Assembly: GCA_019636795.1 (NCBI GenBank)
Contig: JAHBWW010000002.1
Coordinates: 372,001-436,000, forward strand
DNA: 64,000 bases
Source of the DNA: Phycisphaeraceae bacterium
Lineage (GTDB): Bacteria; Planctomycetota; Phycisphaerae; Phycisphaerales; UBA1924
Reading direction: 5' to 3'
How positions within the stretch are numbered: the first letter of the stretch is position 1; each line of letters starts with the position of its first letter. Below the pieces are notes generated by a model. It ran no database searches, was not told the DNA's origin, and was given only the letters and a program-made list of their open reading frames with translations. A program made the translations under genes and the position numbers. Below, in pieces: positions 1 to 64,000 of the stretch.

Positions 1-1
1 G

Positions 2-2065
2 GCAACGTCAAACACCAGTTGGGGCATCGAGGTCGGATCAGGCGGCATCCGCGCCATCAAGTTGCAGGCTGACGGCGACTCGATCAAGGTTCTCGACTTC
101 CTTTCCTACGACCACGCCAAAGTTCTCACCACGCCCGAACTCGACCTCGACGACGCCCTGCGCGTCGCCGTCGGAACGCTCGTCAGCCGCCACGATCTCT
201 CCAACTCGCGCATCGCCGTCTCGCTCCCCGGGCATCAGAGTTTCGCACGCTTTGCCAAACTCCCTCCAGTCGAAGCCAAGAAAGTTCCTGACATTGTCAA
301 GTTCGAAGCCGTTCAGCAGATCCCGTTCCCCCTTGCCGATGTCGAGTGGGACTACCAGACATTCGTCAGCCCCGACTCGCCCGAAGTCGAAGTCGGCATC
401 TTCGCCATCACACGCCAACGCATGATGGAACGCCTCAATCTCCTGGCCGACGTCGGCATCACCCCAGATGTCGCCACACTCAGCCCCATCGCCGCGTACA
501 ACTCGTTCGCCTACGACCTCGAGTTCACCGAGAACACCGTCGGCACCATCCTCCTCGACATCGGAACCCAAGCCACCGACCTCGTCATTGCCCACTCAGG
601 CCGCGTCTGGGTCCGCACCTTCCCCATCGGCGGGCATCAGTTCACCGAAGCCCTCGTCGAGCAGTTCAAACTCCCCTATTCCAAAGCCGAAAAACTCAAA
701 CGCGACGCCGAGCAGACCAAGCACGCACGCCACGTCTTCCAGGCCATGCGCCCCGTCTTTACCGACCTCGTGCAGGAAGTCCAGCGATCCATCGGCTACT
801 ACCAGTCCCTTCATCCTCAGGCCGATCTCAAGCGACTCATCGGCATCGGCGCCACCTTCCGCCTCCCAGGACTGCGCAAGTTCCTCAAGCAGCAACTCCA
901 GATCGATGTCTACCGCCTCGAACAGTTCAAACGCATCAATGTCGATGGCCCACGCGCCGGTGAGTTCCAGACCGCTTCACTCAACCTCGCAACCGCCTAT
1001 GGCCTGGCGCTTCAAGGACTCGGAATCGCCACCCTCGAAGCCAACCTCATGCCCGTCAAGATGATCCGCAACGCCATGTGGAAGCGCAAGGTCGCATGGT
1101 TCGGCGCGGCCGCAGCCGTCGCCGCCGCTGCAAGCGCCGCGATGTTCATCCGTCCCGTCATGGACAACAACGCCATCACCGCCGCAGGAACCCCAACCCA
1201 GTTCGATGCCGCGATTCGCGAAGCCGATGGAGCAAAAAGCCGCGCTATGAACGCCGGAGTTCTAACCTCCGAAGGAGAGGCAGCCGCTGCTGAGCAGATG
1301 ATCGGGCTTTTCGATGCCAGCGAGGTCTACGGCCACATCGTCTCCGATGTCGGTCAGATCATCGCTCGCGCACACGAAGCCGCCCGCGCCGAACTCCCCG
1401 CAGGTCAACTTCTCTTCCACCTCGATCGCATCACCACCGATTACCGCGCCCCAGAAGGCGCAGCCGGCTCTTCCGACATGGGCGGCGGATGGAACGAACC
1501 GGGCATGGACTACATGGGAGGCGACGAATGGAGCATCATGCCGCAAGCCATTCCCGGCCGCTCCGCAGCTCCAAGCCAGACCGCCCAATCCGACGAACCC
1601 GACGAGGTCAAATCACTTCGCCGCGTACGTGTTCAGGTTGTCTTGAACACCACACACCCGGCTCCACAGGACTTCGAAATCGAAGTCATCGAGCAATGGC
1701 TCGCCGCAAACAAGACCCGCAATGGCGTGCCATACACCATCGTCGCCGTCGAAGAACCAGGCCGGTTTGATCGCATCACAACCGCCCCTCAGACCGGGTT
1801 CCAGCCAGGACCGCGTTCACCGTTCCCCGGCAGTCAGGGCATCCCGACCGAAATGATCCCCGACGCTCGCAGGCCGGTCAATGCGCCCGATCAGTTCATG
1901 ATCGACGACCGCGGCAACCCAGACCCAGGCCAGAGGACGGACATCGACCTCGAGCGCGTCGCCCCCATCGCTCCGCAACCCAATGAAATTCCCAGATACA
2001 CCAGCCAGTTCACACTCGTCTTCTACGCGGTGCTCGACCCGATGCCCGGCGGAGGTCAATCATGA
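2..2065 (+). CDS. pilM: PilM-like pilus assembly ATPase-fold protein with fused PilN-like membrane module (5' partial)
   Basis: The reading frame is open to the left edge of the window: the codons before the first possible start (TTG at 62) already read as the PilM N-terminal motif WGIEVGSGGIRAIKL, so the gene begins upstream and 62 is not the start. PilM is an actin-fold cytoplasmic protein that docks to PilN and the other inner-membrane parts of type IV pili or type II secretion systems. Visible actin-fold motifs are LLDIGTQATDL (phosphate loop, near 560) and GIGATFRLPGL (near 845). Family members are about 350 residues, but this protein has about 687. After the PilM fold comes LEANLMPVKM, a basic stretch, an alanine-rich membrane segment (about 1100-1150) and a 300-residue region with Gly/Met-rich linkers. 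That resembles a PilN-type protein joined to PilM. The stop overlaps the next start by 4 bp. Confidence 0.85.
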   Translation, partial: ATSNTSWGIEVGSGGIRAIKLQADGDSIKVLDFLSYDHAKVLTTPELDLDDALRVAVGTLVSRHDLSNSRIAVSLPGHQSFARFAKLPPVEAKKVPDIVKFEAVQQIPFPLADVEWDYQTFVSPDSPEVEVGIFAITRQRMMERLNLLADVGITPDVATLSPIAAYNSFAYDLEFTENTVGTILLDIGTQATDLVIAHSGRVWVRTFPIGGHQFTEALVEQFKLPYSKAEKLKRDAEQTKHARHVFQAMRPVFTDLVQEVQRSIGYYQSLHPQADLKRLIGIGATFRLPGLRKFLKQQLQIDVYRLEQFKRINVDGPRAGEFQTASLNLATAYGLALQGLGIATLEANLMPVKMIRNAMWKRKVAWFGAAAAVAAAASAAMFIRPVMDNNAITAAGTPTQFDAAIREADGAKSRAMNAGVLTSEGEAAAAEQMIGLFDASEVYGHIVSDVGQIIARAHEAARAELPAGQLLFHLDRITTDYRAPEGAAGSSDMGGGWNEPGMDYMGGDEWSIMPQAIPGRSAAPSQTAQSDEPDEVKSLRRVRVQVVLNTTHPAPQDFEIEVIEQWLAANKTRNGVPYTIVAVEEPGRFDRITTAPQTGFQPGPRSPFPGSQGIPTEMIPDARRPVNAPDQFMIDDRGNPDPGQRTDIDLERVAPIAPQPNEIPRYTSQFTLVFYAVLDPMPGGGQS

Positions 2066-3453
2066 AAAACGTTCTCGCATGGATCAAGGCCCGCATTCTG
2101 ATTGTTGCACTCAGCGTGCTCATGCTCGCGATGCTGCCCACAGCCTTCATCATCAGTGGCAAACTCAACAAGGATCTGCGCGAACGCCAGACCAAAGCCT
2201 TCAATGATGAAAAGTCCCGCATCAACCGCGCAGCCAAAGTCGATTACAAACTCCCTCGCATCAGCGCCAGCGAGTCCGATGCCGCTCTGAGCGAGTCTCG
2301 CCCGCCCAACGACTTCGTCACCACCTGGTACGCCGAACAGCGCGAGGCACGCCTTGCTCAGGCCGAGCGCGTCGCCGCCGCCACACTCACACTCAATCGC
2401 GCCGAGCACGGTCCCCTCATCGACACCTTCCCACCCCCGCGTCGATCCGATGACCGCACCGTCGGCCGCCGCGCAGCGGTCGACCTCGCACGAGCCATCA
2501 CCGGACAGGGTCGCGGTGCCAGCGGCCGATCGGCCTACGACACACTCTTCGAACGCTTCGGCGCCGGCATGCCACCCTCACGCCAGTCTGTCGCACGCGC
2601 CGTCGCCGACTATGAAACCCGCGAACTCGACGCCATTCAAAACCGCGCCCCCGGCGGACGAGTCACTCCTGAAGCACGCGACACACTCAGCAAGCAACTT
2701 GTCGATCGACGCCTCAGCGAGTATCGCAGACACGCCGAGCAGTTCTCCTTCTATGGCTCGTCAGCCAGCCTCTTTGCCCCTCAACAACTCGGTCAAGCCC
2801 CCGGCCAGCGCCCCGGATCATCCGACGCACGCCCCACCTCGCCATTCCTTGCCGCAATCCCCGAACGCCCCACCGTCGAAGAAGCCTACATCTGGCAGTG
2901 GGATTACTGGATCGTCTCGGACCTCCTTCGAGCCGTCGCTCGCGCCAACCGCGACCAGACCGGCGACGCAACCCCAGTCCGCCTCTCTGTTGTCAAACGC
3001 GTCGAGTCGATCTCCATCGACGCCTTCAACATGCCCAGGGCCCAATCCCTCGGCGACATGGGCGCCGATGCCGGCATGGACATGATGGGAGGTTTCGGCG
3101 ACATGCGCGGCTCGCAACCCGCCGCAGGAGGCGAACTCACCGCCCCACGCGTCACCCTCACCGGCCGCTCAGGTTCCAGCGTCTTCGATATCCGCCACGC
3201 TCGCATCGTCGTCATTGCTTCGAGCGAACGCCTTCCCGTATTCCTCAATGCAATCAAGACCACAAATCTCATGACCGTCACCGATCTGGATATCGAACGC
3301 ATCGACGTGTACAACGACCTGCGCGACGGATTCTTCTATGGCGACGAGCATGTCGTGCGCGCCACCATCGAAGTCGAAACCGTCTGGCTCCGCGACTGGA
3401 CACGAAACTTCATGCCCGACGCCGTCCGTACCGCATTCGGCATCACTGACTGA
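2062..3453 (+). CDS. Single-pass inner-membrane protein of the pilus/secretion assembly, PilN/PilO-like by position
   Basis: The 463-residue protein starts in an ATGA overlap with the PilM-like gene, so the two are probably translationally coupled. It has a short cytoplasmic N-terminus, one membrane segment (about residues 11-33, ILIVALSVLMLAMLPTAFII) and a long region predicted to lie in the periplasm. It carries a Gly/Met/Asp-rich linker (residues about 318-350) like the one in the preceding protein. A compact alpha/beta-looking C-terminal part follows (FDIRHARIVVIASSERLPVFLNAI and onward, in pieces), similar to the ferredoxin-like C-terminal domains of PilN and PilO. No family motif is diagnostic. 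The role rests on the position directly after PilM and on the topology. Confidence 0.7.
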   Translation: MKNVLAWIKARILIVALSVLMLAMLPTAFIISGKLNKDLRERQTKAFNDEKSRINRAAKVDYKLPRISASESDAALSESRPPNDFVTTWYAEQREARLAQAERVAAATLTLNRAEHGPLIDTFPPPRRSDDRTVGRRAAVDLARAITGQGRGASGRSAYDTLFERFGAGMPPSRQSVARAVADYETRELDAIQNRAPGGRVTPEARDTLSKQLVDRRLSEYRRHAEQFSFYGSSASLFAPQQLGQAPGQRPGSSDARPTSPFLAAIPERPTVEEAYIWQWDYWIVSDLLRAVARANRDQTGDATPVRLSVVKRVESISIDAFNMPRAQSLGDMGADAGMDMMGGFGDMRGSQPAAGGELTAPRVTLTGRSGSSVFDIRHARIVVIASSERLPVFLNAIKTTNLMTVTDLDIERIDVYNDLRDGFFYGDEHVVRATIEVETVWLRDWTRNFMPDAVRTAFGITD

Positions 3454-3493
3454 TTACACCGCACCAACGCCCATTGACCCAGGGGATCCGACG

Positions 3494-5689
3494 ATGAAAC
3501 TCAAGGGAATCAGCACAATCGAACAGCATGTCGAGAAGATCGTCCTCGGCGTCATGGTCGCCGTCCTCCTGGGCGTCGTCTCCGCACAGTTCGTCCTCGA
3601 ACCCAATCACGTCGACATCGGTGGCGGACGAAAAGTCAGCCCCGACAAGGTCTTCGCAGAACTCGATCGCGAAGTCAACACCCTCCGCGCCGCTGTCAGG
3701 AATGAAAACCCCGCACTCCCTGATCTCAATACCCCCGATCTCGTCCGCGAATATCAGCAAGCCCTCGCCAACGGCTCAACCCTCCCGAGATCACTCCCCA
3801 TCCCACTCGGTGTCGGCGTAACCATCGGTGGCGAAACCGAGACCGCACAACTCATCTCCGGGCCAATCATGCCCATGCCAGCGCCAGTCCCACAGCAACT
3901 CCTCGGCTACAGCACATGGGTCACCGCAGACCCGTACATTATCGACGAAGCACCCGAATACGCCGCTTACCTCCCGGCCCTGCAACCCTACGATATCGTC
4001 GGCGTCACCGTCGAGGCCTCGCTCGAAGGCGCCAAACTCGCCGACCTCCTCCGCACCGGCGATGGAACACACCGCCCGATTCCCGCAACATGGTGGCGCA
4101 GCGGCGTCGCAGTCCTCGACATCGTCGCCGAACGCCAGCAACAACTCCCCGACGGTGCATGGAGCCCCGCCAAGATCGTCGATCGTTTCCCCGGCTCCAT
4201 CGACCTGCTTCAACGCATGAATCTCACCGCCGAACCTTCCCCCATTCAACTGCGCGAAATGGTCTCTCAAGCCACATCGCTCGTGCGCGAAATTGTTCAG
4301 CCTCCATTCGTCCCGCAGATCGCCGGGCCCGAGTGGGCCGAGCCCAGCCGCGCCATTCCACGCGATTCGCAACTCATGAACATGACCGGCGTCGATCGCT
4401 TGCGCTTCAAGCGGCGGCAACTCCTCGCCGACATTCGCCGCCTCGAAGGCGAACTCGACCCCAATCGCCAGCAGCAGCCACGCTCCACCACCCCCGATCG
4501 CTCCACCGCGCCATTCGTCTCCCCCGGCGGAAGATCCCCCTCCACCGGACGCGAGCCCTCACAACGCACCAGCCCCGAACGCGATCAGCAGGCCGAACAG
4601 CGCCGCGTTGCAAACCTCACCCGCCGCATCGAAAACGCTCAAAGCCAACTCAATGATGTCGAAAGCGAACTTGCGAAGATGGGCTTCCCGGTCACCACCG
4701 CTGACAATCAGCCAACACAACCCGATCCGACTCAGGATTTCGCATCTCGCCTCGACCTGCTCAACGCCGAATCCTTCAAAGTCTGGATTCACGATCTCAA
4801 CGTTGAACCGGGAGGGGTCTATCGCTATCGACTGCGCGTCAAACTCAACAACCCAATCTATGGCAAGGAAACCTCGCTCGACGCCGCTGCCGGCGACAAC
4901 ATGAATCTCGCACGCCAGCCATACGCCCTCGGCTCATGGTCCAACTGGTCCGAGCCAATCCTCGTCGGTGAACAGACCTACGTCTTCATGGCCGCCGCCG
5001 ACGAGGCCATGGCACGCCAGCAGGGCATCGGTGCCGCAATCGGCAGCGGCGACGCAAACGTCTCCGCCGAGGTCTACCACATGTACTACGGCCACTACCG
5101 CCGCGGAACCATGACTCTCAGGCCAGGCGATACCGTCATGACCGATGTTCGCGTCCCCACAGGCCTCTACCTCTTCGACACTCAGAAAGTCACCAGACAG
5201 GACGCCTACACCCTCTTAGGCCTCAACCCCAACACCGGCACACGCCAGACCGGCACCCCCGGACTCAACCCGGGCCGCGACTGGCAGGAACCATCAGACA
5301 TCTTCATCCCTGGCGACCGCATCCCCAGCGACCGCATTCCCGGACGACAATCCGTCCCGGACGATCGCGTACCAACTCAAACTCAGACCCCCGCAACCGG
5401 AAACCCCATTGACGTCTCCGAAGCCCTCCCCGATGGCGTCACCGAGGCCCCCCAACGCATCACCATCTCCATCGACTCCATGCTCCTCGAAGTTGTCAAA
5501 CTCCCTATTACCCTCCAGGGAACAGGCACCGGGGGCATCGAGCAGGCACGCCCAATCTTTTACGCCTACTTCCAGAGCGAAGGCGGATTGATCGAACGCC
5601 GCCGCCCCGATCTGGACCGCTCAGGGCCTTCCTATGGCTTGGTTCGGGCCTCATACATCCTCGGCTCCCCCTCCGCCGCTGACGAATAA
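3494..5689 (+). CDS. Large single-pass membrane protein, third gene of the PilM operon
   Basis: Start chosen at ATG 3494 (MKLKGISTIEQHVEKIVLG), which has AGGGGA 8 bases upstream. The frame is open back to 3338, but that would overlap the preceding gene by 116 bp. The 731-residue protein has one N-terminal membrane segment (about residues 16-38). A long soluble part follows with a Pro/Ser/Arg-rich linker and a predicted coiled coil (about 330-420, RRQLLADIRRLEGELDPNR and VANLTRRIENAQSQLNDVES). Next is a beta-rich part (KVWIHDLNVEPGGVYRYRLRV) and a low-complexity stretch with the repeated motif GDRIPSDRIPGR. It is not recognised as a named family. The context and topology suggest a periplasmic platform subunit of the same pilus or secretion machine (inference). 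Confidence 0.7.
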   Translation: MKLKGISTIEQHVEKIVLGVMVAVLLGVVSAQFVLEPNHVDIGGGRKVSPDKVFAELDREVNTLRAAVRNENPALPDLNTPDLVREYQQALANGSTLPRSLPIPLGVGVTIGGETETAQLISGPIMPMPAPVPQQLLGYSTWVTADPYIIDEAPEYAAYLPALQPYDIVGVTVEASLEGAKLADLLRTGDGTHRPIPATWWRSGVAVLDIVAERQQQLPDGAWSPAKIVDRFPGSIDLLQRMNLTAEPSPIQLREMVSQATSLVREIVQPPFVPQIAGPEWAEPSRAIPRDSQLMNMTGVDRLRFKRRQLLADIRRLEGELDPNRQQQPRSTTPDRSTAPFVSPGGRSPSTGREPSQRTSPERDQQAEQRRVANLTRRIENAQSQLNDVESELAKMGFPVTTADNQPTQPDPTQDFASRLDLLNAESFKVWIHDLNVEPGGVYRYRLRVKLNNPIYGKETSLDAAAGDNMNLARQPYALGSWSNWSEPILVGEQTYVFMAAADEAMARQQGIGAAIGSGDANVSAEVYHMYYGHYRRGTMTLRPGDTVMTDVRVPTGLYLFDTQKVTRQDAYTLLGLNPNTGTRQTGTPGLNPGRDWQEPSDIFIPGDRIPSDRIPGRQSVPDDRVPTQTQTPATGNPIDVSEALPDGVTEAPQRITISIDSMLLEVVKLPITLQGTGTGGIEQARPIFYAYFQSEGGLIERRRPDLDRSGPSYGLVRASYILGSPSAADE

Positions 5690-5841
5690 CCCGCAAGTCG
5701 AGCCCGCCATTCACCTTCCTCGTAACCGCAGCTCTAAGCGCGACGATACCGCCCCGCGATCGTTTTGGACGCAAGATCCTCCCGTCAGCCATCGCCGTAC
5801 CTGGGGTCAACCCGTAATGATTCGTGCACATCGCAAAAAGA

Positions 5842-5876
5842 AAGCCTCAGATCCCGATTTCGGAGGCCTGAGGCTT
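5842..5876 (+). repeat. Inverted repeat just upstream of, and touching, the rRNA promoter
   Basis: The sequence AAGCCTCAG (5842-5850) is repeated inverted as CTGAGGCTT (5868-5876), a perfect 9-bp stem with a 17-base loop. Its last two bases are the first two bases of the -35 hexamer. A T-rich tail is present only when it is read on the minus strand, so it is not an ordinary terminator for the pilus genes. It could be an operator or the remains of a terminator. Confidence 0.55.
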
Positions 5877-5902
5877 GACGTGGGCGAGTTGGCGGATAGT
5901 AT
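5875..5902 (+). promoter_or_regulatory. Predicted sigma-70-type promoter of the 23S-5S unit
   Basis: TTGACG (5875-5880) and TAGTAT (5897-5902) are separated by 16 bases. A C-rich stretch follows the -10 element. The site lies 280 bases before the mature 23S 5' end with no gene in between, which fits a dedicated rRNA promoter. Confidence 0.7.
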
Positions 5903-5987
5903 CCCCCCGCCTCTCGAATCGGCTTGAAAACACGCCGCTTCGAAAGGCAAATCGGGCACGTTCAGGGTGATCCTGAGCAACGCCCAA

Positions 5988-6000
5988 CGCTCTTTGACAA
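5988..6000 (+). promoter_or_regulatory. boxA-like antitermination signal in the rRNA leader
   Basis: The 13 bases CGCTCTTTGACAA match the bacterial boxA consensus TGCTCTTTAACAA at 11 positions. They lie between the promoter and the 23S gene, where Nus-factor antitermination complexes load. An 8-bp leader hairpin follows (CGTCCCCT at 6019-6026 with AGGGGACG at 6043-6050). Confidence 0.7.
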
Positions 6001-6157
6001 CTGGATATGAACGAGTGGCGTCCCCTTCCTTCTCACTATTGGAGGGGACGATTGATTGAGTATCTCGAGATGCGTGCGGCGAGCGTTCGGAGCGTGCCTG
6101 CTCCGGACCCGATTGCGACAGCAAAGTCGCAGTTGGCTGGTACATATCGTCGGCAGT

Positions 6158-6181
6158 CGTGTTGCGACTTCCGGTAGGTGT

Positions 6182-6187
<6 letters not shown>
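6158..6187 (+). other. 5' arm of the 23S rRNA processing stem
   Basis: This stretch is nearly the reverse complement of 8921-8952; for example GGTAGGTGTGATCAG here faces CTGATCACTCCTACC there. The two arms would form a stem of about 30 bp around 23S rRNA, the usual RNase III substrate. Confidence 0.75.
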
Positions 6188-8920
<2,733 letters not shown>

Positions 8921-8928
<8 letters not shown>

Positions 8929-8952
8929 TCCTACCAGACGTCGCAGCACACG
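8921..8952 (+). other. 3' arm of the 23S rRNA processing stem
   Basis: This is the partner of 6158-6187. Pairing continues past the mature 3' end through CTACCAGACGTCGCAGCACAC, with a few mismatches against the 5' arm. Confidence 0.75.
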
Positions 8953-9055
8953 TCTAGAGATACAAACAATGAGCACCGGCCCAACAAAAGCCAACGCTCC
9001 CACTCGTTCATTCCGGCACATCACGCCGCTGTCGCTCACCCGCGACACCGGCGAT

Positions 9056-9163
9056 TGTCGGTGACCATAGGCTCGGAGAAACACCTGTTCCCATTCCGAA
9101 CACAGCAGTTAAGCCTGAGCCGCCGATGATACTGTTCAGCGGGAAAGTAGGTCATCGCCGACG
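9056..9163 (+). rRNA. rrf: 5S ribosomal RNA
   Basis: The sequence contains the diagnostic 5S core CACCTGTTCCCATTCCGAAC and CAGTTAAGCCTGAGCC, followed by GATGATACTG and GGGAAAGTAGG. Helix I forms between GTCGGTGA at the start and TCGCCGAC at the end. The gene lies about 130 bases after 23S and before a strong terminator, with no tRNA between the two rRNAs. The ends are accurate to a few bases. Confidence 0.95.
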
Positions 9164-9167
9164 CTTG

Positions 9168-9206
9168 AACCCCTCGACCTCAAAAATCGAGGGGTTCTCC
9201 TTTTTG
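9168..9206 (+). terminator. Rho-independent terminator of the 23S-5S unit
   Basis: AACCCCTCGA (9168-9177) pairs perfectly with TCGAGGGGTT (9187-9196) around a 9-base loop. A CTCCTTTTTG tail follows directly. Confidence 0.9.
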
Positions 9207-9318
9207 TCCCACACATTCCACACCACACCACATCCCACACGATGACATCGCTTCCTCTCTTGACATCGCTTCCTGATAACCAGGCACGCACTTCCCTCAC
9301 CGCCTGATCCCAGTGCGA

Positions 9319-12300
9319 TCAGCCGCCCCCACCACCACTCCCGCCACCACGGTTCCCCCGAAGCAGATCCTGGATCCCACGCTTCACAGCATCATCCAGC
9401 AGCCGCTCAGGCTTGAACAGATCCCCGGTCGCCTTCGAAAAGTCCGGCGTCCACCGCGACGCATCCAAAGCCCCCGCATTCGTCATCGGCACCATCACAT
9501 TCCCATTGATGAACTCCCGGGCCAACCCGGTGATCCCAAACGCTTCCACCGCAAACGCCCCCGCCGGCATCATCACCAGCAAGTTCTTGCGCTGCTTGAC
9601 CACATCAATATCGCCACGACTCGTAAACGTGAACTCGCCCAGCGGCACCGCCAGATTGTCATAATTCACCACCCCCTTGGCCATCGAAACATCAAACGGA
9701 CTGATATCCCCCCCGATCTCCCCAAGCGCCCGCTGACCAGTCAACTTCAACGCTCCCTCGATCGGGCCGCCAAGTGTGTACCGCAATGACCCCGGCGATG
9801 CCTTGAGCACAAAGGCCATATCCTCGATCGCCCCGCTCATCGGAATCCTCGCCGAAGAAATATCGATCCGCGACGGAGCCTGCGCCCCGTCCCTCTTCTC
9901 CACCCCCGCAAAAATCGGCACCACCCCAAACACGCGCTTCGAAAACGCCTGCCGAATCTCCGACAACTGCATGTAACTCCCACTATCGATCACAAGGAAC
10001 CCGTTCTCCAGGACTCCATCAGCCCGGTCATCCCTGAACGACCCGGTGATCTTGGTGCTCGCGGTAGGCGTCCGAGCCTCGAGCGAAATTGTGCCGCCCT
10101 CAAGCGGCGCTCGCACCACCGCTAGCTCGCCCTGAATCTCGTTCCCGAGCATCTCCGTCAGCCACCCGTTCATCCCCGAAAGAGCATCAACCAGTGAGGT
10201 TGGAATGTGCCGTATTGATCCATTTGCATTCAAGTACGCCTTGTCCGGCGTCAGCACCCCGCCTTGCGCAAGGCTCATCACCTGCGCCTTCAGATCGACC
10301 GCACGCGCCGCATTCGCCGCATCCAGTTGCACGTCGGCCGAAACTTCCGCATCGACCATCGTGCCCGGCCGATCCGACTTGGCCGTCACCAGCAAGCGCC
10401 GGAATGCCCGCTTCTGTCCGCCCGGAAGCACCACGTCAAACTGTGGCACACGCGCAACCATATCGACCGCAAACCCGATTCCCTCCACCGCCCGCTCGCT
10501 CGAAGGCAGCGACAACTGCCTTACATCCAGATCCAGCTCAACGCCCCCCGTCACACTCGGTGCCTTGTCGCCCATCGATTGCGCAAAACGCCGCGAGATC
10601 CACCGCTCATCTCCACGCCACTTCGCCGTCACAGGCCTATCGAGCACAATCGCGCCCGAACGCATCGTCGCATGAACCGCCGACATCTCGCGCAGCGCCG
10701 GAGCCGTAAATGTCGCCACCACTTTCGTCGACTCGGTCGCAGCATCGACCGATGCTTCCGCATTCACCCCCACTGTGTCGCCAAGCAATCCCTGATACAA
10801 ATCATCCGAACCAAGCAACCGATCCGCCCACGCTGTCCGAAGCCCCGTCGCCACCACATTTCCGCGCACCGGCCCCGCAACCTCGGCCCCGATCGTTGTC
10901 GCCACATCCGCTCGAATCTCGCCGATCCTGGCTCGCTCCGCGTTCTCGATCGTCGATTGTGCATTGACCGTGATCGGCATCGCCGAAGTCGTATCGTCAG
11001 CCTCGCGCAGCACAAGCCTCGTCTTCGCATTCGTCGTCACACGCAACGCCGACGCATCGAGCCCTTCGAGCGTCAATGCCGAAGTTGACGCCGTCAGATC
11101 AACCTCGCGGCCGTTCTTCAGCGTTCCCTGCGCCCGCAGCGCAGTAGCCCCCGAAACACGCACCGTATCCGCCATCTCAGGCAGAAACGCGCGCATGACC
11201 TGCTCCATACTTGGCCGCGAGAGTCGCACTTCCGCCCCGAACTCCGCTTCGATGGGCTTATCACTCATCGTCGCCTTGGCATTCAGGTCCAGCCGCTCGC
11301 CCTTGGCACTCACCGCCGCAACCGTCACCGCGCTTGATTCAACCGTCGCATTCACCGAAAAGTTCGCGCCTGCGATATCCGCAGCCAGCGCATTGGCATC
11401 AATGCCCTCGATGTTGCCGAGCCGAATCAACTGCGCAAGCAACGACGCCGGAATCTCCGCAAACGAAACCTTCCCTCGCGGCGACAACGCCGGCACCGCC
11501 CACTCGCCGCCGCCCAGCGCCGCCATCAGCCCCGGCACCTCGATCTCGCCCGCTCCGCGAATCTGCTGCCGCTCGTTGTACAGCACTGCTGTGATGTCGG
11601 TCTTGAACACTTCCCCAGGCCGCACGCGCGTGTTGAGCACAATCTGCCTCAACTCCGGTGCCATGCGCTGCTCAACGCCCGGAAGATCCACAAACACCGT
11701 CCGCACCGCCACACGCGACGCCAGATCCAGTCTCTCGATCAGAGGCTGCCGTGTTGCTCTATCCAGTGGCAGCACAAATCGACTCAGCGAAAACTCGAGC
11801 GAACCGCCCTCACGCCGAATCGACGCCTGCTCACCAAGATCCACCATCGAACCCAGAAGCTCACCAAGCCCCGCATGCGACAGCGTGAACCCTGCCGGAT
11901 CCAGCGATACCGCCTCTTCCCGCAGCAAAAACGCCCCGTCCGCAAGCAAACGCTCCGACGTCAACCCTAACTTGATCTGCGTCGTCCCGCCGCCCAGCGA
12001 GGCCGCTTCCAACTCCAGATCCACCGTCGGCCCAACCAGCGCGCCAGCATCCACACCCGAAGCCCTCAGGAATGGCTCCGCAATCGCTGTCGAAACCCCC
12101 ACCAACTCGGCGCGCCCCACAACCGCCGACGGGAAACCAAAACTCCATCCACCCTCATTCCCAACCACCCCGTCAATGCGAAACTCCGCCGCAGCCTGAC
12201 CCGCCGGTTGACCGTCGAACTTCCCCGATGCCACACTGCGGATCCGCGCCGCCCGCGCAGGCCCCGCAAACTCCATGAGCGCGCCGACCTGGTTGATCGC

Positions 12301-14187
12301 GTACGAAACACGCCGCCCATCAACAAGCATCGTTCCCGATGTCGGCCCAAGCATGACCTCAGCACGCACTTCAACATCGGTCGGACCCACCGTCGCGCCA
12401 GCCAACATCGATTCAACATTCACCAGTAGATGCTGCAAATGAGCCTCGACGCTCCCGCCCTGTTCCACCACCACGCCCGAAGCCTCAAACAGCCTCGTCA
12501 GCAAAGGACCAAGCGTCCCGATGCGCAACTCACCCGCCGGGTCATCCGAACGCAGCGTCGAACCTTCCAGAAGCAAGTGAATCTCGCCGTTCACGTTGGT
12601 CGATTCAACGAGTCCTGCAAAACGTGACACTCCCTCCATCACCCGCCCGACATCGCCACGCACCGTCAGCGTGGGGCCAACCTCCTGTTGCAGATTCACA
12701 CCACTCGCAGCCACAAACGGCTGGAGCACCGCCGTATCCACGCCAGTCACCGCCATCGACCCCGTCACACCCTGCAAGCCATCCTCGCGCAGAATCCCAC
12801 GGTCATCCACCAGCCCATTCGCCAACAGATCCAGATTCAGCTGCCCGCCCGCACGCCCATTCACTTCGAAGCCCACGCTTCCCGTCGCCCGCGCACTCTC
12901 AGCCAGCGTTGCCGATTCCAGTTTCAGCAGTAGCGCACTCGTCGACACACGCCGCACCGAAGCCTCATCCTCCCCAAACCGCACCACCGCCTCCATCGGC
13001 GTCACGTCCACCTGAGCCCTGACTCCCGCAAAACCCAGCGACGCTGGCGCAAGCGGATACACAAACTCCGATACCTCGATCGTCACGCCAGGCATCGCCT
13101 GCACATCGAGCGACCCCGCCGTCACCTCCGTCAGCCACGCCCGATCAATCGCCTCTAGCGCTTCCTTCGACAGGCTCGCGCGAATCCCCTTGCGACTCGA
13201 TATCGCATCACTTCGCACATCAACCGCCCCAGCCACCTTCACATGCTGCGCGCTCACATCGACATCAATCGCCAGCGCATCAAACTTCCCCTTTGCCGCA
13301 ATCGTCCCCGACACAGGCGAACCAAACGCCCGCGACAAGTCCATCGGCACATCCAGCAGCACATCGGCCAACGCCGCATCCAGCCGTGTGAGCGTCACCG
13401 TTGCATCAAGCACCGCCTTGCGATCGTCCACCACGCCATCAGCGCCGACCAGATCAGCGATCGACACATTCATCCCGATCGCACCGGCTCCCGCCGTTCG
13501 CCCAGTGCGGTCCTCACTCCCGAGCGAACTTTCCAACTTCAGCGTGATCGGAGAACCCGGCGCAAACGCACCCGAGCCCTTGATCGGCGACAAAGTCACA
13601 TACCGCAGGCCCGCAGCCTCGATCGCCGGATCCGCGTACGTCACGTTCAACGCATCCAAATTCAATTTCGCACGCAGTTTCGCCGGCACACTCGCCTGCT
13701 TCGGCGTGCCCGCCCCGCCGCCGCCACCGGGTCGCGCCTCTGGTTTGATCTCAGCCGACGGCGCAATCAGGGCATCGAGCAGATTGATCCGCCCCGCTGC
13801 ATCGCGCCGAACCATCGCATGACCCTTCACCCCGATTGTGCCCAGGTCACGCCCGCCAAACGCGAGTGCCATCAGCCCCACATCGGCCGAGACATCCACA
13901 TCCGCGATTCGCGTCCCAGACCCATCAAGCACACGCAGCCCGTGCACACGCTGAGGCCCAAACCACGACAACGACACCGAACGCACATCGATCGATCCCG
14001 AAATCGCTTCCGATCCCTTCGACGCCACAATCGAACCCGCGAAGACCGACGCGATCGCGGGTGCAAACACCACCAGTCCGCCGACCAGCAGCACAAACGA
14101 CCCCAAAATCAGCAGCACAACCTTGCGGCGTTTCCGCTTCGTACGCACAGCCCCAGCATCCGTCCACGCAGTGCCATCCTTGGACAT
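9319..14187 (-). CDS. Giant AsmA/TamB-like envelope protein
   Basis: The 1622-residue protein has a basic cytoplasmic N-terminus (KRKRRK), one membrane anchor (about residues 22-48, VVLLILGSFVLLVGGLVVF) and a very long beta-rich periplasmic region. The first part reads like AsmA family proteins: GSIDVRSVSLSWFGPQRVHG, then IADVDVSADVGLMAL and GTIGVKGHAMVRRDAAGRI. Repeated alternating beta segments suggest a repeating beta-groove architecture, as in TamB, YdbH and AsmA-like proteins thought to carry lipids across the periplasm (family knowledge). The region near the C-terminus (KLTGQRALGEIGGDISPFDV) resembles the conserved end of such proteins. The tail is glycine-rich. GGGAGG precedes the ATG. 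It follows nusG on the same strand after 185 bases. Substrate and partners are not evident. Confidence 0.75.
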   Translation of the reverse strand: MSKDGTAWTDAGAVRTKRKRRKVVLLILGSFVLLVGGLVVFAPAIASVFAGSIVASKGSEAISGSIDVRSVSLSWFGPQRVHGLRVLDGSGTRIADVDVSADVGLMALAFGGRDLGTIGVKGHAMVRRDAAGRINLLDALIAPSAEIKPEARPGGGGGAGTPKQASVPAKLRAKLNLDALNVTYADPAIEAAGLRYVTLSPIKGSGAFAPGSPITLKLESSLGSEDRTGRTAGAGAIGMNVSIADLVGADGVVDDRKAVLDATVTLTRLDAALADVLLDVPMDLSRAFGSPVSGTIAAKGKFDALAIDVDVSAQHVKVAGAVDVRSDAISSRKGIRASLSKEALEAIDRAWLTEVTAGSLDVQAMPGVTIEVSEFVYPLAPASLGFAGVRAQVDVTPMEAVVRFGEDEASVRRVSTSALLLKLESATLAESARATGSVGFEVNGRAGGQLNLDLLANGLVDDRGILREDGLQGVTGSMAVTGVDTAVLQPFVAASGVNLQQEVGPTLTVRGDVGRVMEGVSRFAGLVESTNVNGEIHLLLEGSTLRSDDPAGELRIGTLGPLLTRLFEASGVVVEQGGSVEAHLQHLLVNVESMLAGATVGPTDVEVRAEVMLGPTSGTMLVDGRRVSYAINQVGALMEFAGPARAARIRSVASGKFDGQPAGQAAAEFRIDGVVGNEGGWSFGFPSAVVGRAELVGVSTAIAEPFLRASGVDAGALVGPTVDLELEAASLGGGTTQIKLGLTSERLLADGAFLLREEAVSLDPAGFTLSHAGLGELLGSMVDLGEQASIRREGGSLEFSLSRFVLPLDRATRQPLIERLDLASRVAVRTVFVDLPGVEQRMAPELRQIVLNTRVRPGEVFKTDITAVLYNERQQIRGAGEIEVPGLMAALGGGEWAVPALSPRGKVSFAEIPASLLAQLIRLGNIEGIDANALAADIAGANFSVNATVESSAVTVAAVSAKGERLDLNAKATMSDKPIEAEFGAEVRLSRPSMEQVMRAFLPEMADTVRVSGATALRAQGTLKNGREVDLTASTSALTLEGLDASALRVTTNAKTRLVLREADDTTSAMPITVNAQSTIENAERARIGEIRADVATTIGAEVAGPVRGNVVATGLRTAWADRLLGSDDLYQGLLGDTVGVNAEASVDAATESTKVVATFTAPALREMSAVHATMRSGAIVLDRPVTAKWRGDERWISRRFAQSMGDKAPSVTGGVELDLDVRQLSLPSSERAVEGIGFAVDMVARVPQFDVVLPGGQKRAFRRLLVTAKSDRPGTMVDAEVSADVQLDAANAARAVDLKAQVMSLAQGGVLTPDKAYLNANGSIRHIPTSLVDALSGMNGWLTEMLGNEIQGELAVVRAPLEGGTISLEARTPTASTKITGSFRDDRADGVLENGFLVIDSGSYMQLSEIRQAFSKRVFGVVPIFAGVEKRDGAQAPSRIDISSARIPMSGAIEDMAFVLKASPGSLRYTLGGPIEGALKLTGQRALGEIGGDISPFDVSMAKGVVNYDNLAVPLGEFTFTSRGDIDVVKQRKNLLVMMPAGAFAVEAFGITGLAREFINGNVMVPMTNAGALDASRWTPDFSKATGDLFKPERLLDDAVKRGIQDLLRGNRGGGSGGGGG

Positions 14188-14372
14188 AACTCAAACACCT
14201 CCCATCACAGGCCGCAACGCGACTTTAGAGAGGATATGCCCAATTGACACCTCGCCAGCACAACTGCGACCGGTGCAAACGCATCACAGTCCACCGCAGG
14301 TGACGGCTCGTGTGAGCCTGTGTCGAGTCTATGTTCCGAGGCTCAGCCTAACAAGGCGCAGCCCAATTGGCC

Positions 14373-15032
14373 TCAGGCTTGATCCGCCTTGGCGATCTGC
14401 CACTCTTCGAGTTCGATCGGTGCCTGGCGACCAAATATCGTCACCAGCACGCGGACCAGCCCCTTCTCGGGAACCAGCTCGTCCACCGTGCCCTCATAAC
14501 TCTCGAAAGGCCCCTCGCGAATCACCACGTGCTCGCCCTTCTCGAAAACCAGCTTGATCATCGGCTCGTCTTCGGGCTTGCGCGAATCAAGCAGCATCTT
14601 CTCGATCTCGTGTTCCTTCATCGGCGTCGGACGCCCGGCTGTGCCCACGAAATCGCCAACACCCGTCGTTTCCTTGATCAGGAAGAACACGTCCTGCGGA
14701 ATGCGCCCGTCATCTTCGAGCCTCATCTCCACAAACACATATCCCGGATACAGCTTCGTCTCCGTAATGCGCTGCTTCCCGCCCTTGATCGTCTTCGTCT
14801 TCTCCGTCGGCACCAGAATCCGCCCCACCAGGTGCTCCATCGACTCGATCTGCACCTTGCGCAGCAGCGTGTCGCGCACCGAACTCTCCTTGTTCGACGC
14901 AACACGCAGTACGAACCAGTTCATGCCCTCCCGGCACATCGGCTCCTGCTCATCGATCAACCCCGTCCGCTCGTCAGGGCGTCCGTCGAGCGCCATTGCA
15001 TCCTTCTGATTCTCGTTCTTGCGTTCTGCCAT
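14373..15032 (-). CDS. nusG: Transcription termination/antitermination factor NusG
   Basis: Start chosen at the internal Met (MAERKNENQKD), because the frame continuing to 15104 would overlap secE. The 219-residue product has the NusG N-terminal domain (MNWFVLRVASNKESSVRDTL, then LYPGYVFVEMRLED) and the C-terminal KOW domain (EKGEHVVIREGPFESYEGTV). NusG binds RNA polymerase, couples it to Rho or the ribosome, and takes part in rRNA antitermination. It has an N-terminal extension of about 35 charged residues, common outside proteobacteria. It lies 22 bases after secE, so the two probably share a transcript. The ribosomal protein genes rplK-rplA that usually follow are absent. Confidence 0.95.
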   Translation of the reverse strand: MAERKNENQKDAMALDGRPDERTGLIDEQEPMCREGMNWFVLRVASNKESSVRDTLLRKVQIESMEHLVGRILVPTEKTKTIKGGKQRITETKLYPGYVFVEMRLEDDGRIPQDVFFLIKETTGVGDFVGTAGRPTPMKEHEIEKMLLDSRKPEDEPMIKLVFEKGEHVVIREGPFESYEGTVDELVPEKGLVRVLVTIFGRQAPIELEEWQIAKADQA

Positions 15033-15054
15033 GTGCCCAGTCCCCGCAGGAATC

Positions 15055-15735
15055 TCAGGATTCCAGTACGCCGACCAACTTGAAGAAGTACGAAAACACG
15101 ACATCGATCCCGAACAGAATGGTGGCGATCAGGAATGCTGCAACGATCACGACCTGCGTCGAGCCGATCACTTCCTTCTTCGTCGACCAGTTGACTTTCT
15201 TCATCTCCCCGTCTGTCGCAATCAGAAACTCCACCGTCTTGCGATTCGAACCCGTAAACCAGAACACAACCCCAGTGCCCAACAGAATGATCACACCCGC
15301 AACCGAAGCCTGCAGGTACAACTCCGGTATCAGAGGCACCGCCTGCACCCCGCTCACCGACGCCGCAAACTCATCGCCCTCCGAACGCACCGCCCGAACC
15401 GAACCAGCCGAAATATCGCTCGACTTGAGCGACAGATTGCGTACCTCCAGCGTCCCGGTTCGTTCCGTCGCAGCGGTATACATCCCGACCACCGCAGACC
15501 CGATCCGCTCGTCTGTGCCATCGTCCGATGCTCGCTCAAGCACCAGAATCATCTCAGGCGTCGGCGCCCCACGCAACACCGTGATCGAGGCACGATGGGC
15601 CTTGGCAGGCAGCCTGATCTCCTGCGCCTGGTCCCAGCCCCACCCCGCAGCCACAAAGAACAGAACGCCGACGAACACCGCCGACATCGTCCGTACCCAG
15701 TACCCTTGACCCTGCTTGTAGATCCCGAATGCCAT
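15055..15735 (-). CDS. secE: Preprotein translocase subunit SecE, long form
   Basis: The C-terminal 60 residues carry the SecE signature: an amphipathic helix with MKKVNWSTKKEVIGSTQVV followed by the conserved membrane helix (VIVAAFLIATILFGIDVVFS). SecE clamps SecY in the inner-membrane protein-conducting channel. The protein is 226 residues, against about 60-130 in most bacteria. Two extra membrane segments (about residues 16-33 and near 145-165) are separated by a roughly 110-residue region, likely outside the cytoplasm. The start is MAFGIYKQGQGYW at 15735. Placement before nusG and after tRNA-Trp supports the call. Confidence 0.92.
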   Translation of the reverse strand: MAFGIYKQGQGYWVRTMSAVFVGVLFFVAAGWGWDQAQEIRLPAKAHRASITVLRGAPTPEMILVLERASDDGTDERIGSAVVGMYTAATERTGTLEVRNLSLKSSDISAGSVRAVRSEGDEFAASVSGVQAVPLIPELYLQASVAGVIILLGTGVVFWFTGSNRKTVEFLIATDGEMKKVNWSTKKEVIGSTQVVIVAAFLIATILFGIDVVFSYFFKLVGVLES

Positions 15736-15823
15736 GCCAATCCTTCCGCAACGCCGCGGGCCGGTTTCGCCGTCCGGTTTCGTGTCGAACAATCCGCACT
15801 ATTGCAAGACGCAACGGCGGGAA

Positions 15824-15896
<73 letters not shown>

Positions 15897-15953
15897 AGCG
15901 GGCAGAAACGAACCGAACCCCCGCAAGACGCCTCGGGAGTGCGGCTCGCGCGC

Positions 15954-16136
15954 TCACTTGCGCTTGATCTTGTGCAGCGTGTGCTTCCTGAGCCTCGGGC
16001 AGTACTTGTTCATGCCAGCCTTCAACTCCTCCGGAATGCCGCCCTTGACATTCACAGAAGTACGATAGTTGAGGTCACCGGTCTCGGTGCACTGAAGCCA
16101 GACATACTCGCGAGCGGCACCCTTCTTCTTGGCCAT
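15954..16136 (-). CDS. rpmG: 50S ribosomal protein L33
   Basis: This 60-residue basic protein begins MAKKKGAAREYVWLQCTETG and contains NYRTSVNVKG and the C-terminal KYCPRLRKHTLHKIKRK, the L33 pattern. Only two cysteines remain (C16 and C46), so this is not the zinc-binding CxxC/CxxC form. GGAG lies about 8 bases before the ATG. It lies between the tuf terminator and tRNA-Trp. Confidence 0.93.
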   Translation of the reverse strand: MAKKKGAAREYVWLQCTETGDLNYRTSVNVKGGIPEELKAGMNKYCPRLRKHTLHKIKRK

Positions 16137-16183
16137 CCGAGAACTCCGGTCGAAAAAAGTCCCACACGAGCGTATCGACGCCC

Positions 16184-16220
16184 GAAAAAACCATGCCGGC
16201 CGCTTTCACGACCGGAATGG
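16184..16220 (-). terminator. Rho-independent terminator after tuf
   Basis: On the minus strand, CCATTCCGG (16220-16212) pairs with CCGGCATGG (16199-16191) with one mismatch. TTTTTTC follows. It separates tuf from rpmG, so the downstream genes are either read through or use another promoter. Confidence 0.7.
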
Positions 16221-16232
16221 ATCAGTCTTCAA

Positions 16233-17435
16233 CTACTCAATGATCTCAGTCACCGTGCCCGAGCCGATCGTGCGACCGCCCTCACGCACCGCGAACCGAA
16301 GCCCCGGCTCCATCGCCACCGGCTTGTCGATCAGGTCAATTTCCATTTCCACATTGTCGCCAGGCATGCACATTTCCGCACCACCAAGCAACTTCACCGC
16401 ACCAGTCACGTCCGTCGTACGGAAGTAGAACTGCGGGCGATACCCCGAGAAGAACGGAGTGTGGCGGCCACCCTCCTCCTTCGTCAGGATGTACACCTGG
16501 CCCTTGAACTTCGTGTGCGGCTTGATCGAGTTCGGCTTGCAGATCACCTGCCCGCGCTCAATCTGGTTCTTTTCAATACCACGCAGCAGCACGCCCACAT
16601 TGTCGCCCGCCTGACCCTGGTCCAGCGTCTTGTTGAACATTTCAACACCAGTCACCGTCGTCGCAAGGTTTGCCTTCGACAATCCGACGATTTCCGCCGC
16701 ATCGCCAACCTTCACCACGCCACGCTCGATACGACCCGTCGCAACCGTACCACGACCCTTGATCGAAAACACGTCTTCGACCGAGATCAGGAACGGCTTG
16801 TCAATCTCACGCGTCGGCTCCGGAATGAACGAGTCCAGCGCGTCAAACAGATCGTCGATCGGCTTGCACACCGCATCATCACGCGGATTCCCGATCGCAG
16901 CATGCGCCTGCCCACGAATCACCGGCGTGTCGTCGCCCGGGAAGTTGTACTTGCTCAGCAGCTCGCGGACTTCCATCTCCACAAGCTCCAGCAGTTCCGG
17001 GTCGTCCACAAGGTCAACCTTGTTCAGGAACACCACGATGTGCGGCACACCCACCTGGCGAGCAAGCAGCACGTGCTCACGAGTCTGAGGCATCGGGCCG
17101 TCGGCAGCCGACACCACCAGAATCGCCCCGTCCATCTGCGCAGCACCCGTAATCATGTTCTTCACAAAGTCGGCGTGGCCCGGACAGTCCACGTGCGCAT
17201 AGTGCCGATTCGCCGTCTGGTACTCCGTGTGCGACGACGCAATCGTCACCGTCTTGTTCGCGTCACGAACCGTACCGCCCTTCGTGATTTCGGCGTAGCT
17301 CTTCACCTCGCCGCCGAAACGAACCGCAGAACGGGCCGAAAGAGCGGCCGTCAGCGTGCTCTTGCCATGGTCAATGTGACCGATCGTGCCGACATTCACG
17401 TGCGGCTTGTTGCGTTCGAACGTTCCTTTCGCCAT
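16233..17435 (-). CDS. tuf: Translation elongation factor EF-Tu
   Basis: The 400-residue GTPase delivers aminoacyl-tRNA to the ribosome. GTP-binding motifs are visible: GHIDHGKST (P-loop), [20 protein letters not shown] (switch II) and NKVD. The domain 2 and 3 signatures [13 protein letters not shown] and [15 protein letters not shown] follow. The length is normal for EF-Tu (about 394-400). GAGG precedes the ATG start [19 protein letters not shown]. The tRNA-Thr gene lies 285 bases upstream on the same strand, matching the thrT-tuf arrangement of many bacteria. No second tuf is in the window. Confidence 0.98.
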
Positions 17436-17720
17436 CGCGGAAATCCTCGCTTGAACCCGTGTTCAGTGTGCCCGATCGCTCGGACGCCCTCTGGTTGCCG
17501 TCCAGTACACCATCTCAGGAACTTCTGCAGGGGCCGGACGTGACCCATGCTCGAAGAGGCCGACGTCGACCCACTTCCCGAGAACCAATCTTTCCCGTCA
17601 AACCAACCGGTTTCGACCCCCGCCTCCGCCCGATTCAATCATCGAACGCGACCGACAGCCAAACCACATTCCCAACAGCCGCCCCGATCGCAGCCCCTAA
17701 AGAATAGGCGCCACTCCCAA

Positions 17721-17792
17721 AGCCGCTGGCGGGATTTGAACCCGCGACCTCACCCTTACCAAGGGTGCGCTCTACCACTGAGCTACAGCGGC
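17721..17792 (-). tRNA. trnT: tRNA-Thr (GGT anticodon)
   Basis: On the minus strand the acceptor arms GCCGCTG and CAGCGGC pair perfectly. The anticodon stem-loop is CACCC-TTGGTAA-GGGTG with anticodon GGT, and the T arm is CGCGG-GTTCAAA-TCCCG. It is 72 nt long, with no encoded CCA. It is the first gene of the tRNA-Thr/tuf unit. Confidence 0.96.
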
Positions 17793-17845
17793 AATCAAGC
17801 CCCTTACCGACTCCCGCCACAGCACTCCCATCGAGCGCGGCCAAC

Positions 17846-17873
17846 ATCATAGTTCCGCCCCGCCAAGGGTCAA
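17846..17873 (-). promoter_or_regulatory. Predicted promoter of the tRNA-Thr/tuf unit
   Basis: Read on the minus strand, TTGACC (17873-17868) and TATGAT (17851-17846) are separated by 16 bases. The -10 lies 53 bases before the 5' end of tRNA-Thr. This is one of the best sigma-70-like matches in the window. Confidence 0.75.
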
Positions 17874-17917
17874 CCCACTTCCACCCCAACTCCGACACAA
17901 CACACCACCCCCAAACC

Positions 17918-18460
17918 CTACCGCCCCTGATCCTCATCATTCACCCGATCAATCAGCCTCGAAACCTTCTCAGGCGTCAAGTCCTCATGCAGATGCTCAT
18001 CAATCAACGCCGCAGGAGCAGTCCCGCAACTCCCAAGACACTCAAGCTCAATCAACGTGTACCGCCCATCCTCCGTCGTCTCCCCGATATCAATCCCCAA
18101 TTTCGCCTTGAACGCCTCCGAAACCTCCCGCTGCCCGCAAAACTCACACGCAATCGACCGACAAACCGACACAAGGTGTTTACCCTTGGGCTTCAGCCAG
18201 TACTCTTCATAAAACGAAGCCGTATCAAAAACATCCGCAGGCGGAAGCCCTAGGCATTCCGCTATCTCTAGCATCGCTTGCTGAGGAATCCACCCATACT
18301 CATGCTGAATCATGTGCAACGCAGGAAGCAACGCCCCCTTCTTCGTCTCGAATCGGGGAAGGTAGCTCGACACCAGTTCCTTCCTCATCGCCTCAGTCAG
18401 GTACGGCTGTTCCCGGCGCTCCACCCGTTCGTCAGCAGAATTCTTCGTCGTCCAAGCCAT
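17918..18460 (-). CDS. nuoE: NADH dehydrogenase subunit E-like 2Fe-2S protein (24 kDa)
   Basis: Start set at ATG 18460 (MAWTTKNSADERVER), preceded by GGAGG 9 bases upstream; the frame's extension to 18658 is not protein-like. The 180-residue product matches NuoE: LLPALHMIQHEYGWIP, then FYEEYWLKPKGKH, and four cysteines for a thioredoxin-fold 2Fe-2S cluster in SVCRSIACEFCG and ECLGSCG. NuoE works with NuoF in the NADH-oxidising arm of complex I, or in NAD-dependent hydrogenases and formate dehydrogenases. No nuoF or other complex I gene is adjacent, so the partner complex cannot be deduced. It is transcribed towards the tuf promoter region. Confidence 0.88.
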   Translation of the reverse strand: MAWTTKNSADERVERREQPYLTEAMRKELVSSYLPRFETKKGALLPALHMIQHEYGWIPQQAMLEIAECLGLPPADVFDTASFYEEYWLKPKGKHLVSVCRSIACEFCGQREVSEAFKAKLGIDIGETTEDGRYTLIELECLGSCGTAPAALIDEHLHEDLTPEKVSRLIDRVNDEDQGR

Positions 18461-18635
18461 GACAACAAACCTCCGATTTCGGCTCCATCGTAGCCGATCA
18501 AGAATCTGGTTGTTGATCGTTCTCCAACCGTGACAACCGCAAGCCTCTATCGCTTCCAAACTGGCAGTAATCTGATCGCGAACAAACGTCCGGTTTCGCC
18601 GATCAACATTCCGATTCACCCGAAAGGAGCATTCC

Positions 18636-18995
18636 ATGGCCATCCCCTCCATACTCAAGCCTCAGATGGGATCCGTTCAATCCCCCGTCTTGGCCCCCAT
18701 GGGCGCCCCCGCGCCAGTTCCGATCCCCTACGCCAACATGGCCCAGAACGCCGGTGCCACCTCCAAGCCGGCTCTCATGCAGGCCGCCCAGGTCCAGCAA
18801 AAGCAAATCGCATACAACCCCAAACTCAACCCCAAGTACGACGCAAAGGCCAACAACGCATCGGCCGGTTCAACCTCCATGGCCGTCGACCCACGCGCCG
18901 GCGCAGGCCAAAGCCTCATCGGCAAAGATCTCGCCGCAGCAATCAGCCCCGCCGCAACACCCGCCGGAGCTGCTGCAAAACCCGCCGGAAAGTAA
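18636..18995 (+). CDS. Hypothetical 119-residue Ala/Pro-rich protein
   Basis: The ATG at 18636 has a good ribosome binding site (AAAGGAG, 7 bases before). The protein begins MAIPSILKPQMGSV and has a segment PVPIPYANMAQNAG, then a Gln/Lys-rich stretch and an Ala/Pro-rich tail. There is no signal peptide or membrane helix. The short PIPYxNxAQ stretch recalls the loop seen in PAAR-like DUF4150 proteins of contractile secretion systems, but the rest does not obviously match and no such system is nearby. It is divergent from nuoE. The function is unknown. Confidence 0.65.
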   Translation: MAIPSILKPQMGSVQSPVLAPMGAPAPVPIPYANMAQNAGATSKPALMQAAQVQQKQIAYNPKLNPKYDAKANNASAGSTSMAVDPRAGAGQSLIGKDLAAAISPAATPAGAAAKPAGK

Positions 18996-19039
18996 CTCCA
19001 CCTCAACTTCCTCATGCGTCACTCTCATACGATTGACCC

Positions 19040-19519
19040 ATGAACGTCATTCAGAAACTGCGATCCCTCGTCACCGAGATTCGCGACCGCAAAAACCCGA
19101 TCCAGTTCGTCGAGCAATGGGCGCTCGCTGCACGCCTGCTCGAACGCTTGCCTGTCGATCAAGCCGCCGTCAAGGCCGCATGTCGCGACCGCAATCTCGA
19201 CGCGCTCGACGCACTCGTCACGCACCTCGAAAACCCTTCCCCCGCCACACAAGCCCCCGCCACCCCCGCCGACGTCACCGACGCCGACAAATCAGCCGCC
19301 ATGCGCGCATTCCGCAAACGACTCAAACTCAGCCGACTCTCCGACGAATCCCGCATCGGCAACCGCCCAACCTCCAGCGGCAAAAGTTCCGACATCGACG
19401 CCATCCTCCCGCCCAACGACTTCCCAACTCACGTCTGGAAAGCCCTCGCCGCCGATGGCCGACTCGTCTACACCGGCCAGGGCTTCTACGCCCTGCCCGA
19501 AAACTCGCAAGAACCATAA
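19040..19519 (+). CDS. Hypothetical protein with a basic central and compact C-terminal domain
   Basis: The 159-residue protein reads like two parts. A helical N-terminal half (MNVIQKLRSLVTEIRDRKN) ends in a Pro/Ala linker. A C-terminal half contains AMRAFRKRLKLSRLSDESRI and a final IDAILPPNDFPTHVWKALA followed by LVYTGQGFYAL. I recall similar small C-terminal domains in other planctomycetes, but no function. No membrane segment or signal peptide is present. It lies 44 bases after the preceding hypothetical gene, in the same direction. Confidence 0.7.
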   Translation: MNVIQKLRSLVTEIRDRKNPIQFVEQWALAARLLERLPVDQAAVKAACRDRNLDALDALVTHLENPSPATQAPATPADVTDADKSAAMRAFRKRLKLSRLSDESRIGNRPTSSGKSSDIDAILPPNDFPTHVWKALAADGRLVYTGQGFYALPENSQEP

Positions 19520-19558
19520 CTCACGCATCGCACGACGCCGAACCGCCTATCCTCGTTC

Positions 19559-19750
19559 ATGGTCCCTTGGATCGTTCTGGCCATCGTCCTTTCGGTGCTC
19601 GGCGCCATCCTCACCATTGTCTGGTGGCGCGTCGGCGATCAATGGGCTGACGAAGAACATCGCCGCTTCAAGTCAAACCACGGCCCAGACAACACCACCC
19701 ACACCGTCATCCCCAACTTCCGCCGCGACGACACGCCACCCACCACCTGA
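19559..19750 (+). CDS. Small single-pass membrane protein
   Basis: The predicted 63-residue peptide has one strong membrane helix at the N-terminus (VPWIVLAIVLSVLGAILTIVWW) and a charged, Asp/Arg/Thr-rich tail. It fills the gap between two genes of the same strand, which supports it. No clear ribosome binding site precedes the ATG. The function is unknown. Confidence 0.5.
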   Translation: MVPWIVLAIVLSVLGAILTIVWWRVGDQWADEEHRRFKSNHGPDNTTHTVIPNFRRDDTPPTT

Positions 19751-19770
19751 TCCCGCCGCTATCGTCCACC

Positions 19771-20625
19771 GTGCCCCGCTACAAACTCACCATCGCCTAC
19801 GACGGCACCGACTTCCACGGCTGGCAGAAGCAATACCCCCGGGCCGAAGATCATCCCGATCACCACGACTCACCGCCCGCCGATCTCGATCACCTCACCC
19901 CAACTCCCGAAGGTCGCGTCGCCCTCCGCACCGTCCAAGGCATCGTCGAACACGCCGTTCAGACCGTCTGCCGCGAACGCATCATCCTCACCGGCGCAAG
20001 CCGCACCGATTCAGGCGTTCACGCACTCGGCCAAGTCGCCGCCTTCACCTCAAACCCCGATCCCGCCCGCGGCGTCGGCTGGCCAATTGATCGAACCTGC
20101 CAGACCCTCGTCCGCGCCCTCAATGGCTCGCTCCCACGCGATGTCCTCATCCGCGACGCCGCAATCGTCCCCGATACCTTCGACCCCATCGCCGACGCCA
20201 TCGCCAAGGAGTACACCTACACCTTCCTCGCCGGCCACGACCGCCCGCTCTGGGATCGTCGCTACCTCTTCCACACCTGGTACGACCTCGACCCCGCACT
20301 CATGCTCCAAGCCGCACGCGATTTCATCGGCCAGCACGACTTCGCCGCATTCGCACAGATCAGCCACGGCCGAAAAACCACCATCCGCTCCATCCACTCC
20401 TGCACCATCGAAACTCCCGCCCCCAATCGCATCATCCTCCGAGTCAGCGGCTCCGGTTTCCTCTACAACATGGTCCGCATCATCGCAGGCACACTCATGG
20501 AAGTCGGTCGCAGCCGCATCCCCGCCGACGCCATCCCCACCATCATCGCCTCCCGTGATCGCCGCCAGGCAGGCCCCACACTCCCCCCACAAGGCCTCCG
20601 CCTCGAGTGGATTCGTTACCCTTAG
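19771..20625 (+). CDS. truA: tRNA pseudouridine(38-40) synthase TruA
   Basis: TruA converts U38-U40 of many tRNAs to pseudouridine. The GTG start gives MPRYKLTIAYDGTDFHGWQK, the family N-terminus. The catalytic aspartate is D80 in GASRTDSGVHALGQVAAF. Later motifs are FHTWYDLD and SGFLYNMVRIIAGTLMEVG. The 284-residue length includes an insertion of about 20 residues after the first motif (PRAEDHPDHHDSPPADLDH), otherwise rare in TruA. It lies 7 bases ahead of the glycosyltransferase gene. Confidence 0.95.
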   Translation: MPRYKLTIAYDGTDFHGWQKQYPRAEDHPDHHDSPPADLDHLTPTPEGRVALRTVQGIVEHAVQTVCRERIILTGASRTDSGVHALGQVAAFTSNPDPARGVGWPIDRTCQTLVRALNGSLPRDVLIRDAAIVPDTFDPIADAIAKEYTYTFLAGHDRPLWDRRYLFHTWYDLDPALMLQAARDFIGQHDFAAFAQISHGRKTTIRSIHSCTIETPAPNRIILRVSGSGFLYNMVRIIAGTLMEVGRSRIPADAIPTIIASRDRRQAGPTLPPQGLRLEWIRYP

Positions 20626-20631
20626 ACACAC

Positions 20632-21873
20632 ATGCCCCTTCGCATCCTCCACATCTCCACACGCCTCATCCTCGGCGGAAGTCAGGAGAACACCATCCTC
20701 TCCTGCGAAGGTCAGTCTCGCCTCGGCCACAATGTCCACCTCGCCTTCGGCCCGATCTATGGCCCCGAAGGCTCCATGCTCGATCGCGTCCACGCCTTCA
20801 ACAAACACGCCGCCCAACCGATCACCACACACGAAATTCCCGATCTCGTCCGCGAAGTTCACCCCTTGCGCGACCGCCGAGGCCTCCACCAACTTCGCAA
20901 CCTCATCGAACTCATCGAGCCCGATATCGTCCACACCCATTCATCCAAAGCCGGAATCCTCGGCCGCTTCGCCGCACATCAATGCCTCCGCAAGCCAGTG
21001 CGCACGGGCCGAGCACCTATCGGCATCGTCCACACCATCCACGGCCCGCCCTTCATGCCCATCGAAGGCCCCCCGCTGCGCCGCCTCAAAACCCGCACCC
21101 TCAACCACCTCTACACCATCGCCGAACGCGCCGCCGCACAACGCTGCCACCTCATCGTCTCCGTTGCCGACGCCATGACTTCACAGTTCCTCGCACGCCG
21201 CATCGGCTCGCCCGATCAATACACCACCATTCGAAGCGGGATCGAACTCGAGCCATACCTCAACCCCACCTCCGACCAGACCCGCGACGCGATACGCCAA
21301 CACCTCGGCCTCGCGCCACACCACTTCGTCATCGGCACCGTCGCACGACTCGCCGAACACAAAGGACACGACGACATCCTCACCGCCCTCGCCCCACTCC
21401 TCCGCGAACGCCCGCACTGGCGACTGCTCTGGGTCGGCGATGGATGGTGGAAAGACCGCCTGCTCGCCCGCGCACGCGATCTCGCCATCGACTCAAGCCT
21501 CATCACCACCGGCCTCGTTCCCGCCTCCGAAATCCCAGGCCTCATGCGGGCCATGGACATCCTCTGCCACCCATCCTCACGCGAAGGCCTCCCACGCACC
21601 GTCCCACAAGCCCTCATCGCAGGCACATGCCCCGTCGCCTACGACGTCGATGGCACCGGCGAAGTCTGCCGCGACATGATCACAGGCCGCCTCATCCCTC
21701 ACGCCGATCTCGACGCCCTGCGCAACGCCGTCATCATGCTTGCAGACAACCCCGAACTTCGCGCCCGCCTCGCTGCAACCGGCCAGGCTGAATGTCTCGA
21801 ATCGTTCAGTGCCCAGCGAATGGTCCAACAACTCCAAGAGGTCTACTCCCGTGCGCTCTCGATGGCTCGCTAG
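20632..21873 (+). CDS. GT4-family glycosyltransferase
   Basis: The 413-residue protein has the GT-B pattern. Its N-terminal domain begins MPLRILHISTRLILGGSQEN, typical of family 4 enzymes that act on lipid-linked or capsular sugars. The C-terminal nucleotide-sugar domain has FVIGTVARLAEHKGHDDIL, VGDGWWKDRL, LITTGLVPASEIPGLMRAMD and the acidic motif SSREGLPRTVPQALIAG. It has no membrane helix, so it is probably cytoplasmic or peripheral. Donor and acceptor sugars cannot be read from sequence. Its end overlaps the next gene by 23 bp. Confidence 0.88.
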   Translation: MPLRILHISTRLILGGSQENTILSCEGQSRLGHNVHLAFGPIYGPEGSMLDRVHAFNKHAAQPITTHEIPDLVREVHPLRDRRGLHQLRNLIELIEPDIVHTHSSKAGILGRFAAHQCLRKPVRTGRAPIGIVHTIHGPPFMPIEGPPLRRLKTRTLNHLYTIAERAAAQRCHLIVSVADAMTSQFLARRIGSPDQYTTIRSGIELEPYLNPTSDQTRDAIRQHLGLAPHHFVIGTVARLAEHKGHDDILTALAPLLRERPHWRLLWVGDGWWKDRLLARARDLAIDSSLITTGLVPASEIPGLMRAMDILCHPSSREGLPRTVPQALIAGTCPVAYDVDGTGEVCRDMITGRLIPHADLDALRNAVIMLADNPELRARLAATGQAECLESFSAQRMVQQLQEVYSRALSMAR

Positions 21874-23896
21874 ATTCTCCCTCGCCGCCCTCGCCCTGTC
21901 GCTCGCTGCGCCAGCCTGCGCTCAACTCCTCTCCTTCGATCGCTCCGCACCCACCGCCGACACCCTCACCGCAACCAACGAACTCGCTGCTTTCCTCAAC
22001 TCCCAGGCAACTTCCATCCAGGCCCTCGACGATCCAACCCCGGGCCTGCTCGCCGCCGCCGCAATCCGCCGCGTCGCAGCCGCCATGCTCACCAGCGGCG
22101 AAGCGCTGGGCGACCTCGGCAGCGTCCGCTGCATCACCGCCCGAACCCTCCTCCACGCCATTCCCCAACTCGACTCCGCCTTCACCGCCGATGCGCCAAT
22201 CCTCACCGACCCCGCCCTGCGCATGCTCGCTGCCGATCTCAACGCCCTCGCCCAAGCCATCCCGCGCACCGACGAACAACTCGACCGCGCCCTGCGCGAC
22301 GCTCTGGCTCCACTCACCAACATCACCAACCCCCCCGGCCCCGCCTGGCACATTCCTTCAACGCCGCCACCACAACTCCCCATCCTCTCACCAGCCGATC
22401 GTGCAGCAATCGACCCCCTGCTCTCCGCGCTCGACCGCGCACGTCAGTTTCCTTCGCACGCGCCCAGCGCCGAACGAACCTACGCCCTCCTCGCCCCAGC
22501 CTGTGCCGTACTCAACGCGCCATCATGGCTCACCCCCGACGCACGCGATGTCCTTCGAACCCAACTCCACTCCGCCATCGCACGCTGCCTCGACCCCGCC
22601 GACGCCGACCGAGGCCTGCACGATCTCGAACACCTCGCCCGCGTCGCCACCACGCTCCGAGCCTTCGGCTCCATCAAAGCCGGCCCAGCCAAAAAAATCG
22701 CCACCGATCGCATCAACACCATCATCGTCGAGGCCGCAAACGACCGCCTCCGCAGCCGACGTGTCTTCGCCGCCGCAGCCACAGTCCTCGCTGCACACGC
22801 CGACGATTCCATCCTCTCGCGTGAACCTCAACTCCCAACCCCCCTTCGCGTCGCATGGCGCTCGGCCGCCGACGATCTCGCCGCATCACAAACCCGCCTC
22901 CTCAGCGCGCTCATCGAGCTCCTCGACCGCCCAGACCCCCTCGGCGAACCCGCGCTCCTCAGCGCCCTGCGCGCCCACCGCGAAAACCGCCAGTTCCTCG
23001 AAAGTCTCGACGCACTCGCCTCCGCCATCTCCGCCCAAACCTCCCCCGCCTCTCGCCCTCGACTCGCCAACACCTACTCGCGCCTTGCGCCCCGACTCAT
23101 CACACTCGGGCGCGACATGGCAAAACCCGGCCCCGCACGCGACGACGCCCGCAACGCACTCCTCACCATCGCCCACGCCGCTCGCCTCGCCGCCCCCTCA
23201 CCCGCCGAACAACAACTCCGCCACGCTGCCGATGGCACACTCGACCAGCGCGAAACCTGGCATCGCGTCCTGCCCGATCAACCTCCGCTGCTCATCGCAC
23301 GCATCGATCTGGCGCGCAACGAACTGCTCGAAACCCTTCTCGATCCCTCCGCCGCTGCGCATCTCTCCCCACGCACACAACACCTCCAGCGCCTCGATTC
23401 CACCGTTGCCACGCTCGACGCTGCCATCCGTGTCATCGCTGCCGACCCATCTCTCCTCGCGCCCTGGGCCGCATGGCAAATCTCCGATCACGCATGGCAA
23501 GCGCTCGTCGAATCGCTCGAACGCGCCGCCCGCGATCTCGCCAACGCCGCAATCAGCAATCCTGCCAACAGCAATGCCCCCCCCGACGCCCCCTTCACCT
23601 CAACCGCCCACCTCGTCGCTCGCCTGCTCGATCTACCTCAACTCCTGCCCGACACGCCCCTCATCCAATCCACGCTCGCTCAGATCGCCCTCGGCCCGCC
23701 ACACACCCAGACCCTGCTCCTCGATCAACGCACAAGCATCGCACTCTTCTGCCGCCAACTCGAAGAACTCGCCTCCGCACGCCTCCGCAACGAGCCCGAC
23801 CGCGTTCGCGCCATCGAACAAACGCTCGAACGCACCGCCCGCGAAATCCTCCGCGCTCTCGACCGCATCAATCTTGCTCAAAACCCCCAGCCATAA
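21851..23896 (+). CDS. Large exported helical protein of unknown function
   Basis: Start placed at GTG 21851, which yields a signal peptide (RSRWLARFSLAALALSLAAP then ACAQ). The frame is open further upstream, but that part overlaps the glycosyltransferase. The 681-residue mature protein is Ala/Leu/Arg-rich and almost entirely helical by inspection, with many repeated Leu-rich helices (LLSALDRARQFPSHAPSAER; LLIARIDLARNELLETLLD). No catalytic motif was recognised. The overlap with the preceding gene suggests co-translation. The function is unknown. Confidence 0.7.
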   Translation: MRSRWLARFSLAALALSLAAPACAQLLSFDRSAPTADTLTATNELAAFLNSQATSIQALDDPTPGLLAAAAIRRVAAAMLTSGEALGDLGSVRCITARTLLHAIPQLDSAFTADAPILTDPALRMLAADLNALAQAIPRTDEQLDRALRDALAPLTNITNPPGPAWHIPSTPPPQLPILSPADRAAIDPLLSALDRARQFPSHAPSAERTYALLAPACAVLNAPSWLTPDARDVLRTQLHSAIARCLDPADADRGLHDLEHLARVATTLRAFGSIKAGPAKKIATDRINTIIVEAANDRLRSRRVFAAAATVLAAHADDSILSREPQLPTPLRVAWRSAADDLAASQTRLLSALIELLDRPDPLGEPALLSALRAHRENRQFLESLDALASAISAQTSPASRPRLANTYSRLAPRLITLGRDMAKPGPARDDARNALLTIAHAARLAAPSPAEQQLRHAADGTLDQRETWHRVLPDQPPLLIARIDLARNELLETLLDPSAAAHLSPRTQHLQRLDSTVATLDAAIRVIAADPSLLAPWAAWQISDHAWQALVESLERAARDLANAAISNPANSNAPPDAPFTSTAHLVARLLDLPQLLPDTPLIQSTLAQIALGPPHTQTLLLDQRTSIALFCRQLEELASARLRNEPDRVRAIEQTLERTAREILRALDRINLAQNPQP

Positions 23897-23940
23897 AAAG
23901 CCGGGCCGCAATCGAATCTTCAACTCAGACCACGCCCGCC

Positions 23941-25389
23941 TCAGCCTCTCGTCGCGCTCTCCGCAGCCTTGCGCGTCGCCGCTTCCAAAAGCAACCGCTT
24001 CGCCTCGCCCACCAGATAGCACGAACCCGTAATCAGAATCAGATCATCGCGCCCCACCGCACGCGATGCCATATTGATCGCGCTCTTCAGATCAGGCGCA
24101 ATCTGGCTCATCGTCCCCTTGATATCGCTGAACTTCTGCCGCAACTTCTCCGGATCCATCGCTCGAGGCGTGTCCGACGCCTGCGTAAAGATCATCTTGT
24201 CCGCTCCGCGACCAATCTCCGCAAGCATCTCCCCAACCGCCTTGTCAGCACAGCACCCGAAGATCGTCACAAGAGAATCGAATCGAAGGTGCGACCCAAC
24301 CGAATGCACAAGACACCTCAAGCTGTCCGGCGTGTGCGCAACATCCAGCAGAATCCGCGGGTCCGACCACGCAAGCTCCATCCGCCCCGCAACCTCCGTC
24401 TTGGCAAGCCCCAACGCAACTTCCTTCTCAGGCACCACAAACCCACGACCCGCCAACTGGTCCAGCAAGCCCAGCACCAGCCCGCAATTCGCCGCCTGAT
24501 GTTCCCCCCGCAAAGGCACCGCAATGTGCTCGTACTGCACACGATCCGTCGTCACACAGATCCGCGCATGCCGCCCAAGATTCGCGTCGGCCTCAATGCG
24601 GCACGAGTAATCCAGGCTCTCCCCAAGCACAAACAACGGCGCATCCATCCGCCCTGACGCCTCCTGAAACACCCGCACCACCGATTCCTCCTGTGGCACC
24701 GTCACCACCGGCACGCTCGGCTTGATGATCCCCGCCTTTTCCCCCGCAATCTCCTCAAGCGTCGAACCAAGAATCGCCGTGTGCTCCAGCTGAATCGCTG
24801 TCAATCCGCACGCAATCGGCAAAATCACATTTGTGCAATCCAGCCGCCCGCCAAGTCCCACCTCCACCACCGCAAGATCAACCGCAAGATGCGCAAAGTA
24901 CAAAAACGCCATCGCCGTCACAATCTCGAAGTACGTCGCCTCTCCCATGTCGCCATCAAGTTGCTCCGCCGCGCGACGACACCGCTCTGCCATCTGTACA
25001 AAATCATGCTCCGAAATCTGCTCACGACCGATCCGAATCCGCTCACGCACACTCACCAGATGCGGGCTCGTAAACAACCCCACCGCATACCCGCACTCCG
25101 ACAGCGCCGACGTCAGCATCTCGCACGTGCTGCCCTTGCCTTTGCTCCCCGCGATATGCACCGACGGAAACCCCGTCTGTGGCTCATCAAGCGCCGATAG
25201 CAGCGCACGCATCCGATCAAGCTTGAATCCGTCCGGATCACTCCGCGTCGGCTTCGTCCGCTCAAAGTTCACGCGGCTGTTCAAAAACCGTTCCGCGTCC
25301 TCAAACGTCCGAACGATCGTCCCCGCCCTGCGCCGAGGCTTGGCTTCAACCGACGCATCCACGCTCACGCCGCCAGGAGTTCGTGTCAT
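23941..25389 (-). CDS. folC: Folylpolyglutamate synthase / dihydrofolate synthase
   Basis: The enzyme adds glutamate to dihydropteroate and/or folates with ATP, in folate biosynthesis. Start ATG 25389 (MTRTPGGVSVDASVEAKPRR); the 122 upstream in-frame residues are Cys/Gly-rich and not protein-like. The 482 residues contain the Mur-ligase-type P-loop SVHIAGSKGKGSTCEML, GLFTSPHLVSVRERIRI, VVEVGLGGRLDCTNV, and ILLDVAHTPDSLRCL in the C-terminal domain. The length is slightly above the usual 420-450 because of a 45-residue N-terminal extension. It is convergent with the preceding exported-protein gene. Confidence 0.93.
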   Translation of the reverse strand: MTRTPGGVSVDASVEAKPRRRAGTIVRTFEDAERFLNSRVNFERTKPTRSDPDGFKLDRMRALLSALDEPQTGFPSVHIAGSKGKGSTCEMLTSALSECGYAVGLFTSPHLVSVRERIRIGREQISEHDFVQMAERCRRAAEQLDGDMGEATYFEIVTAMAFLYFAHLAVDLAVVEVGLGGRLDCTNVILPIACGLTAIQLEHTAILGSTLEEIAGEKAGIIKPSVPVVTVPQEESVVRVFQEASGRMDAPLFVLGESLDYSCRIEADANLGRHARICVTTDRVQYEHIAVPLRGEHQAANCGLVLGLLDQLAGRGFVVPEKEVALGLAKTEVAGRMELAWSDPRILLDVAHTPDSLRCLVHSVGSHLRFDSLVTIFGCCADKAVGEMLAEIGRGADKMIFTQASDTPRAMDPEKLRQKFSDIKGTMSQIAPDLKSAINMASRAVGRDDLILITGSCYLVGEAKRLLLEAATRKAAESATRG

Positions 25390-25451
25390 AGCAGGGCCGA
25401 TTGTACACGGATGTGCGACTCGCCGAAAGAACCTTCTTGCATTCTGCACAT

Positions 25452-26123
25452 TCACCCCAAACGCCGCACTCTTCTGCCAACCATCTCCCGCCTCAGTCCC
25501 GTTCGGCACACCACCACACTCACACCCCACGCTACCAGCACACCAACATACACATCGCTCGCCGAATGCGCACCCGCAAGCAGCCGCGTCACCGCACACC
25601 CGCACGCCGCCAGCAACGCAAGCCCCCCCGCCCCAGGCAGCAAACGCCAGATCACCAGCGCCGCACCGAACGCCACCGCAACATGACTGCTCGGCAGCCC
25701 AAGATTGCTCCCAAACTCCTGCGGATTCCAGATCGCCCCCAGAAAAGGGTTCCAATCCATCGCACCATCCGCATCAGGCCTGTGCCGACCGAACACCACC
25801 TTCAGCCCCTCAGCGATCAACCCCGAAACCACCGCACCAATCAGCACCCCAGCACCCAAAGGCGCACGCCCACGCTTGCGCCACTCCCACAGCACAATCG
25901 TCCCGCCGATCAACAACCACGTCGGCAAGTACCCCGCAGCACGAAACATCTGATACCAATCCTTCCCTTCCAGCCTCGCCTTGTGTTCAGGCCCCACCGC
26001 AAGCAGGGCATGCAACACCCCATCCAGCCACAACAGAACCACCCCAATCAACAACAGCACACCCGCACGCTTCAGCATCGCACGCCGCGCCATCCGTCGC
26101 TCGATCGGTGATCGGTAACTCAT
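25452..26123 (-). CDS. PAP2-family membrane phosphatase
   Basis: The 223-residue protein has about six membrane segments and the three PAP2 motifs: KVVFGRHRP (KxxxxxxRP), PSSH in NLGLPSSHVAVAFG, and RLLAGAHSASDV (RxxxxxHxxxD). Such enzymes hydrolyse lipid phosphates such as undecaprenyl pyrophosphate or phosphatidic acid on the outer face of the inner membrane. It lies 11 bases after a GT39-type glycosyltransferase on the same strand. A role in lipid-linked sugar recycling is plausible but not shown. Confidence 0.9.
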   Translation of the reverse strand: MSYRSPIERRMARRAMLKRAGVLLLIGVVLLWLDGVLHALLAVGPEHKARLEGKDWYQMFRAAGYLPTWLLIGGTIVLWEWRKRGRAPLGAGVLIGAVVSGLIAEGLKVVFGRHRPDADGAMDWNPFLGAIWNPQEFGSNLGLPSSHVAVAFGAALVIWRLLPGAGGLALLAACGCAVTRLLAGAHSASDVYVGVLVAWGVSVVVCRTGLRREMVGRRVRRLG

Positions 26124-26133
26124 TCAACCTCGC

Positions 26134-27708
26134 TCACTTCCTGCCCGACAAATCCGCCAGACCCCTATACCCATACCCCACAAACGCCAGCCTCCGATTC
26201 TTCGGCTCACCCGCAAGATATCCCAACTCCTCCACACGCTCAAAGCCCTGACGCCAGTACAACGCCTCCGATCCAATCAAAACCGCAGGCCTCCCACGCA
26301 ACCTCTCAAGCACCGCATCATTCCGCAAATCGCGATCTCGCCACAAATCATGCTGCGACTTGCGCCCCGACGCAAACATCGACGACGACGCAAACACATT
26401 CGCCCCCTCAGCCTTCCGCTCCTCCGACAAATAAAACGCCAACTGGCTCGCACGCCCGTAATGACTACAGATCACAAACCCCTCCAGGCCAGTCTCCGCC
26501 TCCAGCCTCCGCAACTCCCTCTCCACCGCCGCAGCATGTTCACGCATCCCGCTCACGCGATACACCGGCACCATTTCTCCAAACCGCGGATGCCGCGCCA
26601 GCAACGACAGATTCATGAACCCCACCAGCGACACCACCAACGCAATCAACGCCAGACGCCACACCGTCCGGACCAGCCGCAGCCTCTTGTCCAGCGCAAT
26701 CGGTACCATCCCGCTCGCCACCACCACAAAACCCGCAAACCCGCCCAGCGCCCAATTCCCCTCAGCCTCCGCCAGCAACGTCACCAGCAGATAAAAACCC
26801 AACACCGGCGCCGAAGCTTGCGCCATCAGCCTCACCGCCTCCGACTCCTTCCAGAACCGCACAAACCCGATCGTCCCCATCACCCCCACAGGCCCAATCA
26901 GCAGCAGCATCGCCAGATACTCCAGCGTCCACAACGGCGAATACCGCCAACCCTCAACCCCTTGCGTCGCGGGCATATCGCCCCCCGCAACGCCAAGGTG
27001 CCCCAGCAGGTGCCGCACCGTCACCCATTCATGCTGCAAATTCCAGATCGTCACCGGCACCAACCCAAGCAAAAACGCACCCACAAAACCAATCCACGCC
27101 CCAACCCCGATCCTCTTCCCCGAACGCCCCATCATTAACCCAGGCACCAGCCCGATCGCCAGCAGCACAATCGTGTACTTGAACAAAAACCCCACCGCCA
27201 GCGCAAGCCCAAGGCACACCATCCACCGACCACGCCCCGTCGCACGCGCCTTAAGCGCACACCCACACGCAACCATCCAGCACGCGATATACGGCCCATC
27301 AATCGTCATCAACAACGATGTCAACTGAAACGGCGGCACACACGCAAACAACACCGCTCCAAAAAACACCGCCCGACGATCCGCAAACACCAGCCCCGCA
27401 CACCACGCCGCCGCAAGACTCCCTATCGCCCCCGCCAACACCGCCGGTAGCCGCACCGCCCACTCCACATCCCCAAACACCGCTGTCGAAGCCGCAATCA
27501 CCCACGCAACACCAGGACCCTTCGAGTAGTACGACCACGCCGGCTGCTTCGCCCACTCCCAGTAATGCGCTTCATCTTCCGCCAGCGTGTACGAACTGAA
27601 GAAAACCAGAAACACCAGTCTTGCCACAGTCAACGCAATCACAAACCACACCGCAGCAGCAGGCGTCGCGTATTTCACAGACCAGTTGGGACGTGTCAGA
27701 TCGTTCAT
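26134..27708 (-). CDS. GT39/ArnT-type membrane glycosyltransferase
   Basis: Start ATG 27708 (MNDLTRPNWSVKYATP). The 524-residue protein has a first membrane helix followed by the acidic loop YTLAEDEAHYWEWAKQPAW, the catalytic acidic motif of the dolichyl-phosphate-mannose/ArnT superfamily. GPGVAWVIAAST and many further membrane helices (about ten in all) follow, and a soluble C-terminal part ends the protein. These enzymes use polyprenyl-phosphate sugars to modify lipids or proteins on the periplasmic side. It lies 10 bases after the LptF/G-like gene and 10 before the PAP2 gene, forming a likely envelope operon. Confidence 0.88.
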   Translation of the reverse strand: MNDLTRPNWSVKYATPAAAVWFVIALTVARLVFLVFFSSYTLAEDEAHYWEWAKQPAWSYYSKGPGVAWVIAASTAVFGDVEWAVRLPAVLAGAIGSLAAAWCAGLVFADRRAVFFGAVLFACVPPFQLTSLLMTIDGPYIACWMVACGCALKARATGRGRWMVCLGLALAVGFLFKYTIVLLAIGLVPGLMMGRSGKRIGVGAWIGFVGAFLLGLVPVTIWNLQHEWVTVRHLLGHLGVAGGDMPATQGVEGWRYSPLWTLEYLAMLLLIGPVGVMGTIGFVRFWKESEAVRLMAQASAPVLGFYLLVTLLAEAEGNWALGGFAGFVVVASGMVPIALDKRLRLVRTVWRLALIALVVSLVGFMNLSLLARHPRFGEMVPVYRVSGMREHAAAVERELRRLEAETGLEGFVICSHYGRASQLAFYLSEERKAEGANVFASSSMFASGRKSQHDLWRDRDLRNDAVLERLRGRPAVLIGSEALYWRQGFERVEELGYLAGEPKNRRLAFVGYGYRGLADLSGRK

Positions 27709-27718
27709 TGCTGCGCTG

Positions 27719-29422
27719 CTAATGTCGGCACACACGCCGATACGCCACAAACGTATACACGCACAGCCCCGCAACCCCCGCCCACATCACCGGCAGCCCG
27801 ATCACACCCATCCGGTGCGTCACCTGCTGCCCAGTATTGATCAGAATCACCGTCACCAGCGCCGGAAAGAAACTCCACAGATACACCACCAGAGGCAGCG
27901 TCTCCCGAAGCCGCAGCGCCGTCATCGCCCCCGTCAGCACCATCACAAAACACGACGCCGCCATCGCCATCCGCTCATGCTGCTTGCTCCTGATCTCGCG
28001 CCGCAACTTCACGATCTGCTCATCAAGCCGATCCGCCGCGCGTGCAATCGCTTCGACTCCCGATCCAAACCGCGCCTCCGCAGTCCGCGCCTCCGCAATC
28101 ACCTCCCGCGCACGCATCGGCCTCAATCGCGCCAACGTGTCACGCGGCGAATTCAAACCCCGAAACACCCGCTCAACACGCTCCGTCTCCCCTTCATCAT
28201 CCGCAAGGTCCAGCCCCGCCGCCGAACGCAACACCACGCCCTCAAGTCTCAACGTAAACCGAAGCGCCGTCGAATCCACAGGCCTCGTCGGGTCCGACTC
28301 CGGGCTCTCCGTCATCAACTCCCCCGCCAGCACGCTGAGTCGATCCACCCCACCCCCTCGCCTCTCGCCCCCAGGTCCCGGGTGATACACCTCCACCTCA
28401 ATCCGCCCTGTCCGCTCGCTCGGCATCAACTTCCACCCACCCCCAATCAGCCCCGGAGCATGCACCACAATGCTCCGCCCCTGATCGTCATCAAACCGCG
28501 CCTCGCCCTGATTCCGCAACGACTCGAGCACCATTGCCAGCGCCTCGCGCGCCGCGATCCGCCTCGCAACCTCCAGCCGTTGCGACTCAATCCAGTTCAT
28601 CCCCTCCGGCACTCGACTCAGCGACCTCAACTCCCCAAACGTCAAAAACTTCGGATCATCCTCAAACGGATTCGGAATCCGCACCGGCGCAAGCGTAAAC
28701 GTCTCCTGCCGATACAGCCCCCCACGATCCTTGATCCACCAATCCTCAAATCGAACCAGCGCCACCGCCTCATCCGTGTCATCAATCCCCGCCACCGACG
28801 CCGGTACCAGCCACAAATGCGCCTGCCGCGCCGAAAGATCCGTCTCCACAATCCCCGCCTTGTCAAACCCCACCGCCGTCACGCCCATCATCAGGTACTG
28901 ATCCAGCACCCCAGTCCCCGCCTCAGGCTCAATCCGCTTGATCCGCTCCGCATGAATCTGCAAATCCGCAAACTCCGCCGCCTCGCCCCGCTCGATCGTC
29001 CGCACCATCACCTGAATCAGATTCCGCCGAATCATCCCCTCCATCGAACGCAAAAATCTCGGTATCACCTGCTCATTGAGCAACATCAGCCCAACCGCCA
29101 GCACCAACCCCGTCATCACCGCAGGCATCACAAACGACCGATGGCTCACACCCGCCGATCGCGCCGCAATGAACTCATTGTCCTGCGTCAGCCTGTGATA
29201 CCCCAGCGTCGTCGCAAAACCCGCCGCAAACGGCAACGCAAACGCAAGCATCGGAGGTATCGCAAGCGCCATGAAGTGCAACGCCTCCATCGGCGTCAAC
29301 TTCCCATCCGCCAGAGGCTTCACCGTCGCAGCAAACGCAATCACAGTCACCAGCACCGCAGTGCTCAGCAGCACCAGCCGCCACAACTCCCGAAGTATGT
29401 ATCGCCACAACGTCCACGGCAT
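27719..29422 (-). CDS. LptF/LptG-family (YjgP/YjgQ) permease
   Basis: LptF and LptG form the membrane part of the ABC transporter that extracts lipopolysaccharide. Start ATG 29422 (MPWTLWRYILRELWRLVLLS) with GAGGG upstream. The frame runs on to 29962, but that part is antisense to cysS. The family hallmarks are visible: three or four N-terminal helices with TTLGYHRLTQDNEFIAARSA, GLMLLNEQVIPRFLRS, a large periplasmic beta domain, and three C-terminal helices (ERMAMAASCFVMVLTGAMTA). At 567 residues it is longer than the usual 360. The extra length lies in the periplasmic domain. No second permease or LptB is nearby. Confidence 0.85.
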   Translation of the reverse strand: MPWTLWRYILRELWRLVLLSTAVLVTVIAFAATVKPLADGKLTPMEALHFMALAIPPMLAFALPFAAGFATTLGYHRLTQDNEFIAARSAGVSHRSFVMPAVMTGLVLAVGLMLLNEQVIPRFLRSMEGMIRRNLIQVMVRTIERGEAAEFADLQIHAERIKRIEPEAGTGVLDQYLMMGVTAVGFDKAGIVETDLSARQAHLWLVPASVAGIDDTDEAVALVRFEDWWIKDRGGLYRQETFTLAPVRIPNPFEDDPKFLTFGELRSLSRVPEGMNWIESQRLEVARRIAAREALAMVLESLRNQGEARFDDDQGRSIVVHAPGLIGGGWKLMPSERTGRIEVEVYHPGPGGERRGGGVDRLSVLAGELMTESPESDPTRPVDSTALRFTLRLEGVVLRSAAGLDLADDEGETERVERVFRGLNSPRDTLARLRPMRAREVIAEARTAEARFGSGVEAIARAADRLDEQIVKLRREIRSKQHERMAMAASCFVMVLTGAMTALRLRETLPLVVYLWSFFPALVTVILINTGQQVTHRMGVIGLPVMWAGVAGLCVYTFVAYRRVCRH

Positions 29423-29494
29423 CAAGCCCTCATCGTACGCGACAACCCCCTCTCGCGCGGCAACCGACAACCCCCGCGAATACCATCCCACACC

Positions 29495-31111
29495 ATGCCC
29501 CTCCGACTCTACAACACCCTCACACGCACCATCGAACCATTCACCCCCGCAGACCCCGCGCACGTCACCTTCTACACCTGTGGCCTCACCGTCTACGACG
29601 ATGGACACATCGGCAACTTCCGCTCCTTCCTCGCCGCCGATCTCCTCAGGCGCTGGATCCAAAACCCCCTCTGCACACTCACCAACCCCGACGCATCGCT
29701 CCACCACGGCCCACGCAATGTCCTTCACGTCATGAACATCACCGACGTCGGACACATGACCGACGACCAGGCCGCCGATGGCCAGGGCCAGGACAAAATG
29801 GCAATCGCCGGCCAACGCATCATCGAAGCCAAAAAGTCCGGCAAACTCCCTCAAGGCACCAACATCGACCCCGCCGATCCATACGCAATCGCACGCTTCT
29901 TCACCGAACGCTTCATCGAAGACGCTTCGCGCCTCGGCCTCAAAGTCGCAATCGAAGCCCAACGCGACCCATCACTCATGCCACGCGCCACCGACAACAT
30001 CCACGGCATGATCGCTTTCATCTCCACACTCATCGAACGCAATCACGCATACATCACCGGCTCCCCCGGCTCACACGCAGTCTACTTCGATGTCCAGTCC
30101 TTCCCCTCCTACGGCCAACTCAGCGGCAACACCCTCGACAACCTCCGAGGCGGCGCCGGAGGCCGTGTCCTCGAATCAAATCAGGCCGACAAAAAACACC
30201 CCGCAGACTTCCTCCTCTGGAAAGAAGACCCAACACACGTCATGAAGTGGCCAAGCCCATGGGGCCAAGGCTACCCCGGTTGGCACATCGAATGCTCCGT
30301 CATGTCCCTCGCACGCCTCATCCCCGGAGGCCTCGATCACGCCCTCGCCGCACCCGCAGGCACCATCGAAATCGATCTCCACTCCGGCGGCGAAGACAAC
30401 ATCTTCCCACACCACGAGTGCGAACGCGCACAGTCATGCGCCATCATCGGAGGCCATCGCTTCAGCCGATTCTGGTTCCACCCACGATTCCTCCTCGTCG
30501 AAGGCGAAAAGATGTCCAAAAGCAAGGGCAACTTCTTCACCGCACGCGACCTCTTCGCCCAGGGCATCGAACCCGCAGCCCTCCGCCTCGAACTCATCAA
30601 AACCCACTACCGCACCAACGCAAACTTCTCTATGCAAGGCCTCCGCGACGCCGACCGCATCGTCGAGCGCTGGCGCCGTTTCCGCGATCAGGCCCGCACC
30701 ACCACTGCCGACTCCCCCGCAAACGCCGCCGCACGCGACCACGCCCGCCAAGCCTTCACCGCCGCGCTCGACAGCGATCTCAACACCCCCGAAGCAATCG
30801 CCGCCATCAACCAATGGGTCAGCGCAACCGCTGCCCCAAGCCAGGCCGACGCCGAACTCATGGACACCTTTGATGCAGTTCTCGCAGTTCTCGATCGCCC
30901 GCGACTCGAGCGCCAATCCGCCGGCAACATCGTCTTCATGCCCGGCGCAGCCCCCGACGACACCGTCGTAGCCCTCATCCACGATCGCGCAGCCGCCAAA
31001 AAAGCCCGCGACTTCGCCCGCGCCGACGCAATCCGCAACGATCTCCTCCAGCGAGGCTACGCCATCAAGGACGTCGCCGGAGGCACTGTCGAAGTCGCAC
31101 GCACCGACTGA
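29495..31111 (+). CDS. cysS: Cysteinyl-tRNA synthetase
   Basis: The enzyme charges tRNA-Cys. Start ATG 29495 (MPLRLYNTLTRTIEPFTP). Zinc ligand C29 is in FYTCGLTVYDDGHIGNF, whose HIGN is the class I HIGH signature. Further zinc-site residues are in WHIECSVMS and FPHHECERAQS. KMSKSKGNFFTARDLF is the second class I signature (about residue 340). The C-terminal helical tRNA-binding part ends KKARDFARADAIRNDLLQRG. The 538 residues exceed the usual 460-500, with extra sequence between the first helices (about residues 60-125). It is divergent from the LptF/G gene. The very long in-frame extension upstream of the start is Arg/His/Pro-rich antisense sequence. Confidence 0.96.
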   Translation: MPLRLYNTLTRTIEPFTPADPAHVTFYTCGLTVYDDGHIGNFRSFLAADLLRRWIQNPLCTLTNPDASLHHGPRNVLHVMNITDVGHMTDDQAADGQGQDKMAIAGQRIIEAKKSGKLPQGTNIDPADPYAIARFFTERFIEDASRLGLKVAIEAQRDPSLMPRATDNIHGMIAFISTLIERNHAYITGSPGSHAVYFDVQSFPSYGQLSGNTLDNLRGGAGGRVLESNQADKKHPADFLLWKEDPTHVMKWPSPWGQGYPGWHIECSVMSLARLIPGGLDHALAAPAGTIEIDLHSGGEDNIFPHHECERAQSCAIIGGHRFSRFWFHPRFLLVEGEKMSKSKGNFFTARDLFAQGIEPAALRLELIKTHYRTNANFSMQGLRDADRIVERWRRFRDQARTTTADSPANAAARDHARQAFTAALDSDLNTPEAIAAINQWVSATAAPSQADAELMDTFDAVLAVLDRPRLERQSAGNIVFMPGAAPDDTVVALIHDRAAAKKARDFARADAIRNDLLQRGYAIKDVAGGTVEVARTD

Positions 31112-31175
31112 TCGCAAAAGCCTCGCTGGCGATTCGAGTTTTCACGCCCGAAACACCAACTCAGCCCTCACCCCT

Positions 31176-32591
31176 TCACGCAGCATCTTTGATGCCGATC
31201 AGTTCATCGTTGTCCTCGGTCGAGACCGACTCTACCGCCACGGCCTTCTTGCATGTCAGCAGAATGCCCGTACCAACCAGCGCCGAAATCACCGACCCGC
31301 ACAGAATCCCCATCTTGGCCGCCTCAAGCTGCGCCGCCTCCGCAAACCCCAGCGTCCCGATGAACAACGCCATCGTGAACCCGATCCCGCCAAGACACCC
31401 AACCCCCAGCACATGCCGCCAGGTCACCCCAGTCGGTAGCGCCGCGATGTTCAACTTCACCGCAAGCCACGCCGCCGCGAAAATGCCCAGAGGCTTCCCA
31501 ACCACAAGCCCGAACATCACCCCCAGCGAAACCGGGCCCATCAGCGCCGCAGCAGCACCCTCGCCGATATGCAACCCCGCATTCGCAATCGCGAAAATCG
31601 GCAGAATCAGGAACGCAACCCACCCATGCAACGCATGCTCAATCCGGTGCAGCGGCGGCATCACCATCTTGCAATTCACCGCAATCGCCTGCACCGCAGC
31701 ACGCTGCGACGAACTCGTCGCAACCCCTTGCCCCGTCCGACCATGATGAGAAAACCACTCCAGCGCTTTGCCTGTCGCCTTCACAAACCGGCCCGAATCC
31801 ACCCGCGCCGTCGCCGGAATCGTCATCGCCAGCACCACGCCCGCAATCGTCGCATGCACCCCGCTCCGCAGCGTGAAGTACCACAGAAACGAACCCACAA
31901 TCACATAAGGCAGCGGCGAACGCACCCTGAAAATATTGCACAGAATCAAAACACACAACGCCCCACCCGCAAACACCAGGTACTGCGTCGCGATCTCTTC
32001 CGTATAAAACAACGCAATCACCAGCAGCGCACCAAGGTCGTCCACAATCGCCAGCGACGTCAGAAACACCTTCAACGTAATCGGCACCCGACTCCCAAGC
32101 AACGCAAGCACACCCAGCGCGAACGCAATGTCCGTCGCCATCGGCACGCCCCAGCCCCGCATCGAGTCCTGCCCAAAGTTCAGCATCACATAGAACAACG
32201 CCGGAATCGCCATGCCGCCGATCGCTGCCGCAATCGGAAGCGCCGCCCGTTTCGGGCTCGCCAACTCGCCGATCAGCATCTCACGCTTGATCTCAAGCCC
32301 CACCAGCAGAAAAAAGATCCCCATCAGCGCGTCGTTGATCCAGTGCACCAGATGGTTCTGAAGCACCCACGATCCGAACATCAACTCGAAGTCCGTCTCG
32401 TGAAAGAAATGGTGGTACGAGTCCGCATAACTCGAATTCGCCCACACCAGCGCAATAATCGCGCACAAAACCAGCATCACCCCGCCAGCCGTCGACAACG
32501 CCGTGAACCGTTGAAATGGACGAATCAGATGCTCAACAGGCTCAAGCCGAGTCCCTTCCGCAGCGTGCGGAACACGATCACCATGCGCCAT
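31176..32591 (-). CDS. nhaA: Na+/H+ antiporter NhaA
   Basis: NhaA exports sodium in exchange for protons. The 471-residue protein has the family's 12-helix pattern. It includes INDALMGIFFLLVGLEIKRE, GWGVPMATDIAFALGVLALL (transport-site Asp in ATDIAF), SLAIVDDLGALLVIALFYT (the ion-binding Asp pair), and a C-terminal GGIGFTMALFIGTLGF. An insertion of about 60 residues before the later helices (SGRFVKATGKALEWFSHHG onward) is longer than in the E. coli protein. AAGGAG precedes the ATG. Confidence 0.95.
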   Translation of the reverse strand: MAHGDRVPHAAEGTRLEPVEHLIRPFQRFTALSTAGGVMLVLCAIIALVWANSSYADSYHHFFHETDFELMFGSWVLQNHLVHWINDALMGIFFLLVGLEIKREMLIGELASPKRAALPIAAAIGGMAIPALFYVMLNFGQDSMRGWGVPMATDIAFALGVLALLGSRVPITLKVFLTSLAIVDDLGALLVIALFYTEEIATQYLVFAGGALCVLILCNIFRVRSPLPYVIVGSFLWYFTLRSGVHATIAGVVLAMTIPATARVDSGRFVKATGKALEWFSHHGRTGQGVATSSSQRAAVQAIAVNCKMVMPPLHRIEHALHGWVAFLILPIFAIANAGLHIGEGAAAALMGPVSLGVMFGLVVGKPLGIFAAAWLAVKLNIAALPTGVTWRHVLGVGCLGGIGFTMALFIGTLGFAEAAQLEAAKMGILCGSVISALVGTGILLTCKKAVAVESVSTEDNDELIGIKDAA

Positions 32592-32761
32592 CGATCACAC
32601 TCCTTCTTCGTGCGGATACCGCCCACATCGAAGTTCGGCTCTTTCCGCCACGAACTCCAATTCGGACCCGCCCGTCACATACAACGAATCAATCGTTCGT
32701 AACGAGCACCACCCAATTTCGGTGTTAGATCGCTCGGCCACTGACCGAATCCCGACTCGCC

Positions 32762-33742
32762 TCAGACCAGATCGAGCCCATCATCAACCGCTTCAACCTC
32801 TTCCGACTCATCCAGCGTCCGAAGCGTGATCCCGATCTCCTCAAGCCTCTCCTTCACTTCCTGCAGCGAAGTCGAGCCGAAGTTCTTGACCCCCATCAAC
32901 TCCGCCTCAGTGTGGGTGATCAGATCCCCGATCGTCTGAATATTCAGTAGTTGCAGCGCCCGACGCGCACGAACCGACAACTGCAGGTCCGTCACCATCT
33001 TGTTCGCCAGCGACTCGTGCCCGCTGCCCTTCAAACGCTCGATCACCTGCCGCCGAGCAGCACGGTGCGCATCCTCAAGCCCCTGCCCAAGCCGCAGGTT
33101 CTTCTGCTGAAGCATCCGCTTGATCTCTTCCAGCGAGCTCTCCCCGAAGTTCTTGTAACTCATCAGTTCCACCTCGGTGATCCGCAACAGATCCCCCAGC
33201 GTCCTGATGTTCATCTTCTTCAGGCATGTCCGCGCACGCACCGACAACTCAAAATCCGTCACCGGCGTATCCATCAACGCCTTCTTCTGCACAAAGTCCC
33301 GATCCGATTCCTCTTCGATCACCATCTCACGGCTCGCCTGCACATCCTTCATGAACAGCCGCGCACGCACATGGTTCGGGTTCGTCTCCAGAATCTGCCT
33401 CAGACAACGCTCCGCACGAATGTAATCCGCACGGTCCTCATACAACACCGCCAGATTCAGCAGCCCATTGATCGGTGCCGGAGTCGTTTCGCACACCCGC
33501 TCATACAGCGACAGCGCCTCGTCCTCTTCCCCCACCAGATCCAGCAGATACGCCAACTGGAACATCGCGTCCACGCTCATCGGGTCCGCACCAACTGCCT
33601 TGCGCAACTCCGCAATCGCACCCAGCTTGTCGCCCGCGTTCGCAAGATTCGTCGCCGCATGAAAATGCCGCTGCGACGCCTCCACGTCACGATCCGCAGA
33701 ACTCCCCGCACCGATCACCAGATCCATCGGACTCGTCGCCAT
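32762..33742 (-). CDS. TPR protein with two RNA polymerase alpha C-terminal domains
   Basis: The 326-residue protein has TPR-like repeats at about residues 22-135 (LGAIAELRKAVGADPMSVDA, then EDEALSLYERVCETTPAPIN, then YIRAERCLRQILETNPNHVR). Two tandem copies of the alpha-CTD fold follow, at about 159-218 (DFELSVRARTCLKKMNIRTL, MSYKNFGESSLEEIK) and 248-308 (DLQLSVRARRALQLLNIQTI, MGVKNFGSTSLQEVK). In RNA polymerase this fold binds UP-element DNA and activators. The alpha N-terminal dimerisation domain is absent, so this is not rpoA. Proteins with this layout are known from planctomycetes but have no established role, as far as I know. Transcription or DNA binding is inferred. It ends with an acidic tail. 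Confidence 0.88.
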   Translation of the reverse strand: MATSPMDLVIGAGSSADRDVEASQRHFHAATNLANAGDKLGAIAELRKAVGADPMSVDAMFQLAYLLDLVGEEDEALSLYERVCETTPAPINGLLNLAVLYEDRADYIRAERCLRQILETNPNHVRARLFMKDVQASREMVIEEESDRDFVQKKALMDTPVTDFELSVRARTCLKKMNIRTLGDLLRITEVELMSYKNFGESSLEEIKRMLQQKNLRLGQGLEDAHRAARRQVIERLKGSGHESLANKMVTDLQLSVRARRALQLLNIQTIGDLITHTEAELMGVKNFGSTSLQEVKERLEEIGITLRTLDESEEVEAVDDGLDLV

Positions 33743-33811
33743 ACCGCCTCCGTTCCATGTCTTGTGGAACCCAGACAGTAGCCCCGCCGCACCACCAAGG
33801 CCACGCTCCCC

Positions 33812-35407
33812 CTACAGCCCAGGCCCCGGCGCCACCTCGTCCACCGGAAGATTGTGCAGCACATCCGACCCATGCGTCAACCTGATCGACCGCCAACGCC
33901 CCGACATGAACCGCAGCAGCAGAATCACCCCCAGCAGCACAATGTATCCCGAAGCCCCGATCCAGGGCCCGATCGACCCCAACCCAGGACTCGTCCACAT
34001 CAGCAGATGCCCCAGCCCCACAATGCTCACCCAGCTCAACACCACCGTCGCAATCCCCGGCCACACCGTATCCCCAGCCCCGCGCAGCGCCGCCGACATC
34101 ACAATCGCCACCGCATCAAACACCTGAAACACCGCCGCCGCGATCATCACCTGCCCGCCAATCCGCAGCATCTCATCCCGCTGGGTCGCTGGCGTCTCCG
34201 GGTTGATAAATAACCCGATCAACTCATGCCGAAACGCCACAAACACCACCGCGCAAAGCCCCATATACCCAACCGCCAACTTCAACCCAAGCCACGCACG
34301 TCGCGCAGCCTTGTCCGGGTCACCCTCCCCGATCGCCTTTCCCACGACCGCCTGCGTCGCGATCGAAAGCCCCACCGTCGGCATGAACGACAGATGCATC
34401 CACTGCAACGCCGCAAACCCCGCAGTGTTCGCCATCGTCGCCGCCTCCGTCGCCGCCGCAACCGTCCCCCCCGCATGCAGCACCGCCCGACGCCCAGCCT
34501 CCCCCACCAGAAACGTCATCAGATACGCCCAGCACACCAGCTCATTGATGAACATCATCCCCGCAGGCCACCCCACCCGCGCAATGTCCTTCATCTGCCC
34601 AATCCGAGGCCGCCACGCCGCCCGCGTCCCATACCGGCGCGCAAACTTCCCGCTCAGAAAAATCACCATCGGCACGCTGAACTCAATCACCGTCCCCAGC
34701 ACCGTCGCCAGCGCAGCACCCGCAAGCCCCATCGCCGGAATCCCCAGCAATCCCGCTATCCCCGCAAAAAACTCATGCGCCGGCCAACGCTCCGGAGGCC
34801 CATCCGACCCGAAAATGAAAAGCACATTCAAAAAGATGTTCGCAAGATTCCCCGTCACCGCCGCCACCATCACCACCCCAGGACGATGCATCCCGAAGAA
34901 ATAGTTGTGAACCGCCTTCGCAAGCAGCGTAAAAATCGACCCCCCCATCGCAATCGACGCATACGCCAACTCCAGTTCATACAACTCCTGCTCATGCCCG
35001 AACACCCGCAGCAGCCACGGAGCAACCAACACCGCCGGCACCATCACCACCAACCAATACCCCGCGCCAATCCACATCGCGTTCCACGCATACGCCGAAC
35101 CACGCTCCGCCTTCCCCGCACCCAGATTCTGACTCACAAACGAGTTCACAATCGAGATCATCCCGATGCAGAACGTCATCAACGTCCACGTCGCAATCGC
35201 CGCATTCCCATGCGCAGCCAGATAAATCGGCTCCGGACCAATGTCCTTGACCATCAGCCGATCAAAAAACTGCATCGCCGTATAACTCGCCATCGTCGCG
35301 ATCGACGGCAGCGCAATCACCAGCATCTCCCGCAGCGCCCGCTCCGGACCCCTCGGCGTGCCCGCTGCCCGACTACTGGATGGATTCTCTGACCCCTGCT
35401 CCACCAC
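33812..35407 (-). CDS. MATE-family efflux transporter
   Basis: MATE transporters export drugs and other organic cations using sodium or proton gradients. The protein has twelve membrane helices in two six-helix halves. The family-like segments are LPSIATMASYTAMQFFDRLM, FVSQNLGAGKAERGSAYAW (first half) and GLSIATQAVVGKAIGEGDP (second half). The start is uncertain. Adjacent GTG codons at 35407/35404 with a G-rich stretch upstream give about 530 residues, whereas the longest frame begins at GTG 35458. It lies 67 bases downstream of the pdxA start region on the same strand and 69 before the TPR-alpha-CTD gene. Confidence 0.85.
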   Translation of the reverse strand: MVEQGSENPSSSRAAGTPRGPERALREMLVIALPSIATMASYTAMQFFDRLMVKDIGPEPIYLAAHGNAAIATWTLMTFCIGMISIVNSFVSQNLGAGKAERGSAYAWNAMWIGAGYWLVVMVPAVLVAPWLLRVFGHEQELYELELAYASIAMGGSIFTLLAKAVHNYFFGMHRPGVVMVAAVTGNLANIFLNVLFIFGSDGPPERWPAHEFFAGIAGLLGIPAMGLAGAALATVLGTVIEFSVPMVIFLSGKFARRYGTRAAWRPRIGQMKDIARVGWPAGMMFINELVCWAYLMTFLVGEAGRRAVLHAGGTVAAATEAATMANTAGFAALQWMHLSFMPTVGLSIATQAVVGKAIGEGDPDKAARRAWLGLKLAVGYMGLCAVVFVAFRHELIGLFINPETPATQRDEMLRIGGQVMIAAAVFQVFDAVAIVMSAALRGAGDTVWPGIATVVLSWVSIVGLGHLLMWTSPGLGSIGPWIGASGYIVLLGVILLLRFMSGRWRSIRLTHGSDVLHNLPVDEVAPGPGL

Positions 35408-35474
35408 ACACCCCCCGAGCCGCACCCGCAGCCAAGGCGGAGGGTACACCACCGCCACTCTCGACGATCAATCC

Positions 35475-36506
35475 CTACCCCCGCCTCGCCGCCCCAGCCA
35501 GCCTCAACGCCGCAGCCATACTCCCCGCATCCGCAACCCCCTTGCCCGCAATATCAAACGCCGTCCCATGATCCGGGCTCGTCCGCACCACCGGCAACCC
35601 CACCGTCATGTTCACCGTCTCATCACGCGCAATCAACTTCACCGGGATCAACCCCTGATCGTGATACATCGCCACCACCAGATCAAACTTCCCCGCAACC
35701 GCCGCCCCGAAAATCGTGTCCGCCGCAAACGGCCCACGCACATCCATCCCCGCCTCCACCGCATGCGCAATCGCTGGCCCGATCAACCTCTCCTCCTCAT
35801 CACCCAGCAACCCGCCCTCCCCAGCATGCGGGTTCAGCCCGCACACCGCAACCCGAGGCCTCTCAATCCCCACACTCCGGCACCCCTCAACACCCAACTC
35901 GATCGCATCAAAAACCCGCCCGATCGTCAACACATTCCTCACATCCATCAGCGGCACATGCACCGTCGCCAGCACCACCCGCAGCCGCGGCCCGACAAAC
36001 ATCATCGCAACACGCTTCACCCCAAACCGGCTCGCCAGCAACTCCGTATGCCCCGCAAACTTCCCCTTCCCCGCAAGCGACCACGCCTCCTTGCTGATCG
36101 GCCCCGTCACAATCGCATCCGCCTTCACCCCAAGCGCACCCTCCCGCGCCATCGACACCGCCAGATCCACCAGCCGAAACGAATACATCCCCCCCGCCTT
36201 CGTCGCCTCACGCGCACTCCCAATCGGCCCCCAACCCCGGTCCGTGTCCATCACCACCACATCCTGCACCGAAAACTCCGCCCCGCTCCACCCATCCATC
36301 GCCACCGTCCACCAGTACGGCTCGATCCGCTGACACAACGCCGCATCCTGCAGCACACTCTCCGAACCCAGCACCACAAACCGCGCCGTTCGCCTCAACC
36401 CCCGATCCGCCAGCGCACGCACAATCACCTCAGGCCCGATCCCCCCAGGATCGCCCATCGTCACCGCAATCACTGGCCGATTCCCCTTCACAACTTCTTG
36501 TCCCAT
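35475..36506 (-). CDS. pdxA: 4-hydroxythreonine-4-phosphate dehydrogenase
   Basis: PdxA carries out an NAD-dependent oxidation in pyridoxal phosphate synthesis. Start ATG 36506 (MGQEVVKGNRPVIAVTMGDP). The 343-residue length is normal. GDPGGIGPEVI is the N-terminal family signature. The three metal-binding histidines lie in HTELLASRFG, NPHAGEGG and YHDQGLIPVK. C-terminal GLPVVRTSPDHGTAFDIAGK is also diagnostic. No other vitamin B6 gene is in the window. Confidence 0.95.
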   Translation of the reverse strand: MGQEVVKGNRPVIAVTMGDPGGIGPEVIVRALADRGLRRTARFVVLGSESVLQDAALCQRIEPYWWTVAMDGWSGAEFSVQDVVVMDTDRGWGPIGSAREATKAGGMYSFRLVDLAVSMAREGALGVKADAIVTGPISKEAWSLAGKGKFAGHTELLASRFGVKRVAMMFVGPRLRVVLATVHVPLMDVRNVLTIGRVFDAIELGVEGCRSVGIERPRVAVCGLNPHAGEGGLLGDEEERLIGPAIAHAVEAGMDVRGPFAADTIFGAAVAGKFDLVVAMYHDQGLIPVKLIARDETVNMTVGLPVVRTSPDHGTAFDIAGKGVADAGSMAAALRLAGAARRG

Positions 36507-36726
36507 AACCCCAATCCTACGGACCCCCGGCCGACCAACACACCGTATTCGGCCCCCGTTCGCATGAAACACAAACCGCCATGCCGCGTACCGTCTTCAA
36601 GGGACATCGATGTGCCGATTTTGAATAAAATCAGTTTCACGATCACGCCCCCGTTGGTATGCTGTCTATCTCGGGCATCTTTGCCCTGTCAATGTTGAGG
36701 GGAATCGAAATCAAGGAGTCTCGGTC

Positions 36727-38889
36727 ATGAAGGGTCACACCGGTCCCGGTCGTCATGTCTCATCGCTTTTCGCCCTCTGCGCCATCGCCGGCCTGGCAAC
36801 CGCAGACATCACCAATAACCAAGGCGTCCTCCGCCTCGTCGCAGGCGACTACGCAACCTCCGCAAACAACAACGTCCTCGCTCTCCCCGCGATCCCCATC
36901 GACTTCGCTCAGCACGTCGCCGTCATCCAACTCGATGGCCCAATGACCAACGCACGCAACGCCGCCCTCACAAACGCCGGCGTCGTCCTCTTCGACTACC
37001 TCCCCGACTTCGCATACGCAGCAGACCTGCGCAACGCAAACCTCAACGCGCTCGCCGCACTCGACTTCGTCACATGGGTCGGCGCATTCCAGAACGCATG
37101 GAAACTCGCGCCCGATCTCGGACAGGTCCCCGCACAATCCCCCGAAATCCAGGCATTGCACGACCTCGGACTCATCGCCGTTCAGGTCATGCTCTGGCCA
37201 AACGCAAACACCGCACAGACCCTCGCCGCACTCGCCGCAATCCCCGGCTTCACCGCGCTCGAACACGGCTGGTCAGGACGCGAAATCTCCGTCTCCGCAA
37301 CCATGCCCCTCGCAGCCGCTCAGGCAATCGCCGCCCTCCCCGCCGTCCGTTGGATCGAAAACACCCCTCAGATCACTCTCCGTAACAACACCGGACGCTG
37401 GATCGTTCAATCAAACGTCAACGGCTCCACCCCCCTCTACACCAAAGGAATCCGAGGCCAAGGTCAAATCGTCGGAATCATGGATGGGCGCATCAACGTC
37501 AATCACTGCTCTTTCCTCGATTCCATCAACCCCATCGGCCCCAACCACCGAAAAATCCGTGCATACAACGCCTCCCTCGGCTCCGACTCCCACGGCACAC
37601 ACGTCGGAGGCACCGCTGTCGGCGACGCCAGTGCAAACAACGACACACGCGGCATCGCATACGAAGCCCGCCTCGTCTTCAACACCATCTCAACCACCCC
37701 CAGCACCTTCCTCTCCCGCCTCGGAACCCACTACAGCCAAGGCGCATTCGTCCACACCAACAGTTGGGGCAACGACGGCACAACCCTCTACGACTCCCTC
37801 GCTCGCACCATCGATGTCTTCTCCTACGACAACGAAGACAACCTTGTCATCTTCGCCGTAACCAATCTCTCCACCCTCAAAAACCCCGAAAACTCCAAGA
37901 ACGGCCTCGCAGTCGGCGCCTCCGGCGACACGCCCAGCCAAAACAACCACTGCTCCGGTGGCTCCGGACCAACCAATGACGGCAGACGCAAACCCGAGAT
38001 CTACGCCCCAGGATGCAACACCACCTCCTCCTCTTCAAGCACCTCCTGTGGCACTGTCTCATTCACCGGCACATCCATGGCCGCGCCCGCTATCGCCGGC
38101 TCCGCACTCCTCGCACGCCAGTACTACACCGACGGCTTCTACCCATCAGGCGTCGCAAACTCCGAAGACTCATTCATCCCCTCCGGCGCACTCCTCAAGG
38201 CAACCCTCCTCAACTCCACCGTCGATATGACAGGCGTCGCCGGATACCCATCCAACCGCGAAGGCTGGGGACGCGTACTCCTCGCAAACTCGCTCGTCTT
38301 CGATGACTCTCCCCGCACCCTCATCATCCGCGATGTCCGCAACAACTCCGAATCCGCCCTCTCAACCTCCGATCTCGTCGAACTTCAAATCGATGTCCAC
38401 AGCTTCTCCCAACCTCTCAAAGTCACCCTCGCCTGGCACGATTCGCCCGGAAACGTCAACGCAAACCCCGCAGCCGTCAACAACCTCGACCTCAAGGTCA
38501 TCGCACCCAGCGGCGACTACCGCGGCAACGTCTTCTCCGGCGGAATCTCAACCACCGGCGGCACCCACGACGCAAACAACAACGTCGAAATGGTCATCCT
38601 CGCCGCTCCCGCACCAGGCACCTACACAATCCAGATCAACGCCGCAGCCGTCAACGTCGGCTCGCAGGGCTACGCACTCGTCATCTCCGGCGATGTATCC
38701 GAAGTCGCACCGCCAAACCCCTGCATCGCCGACTGGAACAACGACGGCAAGGTCGACTTCTTCGACGTCCAACTCTTCCTCGCCCAGTTCACAGCCCAGG
38801 ACCCCGCCACCGACCTCAATGGCGATCTCGAGTTCAACTTCTTCGATCTCCAGATCTTCCTCTCCCTCTTCTCCGCCGGCTGCCCCTGA
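36727..38889 (+). CDS. Secreted subtilisin-like (S8) serine protease with dockerin-like C-terminus
   Basis: The 720-residue protein has a signal peptide (VSSLFALCAIAGLATAD) and a propeptide-like region. The S8 catalytic domain has its triad Asp253 in GIMDGRIN, His289 in SHGTHVGG and Ser450 in FTGTSMAAP. A beta-sandwich (about residues 535-655, LKVTLAWHDSPGNVN) of the kp43/proprotein type follows. The last 60 residues hold two EF-hand-like repeats (DWNNDGKVDFFDVQLFL and DLNGDLEFNFFDLQIFL), ending in AGCP. AAGGAG lies 9 bases before the ATG. A strong terminator follows. It is probably an extracellular or surface-anchored degradative enzyme. Confidence 0.93.
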   Translation: MKGHTGPGRHVSSLFALCAIAGLATADITNNQGVLRLVAGDYATSANNNVLALPAIPIDFAQHVAVIQLDGPMTNARNAALTNAGVVLFDYLPDFAYAADLRNANLNALAALDFVTWVGAFQNAWKLAPDLGQVPAQSPEIQALHDLGLIAVQVMLWPNANTAQTLAALAAIPGFTALEHGWSGREISVSATMPLAAAQAIAALPAVRWIENTPQITLRNNTGRWIVQSNVNGSTPLYTKGIRGQGQIVGIMDGRINVNHCSFLDSINPIGPNHRKIRAYNASLGSDSHGTHVGGTAVGDASANNDTRGIAYEARLVFNTISTTPSTFLSRLGTHYSQGAFVHTNSWGNDGTTLYDSLARTIDVFSYDNEDNLVIFAVTNLSTLKNPENSKNGLAVGASGDTPSQNNHCSGGSGPTNDGRRKPEIYAPGCNTTSSSSSTSCGTVSFTGTSMAAPAIAGSALLARQYYTDGFYPSGVANSEDSFIPSGALLKATLLNSTVDMTGVAGYPSNREGWGRVLLANSLVFDDSPRTLIIRDVRNNSESALSTSDLVELQIDVHSFSQPLKVTLAWHDSPGNVNANPAAVNNLDLKVIAPSGDYRGNVFSGGISTTGGTHDANNNVEMVILAAPAPGTYTIQINAAAVNVGSQGYALVISGDVSEVAPPNPCIADWNNDGKVDFFDVQLFLAQFTAQDPATDLNGDLEFNFFDLQIFLSLFSAGCP

Positions 38890-38922
38890 TCGCCCATCAC
38901 TCCAGCCCGTAGCCTCACCCAC

Positions 38923-38953
38923 AACCAGCCTCCCCCCGAGGCTGGTTTTTTTG
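38923..38953 (+). terminator. Rho-independent terminator after the S8 protease
   Basis: AACCAGCCTC (38923-38932) pairs with GAGGCTGGTT (38938-38947) around a C5 loop. A run of seven T residues follows. Confidence 0.9.
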
Positions 38954-39028
38954 TCCCACTTCTCACTCCAGCACATCGCTGCCAAACCAGTCCGCTCAGC
39001 CTCCTATCGCCCGCATACCCTTTACCCC

Positions 39029-39397
39029 ATGCCGCGCCTCGCCATCCTTCTCATCGCACTCGGCACCGGCTGCTCTCCAGTCCCCGTCGGATTCGATTCC
39101 CCCGCCAAAACCAAGCGCATGGATGCCATCGTCCGCGCAGCCGCCGAAAACGACACCAGCCCTCGCACCATCCGTTGCATCATCCAGGAACTCGACTCCC
39201 ACGACCCCGCCGTGCGCTTCATCGCCATCCGAACCCTCGAACGCCTCACCGGCCAGACCAACGGATATGATTTCGCCGCCCTCGATTGGGATCGCGAGGC
39301 CTCGGTGCAGGCATGGGTTCGATGGTTTCACGATACTTACCCAGAACACTCAACCCCAGTGGTGATCGACGAACTCGCGGACACGACTCATGAATGA
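39029..39397 (+). CDS. Small lipoprotein with a HEAT-like repeat
   Basis: The 122-residue protein starts MPRLAILLIALGTGCSPVP, a lipoprotein signal peptide with lipobox LGTGC. The mature part contains CIIQELDSHDPAVRFIAIRT, a HEAT-like helix pair, then LERLTGQTNGYDFAALDWD and VQAWVRWFHDTYPE. This kind of small HEAT-like lipoprotein is common in planctomycetes. Its end overlaps the next gene by 8 bp, so it is coupled to the RsbW-like kinase. It may act as an envelope-side partner for that regulatory set (inference). Confidence 0.75.
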   Translation: MPRLAILLIALGTGCSPVPVGFDSPAKTKRMDAIVRAAAENDTSPRTIRCIIQELDSHDPAVRFIAIRTLERLTGQTNGYDFAALDWDREASVQAWVRWFHDTYPEHSTPVVIDELADTTHE

Positions 39398-39890
39398 GCA
39401 TCCACACATTCGCGTCGAACTCCTCAGCAACCCCGCATACCTCAGCGGTGCACGAGAACTCATCGCTTCGGTCTGCAAACGCCTCGGCTTTGACGACCTC
39501 ACCTGCTCAAAGGTCGCACTCGCCGTCGACGAAGCACTCTGCAACGTCATCCGCCACGGCTACAAATACGCCGAGAACCGCCCCATCTGGATCAGCCTCT
39601 GGCCACTCCTCGATGAACACGCCCGCCCAGAAGGCATCCTGCTCACCATCGAGGACGAAGCCGACCAGGTCGATCCATCCTGCATGAAGGGCCGAAGCCT
39701 CGAAGACATCAAACCCGGCGGCCTCGGCGTCCACATCATCCGCGACGTCATGGATCAGGTCTGCTACGAAAAACGCGAATCCAGAGGCATGCGCCTCGTC
39801 ATGAGCAAGCGCGTGCCACGCACCGCTGCCCCCGCCCGCCTGGGTCGCAACACCGAATCAGAGGGGAGCGTGCAGTCCATCGATGGCTGA
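39390..39890 (+). CDS. RsbW/SpoIIAB-like anti-sigma-type serine kinase
   Basis: The 166-residue protein has the HATPase fold of partner-switching kinases. KVALAVDEALCNVIRHGY holds the N box with E48 and N52, LLTIEDEA is the D box, and PGGLGVHIIRDVMDQVCYE is the glycine-rich ATP lid, ending in GMRLVMSKR. Such kinases phosphorylate a STAS partner and sequester a sigma factor or another target. The STAS partner is encoded next, overlapping by 8 bp. No sigma factor or PP2C phosphatase of the system is adjacent. Confidence 0.88.
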   Translation: MNEHPHIRVELLSNPAYLSGARELIASVCKRLGFDDLTCSKVALAVDEALCNVIRHGYKYAENRPIWISLWPLLDEHARPEGILLTIEDEADQVDPSCMKGRSLEDIKPGGLGVHIIRDVMDQVCYEKRESRGMRLVMSKRVPRTAAPARLGRNTESEGSVQSIDG

Positions 39891-40227
39891 ATCACCAATC
39901 CAGATCGAACGCGACAACCCCCCGGGCCTCATCGTCATAAGCCCGCTCGGCGATGTCGATATGAGCTGCTCGCCGGTCCTGCGCGCCACTCTGCGCGACG
40001 AACAGTCGAGCCGCCCGCGCCGCCTCATCGTCAACCTGACGCGTGTCGGGTATATGGACAGTTCGGGCCTGGCGACCCTTGTCGAAGCGATGCGCACCGC
40101 AAAGCGCAATGGCACCGCCATGATCCTCTGCGGCATGAACGACAAGGTCCGCGCCATCTTCGAAATCGCACGCCTCCACCAGTTCTTCACCATCGTCGAT
40201 GGCCTCGATCAGGCGCGTCAGACATGA
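39883..40227 (+). CDS. STAS-domain anti-sigma factor antagonist
   Basis: The 114-residue single-domain STAS protein contains RLIVNLTRVGYMDSSGLATL, the RsbV/SpoIIAA signature. Ser60 or Ser61 is the expected phosphorylation site. LCGMNDKVRAIFEIARLHQF follows. It overlaps the kinase gene by 8 bp and precedes an MlaE permease gene by 25 bases. Two roles are possible: antagonist in a partner switch with the RsbW-like kinase, or MlaB-like subunit of a lipid ABC transporter. The context supports either or both. Confidence 0.88.
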   Translation: MAESPIQIERDNPPGLIVISPLGDVDMSCSPVLRATLRDEQSSRPRRLIVNLTRVGYMDSSGLATLVEAMRTAKRNGTAMILCGMNDKVRAIFEIARLHQFFTIVDGLDQARQT

Positions 40228-40800
40228 TCGCCACACCAGCAGACGCACAAGAATGAACGACATGCCGGACTCCGAAAAGCCCAGGCCATCGCCGTTGCTC
40301 GTGCTCCTCTGGCCCATCGAACGCCTCGGCGCACGCGCTATCTCCATCCTCGAACACACCGGCTCGCTCGTCCATCTCTTTCTCGAAGCGCTCGGCTGGG
40401 TCTGCCGCGGCGTGTTCGGCCGAAAGGTCCGCCTCGGGCGATACGCCATCATCTCCCAGATCGTCCGTGTCGGCGTCAAGAGCGTTTTCATCGTCTCGCT
40501 GGTCTCGGGCGCGGTCGGGCTGATTCTCACACTCCAGCTCGAACCCCCGCTCAACCAGTTCGGCCAGCGCGCGCTCATCGCCAACATCATCAGCGTCGCG
40601 GTCCTGCGCGAACTGGGCCCGCTCATCGGCGCGATCGTGCTCACTGGTTTTGCCGGGGCTGCCATTGCTGCCGAGATCGGCACCATGGTGGTCAGCGAAG
40701 AGATCGAAGCGCTCGAGGCGCATGCTCTGAATCCGGTGCGGTTTCTTGTCGTGCCTCGTGTGATGGCCACGGTGCTTTCCATGACTGTGCTGGGCGTGCT
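39950..40800. other. GC-skew inflection of the window
   Basis: On the + strand C is commoner than G in coding regions of both orientations from about 9 kb to 40.6 kb, for example in nhaA (minus) and cysS (plus). G is commoner than C from about 40.7 kb to the right end, for example in sucC (minus) and atpA (plus). The change takes place within a few hundred bases. This is seen by eye; an exact skew plot was not computed. Confidence 0.75.
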
Positions 40801-41107
40801 TTCGAGTTTTGTTGCCATCGCGTCTTCGATCGGGATCTGCATTTTCCTGCTCGGCATTCCGTTTGAGACGTACATGAAAAACATGGAATCGCAGGCCAAG
40901 ATGGTCGATTTTCTGACGGGTCTGTCCAAGGGCACGATTTTCGGCGGACTGATCGGAATTATTGCGTGCGGGAACGGGCTCAAGGTAACGGGCGGGGCGG
41001 CAGGGGTGGGTCATGCGACCACAAACACGGTTGTGCAGTGTGTGGTTGCGATTGTCGTCGCGGACCTGATTTTCACGGCGATTTTCTACGCGCTCAAACT
41101 GGTGTGA
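40253..41107 (+). CDS. mlaE: MlaE-type ABC transporter permease
   Basis: Start ATG 40253 (MNDMPDSEKPRPSPLLVLLW); another in-frame start lies upstream at 40199, inside the STAS gene. The 284-residue protein matches the MlaE/TrnD permease family of phospholipid transporters: VFIVSLVSGAVGLILTLQL, VLRELGPLIGAIVLTGFAGA, AAIAAEIGTMVVSEEIEALE and LNPVRFLVVPRVMATVLSM. The expected ATPase (MlaF) and MCE-domain (MlaD) genes do not follow; the next gene is on the other strand, 2 bases away. Codon endings change from C-rich to G/T-rich halfway through the gene (near 40640-40700), where the strand composition of the whole window switches. Confidence 0.9.
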   Translation: MNDMPDSEKPRPSPLLVLLWPIERLGARAISILEHTGSLVHLFLEALGWVCRGVFGRKVRLGRYAIISQIVRVGVKSVFIVSLVSGAVGLILTLQLEPPLNQFGQRALIANIISVAVLRELGPLIGAIVLTGFAGAAIAAEIGTMVVSEEIEALEAHALNPVRFLVVPRVMATVLSMTVLGVLSSFVAIASSIGICIFLLGIPFETYMKNMESQAKMVDFLTGLSKGTIFGGLIGIIACGNGLKVTGGAAGVGHATTNTVVQCVVAIVVADLIFTAIFYALKLV

Positions 41108-41109
41108 CG

Positions 41110-42075
41110 CTAGCGTCGGTAGCCGACGGGTCGTTCGAGGAGGTTGTAGAGTTCGCGGAGCGTGACCATTCCTGCGATGCCGGCCGAGGTCAGGCCGAGC
41201 ATGATCCAGCCTTGCGCATAGAAGCCTGAGCCGAGCAGCCATGCGCATGCATAGAGCGCGAGCCAGATAGCGCCATATCGATCGATTTTTTCGGCGAGTC
41301 GCGGCCCTGGCCCGAGCGCGCGAGTTCGGCGCACGACGACGACGGCAAACAGAGCCATCAAGAGCATGCACGCAACTGGACCGAACCAGCCGTGATGAAA
41401 CGGGTCTGAGATTGGGGAGCGTGGGTGTGGCCAGTCGGGAGTCAGGAGCGCGATTGTCCAGAGGACCCATCCGGCGATTGCGAAGAACACTGCGCGGCGT
41501 GTGAGTACTGGGGTTTTGCGACCCAGGACGTGCGAGACGCCGCCGGCAAAGAGGGCGTGAGTCATGACGAGCCAGACTGGCCAGACGAAGTTGAGGGTGA
41601 CGTTTGGGATCATCATGTGTCCGGCGTATATGAGGCCGAGGAGGAGGAGGCCGAAACCTGGGATGAATTTGCCCGTTGCGTTGAAGAGGAGGACAGCGAG
41701 CAGGAGGAGGAGTGTGAGGATAACGCCGACGGTGCCTAAGACGGTTGCGCCGAGGATTGTGAGCATGAGGGTTGCGGCGGTGCTCGTGACGGCGGTCTCG
41801 ATGCGAAGGAGGCCTGAGGCGAGCGGGCGATGCGGCCGAAGCGCCTGATCGCGGTGGATGTCGAAGATGTCGTTGAGGCATGTGCCAAAGGCGTAGAGGG
41901 AACCCGCGGCGAGCGCGCCTGCGGGGAGAAGGAGCCAGAGCGGCTGGGCGAGCGAGGGCGGGGGAGTCTCGCCCGGTGCGACGCGCGACCAGAGAATGAC
42001 GAACCAGACATTGGCGATAGCGGCAAACGCGGTCGTGACGCGCGTGAGGCGGAGGACCGAGGCGAGTTTGAGCAT
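41110..42075 (-). CDS. UbiA-family prenyltransferase
   Basis: The 321-residue membrane protein has about eight or nine helices. It carries the Mg2+/pyrophosphate-binding motif NDIFDIHRD within GTCLNDIFDIHRDQALRPHR and the following arginine RPLASGLL, typical of UbiA enzymes. These attach polyprenyl chains to aromatic or other acceptors, as in quinone, haem or chlorophyll-type pathways. The second Asp-rich motif is not obvious, so the substrate is unclear. Start ATG 42075 (MLKLASVLRLTRVTTAF), with a GTG alternative 12 bases upstream. It is convergent with mlaE. Confidence 0.85.
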   Translation of the reverse strand: MLKLASVLRLTRVTTAFAAIANVWFVILWSRVAPGETPPPSLAQPLWLLLPAGALAAGSLYAFGTCLNDIFDIHRDQALRPHRPLASGLLRIETAVTSTAATLMLTILGATVLGTVGVILTLLLLLAVLLFNATGKFIPGFGLLLLGLIYAGHMMIPNVTLNFVWPVWLVMTHALFAGGVSHVLGRKTPVLTRRAVFFAIAGWVLWTIALLTPDWPHPRSPISDPFHHGWFGPVACMLLMALFAVVVVRRTRALGPGPRLAEKIDRYGAIWLALYACAWLLGSGFYAQGWIMLGLTSAGIAGMVTLRELYNLLERPVGYRR

Positions 42076-42749
42076 GCGTTCGGGCACGGGTGGGATGGTA
42101 GAGGGCGAGGCGCGGAATCGTCGTGTGGGAATGCGCGGGGAGCGGAGACTGGAGTTGCGGATGGGCGCTCGTTTGAAACTGTGATTGCGTCCTCGCTTGC
42201 GCTCGGACCTCTTTTTGTGGGTGCGAAGTGGCGGCCGGCGCGGAGGGCGGATGAGACGGCGCGCTGGAGCGTCTGGCGTTCGCGTGCGGTGTTGGCTGGC
42301 GAACGGAGCAGCAGCGATTCGAGCGTGCTGAGGGCGACAGATTGAAGTTCGGCAGCCTGGAGGCGGGCGCGGGTGTGCGCGAGGTTCTCGATGAGTGCGA
42401 TTTTCTCCTGAATGTGTGGCTGCTGGGCCCACCGCGCGATGGCGGTGACGGTGGTGCTGAACTCGGCTGCGATGTCGGGCAGGGAGAGGCCGGGCGTGGC
42501 GAGGTGGCTGAGGAGCGCGGATTCGTTGGTGCCTTCGGGGAGTGGCGAGGTGGTCGAAGGTTGCGCTGCATGCGAGGGTGCAGGTTGAGCGACAACCCGG
42601 ACCTTTGGGCTCGAGGCGCCCGGGTTGTTCGAGAGCATGTGAGCGCCCAAAGGTCCGGCGTCTGAAGGCAGCGAACGGGTGGGGTCTTGTGGTGATTGGT
42701 GGGTTGGGATTGTGGGTGTGGATGTGGGTGATGCGATCATGAGGGTCAT
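41736..42749 (-). CDS. Hypothetical HTH-like protein overlapping the UbiA gene
   Basis: The middle part reads like a genuine domain: ESALLSHLATPGLSLPDIAA and FSTTVTAIARWAQQPHIQEK resemble a helix-turn-helix, followed by a long helix (ARLQAAELQSVALSTLESLL). The N-terminal part is Pro/Ser/Thr-rich. The frame has no stop until 41736, so the last 113 residues lie in another frame of the UbiA gene and look like non-coding shadow (Ser/Arg/Pro-rich). Either the overlap is real or a frameshift hides the true end near 42100-42200. Possible starts are ATG 42749 and GTG 42854; neither has a clear ribosome binding site. Confidence 0.45.
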   Translation of the reverse strand: MTLMIASPTSTPTIPTHQSPQDPTRSLPSDAGPLGAHMLSNNPGASSPKVRVVAQPAPSHAAQPSTTSPLPEGTNESALLSHLATPGLSLPDIAAEFSTTVTAIARWAQQPHIQEKIALIENLAHTRARLQAAELQSVALSTLESLLLRSPANTARERQTLQRAVSSALRAGRHFAPTKRGPSASEDAITVSNERPSATPVSAPRAFPHDDSAPRPLPSHPCPNACSNSPRSSASRASRPRLPLSPMSGSSFSGRASHRARLPRPRSPSRSGSFSPQARSPRVPSTPLAHASTTSSTSTAIRRFGRIARSPQASFASRPPSRAPPQPSCSQSSAQPS

Positions 42750-42948
42750 GATGCACAACGGCGAAGCGATTGCAAGAGGGTTGCGGGCGAGGGTCAGGAA
42801 CTTGCGCGCGGGTGGGAGTTTGGGTGGAAAGAGTGTGGGCAAGGCAGCCGGCACCCAGCAAGAAAACTTTTCTACAACTGAGAGAACGCCTCAATAGCGA
42901 GCAGAGGGGTAGAGTCCAGTCTTCGTAAGCGCGTCGAGGAGGTGTTTC

Positions 42949-43869
42949 ATGAGCGTTCGAGTTCCTGGCCCCGCAGGAGTGCATGGTTTCAACGACCCGT
43001 GGCCAACGGAATCGCCTGGACGCGTGCAGGCTCAGCCGCCGCAACCGGCTGGGATGTGGCGGGCCGTGCCATTCAACCCGTGCGTACCGGACAAGACGGC
43101 CGTAGCGATTGTTCGGCGGCAACAGTCCGGGGGCGACTCGGTTGCAGCATTCTGGTCATTCTCATCGATGCTGCGTGCTCTTGATGCATGCTTAAAAGGC
43201 TCGAGTACACAATCGTGGGGGATACTGATTTGGGGCAGCGGCGACGGCATTGACGGGGCGGCCACGCCGGCGACTCCATTCGCGACTCTGTTCGGTGACC
43301 GGCCATTTGACTACGCCGAGTTCATGGCACTGCTTGACGAAATCCACCCGTCGTTGCCGAGCCCATCTGCTTTCAAGTTGCTTGATCTGGCGAGGGCGTT
43401 GCGCAGCGGCGATCCGCAAGCAGTGGCCGAGCAGGTGTTTGAAATCGTACCCGATCTAGTTGCGATGAAGAAAGAGCATGACGAGATGCTGTCAAAGGGT
43501 ACGCGATCAGACTGGACCGGAAACAGTGCGTCTGGTCACTCTGCCGGGCAGAAGCAGAGCGGTAAAAGGCAAGGGCCTTCGTCGCTACAACCGGCTCCGA
43601 GGGTAGAGTTTTATCATCAGTCCAAACCCGCCGGGGAGCATGCCAAAGCAGGACTTGTTCAGGCATCGTCGAGTAGCCGTGTTTCAGATCAATCGCAAAT
43701 TATGCCATCGGGCTGGGTGAAAATGGAGATCATCAGTGGCCAAATACATTCGGCGGAGGGGCGTTTGTGCGTCTACACCGAGCCATCGGGGGCGCGGTGC
43801 AAGGTTCGGGAGTGGTGTGATGGGCAAGGTAAGACGACATTTCAACTGATCGAACGCACAGGTCGGTAA
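42949..43869 (+). CDS. Hypothetical 306-residue protein
   Basis: AGGAGG lies 6 bases before ATG 42949. The protein has no signal peptide or membrane helix. It contains a globular-looking part (AFWSFSSMLRALDACLKGSS, then ATPFATLFGDRPFDYAEFMA and FKLLDLARALRSGDPQAVAE), a Ser/Gln/Lys-rich linker, and a small beta-rich C-terminal domain (VKMEIISGQIHSAEGRLCVY). GC content appears lower than in the flanking genes. No family is recognised. It lies in a short accessory patch with a nuclease-like gene and a toxin-antitoxin pair. Confidence 0.7.
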   Translation: MSVRVPGPAGVHGFNDPWPTESPGRVQAQPPQPAGMWRAVPFNPCVPDKTAVAIVRRQQSGGDSVAAFWSFSSMLRALDACLKGSSTQSWGILIWGSGDGIDGAATPATPFATLFGDRPFDYAEFMALLDEIHPSLPSPSAFKLLDLARALRSGDPQAVAEQVFEIVPDLVAMKKEHDEMLSKGTRSDWTGNSASGHSAGQKQSGKRQGPSSLQPAPRVEFYHQSKPAGEHAKAGLVQASSSSRVSDQSQIMPSGWVKMEIISGQIHSAEGRLCVYTEPSGARCKVREWCDGQGKTTFQLIERTGR

Positions 43870-43981
43870 GCGTGCAGTCAGCGGGGGTCTTGATTGTGGC
43901 GACACTGGTAGCTCAGTGCAGTGATCGGCGGCACGGGGAACGGGAGCGAGGGTGTTGGTCGCATTTTGAGCGAGGTTGTCC

Positions 43982-44512
43982 TTAACAACCGGAAAGCAAC
44001 TGTTCGACTCGAGTTGCCGAAAATCGCCAACCTGCGGGTATCCGGTCGATGGTTCCCGCGGCCTGTGACTTGTTCGTCCAGACCTGCTCTTCGTTGAGAA
44101 TGGTCTCGCCGCGTCCCTTTGCACATAACTTCAAGTGATGTGCAATCTCGATAGGGGTCGCAAGATACATGCGCGGCATCTCGGTGGTGGCCACACCGAG
44201 GAACTGCGCGAGACACAAGACCGTGCGCAGATTGTGCCGGGCCAACCAGCGGTCAATCGCCTCGTGATAATTGGCCGCACCTTTGTCTAGATATGACTGC
44301 GTGAGACCCCATCCGCCGTCCTGGCTTCCTTTCACCGAGACTTTCATTAGTCGCTCGCCCCTGCAGACCACCAAGTCGTACTCTGGTTGGTTTGCACCAT
44401 ACTGAACGGACACATCAAGACCACACCTGGCAAACAGCGCAGCAGCAAAGGCCTCGGCAGCGACGCTCACTTGCCATGAATTCATCTTGATTGGCTTGTC
44501 CGTCAGATTCAA
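43982..44512 (-). CDS. Predicted PD-(D/E)xK nuclease-like protein
   Basis: The 176-residue protein contains a possible PD-(D/E)xK core: Glu in SVAAEAFAAALFARCGLDV, the Asp in PEYDLVVCRGE, and the strand with lysine KVSVKGSQDGGW. This pattern is found in small restriction-like and intron-encoded endonuclease families. The C-terminal half (MYLATPIEIAHHLKLCAKG) is not diagnostic. The TTG start at 44512 has GGAG 7 bases upstream, and an ATG at 44485 is the alternative. It has lower GC than its neighbours. It could be a lone restriction enzyme or a relic of a mobile element. Confidence 0.6.
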   Translation of the reverse strand: MNLTDKPIKMNSWQVSVAAEAFAAALFARCGLDVSVQYGANQPEYDLVVCRGERLMKVSVKGSQDGGWGLTQSYLDKGAANYHEAIDRWLARHNLRTVLCLAQFLGVATTEMPRMYLATPIEIAHHLKLCAKGRGETILNEEQVWTNKSQAAGTIDRIPAGWRFSATRVEQLLSGC

Positions 44513-44633
44513 TTTTGCTCTCCGAGGGCTGGTTGGTAGGCACGCCCCAGTTCAGGTCAGTACAGACTGTTGCGAAAAGGTGGCACGGGGTGGTGAATCA
44601 CGGAGCGCGGCTGGTGGCACGCGGCCTGAGCCT

Positions 44634-44828
44634 CTAGCCCGCATCGCGTTGATGTCTTGAGGGTGCCTTGCGAATCGGGGCCTTTGACTCGCGCTGGAGT
44701 TCTTTGAGGTGTTGGCCGAGGCGGCGAATGTCGTTGCCAAATTGTTCGGAGACTTGCCGTCTGGCATTGCGAACTTCTTCGATCAAAGGATCAGGTGCTG
44801 GGGCGGGATTGCTTGGTTTTGTATTCAT
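44634..44828 (-). CDS. Antitoxin-like small protein, partner of the PIN toxin
   Basis: Start ATG 44828 gives a 64-residue protein (MNTKPSNPAPAPDPLIEEVR). It consists of a flexible N-terminus and one charged helix, VRNARRQVSEQFGNDIRRLG, then a basic tail. Small proteins of this type are typically encoded beside PIN-domain toxins. It overlaps the end of the toxin gene by 4 bp, so toxin comes first and the two are coupled. No DNA-binding motif was recognised. Confidence 0.65.
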   Translation of the reverse strand: MNTKPSNPAPAPDPLIEEVRNARRQVSEQFGNDIRRLGQHLKELQRESKAPIRKAPSRHQRDAG

Positions 44829-45295
44829 GGTGATGACCAGAGCATCTCGGGGGTAACGATGGATGGGGCCACCAAGCCGAGGCGGCGGCAGATGACTTGG
44901 AGGTGCTCTACCTTGTTCGGGTTTGCAAGGTGGCGAACGTTCCAACTGAGGACATATGTCATTGCGTGAACAGCGGCGACGGCGATGTGCAATGCATCGC
45001 CTGCAACCGGGCCGGGCATCACGCGCTCGCGGACGAGAACCTCCGCAACACCCAGCACTTCGTCGCTGATGTCAAGACGCGGTATCGCGGAGATGTGTTC
45101 AAGGGCGGCTTCGCTCTGGCGAAAACCAGGTTGGCTGAGCTCGACGATTACCTCCTCAGAGACGGTGCAATCGTAACGTGACGAAAAGTGCATCCACCAC
45201 TCAAGGCTTGTTTCGCGTCGGTAGACACTCGCGGCGTCGTCACGATCGGTGACGCACGCGCTGACGAAACTGGTTTCGAGATAGACCCCGTCCAT
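44825..45295 (-). CDS. PIN-domain toxin (VapC-like ribonuclease)
   Basis: The 156-residue protein has the PIN pattern. YLETSFVSACVTDRDDA stands at the first acidic position (Glu in place of the usual Asp, as in the YLET subfamily). CTVSEEVIVELSQPGF carries the conserved Glu, PVAGDALHIAVAAVHA the conserved Asp, and YVLSWNVRHLANPNK the terminal part. PIN toxins cleave RNA, often tRNA or rRNA, until bound by the antitoxin. It starts 18 bases after sucC on the same strand, in the place where sucD is often found. Confidence 0.85.
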   Translation of the reverse strand: MDGVYLETSFVSACVTDRDDAASVYRRETSLEWWMHFSSRYDCTVSEEVIVELSQPGFRQSEAALEHISAIPRLDISDEVLGVAEVLVRERVMPGPVAGDALHIAVAAVHAMTYVLSWNVRHLANPNKVEHLQVICRRLGLVAPSIVTPEMLWSSP

Positions 45296-45313
45296 GACTA
45301 GAGTGTATCCGAT

Positions 45314-46513
45314 TTACCCCACCGCCCTGACGACCTTTTTCCCCGCATCCAGCAGGTCCGTCGCGGCCTCGAGGGTTGGGAGGTCGGCTGCGGCGGCGGT
45401 GAGGATTTTTCGGCCGTTGTCGACGTTGTTGCCTTCGAGGCGGACGACGAGGGGGACTTTGAAGCCGACTTCTTTGGCGGCGTTGACGATGCCCTGTGCG
45501 ATGACGGCGCAGTCCATGATGCCGCCGAAGATGTTGACCATGATGCCTTTGACGGCGTGGTCGGAGAGGATGATGCGGAATGCTTCGGTGACGGCTTCTT
45601 CGGAGGCTGAGCCTCCGACATCGAGGAAGTTTGCGGGTTCGCCGCCGCAGTGTTTGATGGTGTCCATGGTGGCCATGGCGAGTCCTGCGCCGTTGACGAG
45701 GCATCCGATGTTGCCGTCGAGAGCGATGTATGAGAGGCCGAAGCGCTGGGCGCGGAGTTCGGCGGGGTTTTCTTCGCTTGGGTCGAAGAGTGCGGCGATG
45801 TCTTTGTGGCGGAAGGTGGCGTTGTCGTCGAAGTTGAACTTGGCGTCGATGGCGAGGACCTGGCCTTCGGGGGCGTCGGGGGTCGGGGGGGTGACGATGA
45901 GGGGGTTGATCTCGGCGAGTGAGCAGTCTTTGGCGGTGAAGAGATCGGCGAGGCTGAGCATGATTTTGACGGCCTGGTTGATCTGGCGGCCCTTGAAGCC
46001 GAGTTTGAAGGCGACGGTGCGGGCCTGGTGCGGGGCGAGGCCGAGGAGGGGATGGAGCGGGGTTTTGATGATGGCGCCGGGGTTGGTTGCGGCGACGTGT
46101 TCGATATCGACGCCGCCTTCGGCTGAGGCGATGAGGATGTTGCGGCGCGTGGTGCGGTCGGTGGTGATTGCGAGGTAGTACTCGTGTGCGATGTCGACGC
46201 CTGCGGCGATGAGGAGTTTGGTGACTTCGAGTCCTTCGGTGCCGGTTTGAGGAGAAACCATGCGATTAGTGAGCATGAAGCGTGCGGCGTCGCTTGCTTC
46301 TTCGGGTGAGCGGACGAGTTTGACGAATCCGGCCTTGCCTCGGCCTCCGGCGTGGACCTGGGCTTTGACGACGACGAGGGAGGTGTTGCCATCGGCGGCG
46401 ATTTGTTTGTATGTGGTTGCGGCGTCTTCGATGGATTCGATGACGCGGCCTGGGGGGACTGTAATGCCTGCGGAGGCGAGGAGTTCGCGGGCTTGATACT
46501 CGTGAATTTTCAT
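45314..46513 (-). CDS. sucC: Succinyl-CoA synthetase, beta subunit
   Basis: The beta subunit of succinyl-CoA ligase in the citric acid cycle binds the nucleotide and forms the active site with SucD. Start ATG 46513 (MKIHEYQARELLASAGITVP). The ATP-grasp features VVKAQVHAGGRGKAGFVKL and GCLVNGAGLAMATMDTIKHC are present, and the CoA-ligase domain contains VKGIMVNIFGGIMDCAVIAQ and VRLEGNNVDNGRKIL. The 399-residue length is normal. sucD is not adjacent on either side. Confidence 0.95.
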   Translation of the reverse strand: MKIHEYQARELLASAGITVPPGRVIESIEDAATTYKQIAADGNTSLVVVKAQVHAGGRGKAGFVKLVRSPEEASDAARFMLTNRMVSPQTGTEGLEVTKLLIAAGVDIAHEYYLAITTDRTTRRNILIASAEGGVDIEHVAATNPGAIIKTPLHPLLGLAPHQARTVAFKLGFKGRQINQAVKIMLSLADLFTAKDCSLAEINPLIVTPPTPDAPEGQVLAIDAKFNFDDNATFRHKDIAALFDPSEENPAELRAQRFGLSYIALDGNIGCLVNGAGLAMATMDTIKHCGGEPANFLDVGGSASEEAVTEAFRIILSDHAVKGIMVNIFGGIMDCAVIAQGIVNAAKEVGFKVPLVVRLEGNNVDNGRKILTAAAADLPTLEAATDLLDAGKKVVRAVG

Positions 46514-46908
46514 GTGGGCTCCTGATCTGGGTGAGATGGTAGTCGAAGTTTGGCGCAAGCGGGCGATAGGTTTTTGTATGGTTTCAATCAAGAAGATGCC
46601 CTGTTGTGGCGGTAATTTGGTTGCATTCGGGGCAGAGTTTGGTAAGAATGGGGTGAGTGTGAGTTTTGGGTACTTTATCACCGGTTGTGGTGGGAGGCGC
46701 TGAAGCGGGCGAGGATTGAATCGGGGCTGTTGGCGCTGGCATAGGAGATGTGTTTTCGGCTAGACTAGGGCCGAGTGATGTGGAAAGAGGTTGATGGGCG
46801 ATTTCCCGCTTGATGTGCGCGGGTTTCGGTTCCGGGAAGAAGGAAGGCCGATGTGAGTCTGATGGATCGGACGGAGTTGGCCTTTCGAGAGGGACGAAGG
46901 AGTGTGTG
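46514..46908. other. Divergent intergenic region between sucC and the LuxR-type gene
   Basis: This 395-base region separates two divergently transcribed genes, so it should contain both promoters. I saw no clear -35/-10 pair, no RNA gene and no convincing small gene. A peptide read from about 46578 has two adjacent cysteines (MPCCGG) but no ribosome binding site. Confidence 0.5.
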
Positions 46909-47901
46909 ATGGGCGAGTCTGGGCATTTCAACGCGTCGAGTTTTGATGCGGTTGTGCGTTCGTGTGAGCGGCTGTGCGGGCTTCCGGCGGTGGCGACACT
47001 GGATTGGACGGACCGTGCGGCGCGTGCGCTTTCGGTGTTGCTGGCGCCGAGCCGCGTGTGCGTGATGATTGCGCAGGCGGAGCCATCGGGGCGGATCTCG
47101 GCGCTTGAGGCGGCGGGGTGCGGTTCGTGTCTGACGCGTGAGGAGGCGCTGCTTCCTGCGAGTGCGTCGTGGACTGATGCAGAGAATGCGAACGCTGCGG
47201 GGGTGGACATTGCGATTCGGAGTCGTGCGGATCGTGTGCGTGAGTTGGGTTTCAGGCTTGATGGGTTGAAGCCTCGGTCGAGTATGGTTGGCTCGGCGTC
47301 GCGTTTTGCGGGTTCGGAGTTGTGGCGGACTTCTGCGGTCGGGGCGGTGTGGGTCGGAACGGATGTGACTGATGTGCTGATGAGTGTGAGTTCGCTTGGC
47401 GAAGGAAGCACGGGGCGGTACGTGGTGGTGCAGATTGGGCTTGTGGGGCATGGAGCTGCGGGGCCAAGGCGTGTTGCGGTGGAGCATCAGGCGTCGCTGG
47501 AGTCGCTTTTGCCGCTGTTGTCGCGTCGGGTGCTGCTGGCGCTTGGGGCAACGCCTTCGACGGAATCGACATGGCTGACGGTGCGTGAGCAGCAGGTGCT
47601 GGAGCATCTGGTGCTGGGTAAGAGCGTGCGACAGATAGCGGATGATCTGGGACGAAGCCCGCACACGGTGCACGATCATGTGAAGAGCCTGCACAGGAAG
47701 TTGGGGGCTTCGAGCCGTGGCGAGTTGATTGCGCGGGCGCTTGGGTACATTGAAGAGGGCGCGCGCATTCGCGATGAAGAGTCGAAGGTAGCGTCGGTGC
47801 ATGAGCCGAAACTTGCGGTTGGGCGCGATGCGGACGATGTTCCGGATGTGGTGGTTCGGCCGACGGAACCGGTGCGTGCGACGCGACCGACGGGGGCGTG
47901 A
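46909..47901 (+). CDS. LuxR-family transcriptional regulator
   Basis: AAGGAG lies 6 bases before ATG 46909 (MGESGHFNASSFDAVVRSC); the frame is open upstream, but this start is best. The 330-residue protein has an N-terminal region of about 215 residues that may be a sensory domain (RAARALSVLLAPSRVCVMIA). The LuxR/FixJ helix-turn-helix lies at about 223-280: LTVREQQVLEHLVLGKSVRQ, IADDLGRSPHTVHDHVKSLH and RKLGASSRGELIARALG. No receiver Asp or autoinducer-binding motif was recognised, so the signal is unknown. A terminator follows. Confidence 0.88.
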   Translation: MGESGHFNASSFDAVVRSCERLCGLPAVATLDWTDRAARALSVLLAPSRVCVMIAQAEPSGRISALEAAGCGSCLTREEALLPASASWTDAENANAAGVDIAIRSRADRVRELGFRLDGLKPRSSMVGSASRFAGSELWRTSAVGAVWVGTDVTDVLMSVSSLGEGSTGRYVVVQIGLVGHGAAGPRRVAVEHQASLESLLPLLSRRVLLALGATPSTESTWLTVREQQVLEHLVLGKSVRQIADDLGRSPHTVHDHVKSLHRKLGASSRGELIARALGYIEEGARIRDEESKVASVHEPKLAVGRDADDVPDVVVRPTEPVRATRPTGA

Positions 47902-47954
47902 AGTGCTGGCGATGCGTGGGCGTCGGTGATTGATTGATGTGGCAGGAACCATTC

Positions 47955-47982
47955 GGGGGCGCGGGCCCCCGGTTTTTGTTTT
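47955..47982 (+). terminator. Rho-independent terminator after the LuxR-type gene
   Basis: GGGGGC (47955-47960) pairs with GCCCCC (47965-47970) around a 4-base loop, and GGTTTTTGTTTT follows. It lies between convergent genes. Confidence 0.75.
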
Positions 47983-48002
47983 GTAGTGCGTGCCGTCGCG
48001 GC

Positions 48003-48848
48003 TCAGTTGTCGTTGGCGGGGCGGCCGAGGTCGAGGGAAGGGGGTGTGAAGGGGAGTGGCTGGAGGAGGAGAGACCAGTCGTAGGGCGGGCTGAAGCGCC
48101 AGGTGGGGACGGGGCGGAGGAGGAGGTTGTTTGCGGTGGAAATGTCGGGTTGGCGCTGGACGAAAGGTACGTCGATGTAAGGAATGGTGCTTGCCTGGGT
48201 TGGGAATAGAAGTCCTGGCTCGAACACAGTGGCGTCGGTGGTGGCGTGCCAAAGGGAGGACGTGGCGAACTCGATGGGGTCGTTGGAGAGTTGGGCTGCG
48301 ATGGGGAAGGTTGGTTCGGAAAGTGCGGAGAAGTGTGGGCCCTGGGGGAATGTGCGGGCGTCGACGAGAGAGGTGTGGGAGGCTTGCGGGAGTGGCTGGG
48401 TCAAGGTGATTGCGGCCAGTTCGCGGGCGGCCAGTTCGGGGTTGGTGAGCAGTTCGAGTGTTGGGCTGGTGCGTTCGGCGCGGAGGACGGGGGTGAAGGG
48501 CTGGGGCTGGTGAGGCTGCGTGAGGATGAGTGCGCCTGCGGCACCGAGGCCGATGAGACCGGCAGCGATGGCGAGGCGGCTAGTGGAGAAGGGGGACTTG
48601 CGGCGCAAGCGCAGGGGAGTGTGGGTGAGTGCGGCGGCGGCCAGGTCGGGCATGTCGGATTCGGCAAGTGGTTCGCGCAGAGCGAGAATGACGCGGGTGG
48701 TCTGGCGGAAGCGAAGGGCGGCTTGGGGATCCTGCTCGAGGCGTGGCTTGAGGGCGGCGCGTTCTTCGCGCGAGAGTTCGCGATCGAAGAGGCGTTCGAG
48801 ATCGGCCTCGAGAGTGGTGTCGGAGTTGTTGGGGTCGAGGTTGGTCAT
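48003..48848 (-). CDS. Putative anti-sigma factor (single-pass membrane protein)
   Basis: The 281-residue protein has a helical N-terminal region (LEADLERLFDRELSREERAA, then LEQDPQAALRFRQTTR) like anti-sigma cytoplasmic domains, one membrane helix (about residues 90-110, LAIAAGLIGLGAAGALILTQ) and a Pro-rich outer part. The zinc-binding HxxxCxxC motif is absent. Its ATG overlaps the stop of the upstream ECF sigma gene by 4 bp. Sigma/anti-sigma pairs are usually organised this way, which is the main evidence for the function. Confidence 0.75.
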   Translation of the reverse strand: MTNLDPNNSDTTLEADLERLFDRELSREERAALKPRLEQDPQAALRFRQTTRVILALREPLAESDMPDLAAAALTHTPLRLRRKSPFSTSRLAIAAGLIGLGAAGALILTQPHQPQPFTPVLRAERTSPTLELLTNPELAARELAAITLTQPLPQASHTSLVDARTFPQGPHFSALSEPTFPIAAQLSNDPIEFATSSLWHATTDATVFEPGLLFPTQASTIPYIDVPFVQRQPDISTANNLLLRPVPTWRFSPPYDWSLLLQPLPFTPPSLDLGRPANDN

Positions 48849-49429
48849 TGGAAGTCTCCCGATGCGTAGTCATCGGACTGTGATTCATCGAGTTCGGCGA
48901 GCAGGATGCGCAGGCGATTACGCCCTCGGTGCAGGTGGCTTTTGACGGTGCCGACTGGGAGGTCGAGGTGCTGGGCGACGAGGGCGATGGGCCAATCGAG
49001 TTGATGGAAGAGGATGACGATCTCGCGTTGGATTGGCGGCAGGTGAAGGAGAGCGGTCTGGATTGCGGTCGCAGCGTGGGTATTGGATTCGGTGCGTGCG
49101 ACCAGATCGTCGGCGGGCGTGGCTGCGGTGGACTCGACTGCGTCGGAGTCGGCGCGGACCGATTTGCGGGCGGCGGTGTTGAGGTATACGCGGCGGGCGA
49201 TGGTGAAGAGCCATGTCGAGAAGCGGTATTTGGGATCGAAGCGATCGAGGTTTGCGAGGACGCGGACGAATGCTTCCTGGACGACATCTTCGGCGATCTC
49301 GGGGCGTCCGGACATGCGGAGGATGTAGGTGAAGAGTGGTCTCTGGTGGGCGCGGAGACAGGCTGCGGCGGCGTCGCGGTCGCCGGCGAGAGCGAGGCGG
49401 ATGAGATGTTGTTCCTCGGCGCGGTCCAT
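48845..49429 (-). CDS. ECF-subfamily RNA polymerase sigma factor
   Basis: The 194-residue protein has sigma region 2 (LFTYILRMSGRPEIAEDVVQ, AFVRVLANLDRFDPKYRFST, WLFTIARRVYLN) and region 4 (LPPIQREIVILFHQLDWPIA, LVAQHLDLPVGTVKSHLHRG). The linker between them is the short, acidic kind found in ECF factors. It directs RNA polymerase to a small regulon, probably under control of the membrane protein encoded next. Nothing in the window indicates the target genes. Confidence 0.93.
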   Translation of the reverse strand: MDRAEEQHLIRLALAGDRDAAAACLRAHQRPLFTYILRMSGRPEIAEDVVQEAFVRVLANLDRFDPKYRFSTWLFTIARRVYLNTAARKSVRADSDAVESTAATPADDLVARTESNTHAATAIQTALLHLPPIQREIVILFHQLDWPIALVAQHLDLPVGTVKSHLHRGRNRLRILLAELDESQSDDYASGDFQ

Positions 49430-49722
49430 TGTGGTTGTCCTGAGGCCTTTGGGTTGTACAGCACATGGGAGCGCCGGGTTGCAGGGATCGAGGGGCGCAG
49501 GAAGGTGGAATCATTGGGGGTTCGGTGGTGGTTTGGTTCTGAAGGGTCATGTTTTGTGTCGGGAGGGCGGCTGAGGGGTCTGGGAGCGAATTGGTTGGGG
49601 TGCGGGGCATGACGGGGCGGGGAGAGCCGACTATTGTTTCGACCCCCGTCTGCCGGCTGCGTGGCCTGGGCGGCGGGAGCGTGACCATTGGCTGCGGTGC
49701 GGCCTGTGTGAGGGACACCTCC

Positions 49723-51273
49723 GTGAAGATCAAGACTGACGAGATTGCAAGCGTCATCAGGCAGGAAATCGAGCAGTACACCACGGAACTGGAAATCAGT
49801 GAAGTGGGTCGCGTGGTGGAAGTGGGCGACGGTATCGCGCGTATTTATGGTTTGTCGCGTGCGATGGCCAGCGAGCTGCTGGAGTTTCAGACGTCCACTG
49901 GCAGCGTGATGGGCCAGGTGATGAACTTGGAAGAAGATACGGTCGGGGCCGTGATTTATGGCAACTACCTTTCGGTGAAGGAAGGGGACATTGTCAAGAG
50001 CACGGGGCGTCTGCTGGAGGTTCCGGTGGGCGAGGCGTTGCTGGGCCGGGTGGTGGACCCGCTGGGCCGGCCACTGGATGACCGTGGCCCGATCGAGGCG
50101 GAAGCGACGCGGAAGATTGACATCATTGCTCCGGGGATTGCCGAGCGTCAGCCGGTGCATGAGCCTTTGCAGACGGGCGTGAAGGCGATTGACGCGATGA
50201 TCCCGATCGGGCGCGGGCAGCGTGAACTGATTATCGGCGACCGCAAGACGGGCAAGACGGCGGTTGCGATCGACACGATCGTGAATCAGAAGCAGTATTG
50301 GGGCACGCCGGACGCGGTGGTGTGCATTTATGTTGCGGTCGGGCAGAAGGAATCGACGGTTGCGGGCGTGGTGGAGGCACTGCGGAAGCACGGCGCGATG
50401 GACTACACGATTGTGGTGAATGCTTCGGCGAGCGATCCGGCGCCGATGCAGTACATTGCGCCGTATTCGGGTTGCGCGATGGGTGAGCATTTCATGTGGC
50501 AGGGCAAGGACGGCAAGACGCCGAAGCATGCGCTGTGCATTTATGACGACCTGAGCAAGCAGGCGGTTGCGTATCGGCAGTTGTCGCTTCTGCTGCGTCG
50601 TCCGCCGGGGCGTGAGGCGTATCCGGGCGACGTGTTTTATCTGCACAGCCGGTTGCTGGAGCGTGCGACGAAGTTGAGCAATGAGAATGGCGGCGGGTCG
50701 CTGACGGCGCTGCCGGTGATTGAGACGCAGGAAGGCGACGTTTCGGCGTATATCCCGACGAACGTGATTTCGATTACGGACGGGCAGATTTATCTGGAGC
50801 CGGAGTTGTTCTTCTCGGGCGTGAGGCCTGCGATCAACGTTGGTATCAGCGTGTCGCGCGTGGGTGGCAATGCGCAGGTGAAGGCGATGAAGAAGATCGC
50901 GGGTTCGCTGAGACTGGACCTTGCGGCGTATCGCGAGCTCGAAGCGTTTGCGCAGCTTGGAACGGATCTGGATGCTTCGACGCAGAAGCAGCTTGATCGT
51001 GGGGCGCGCATGGTGGAGTTGCTGAAGCAGCCGCAGTATGTGCCGTTCCATGTGACGGATCAGATCATTTCGATTTATGCGGGCACGAAGGGTTTTCTGG
51101 ATGATGTGCCGCTGAATCAGGTTGCGAAGTTCGAGGCGGGGCTGCACGCATTTATGCGGACGGTCGGCAAGGACATGTACGACGAACTGACGCAGAAGAA
51201 GGCGCTGGATGGGGACCTGCCGCAGCGGCTTGAGAAGGCGTTCTCGCAGTTCAAGGCGGACTGGAAGGGCTGA
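49723..51273 (+). CDS. atpA: F1 ATP synthase alpha subunit
   Basis: Start GTG 49723 ([20 protein letters not shown]) with GAGGGA upstream gives 516 residues, normal for AtpA; the frame is open to 49549, but that part is not conserved. The P-loop is [13 protein letters not shown] (about 173-185). The N-terminal beta-barrel signature [20 protein letters not shown] and the family signature [17 protein letters not shown] are present. AtpA with AtpB-type F1 partners makes ATP at the membrane. No other ATP synthase gene is adjacent: a divergent sigma factor lies on one side and a terminator plus an unrelated secreted protein on the other. Confidence 0.97.
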
Positions 51274-51311
51274 GGCTCGCGGGGGAATTGCCCCGATATC
51301 AGGCAGAACTG

Positions 51312-51348
51312 AAACGCCCATCGAGATGGTTCGATGGGCGTTTTTTAT
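51312..51348 (+). terminator. Rho-independent terminator after atpA
   Basis: ACGCCCATCGA (51314-51324) pairs with TCGATGGGCGT (51331-51341) around a 6-base loop, with TTTTTATT following. Confidence 0.92.
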
Positions 51349-51455
51349 TGGCAGGCGTGTGCATGTGGTTGCAATTGGGAAGTTTGGGCTTCAATGTTCG
51401 AGCGTGTTGCTGTAGGATGGAGCGGCGGAAGGCACTGGAAGGCAAGGAGACGGCG

Positions 51456-52913
51456 ATGCACACACGGAACGGTTGGCTGGTTGTGGTTGCGGGGCTTGCG
51501 ATGGGCGCGAGCGGTGCGACGGGGCAGATGTTGTACGAGACTTCGCAAGACGGGAACACGGTCGCGACGATCGAGCCCGCGACAGCGGGACAGGGGCAAG
51601 GCATTGCGCGCGGCAGCGGCGTGCCTTATCCGTTGGTGCCGGATGTGCAGATCATGTTGCGGCGGCAGATTGGCGGGCTGCACATTGCGGACATGAATGG
51701 GGATGGGCTGAATGATCTGGTGGCGGTGTGTTTTAATTCGTCGGCTTTTCCGCCTTACACGGACTGGCGGGACATGATTTTCTACAACACGGGGACGGCA
51801 CTTGAGACGGTGCCTTCGTGGGTATCGACGGAGATGGTGCACACGGGCGATGTGGTGGTGGGCGATCTGAATGATGATGGGCATCTGGACATAGTCACCA
51901 TTCATGGCGGGAGTGTGACGACGCAGTCGGTGCGGGTGTATTACGGGGCTGCGGGCGGGCCGACGATGACGGCGGGGTGGGTTTCGGCGACGAGCCCTGC
52001 GGCGTGGGGGACGGCGGGCGTGCTGGCGGATTTTGATAATGACGGGGATCTGGATCTGGTGACGAGCAATCAGGGGGTGAGCCCGGATCCGTATCGGCCG
52101 TTGTTTATGTTTCGCAATGATGGCGGGGTGCTGACGCCGAACCCGGTGTGGCGGTCGGAGGATGTGGCGGTGCAGAACGGGGTTGCGGCGGGGGATTTTG
52201 ATGGTGATGAGTGGCTGGACCTGGCGGCGGCGAAATGGTCGGGCTTTGAGAGCGCGATTTATTACACGAGCAGCAACGCGGGGGAAATCGAGACGCTGCC
52301 GGGGTGGAGCGTTGGGACGACGGGGACGGACCGCGGCGCGGCGACTGCGGATTTTGATGGAGATGGGCGGGTGGATGTTGCGTTTGGGGGGAACCCGTCG
52401 CGGGCGTATGCGCAGACGGAGCCGGGCGTGTTTACGCAGGTGTGGCAGAATACGGATCCGTTCAGCGGGCCACAGGATTTTGGGGTGCACGATGTGAATG
52501 GGGATGGGTGGCCGGATATTGCGGAGGTGCATTTTTCGACGGGGCGGATGCACATTTATCTGAACCGCGAGGGTGTGATCGACAGCGATCCGACGTGGAC
52601 GTATGACGCTCCGAACGTGGGCAATGCGTTTGCGTTTGGTGATTTGAATGATGATGGATGGGACGATCTGGTGGTGGGGTATTCGGGCGATATATCGATT
52701 CGGATTTTTTATGCGGTGCCGCCGAAGGAGGAGTGTGCGGCGGATTTGAATGGGGATGGGAAGTTGGATTTTTTTGATGCGCAGGCGTTTCTGGCGGCGT
52801 TTGCGGCGCAACAGCCTGAGGGCGATTTCAACGGAGACGGGGAGTTTGATTTTTTTGATGCGCAGGCGTTTTTGGGGGCGTTTGCGGCGGGGTGTGCGTT
52901 ATCTGGACGGTAA
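51456..52913 (+). CDS. Secreted FG-GAP/VCBS-repeat protein with dockerin-like C-terminus
   Basis: Start ATG 51456 (MHTRNGWLVVVAGLAMGASG, signal peptide) with AAGGAG 6 bases before. The 485-residue protein has about seven FG-GAP/VCBS blades with calcium-binding DxNxDGxxD loops: HIADMNGDGLNDLVAV, VGDLNDDGHLDIVTI, ADFDNDGDLDLVTSN, ADFDGDGRVDVAFGG and FGDLNDDGWDDLVVGY. They probably fold as a beta-propeller. The C-terminus has DLNGDGKLDFFDAQAFL and DFNGDGEFDFFDAQAFL, then FAAGCALSGR. It is extracellular; ligand unknown. Confidence 0.88.
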   Translation: MHTRNGWLVVVAGLAMGASGATGQMLYETSQDGNTVATIEPATAGQGQGIARGSGVPYPLVPDVQIMLRRQIGGLHIADMNGDGLNDLVAVCFNSSAFPPYTDWRDMIFYNTGTALETVPSWVSTEMVHTGDVVVGDLNDDGHLDIVTIHGGSVTTQSVRVYYGAAGGPTMTAGWVSATSPAAWGTAGVLADFDNDGDLDLVTSNQGVSPDPYRPLFMFRNDGGVLTPNPVWRSEDVAVQNGVAAGDFDGDEWLDLAAAKWSGFESAIYYTSSNAGEIETLPGWSVGTTGTDRGAATADFDGDGRVDVAFGGNPSRAYAQTEPGVFTQVWQNTDPFSGPQDFGVHDVNGDGWPDIAEVHFSTGRMHIYLNREGVIDSDPTWTYDAPNVGNAFAFGDLNDDGWDDLVVGYSGDISIRIFYAVPPKEECAADLNGDGKLDFFDAQAFLAAFAAQQPEGDFNGDGEFDFFDAQAFLGAFAAGCALSGR

Positions 52914-52969
52914 ATCAGATCGTCCATGGCGCATGAAGTGCGGCATCAAGGATTTATGCGGCAATACGT

Positions 52970-52998
52970 TTGCGGTTCTGTCGTTGTTCAAGTACACT
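52970..52998 (+). promoter_or_regulatory. Possible promoter of the LVIVD-repeat gene
   Basis: TTGCGG and TACACT are separated by 17 bases, 72 bases before the ATG at 53071. The match is moderate. Confidence 0.4.
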
Positions 52999-53070
52999 TG
53001 AAGCGAACCAGTGGCCGCTGGAGCGTGACCCGATCGTCACGGTGTGTGGCTACCTCAGGAGTGACACATC

Positions 53071-56064
53071 ATGCAACTCGGACGATCAGTGGCGATTGTG
53101 ATCGGCTTTGTGATGTCGTGGGCTTCGGTAGCTGGGGCGCAATGTGAGCCGACGGCAACGGGCTCGATGCCGACGAATAATTCTCTTTATGAATTGAGTG
53201 CGATGGGCAGCTTTCGGGTCGCGGCTGGCAACACGGCCGGGCTCATCGTGTTTGAGGCTATCGGGCAGGACAGTTTGAGGTTTGTCTCGAGTCTGCCACT
53301 GGGTGAGAATGCTCGTCACATCGAGACAGATGGTACAACGGCGTTTGTTGGCGCGGGATCGAAGGTGTATGCGATTGATGTATCGCTGGCAAGCGTTCCG
53401 CGGGTGATGAGTGCTGTCGATGTTGGCTCGGAGGTGACGGACCTGCGTTTGCGCGATGGATATCTGTATGTTGGAACTCACCTCTCAGGACTCAAGATTA
53501 TCAACGCCACAGTACATGATGCGCTTGCGGTGGCTTCGACGGTGCCGATAGCAGGCTCAATTCGTGGCGTTGCGGCTTCGCTTGGGCGGTGCTACGCGGT
53601 GACACAGGAGCAAGGAACGATCATTGATGTTTCTAATCCAGCAAGCCCGGTGGTCTTGACATCGTCGGCACCTGGTGGGCTCTGCGTGCGCATGACAGCG
53701 ACGCGGGCGTATGTGGGAGCACAAAACCTTCGTGTACTCGACATTTCAAACCCTGCATCACCGTCGATTCTTCATGAACTCGCGGTAGGACATGTCTTTG
53801 ATATGACAAGCGCAAACGGTGTGCTGTATCTGAAGTTGAGAGAAACCTTGTACGGCAATGCGTGTAACTCTGACGGTGAATATGATCGATGGTCGATCCG
53901 GGCAATTGATGTGAGCGGTGCGGAGCCAATCATCGGCCCACTGTATGAGCCGCCACTATGCGCGACCGTCCGGGACATTGACTTCATTGATGGTCGAATC
54001 GTGCTGACGATGAGCGGTTTGCCGAGCGTGATATTTGTCGAGCACCAAGGTTCGAACATGGCTGCAACGGGTGAGTACAGACATCCGTCGACGTCCATGA
54101 TCGCTGCTTTTGACTCGGGCATGCTTGCGACTCAATGTTCAGGCACAGCGGGCAGCAGCGAACTTCGACTGAGTTTGTTGGAGTTTTATGGAAATGCCCC
54201 ACTGGTAGCGGCTTCGGCGTTGCTTGGCAATGCGTGCCCGAACTGGTCGCTTCATTCTGTTGATGGTGGTTCAGCACTTCTGGTGCAGAATCTGTCGAAC
54301 GAACCAGGATTGACAAGTGGGTACAGGGCAAGACTGCTTGAGATCGGCAGTGTTTCCAATGCGGTTCTGCATGATGCTTTGGCGGTTGGTGTGGATCAGA
54401 ATGCCGAGGCGAGTGCGGTGGTTGTTGACGGGCCGATGGCCTATGTTGCGGAGTCACAATCGGGGAATACACGGGTTTTGCGCGTGCTGAATGTGGCGGA
54501 TCCGGAGAATCTGGAGTTGGTTGCGACTGTGCCGACACCGGGCAATGTAGTTGTGCGATCTCTGGCGAGCCGGAACGGATATTTGTATGGCTCGTCGCTG
54601 CAGGGCTTGTTTGTGCTTGACATTGCGGACCCAGAACAGCCGACGGTGCTGCCTCCCAATTCGCTCGGGACGAACATCGGCTCGCTGACGATGAGCGGTG
54701 ACTGGCTTTTTGCGCTGCGCAGTGGGAACCAGTTGCTGACGGTGCGCACGAGCAATCCGGCAGATCTGAAGATGGTTGGGACTCTCACGCTTTCTCACTC
54801 GGCGTCGATGATCGCTTCGGCGGGTGATCTGGTCGTGGCGGGTGGAACGAACGGCGTCAGCGTGGTCGATGTTTCGAATCGGTCTGTGCCGCGGCTGGTG
54901 GCGACGCTGCCGGGCGGGTCGAGTATGACTCTGTCTGAGGATGGTTCGTACTTGTATGTGCAGCGGACGGGTGGGATTACGAAGTACGATCTTGCCTCGC
55001 CGATCGCGCTGTCGGTTGCTTCATCGAGCCCGACCGTTGACACCACCTTCGGCGTCACGTCATCGGGCGATCTGGCGTATGTCTCCGACTTGACGGGTGG
55101 GGTGCGGGTGTTTGATGTTTCGAACGAGACTTCGCCGATCGAGATCGGGGCATTTGATGCGATTGATCGGGCGTATGAGACGCGCGTTGAGGGCGATCTG
55201 GCGTTTGTTGCAGCGGGCGCGACGGGGCTGGTCGTGCTTGATATTTCGAATCCGGCGATGCCGACTCTGGTCGGGACGGCTGCGACGACGGATCTGGCAC
55301 TGGGGCTGGATGTGCGCGATGGGTTTGCGTTTGTCGCGTGCCGGTTTGATGGATTGCAGATCTTTGATGTGAGCAATCCGGCTGCGCCAGTGCTGGTGGG
55401 CAGCATGGATACGCCGGGGAATGCGATGTCGGTGACGGTTGCGGGGACGCTGGCGTATGTTGCGGATGGAAGTGCGGGCGTCCACATCATCGAGGTCTCG
55501 AACCGGTCGCTGCCGATGATTGTCGGAACGTACAACACGCCTTCAAGTGCGCGTCAGGTGGTGCTGCGCGGTGGTGTTGCGTTTGTGCCTGATCGCACGA
55601 CGGGGCTGATTGCTCTGGACGTTTCTGAGCCGAGCGATCCGCGCCTGATCTCGATTGTGGGCGGGCTGGGCGATGCGCGCAGCGCGACGCTGTGGGGGCA
55701 TCGGGCGTTTGTTGCTGATTTTGATGGGGCGGTACATGTGGTTGATGTGTCGGATGTGTGGAGCATGTCGCTGGTCGAGACGATTGCCACCCCGGGCACG
55801 CCACGAGCCGTGTCGCGCGATGGCGAGCGCGTGTATGTTGCGGATGGTGATGCGGGCATGACGATCATCGTTGGGCAGACCTGCTGGGCGAGCCCGTGCC
55901 CGGTGGATCTGACCGGCGATGGCGTGCTCGATTTCTTTGATGTGCAGATGTTCCTCAATGCGTATTCAGCGAGCAGTGGGTTGGCTGACTGGAACAACGA
56001 CGGAGTGATCGACTTCTTCGATGTGCAGGCGTTTTTGGGGGCGTTTGCGGCTTCGTGCCCTTGA
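53071..56064 (+). CDS. Large secreted LVIVD-repeat protein with dockerin-like C-terminus
   Basis: The 997-residue protein has a signal peptide (VAIVIGFVMSWASVAGAQ). It carries many LVIVD-type propeller repeats: VLDISNPASPSILHEL, VVDVSNRSVPRLVATL, VFDVSNETSPIEIGAF, VLDISNPAMPTLVGTA, IFDVSNPAAPVLVGSM and IIEVSNRSLPMIVGTY. Each has the pattern of two strands, then DVSNPxxPxxVG. The end holds two EF-hand-like repeats (DLTGDGVLDFFDVQMFL and DWNNDGVIDFFDVQAFL) and finishes ASCP. CAGGAG precedes the ATG. It probably forms surface beta-propellers for adhesion or binding; no enzyme motif is seen. Confidence 0.9.
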   Translation: MQLGRSVAIVIGFVMSWASVAGAQCEPTATGSMPTNNSLYELSAMGSFRVAAGNTAGLIVFEAIGQDSLRFVSSLPLGENARHIETDGTTAFVGAGSKVYAIDVSLASVPRVMSAVDVGSEVTDLRLRDGYLYVGTHLSGLKIINATVHDALAVASTVPIAGSIRGVAASLGRCYAVTQEQGTIIDVSNPASPVVLTSSAPGGLCVRMTATRAYVGAQNLRVLDISNPASPSILHELAVGHVFDMTSANGVLYLKLRETLYGNACNSDGEYDRWSIRAIDVSGAEPIIGPLYEPPLCATVRDIDFIDGRIVLTMSGLPSVIFVEHQGSNMAATGEYRHPSTSMIAAFDSGMLATQCSGTAGSSELRLSLLEFYGNAPLVAASALLGNACPNWSLHSVDGGSALLVQNLSNEPGLTSGYRARLLEIGSVSNAVLHDALAVGVDQNAEASAVVVDGPMAYVAESQSGNTRVLRVLNVADPENLELVATVPTPGNVVVRSLASRNGYLYGSSLQGLFVLDIADPEQPTVLPPNSLGTNIGSLTMSGDWLFALRSGNQLLTVRTSNPADLKMVGTLTLSHSASMIASAGDLVVAGGTNGVSVVDVSNRSVPRLVATLPGGSSMTLSEDGSYLYVQRTGGITKYDLASPIALSVASSSPTVDTTFGVTSSGDLAYVSDLTGGVRVFDVSNETSPIEIGAFDAIDRAYETRVEGDLAFVAAGATGLVVLDISNPAMPTLVGTAATTDLALGLDVRDGFAFVACRFDGLQIFDVSNPAAPVLVGSMDTPGNAMSVTVAGTLAYVADGSAGVHIIEVSNRSLPMIVGTYNTPSSARQVVLRGGVAFVPDRTTGLIALDVSEPSDPRLISIVGGLGDARSATLWGHRAFVADFDGAVHVVDVSDVWSMSLVETIATPGTPRAVSRDGERVYVADGDAGMTIIVGQTCWASPCPVDLTGDGVLDFFDVQMFLNAYSASSGLADWNNDGVIDFFDVQAFLGAFAASCP

Positions 56065-56332
56065 CGTTTGGTGGGAGGTTGCGATCTTGTCGATTGGGCG
56101 AACGCTGCGGCGAGCCAGGGGAGCGACACTTGCACAGTTGCAACCTGCGGCAGGAGTCTGTGTGCGGTGTGAAAACAAGCGAGGAGCCGGCACGGCCAGT
56201 GGGGCCAGTCGCACCGACTCCCCAAGTGGGGCGCCCCGCCCCCGTGAACGAAGGGGGAGAGCGGAGCGTGCGGCGCGTGTATCACGTATGCGACCGGGCC
56301 GCGCCTCAGCCGGTCGCGTGGGGGAGAGAGAC

Positions 56333-56686
56333 TTACTCGCTGGCAGCCTCGATGTGGATTGCGACGCCTTCGCCGTTGTACTTGATCTCGACCTGTCGGT
56401 CGTTGACGAGGACGTCCTTGGGCGTTGAGCGCTTGCCGTCGAGCGCCCAGGTGGTGGCGTCGTCCCAGGTCATTGATCGTGAGACGCCGAGTTCATCGCG
56501 GATGGAGACGGTGCGCTTTTCGATGTCGAAGGCGGAGACTCGACCTTTGGCCTTGACGTCGTCGAGCATGACGATCGGGGCTGCGAGGGCGGACATTTCG
56601 ACACTCAACTGAGCAGCGAACTGCTCTTCGGTGACCGGGCTGGCCCAGGTACCCAGAATCAGTGAACTTGTGATCAGCATCGACAT
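56333..56686 (-). CDS. Small exported protein of unknown function
   Basis: GAAAGGAGC lies 6 bases before ATG 56686 (MSMLITSSLILGTWASPVTE), which gives a short signal-peptide-like N-terminus. The 117-residue protein then has a beta-rich body (DDVKAKGRVSAFDIEKRTVS; MTWDDATTWALDGKRS; VNDRQVEIKYNGEGVAIHIE). It resembles small OB- or SH3-like exported proteins but is not a recognised family. It is antiparallel to the two large secreted proteins around it. An imperfect inverted repeat lies just before the start. Confidence 0.7.
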   Translation of the reverse strand: MSMLITSSLILGTWASPVTEEQFAAQLSVEMSALAAPIVMLDDVKAKGRVSAFDIEKRTVSIRDELGVSRSMTWDDATTWALDGKRSTPKDVLVNDRQVEIKYNGEGVAIHIEAASE

Positions 56687-56711
56687 GGTTTTGCTCCTTT
56701 CGATGTTTGAA

Positions 56712-56744
56712 GGGGACATGCCTTACGGGAGTGCATGTGTCCCC
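56712..56744 (-). repeat. Inverted repeat upstream of the small exported protein gene
   Basis: GGGGACATGC (56712-56721) and GCATGTGTCCCC (56733-56744) are inverted copies with a 2-base bulge. They lie 26 bases before the start codon of the minus-strand gene and could be an operator or a leader hairpin. Confidence 0.5.
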
Positions 56745-57141
56745 GGGATGATCACTGGCCTCGAGGGAACGGATCGGAAGAAGCCCTGAATCCCGCTGGA
56801 TGTGCTCGTGAACCACCTATTAAGGGGACAGTCGAGCCTGGTGCGTTGTGGGCTGCCTGCGTTCAGTTCCGGGTTCGAGGCTTGCGTGATCATGACAAGA
56901 GGTACGACGCGGGGGCGCGAGGCGGTTCGTGTCGGACCGAGAAATATTTTGACGTAACTTATTGTGGGGTAGGTACTTACATCGTCTCATTGCGGATCTT
57001 GTGGGTGGGTTTTGGGGGCGTTTGTTGGTGGTGAAGTGGCGATTGGAGCGAGTTTCTGGAGGATGGGCTTCACAGATCTGGAGGTGCTGGTTAGACTCGG
57101 AAGGAAGATGGGGCGGGTGGGTACGCGACGGAGGTGAAACG
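56745..57141. other. Divergent intergenic region
   Basis: About 400 bases lie between the minus-strand exported-protein gene and the plus-strand propeller gene at 57142. A locally AT-rich stretch contains TTTTGACGTAACTTATTG, which could be a -35 region, but no well-spaced -10 follows. The frame of the plus-strand gene is open through part of this region; the encoded Trp/Gly-rich sequence does not look like protein. No RNA gene was seen. Confidence 0.4.
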
Positions 57142-58536
57142 GTGAGAGGACGCGAAGCGCATGAATGGAGGCTGGGGATCGGCGCGGTGAGCGTTGTGTG
57201 TGCGGCTGCGTGGAGTGCTGGGTCTGCTGCGGGGGAGGGCTGCGCGTGGTGGCAGGTGCGCAAACTGGTGGCGTCGGATGCGGCGGCTGGGGATGAGTAT
57301 GGGTATCCGGTGGCGATCTGGGGGGAGTTCATTGTCATCGGGGCATGGCACGACGACGATCACGGGAGCAACTCGGGGTCGGCGTATGTGTATGACCGGG
57401 TGACGGGGGCTGAACTGTTCAAGTTGACGGCGAGCGATGCTTCGGCTGGGGCGCAGTTCGGCTACCCGATTACGGTGAGCGATGGGGTGGCGTTGATCGG
57501 AGCGTTCGGGGATTCGCAGTTGGGGCGCGAGGCGGGGGCTGCGTATCTGTTTGATGTGACGAGCGGGGTAGAACTGCACAAGTTGACGGCAAGCGACGGG
57601 CGGATCGATGACTGGTTCGGGGTGTCGGTTGCGCACTCGGGGCAGTATACGGTGGTGGGCGCGAACCAGACTGATGATGATGGGCCTGACTCGGGCTCGG
57701 CGTATTTGTTTGATGTCGCGACGGGGACGGAGCTGATGAAGTTGCGGGCTTCGGACGCGGCTGCGGGGGACTGGTTCGGGTTTGACGTGGCGATTGATGG
57801 GGATGTGGTGCTGGTTGGTGCGCGGCGGCACAACTCGGGCGCGGTGCATGCGGGGGCGGTGTATGTGTTTGATGCGGGGACGGGGGAAGAGCGTTTGAAG
57901 TTGACGGCTTCGGACGCTGAGGCGGGGGCGAACTTCGGGCGTGCGGTCGCGGTGTCGGGGAACCTTGCGGTGGTGGGCGCGCCGCTGACGTCGCACGCGG
58001 GGCTGAACTCGGGGACGGCGTATGTGTTTGACGTAACGACGGGGGCAGAGGTGCTGCGGCTGGTGGCGGATGATGCGGCGGGTTCGGCGAACTTTGGCGT
58101 GTCGGTTGCGATTCATGGGACGCGCGCGGTGGTTGGCGCGTTTGGCGACAGCGAGCGTGGGGTTGCAGCTGGGGCTGCGTATGTGTTTGATGTGACGACG
58201 GGAGCGCAGGTCGCGAAGTTGATGGCGGACGACGCGACGTTTTTTCACCTGCTGGGCATTCGTGTTGCGATTGAGGACGAGACGGTGCTGGCGGGGGCGT
58301 GGTTTGATCGGCACGCAGGAACGAACTCGGGCACGGCGTATGTGTTTGAGCTTGATTGCGGCCAGTCTTGCGCGGCGGATCTGACGGGCGACGGTGTGCT
58401 CGATTTTTTTGATGTGCAGGCGTATTTGAACCTGTACGCGAGCGGGGCGGATGCGGCGGACGTGACGGGGGATGGGGTGCTGGATTTCTTTGATGTGCAG
58501 GCGTTCCTGAGCCTGTTTGCTGCGGGGTGTGGGTGA
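57142..58536 (+). CDS. Secreted FG-GAP-type propeller protein with dockerin-like C-terminus
   Basis: Start GTG 57142 gives a signal peptide (LGIGAVSVVCAAAWSAGSAA) and has GGAGG 8 bases upstream. The 464-residue protein has about seven repeats of some 53 residues with the pattern KLTASDAxAGxxFGxxVA, then VVGAxxxxxxGxNSGxAYVF and D-T-G-x-E. These are FG-GAP-type blades expected to close into one beta-propeller. The end has DLTGDGVLDFFDVQAYL and DVTGDGVLDFFDVQAFL, finishing AAGCG. It lies in a run of secreted repeat proteins. The ligand is unknown. Confidence 0.87.
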   Translation: MRGREAHEWRLGIGAVSVVCAAAWSAGSAAGEGCAWWQVRKLVASDAAAGDEYGYPVAIWGEFIVIGAWHDDDHGSNSGSAYVYDRVTGAELFKLTASDASAGAQFGYPITVSDGVALIGAFGDSQLGREAGAAYLFDVTSGVELHKLTASDGRIDDWFGVSVAHSGQYTVVGANQTDDDGPDSGSAYLFDVATGTELMKLRASDAAAGDWFGFDVAIDGDVVLVGARRHNSGAVHAGAVYVFDAGTGEERLKLTASDAEAGANFGRAVAVSGNLAVVGAPLTSHAGLNSGTAYVFDVTTGAEVLRLVADDAAGSANFGVSVAIHGTRAVVGAFGDSERGVAAGAAYVFDVTTGAQVAKLMADDATFFHLLGIRVAIEDETVLAGAWFDRHAGTNSGTAYVFELDCGQSCAADLTGDGVLDFFDVQAYLNLYASGADAADVTGDGVLDFFDVQAFLSLFAAGCG

Positions 58537-58550
58537 GGGGGGATGGGGCT

Positions 58551-58936
58551 GAGCCGAGTGAAGCAAGGCACACCGACCGCGCAAGGCTGCGGATTGGGTG
58601 GCATGGAGACATGAATCAAGGATCACGGTTGGGTGGTACACCGCCTGAGCCGAGTGAAGCAAGGCACACCGACCGCGCAAGGCTGTACCAAGGGCCGCGG
58701 ATCGGTGGCACGGAGACATGGATCAAGGATCACGGTTGGGTGGTTCACCGCCTGAGCCGAGTGAAGCAAGGCACACCGACCGCGCAAGGCTGTCTCAGGG
58801 GCCGCGGATCGGTGGCACGGAGACATGGATCAAGGATCACGGTTGGGTGGTTCACCGCCTGAGCCGAGTGAAGCAAGGCACACCGACCGCGCAAGGCTGT
58901 ACCAAGGGCCGCGGATCGGTGGCACGGAGACATGGA
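58551..58936. repeat. 107-bp tandem repeat, about 3.7 copies
   Basis: Copies begin at 58551 (96 bp, with an 11-base deletion), 58647 (107 bp), 58754 (107 bp) and 58861 (76 bp, broken off). Each opens with GAGCCGAGTGAAGCAAGGCA and contains CACCGACCGCGCAAGGCTGT and GAGACATGGATCAAGGATCA. Copies 2-4 differ at only a few positions. It lies between a secreted-protein gene and proC. Short open frames through it repeat with the DNA and do not look like genes. Confidence 0.95.
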
Positions 58937-58937
58937 T

Positions 58938-58963
58938 CGTGGCCATGCAGAGCCATGGCCACG
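58938..58963. repeat. Perfect hairpin at the end of the tandem repeat
   Basis: CGTGGCCATG (58938-58947) and CATGGCCACG (58954-58963) form a perfect 10-bp stem with a 6-base loop. There is no T-run. It lies between convergent genes, so it may stop or stabilise transcripts from either side. Confidence 0.7.
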
Positions 58964-59001
58964 GCACCCGGCGCGAAACCGGCACCCGGTCCCGGCGGTG
59001 T

Positions 59002-59847
59002 TTATGCGAGGGTTGTGCCGCTGCTGGCGCGGTCGAGGGCTTGGCCTCGGTCGCGGGCGGCGAGGACGGCGCGGACGAGGGCGTCGGCGACTCCGGCTTG
59101 TTCGAGGACATCGAGTGCTGCGGCGGTGGTGCCGCCTCGGCTGGTGACGCGGGCGCGGAGGTCGGCGGGCGCATCGTCGGATGAAGCGAGGAGGAGGCCT
59201 GCGCCGGCGATGGTTTCGCGTACGGCAAGGAGGGCGTGGTGCTCGGTGAGGCCTGCTTCGAGTGCGCCGCGGAGGAGGGCCTGGGCGAGGAGGAAGACGT
59301 ATGCTGGGCCGCTGCCGGCGACGGCGGTGAAGGCGTCGAAGTGATCTTCGTCGAGTTCGATGACGCGGCCGACGGCGGTGAAGATGTCGCGTGCGAGTGC
59401 CGCGTCGGCTTGTGTTGCGGATCTGGAGATGCACAGGGCGCTCATGCCTCGGCCGATCTGTGCGGGAGTATTGGGCATGACGCGGATGACGCGGGCGGCG
59501 CCATCGAATGCGGCGGCGACGCGGACAGCGCGTGTGCCTGCGAGGATGCTGATGACGATGCGCTCGCCCCATGAGCCGTCGTCGAGTGCGGGGCGCATGT
59601 CGAGGGCGACTGCGGGGAGCATCTGTGGCTTGACGGCGAGGAGGATTTGTCCGGGTGCGTGGGGTGTTTCGCGCTCGGTGAGCCAGCGGATGGCCTGGTC
59701 GGCGGTATCGACGGCGTGAGGGAAGAGTGCGCGGCGTTCGGGCGAAGGGTCGGCGACGACGACGCGGTTTTCGAGGATGTGTGCGGCGCCGTGTACGATA
59801 GCCTGGGCCATTGTGCCGCCACCGATGATGGCGAGGTAGGTGTGCAT
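59002..59847 (-). CDS. proC: Pyrroline-5-carboxylate reductase
   Basis: ProC makes the last step of proline synthesis with NAD(P)H. The start chosen is ATG 59847 (MHTYLAIIGGGTMAQAIVHG), because GGAG lies 6 bases before it; ATG 59853 is the alternative. The 281-residue protein has the Rossmann motif IIGGGTMAQAI, ILLAVKPQML, VIRVMPNTPAQIGRGMSAL and the C-terminal ITAVAGSGPAYV-like segment (AFTAVAGSGPAYVFLLAQAL). VTSRGGTTAAALDVLEQAGV is the family signature. It is divergent from accA. Confidence 0.95.
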   Translation of the reverse strand: MHTYLAIIGGGTMAQAIVHGAAHILENRVVVADPSPERRALFPHAVDTADQAIRWLTERETPHAPGQILLAVKPQMLPAVALDMRPALDDGSWGERIVISILAGTRAVRVAAAFDGAARVIRVMPNTPAQIGRGMSALCISRSATQADAALARDIFTAVGRVIELDEDHFDAFTAVAGSGPAYVFLLAQALLRGALEAGLTEHHALLAVRETIAGAGLLLASSDDAPADLRARVTSRGGTTAAALDVLEQAGVADALVRAVLAARDRGQALDRASSGTTLA

Positions 59848-59951
59848 GTGCATCTCCGGAGCAATGGTACGGGCGTGGGGCGTTGGAGCCGGCAGAGCCG
59901 ATTGACGAATAGGATTGGGTGTCCGAATCGCTCCAGGACAGAGGATCGAGT

Positions 59952-60965
59952 ATGCCTGCGTTTTATCAATTGGATTTTGAGAAGCCTCTGCGCGATCTGG
60001 AACAGCGCATCGAGCGTGCTGGCGCACCGTCGGCGGAGATCCCTGCGCTGGGGGGCGTGACGCTGGAGGCTGCGGCGGCGCTGGAGAGCGTGGAGGTGCT
60101 TCGTGCTGAGCATGCGCGGCTGCTGGCGGAGCTGTATGCGAGGCTGAGCCCGTGGGACACGGTGCGTGTGGCGCGGCATCCGAATCGGCCGCAGACGCGG
60201 GATTACATTGCGCGCATGTGCCGGGATTTTGTGGAGTTGCATGGGGATCGCCGGTATGGGGATGATCCGGCGTTGGTGACGGGGTTTGGGCGTATCGGGA
60301 GTCAGAAGTGCCTGATTGTGGGGCATCAGAAGGGGAAGACGACGCAGGACAAGATTGCGTGTCACTTTGGGTGTGCGCACCCTGAGGGGTATAGGAAGGC
60401 GCTTGCGAAGATGCAGTTGGCGGAGAAGTTCGGGGTGCCGATTGTGACGCTGGTTGATACGCCTGGGGCGTATCCGGGGATTGGGGCTGAGCAGCGTGGG
60501 CAGGCGGAGGCGATTGCGGTGAACATGCGCGAGATGAGCCGTCTGCGGACGCCGATCGTGAGCATCATCATCGGGGAAGGTGGGTCGGGTGGGGCGCTGG
60601 GGATTGCGGTTGCGGATCAGGTTGCGATGCTTGCGCATTCGTGGTATTCGGTGATCAGCCCTGAGGGGTGTGCTGCGATTCTGTGGAAGCAGGCGAATGA
60701 GACGACGAATTCGGCTGCTGCGGTTGCGCTGAAACTGACGGCCAGGGACAATCTGGAGCTCGGGATCATCGACACGATCATCCCTGAGCCTCTTGGGGCG
60801 GCGCACCGGGACCCGGACGCGGCGGCTGCGGGGTTGCAGGGGTGGATCGAGGAGACGTTGGGGCGGCTGCGCGAGGTGGATGTGGACACGCTGGTGCAGA
60901 GGCGGTACGAGCGGTTCAGGCGGATGGGGCAGTACGAACAGATCTCGACTGAGGGTGGGGCGTGA
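59952..60965 (+). CDS. accA: Acetyl-CoA carboxylase carboxyltransferase subunit alpha
   Basis: AccA and AccD transfer CO2 from biotin to acetyl-CoA to make malonyl-CoA for fatty acids. Start ATG 59952 (MPAFYQLDFEKPLRDLEQRI) with GAGG upstream. The 337-residue length is normal. Signatures are RDYIARMCRDFVELHGDRRY, GRIGSQKCLIVGHQKGKTTQ, TLVDTPGAYPGIGAEQRGQA and IGEGGSGGALGIAVADQVAM. accD is not in the window. Confidence 0.96.
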   Translation: MPAFYQLDFEKPLRDLEQRIERAGAPSAEIPALGGVTLEAAAALESVEVLRAEHARLLAELYARLSPWDTVRVARHPNRPQTRDYIARMCRDFVELHGDRRYGDDPALVTGFGRIGSQKCLIVGHQKGKTTQDKIACHFGCAHPEGYRKALAKMQLAEKFGVPIVTLVDTPGAYPGIGAEQRGQAEAIAVNMREMSRLRTPIVSIIIGEGGSGGALGIAVADQVAMLAHSWYSVISPEGCAAILWKQANETTNSAAAVALKLTARDNLELGIIDTIIPEPLGAAHRDPDAAAAGLQGWIEETLGRLREVDVDTLVQRRYERFRRMGQYEQISTEGGA

Positions 60966-61060
60966 GGTTTGGGGATCTCAGGCTGCGCTATGAACTAATT
61001 ACGAACATTGTGGGGTGTGGTGCGTGACGTTGGTGTGACAATGCGGGGTCTGGTGGCGTT

Positions 61061-61089
61061 TTGACTGGCCGGAGGGGCAGGACTATTCT
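61061..61089 (+). promoter_or_regulatory. Predicted promoter of the H1-like/DksA-like gene
   Basis: TTGACT (61061-61066) and TATTCT (61084-61089) are separated by exactly 17 bases, 54 bases before the GTG start. This is a good sigma-70-like match. Confidence 0.7.
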
Positions 61090-61142
61090 TCGCCCAACGT
61101 TGAGAGGGGGTTTTCCGGACCACCTCGGGGGGCGACTCGAAC

Positions 61143-62156
61143 GTGGCCAAGAAACCCGCAAGCACCCGAAAGAAGACCAAAGCCGGGTCCAGCAAAGCTG
61201 GCTCGAAGGGGTCGTCGTCTGCCCGAAAGAAGGCGGGATCTTCTCGCGCAGGCAAGAGTGCGGTGAAGGGTCAGAAGAAGGCTGCCGGGAAAGTAGCGGG
61301 CAAGAAGGCTGCGAAGAAGGCTGCGAAGAAGATTGCCAAGAAGGCGGGGAAAAAGGCAGCGAAAAAAGCCGTGAAGAAGGCGAGCAAGAAAGCGGCCAAG
61401 AAGGCTGTGAAAAAGGTTGCTCGCAAGACAACCAAAGCGCCAGCCAAGACGGTGGCGGGCAAGGCTCCGGCGACGAAGGCGGGCAAGGCAGTTGACGCTG
61501 TGAAGAAGCCTGAGGCTGCGGCCAAGGCTGCCCCACCATCGGCTGCGCCGGTTGACGCCAAGGGCGGGCGCAAGGGCATTACGGTGGTGGACGAGAAGAC
61601 GACGAAGAAGCGCAAGCCGGCAGCGGTGAGCACGGCGCGGCGTCCGGAAGGGACGCAGTTGCTTGGTCCGGGATCTCCGGTGCGCAAGCCGTTGATCCCT
61701 TCGGGGCCTTCGGCTCCTCCGCCTTATGACCCGCTCAAGCCGATTGCGGACGGGAAGAAGCCCAAGAGCCCGCTGAACAAGCGGGACACGGAGAAGTTCC
61801 GCCAGATTCTGCTGACGAAGCGGAGTGCGCTGGTGGGCGATGTTTCGCAGTTGGAGCATGAGGCCCTGCGTGGGCGATCGGGCGATTTGAGCAAGACGCC
61901 GCAGCACATTGCGGAGCAGGGGACGGATTCGGCGGAGCAGACGCTATCGCTGGATCTTGCGGCTGCGGACAGGAAGTTGATCAAGGAAATCGACGACGCG
62001 TTGTCGCGGATCGATGAGGGCCGGTTTGGGCTGTGCGAGTTGACTGGTCGTGCGATTCGGCTGGAGCGGTTGCGTGAGCTTCCATGGGCGCGGTTTTCGA
62101 TTGATGCTGCGCGCGAGCTTGAGCGGCGTTCGTACACCGGCCGCTGGACGCCGTGA
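61143..62156 (+). CDS. Histone H1-like lysine-rich tail fused to a degenerate DksA/TraR domain
   Basis: The GTG start gives MAKKPASTRKKTKAGSSKAG. The first 115 or so residues are mostly Lys and Ala in repeats such as KKAAKKAAKKIAKKAGKK, like bacterial H1-like proteins that coat DNA. A Pro-rich linker follows, then a C-terminal DksA/TraR-type domain (about residues 215-337) with DTEKFRQILLTKRSALVGDV, IDDALSRIDEGRFGLCELTG and RLRELPWARFSIDAARELER. DksA has four zinc cysteines at the end; here only one (FGLCELTG) remains, so zinc binding is probably lost. The next gene, lspA, overlaps it by 4 bp. A role on DNA or RNA polymerase is inferred. Confidence 0.85.
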   Translation: MAKKPASTRKKTKAGSSKAGSKGSSSARKKAGSSRAGKSAVKGQKKAAGKVAGKKAAKKAAKKIAKKAGKKAAKKAVKKASKKAAKKAVKKVARKTTKAPAKTVAGKAPATKAGKAVDAVKKPEAAAKAAPPSAAPVDAKGGRKGITVVDEKTTKKRKPAAVSTARRPEGTQLLGPGSPVRKPLIPSGPSAPPPYDPLKPIADGKKPKSPLNKRDTEKFRQILLTKRSALVGDVSQLEHEALRGRSGDLSKTPQHIAEQGTDSAEQTLSLDLAAADRKLIKEIDDALSRIDEGRFGLCELTGRAIRLERLRELPWARFSIDAARELERRSYTGRWTP

Positions 62157-62791
62157 GCGTTGAACGTGAACAAGATGTGAAGGATGAGACGCGGGTGCGC
62201 GAAATGGTGCCTGCTGGGCGGAGTGTGCGCGCTTGGGCGGTGCTTGCGGTGGTTGTGGTTGCGGGCCTGGTGATTGATCTAGCGAGCAAGAATCTGGCTT
62301 TTGAGCGTGTTGCGGCGTTCCCGGTGGTGGTTGACAGGCAGGCGGTGTTGTCGACGGATCGGCTGGACATGCTGATTCCGGTGCATGAGCCGGTGGTGGT
62401 GGTGCCTTCGGTGCTTGAGTTCACGCTGGTGCTCAATCCGGGCGCGGTGTTTGGCGTGGGCGCGGGGAAGCGGTGGTTTTTTGTGGCGTTCACGGTGTTG
62501 GCGCTGGGTTTTGCGATGTGGATCTTCAGTTGCTGGACGCGAGAGCGGGACCGGCTGGCGCATGTTTCGATCGGGCTGATCGTTGCTGGCGGGCTGGGGA
62601 ATCTGTATGACCGGCTGGTGTATGCGTGCGTGCGGGACTTCATTCATCCGCTGCCGGGGCACAGCCTGCCGTTTGGGATTTCGTGGCCTGGTGGGAACCG
62701 GGATCTGTGGCCTTATGTGTCGAATGTGGCGGATCTGTATCTGATCGTGGGGATTGTGGTGCTGCTGGTGCTGAACTGGAAGAAGGGTTGA
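62153..62791 (+). CDS. lspA: Lipoprotein signal peptidase (signal peptidase II)
   Basis: LspA removes signal peptides from prolipoproteins in the inner membrane. The GTG start overlaps the previous stop (GTGA). The 212-residue protein has four membrane helices. The conserved motifs are LVIDLASKNLAF, FTLVLNPGAVFGVGAGK, GGLGNLYDRLVYACVRDFIH and YVSNVADLYLIVG; the two catalytic aspartates are in VRDF and NVAD. An insertion of about 40 residues after the first helix makes it longer than the usual 160-170. Its substrates here include the lipoprotein at 39029. Confidence 0.95.
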   Translation: MSVEREQDVKDETRVREMVPAGRSVRAWAVLAVVVVAGLVIDLASKNLAFERVAAFPVVVDRQAVLSTDRLDMLIPVHEPVVVVPSVLEFTLVLNPGAVFGVGAGKRWFFVAFTVLALGFAMWIFSCWTRERDRLAHVSIGLIVAGGLGNLYDRLVYACVRDFIHPLPGHSLPFGISWPGGNRDLWPYVSNVADLYLIVGIVVLLVLNWKKG

Positions 62792-62861
62792 TGCGGACGG
62801 GCGGCGCTTGGCGCGGGCGAGAGTTCTGGTACAGTGTCGGAAGGAACAGGAGGTTTTGGTG

Positions 62862-63659
62862 ATGTTGAAGTGCGGCTTGCTCGCGGGGTTGGTTTCGGCG
62901 TTGATGGGTTCGATGGCATTGGCGCAGGGGGTTGGGTATACGGATACGCCGAAGTTGCCTGGGCAGGAGTGGCGCGTGCATGACAAGGACCGGCCGAACC
63001 CGCCGGTGGTGGATGCGGGGCCGGGGCTGAAGGAGGCGATGCCGGTGCCGGCGGATGCGACGGTGCTGTTTGACGGGACGAGCCTGAGCGCGTGGCGGCA
63101 TGGGGATGGGAAGGATGCGGCGTGGTCGCTGGTTGATGGCGGGGCGATGGAAGTCAAACGCGGGACGGGCGACATCCAGACGCGCGAGCATTTCGGGGAT
63201 GTGCAGCTGCATATCGAGTGGATGACGCCGACGGTGATTGAGGGCGAGAGCCAGGGGCGTGCGAACTCGGGGGTGTTTTTCTTTGGGCGCTACGAGGTGC
63301 AGATTCTGGATTCGTGGGAGAATGTGACGTATGCCGATGGGCAGGCGGGGTCGCTGTATGGGCAGTATCCGCCGATGGTGAATGCGAGCCGCAAGCCGGG
63401 CGAGTGGCAGACGTTTGATATTGTGTTCATCGCGCCGCGGTTTGATGAGGATGGGTCGGTGAAGAGCCCGGCGTATGTGACGGTGTTTCACAACGGGGTG
63501 CTGGTGCATCACCATCGAGAGATGGTCGGGGCGACGGCGCACCGGGCTGTGGGGACGTATTCGGCGCACGGGGAGAAGGGGCCGATCAAGTTGCAGGACC
63601 ACGGGAATCCGGTGAGGTTCAGGAATGTGTGGGTGAGGGAGCTTGATTCATCGCGCTGA
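62862..63659 (+). CDS. Secreted DUF1080 (3-keto-disaccharide hydrolase-type) protein
   Basis: AGGAGG lies 8 bases before ATG 62862. The 265-residue protein has a signal peptide (MLKCGLLAGLVSALMGSMAL, then AQG) and the DUF1080 concanavalin-like fold: ATVLFDGTSLSAWRHGDGKD, VDGGAMEVKRGTGDIQTREH, VQLHIEWMTPTVIEGES, RANSGVFFFGRYEVQILDSW and PIKLQDHGNPVRFRNVWVRE. The family is greatly expanded in planctomycetes. Some members hydrolyse 3-keto-glycosides, so a role in polysaccharide breakdown is likely. Its end overlaps the next, convergent gene by 12 bp. Confidence 0.92.
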   Translation: MLKCGLLAGLVSALMGSMALAQGVGYTDTPKLPGQEWRVHDKDRPNPPVVDAGPGLKEAMPVPADATVLFDGTSLSAWRHGDGKDAAWSLVDGGAMEVKRGTGDIQTREHFGDVQLHIEWMTPTVIEGESQGRANSGVFFFGRYEVQILDSWENVTYADGQAGSLYGQYPPMVNASRKPGEWQTFDIVFIAPRFDEDGSVKSPAYVTVFHNGVLVHHHREMVGATAHRAVGTYSAHGEKGPIKLQDHGNPVRFRNVWVRELDSSR

Positions 63660-63998
63660 TTTTGCCCGGAATATTGCGAAGACGCCGATTGCCACTGCGA
63701 CGATACCTGTGACAATCAGAGGCCAACTGACGCGGGCGATCTTGGTTTGTTCGTATTGAGCGGGCGTGGTCGGAAATCCGTTGGCTGGATTGCCAGGACC
63801 GGCCAAGAGTTTCATTTCGATAGCCATGCGATTATCGACGGCAATTTGTTCGATGCTTTCGATATCGAATATTGCAGGGTTTCCTTTGGGATGATGTTCC
63901 ACGCTTGCGAGGCGAAAGGACGAACTATTCGATTTGGTGACCAGATGCAGTTCTGGTGGTGATCGTGGGTCGATTGAGAAGGCGTATTCAACTTGCGG
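63648..63998 (-). CDS. C-terminal part of a membrane-anchored protein (5' partial at right edge)
   Basis: The minus-strand frame has no stop up to the right edge, and the sequence upstream of the GTG at 63902 still reads like protein (VEYAFSIDPRSPPELHLVTK). The gene therefore starts outside the window. The visible 117 residues contain FDIESIEQIAVDNRMAIEMK, a Pro/Gly-rich stretch and one C-terminal membrane helix (WPLIVTGIVAVAIGVFAIF) followed by RAKSAR. This looks like a C-terminally anchored protein with its body outside the cytoplasm. The family is not recognised. Confidence 0.6.
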   Translation of the reverse strand, partial: PQVEYAFSIDPRSPPELHLVTKSNSSSFRLASVEHHPKGNPAIFDIESIEQIAVDNRMAIEMKLLAGPGNPANGFPTTPAQYEQTKIARVSWPLIVTGIVAVAIGVFAIFRAKSAR

Positions 63999-64000
63999 GC

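Follow-up and report, generated by a model that had tools for sequence, protein, structure and literature searches.

Textbooks assign bacteria a single replication origin per chromosome. Departures from this rule are known in Synechocystis 6803, Nostoc 7120 and other cyanobacteria, which replicate from multiple origins without DnaA and have a roughly constant read-depth ratio and irregular GC skew (PMC7198777). Several origins were also proposed from skew for Wolbachia, Wigglesworthia and Mycoplasma pulmonis, in a source that itself warns that multiple polarity changes can have other causes (PMC3269012), and double oriC candidates have been described in bacteria (PMC4403523). The skew peaks of one chromosome in SkewDB were ascribed to possibly several origins, inversions or assembly problems (PMC8941118), and abnormal skew was elsewhere removed by flipping repeat-bounded segments (PMC7111523). 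For human N-domains, the skew gradients between upward jumps are read as gradients of fork polarity, to which skew is proportional when asymmetries are small (PMC3320577). Among open-licence titles and the starts of abstracts, we met no report of multi-origin replication or of comparable skew in Planctomycetes or Phycisphaer-named taxa, which is weak evidence of novelty.

We analysed a stretch of 64,000 nucleotides (the window, C2:372001-436000) from G000, a 3.49-Mb Phycisphaerales draft genome of 8 contigs and 97% completeness, in which the initial annotation had claimed a sharp GC-skew reversal inside mlaE. The reversal is real and the gene was correctly named: an intact MlaE permease gene at 40199..41107 (+) (PF02405, E 2e-63) contains a minus-to-plus changepoint at 40,628, with a 3-log-unit interval of 40,585-40,697 in the binomial changepoint analysis and a minimum of the cumulative G-C curve at 40,627-40,645. 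The maximum cumulative deviation was 5,063, far beyond the 1,888 that was the most obtained when 500-bp blocks were shuffled 1,000 times. Mean raw GC skew was about -0.36 across 20-40 kb and about +0.3 across 46-64 kb of the window. At four-fold sites the skew changed from -0.94 (3 to 1.5 kb left of the changepoint) and -0.44 (within 1.5 kb) to +0.48 (within 1.5 kb right) and +0.87 (3 to 6 kb), corresponding to a composition of 75-77% C with 2-3% G to the left and of 78% G with 6% C to the right; at these sites A exceeded T on the left and T exceeded A on the right.

The transition was not clearly a single step. A linear ramp about 1.3 kb wide (1,275 bp, with its centre 261 bp to the left of 40,628; 39730..41004) fitted the neutral sites (those that are four-fold degenerate or lie outside gene calls) better than a step by 5.3 log units, and we consider this segment a candidate replication initiation zone. 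The flank that is C-rich on the + strand (9319..40584; four-fold skew -0.44 to -0.94) and the G-rich one (40698..64000; +0.48 to +0.87) would then be the domains of leftward and rightward forks, respectively. The negative skew of the former continues, with interruptions, past the left end of the window, and the positive skew of the latter extends beyond it to C2:460-470 kb; at four-fold sites 50 to 60 kb away from the jump, skew was zero on the right and remained at -0.5 on the left. A positive patch at 6-9 kb was rejected as a skew domain, for it corresponds to the 23S (6182..8928, +; RF02541) and 5S (9057-9163, +; RF00001) rRNA genes, both head-on to the presumed leftward fork. These genes are unlinked from the sole 16S rRNA gene found (C2:237341-238823, -), which lies about 139 kb off on the opposite strand and is co-oriented with its presumed fork. 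To the right of the jump, small ORFs (43982-44512 and 44634-45295, both -) resemble by eye a nuclease-like protein and a PIN-type toxin-antitoxin pair.

Transcription-linked asymmetry or codon selection could shape local skew, and several weak jumps in this genome do sit at divergent gene pairs, where amino-acid composition can shift raw skew and may inflate them. However, gene orientation explained next to nothing of the four-fold skew (R2 0.002; 1,099 genes with data of 1,202 scored), and the skew of a gene correlated with that of its opposite-orientation neighbours (r 0.69) and of intergenic DNA (r 0.75), which follows the same domains. In a pool of 8 strong jumps the skew profile was the same for genes on the + and the - strand, and the pattern persisted at neutral sites. 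The strand-symmetric, replication-type signature that had been proposed is thus supported, with skew independent of transcription direction as in N-domains, and the explanation by transcription or codon selection is largely refuted and very improbable. Co-orientation of genes with the presumed fork was not significant (121/226, P 0.32).

The surroundings of the changepoint were compared with those of mlaE in other genomes, a match to MlaE being present in 30 of the 31 searched (our own included). In the window, a gene run at 39029..42087 spans the jump and comprises an ORF without Pfam hit, HATPase_c_2, STAS and MlaE (+), followed by a UbiA-like gene (-) that scores below the Pfam cut-off and is the convergent neighbour already noticed in the initial annotation. 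We collected 79 MlaE loci from named relatives, mostly titled Phycisphaerales, Phycisphaerae or Planctomycetota, and picked 32 for gene order by tblastn. HATPase, STAS and MlaE were consecutive in 30 of the 32, the order being interrupted in L237 and ended by a contig edge in L239. The UbiA-like gene lay directly 3' of MlaE and convergent in 16/32 loci, 3-5 kb farther on and convergent in 4/32 (including the close relatives L219 and L220), displaced or turned in 4/32, and was not found in 8/32; genes farther to the left of the run were barely common to the relatives. The broken gene order expected of an inversion breakpoint was not found. Two records, 'Cyanobacteria bacterium CYA N2_1' (L217) and 'Leptolyngbya sp. 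PLA1' (L270), have an MlaE that is 80% and 63% identical to that of the window, respectively, the former also keeping the HATPase-STAS-MlaE order; both look like mislabelled planctomycete MAGs. An assembly join or chimeric contig at mlaE might be suspected in a draft genome, but the intact MlaE, its neighbours ordered as in many independent genomes and the many similar jumps, including those in the assembly of another genus (G012, below), make it barely credible.

The inflection at mlaE is one of many in the draft genome. In the 1.88 Mb that we sampled, jumps were scanned with 3-kb flanks and a minimum change of 0.22 at 46,313 gap-free test positions every 25 bp (about 1.16 Mb), with genes called by a custom script that missed short ones. 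The raw scan gave 25 up-jumps and 7 down-jumps, among which the up/down pair at C2:377.9/380.9 kb was rejected because it is the 23S/5S genes; without it, 24 up-jumps faced 6 down-jumps (P 0.0014), and the sign-changing ones numbered 22 and 3. As divergent gene pairs may inflate weak raw jumps, the scan was repeated on neutral sites, where 32 up-jumps and 11 down-jumps were obtained (23 versus 2 if sign-reversing, 7 versus 0 above a size of 0.6). The jump measure is the same whichever strand is read, so the up/down asymmetry is physical. Three 50-kb stretches of the E. coli chromosome, used as control, had a largest rise of 0.18 and a largest fall of -0.28.

The maps of contigs C1 and C2 have the form of a sawtooth, in which skew drifts slowly to negative values, jumps abruptly to positive ones and decays. 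As in N-domains, up-jumps are sharper and more frequent than down-jumps, and the gradual fall with a change of sign between jumps is present in part, some stretches being near zero. GC skew was anticorrelated with AT skew (r -0.65, 389 bins), and in the pool of 8 strong jumps the excess of T over A tracked that of G over C at four-fold sites and both decayed gradually. The mean raw decay around 18 jumps was short, about 16-24 kb on the right side, and successive jumps were spaced by about 13-255 kb. Changepoints fell inside called genes in 13 of 25 cases. Both skew signs were present on every sampled contig, and no clear two-arm bias was seen within C1 or C2, each taken as a separate contig of the draft.

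The relatives had no counterpart of the mlaE jump. Four-fold skew compared between the two halves of mlaE in 20 relatives did not change comparably (largest rise 0.23, L218), raw profiles across the gene in 11 relatives had no jump, with L196 drifting up below threshold, and those in 32 of the 79 loci had none inside the gene. The up/down asymmetry typical of N-domains was also not seen around mlaE in relatives, with 6 up-jumps and 4 down-jumps in 1.11 Mb (loci L217-L293 of at least 8 kb); loci L186-L196 added 1 and 2, respectively, in 0.21 Mb. Of the six up-steps in raw skew, five precede mlaE by 0.7 to 3 kb (L249, L264, L265, L273 and L292), and these may reflect the effect of a divergent gene pair on raw skew or, possibly, a related initiation zone. 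Since the jump is near-saturated at four-fold sites here and absent inside mlaE in the relatives compared, the site appears to be long-lasting in this lineage and not shared.

Outside the mlaE locus, G012, from another genus of the family, had a similar sawtooth over 200 kb, with 4 up-jumps and 2 down-jumps (+0.25 was exceeded at 298 test positions, and 24 fell below -0.25). The sawtooth was weaker in the 182 kb of G002, with 1 up-jump and 0 down-jumps above 0.22 plus weaker rises (134 test positions above +0.25, 0 below -0.25), and G015 was flat across the 40 kb examined. Conservation of jump positions was considered and rejected, as ORFs near the four jumps of G012 and one of G002 map mostly far from the jumps of our genome; the exceptions were a pair of ORFs from a single G012 jump, 0.8 and 1.6 kb away, an ORF of G002 at 6.7 kb, and others at 11-15 kb. 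The skew of pnp in 13 genomes was extreme in G002 (-0.88) and weaker elsewhere, and is hard to interpret because highly expressed genes may prefer C. Two complete chromosomes were sampled at 30 small loci each. The skew of PNC22 was irregular, and that of H1_PLA1 at four-fold sites was negative in 10/14 loci up to 1.5 Mb, positive in 10/11 at 1.57-3.1 Mb and again negative in four of the final five; values reached 0.8, and there were strong local exceptions. This partly two-armed look may mean that a global, single-origin component coexists with a local one.

A single origin whose very strong two-arm skew had been broken up by many inversions, with the jumps as breakpoints, would account for both skew signs on every contig sampled, for the long stretches of mostly one sign in H1_PLA1 and for the approximately equal up- and down-jumps around mlaE in relatives. 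Every inversion, however, creates one upward and one downward edge, both sharp, which does not fit 22 versus 3 sign-changing jumps, nor does a breakpoint fit the intact MlaE, the widely kept order of its neighbours and the smooth decay on both sides of the jumps, and we consider this explanation improbable.

Marks of a canonical origin were absent from mlaE. With TTATCCACA, which we take to be the DnaA-box consensus, the window had 2 one-mismatch boxes where 5.4 were expected, none of them within 1 kb of the changepoint (the nearest, at 41,715, is 1.1 kb off), in agreement with the initial annotation, which had seen no DnaA-box cluster. An AT-rich unwinding element, for which a search had been suggested, did not appear either, AT content within 250 bp being 0.38 against a background of 0.386, with no dip in the profile. 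Over the 25 jumps, 6 one-mismatch boxes were within 1 kb and about 4 expected, so that boxes were not enriched; as candidates for a shared motif, DnaA boxes and 7- to 10-mers at 20 well-placed jumps were rejected, being not beyond chance for the words tested. Of the two dnaA genes in the genome, one is at C1:184.8 kb and the other, 168 kb from mlaE, at C2:244.2 kb; mlaE thus combines none of DnaA-box cluster, adjacent dnaA and AT-rich region. Both dnaA genes sit at up-jumps: the changepoint on C1 (185,792) is at the 3' end of the gene and is followed 0.4 kb farther on by an exact DnaA box, and that on C2 (246,329) is about 1 kb from the gene. At least one dnaA match was present in 31/31 genomes, and the dnaA loci of 29 relatives had no comparable skew step with 1.5-kb flanks. 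PriA and DnaB are present in our genome.

Intergenic repeats were associated with the jumps. Segments with at least 6 repeat partners made up 7/68 of those within 2 kb of up-jumps and 14/1,149 of those elsewhere (P 8e-5), and comparison of 25 jump regions (25 of 31 cross-matches listed) led to a hairpin, a short intergenic palindrome that often lies directly after a gene. Its alignment (A1, 19 copies; consensus start CnGGACGCCGG) contains a compensatory base pair (UA in 12 copies, CG in 7) as well as a pair that is U-G in most of them (13/19), which hints that the aligned strand may be the functional one. In the genome, the covariance model built for it (R1) scored 37 copies at more than 60 bits and another 2 at around 42 bits. 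The copy in the window (42586..42665, -; 74.9 bits, E 9e-17; fold z -3.7), one of the 19 aligned, lies 2.0 kb right of the mlaE jump and points at it 5' to 3'. Of 20 strand-clusters of hairpins, 11 had a raw up-jump within 4 kb and 1 lay close to a down-jump, and the up-jump was on the 3' side of the hairpin in 10 of 11 clusters for raw jumps and in 11 of 11 for neutral-site jumps. Nine clusters were away from raw up-jumps, one of these in unsampled DNA. Six of the seven largest jumps, that of mlaE included, have a hairpin within 4 kb, the one without being on C5. With the five discovery-linked jump regions excluded, the oriented skew step at hairpins had a P of 0.004 (0.012 in a strand-flip control; 10 clusters with data).

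Model R1 had no match at E 1e-4 in 40 relatives, none of them of the same genus, with strict filters by which weak matches may be lost; the loci fetched from relatives gave weak matches, the best of 31 bits (L269), and one 3.5-kb stretch with two copies had no match in Rfam. The hairpin is unlikely to cause the sawtooth because G012 has no convincing copy. By analogy with IS200/IS605 elements, whose insertion preference is set by fork direction (PMC6006769), it may be a mobile single-strand hairpin inserted according to fork direction, or it may alternatively be a lineage-specific part of the sites. It is, like REP/BIME sequences of the TnpAREP/RAYT type, a short intergenic palindrome often found after genes, but differs from their description in that source by the absence of a GT[AG]G foot in the 19 copies and by its polarity relative to skew. 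At C6:197824-213665, 14 copies flank a jump at 204,283, two (+) on the left and 12 (-) on the right; some are spaced by about 110-120 bp, and the adjoining genes are phage-like by eye. A second short repeat, r1, had 9 matches, four of them less than 2 kb from up-jumps (C1:103267, C2:74896, C2:179787 and C6:87135), with a polarity opposite to that of the hairpin; its copies are few and come from the same biased comparison of jump regions.

We favour, at slightly less than even confidence, the reading that the mlaE jump marks a fixed zone of bidirectional replication initiation, of which the chromosome would have dozens. Forks would depart from the zone both ways. Leading and lagging strands would differ in their mutations, and these differences, built up to near saturation, would make the leading-copied strand rich in G and T; farther out, forks from neighbouring zones would be equally frequent, and skew would approach zero within tens of kb. 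We infer in this that fork direction causes the skew and that initiation occurs at the jumps. Proportionality of skew to fork polarity is not assured here, because the asymmetries are large. As DnaA boxes are not enriched at jumps, our guess is that a DnaA-independent, PriA-type loading would operate. The 24 jumps in about 1.16 Mb of gap-free positions, when scaled to 3.49 Mb, would suggest about 70 zones, including weak ones. Of the three options offered initially, a cryptic origin therefore fares best, as one of many and not as the origin of the chromosome, while inversion breakpoint and assembly join are disfavoured by the intact MlaE, the order kept in 30/32 loci and the 24 up-jumps versus 6 down-jumps.

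The main rival is a local, strand-asymmetric process other than ordinary origin firing, in which, for example, recurrent breaks or R-loops at fixed sites would lead to outward recombination-dependent or repair synthesis on top of replication from a single origin. The decay over tens of kb with many other stretches near zero, the lack of an origin motif at jumps, the 13/25 changepoints within called genes and the resemblance of the H1_PLA1 samples to two arms with local departures are all compatible with it. The strand that leads outwards from the site nevertheless has the excess of G and T expected of outward forks, and, by reasoning, breaks that underwent simple 5' resection with deamination of cytosine should leave the reverse sign; a four-fold skew of about 0.9 seems to need very frequent action. 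We hold this repair- or recombination-driven process to be fairly unlikely. Returning to initiation zones, a broader proposal, which we advance with somewhat more reserve than that for mlaE itself, is that this Phycisphaerales lineage has dozens of fixed and efficient initiation sites without DnaA-box clusters, arranged in eukaryote-like N-domains, with turnover of sites between genera and polar hairpins at their edges.

If true, the placing, licensing and coordination of several origins would become testable in bacteria, and growth-rate estimates that assume one origin-terminus gradient would be undermined in this clade. The cyanobacterial exceptions to the single-origin rule are described as having irregular skew and near-constant read depth and not a fixed-site sawtooth (PMC7198777). 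Even if caused by repair, four-fold skews of about 0.9 that reverse within a gene point to a strand-asymmetric mutation process worth explaining.

Archaeal origins are few and linked to Orc1/Cdc6, whereas here there would be dozens of sites and no common initiator was seen. The likeness to archaeal multi-origin chromosomes lies in several fixed origins that leave skew minima (PMC3269012). With cyanobacteria the chromosome shares many inferred start sites and a dnaA that is present yet perhaps not decisive (PMC7198777), but here the sites are fixed, sharp and polar in skew, and are read from sequence. Like the proposals for Wolbachia, Wigglesworthia and Mycoplasma pulmonis (PMC3269012) and those of double oriC (PMC4403523), ours is drawn from several changes of skew polarity; here it is joined by tests of the up/down asymmetry, of gradients at neutral sites and of gene order at one site. 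Compared with human N-domains, the pattern is bacterial, is read from the genome sequence alone, has jumps about 13-255 kb apart instead of megabase domains and reaches four-fold skews of about 0.9; common to both are the sharp upward jumps of skew and its gradual decrease between them (PMC3320577).
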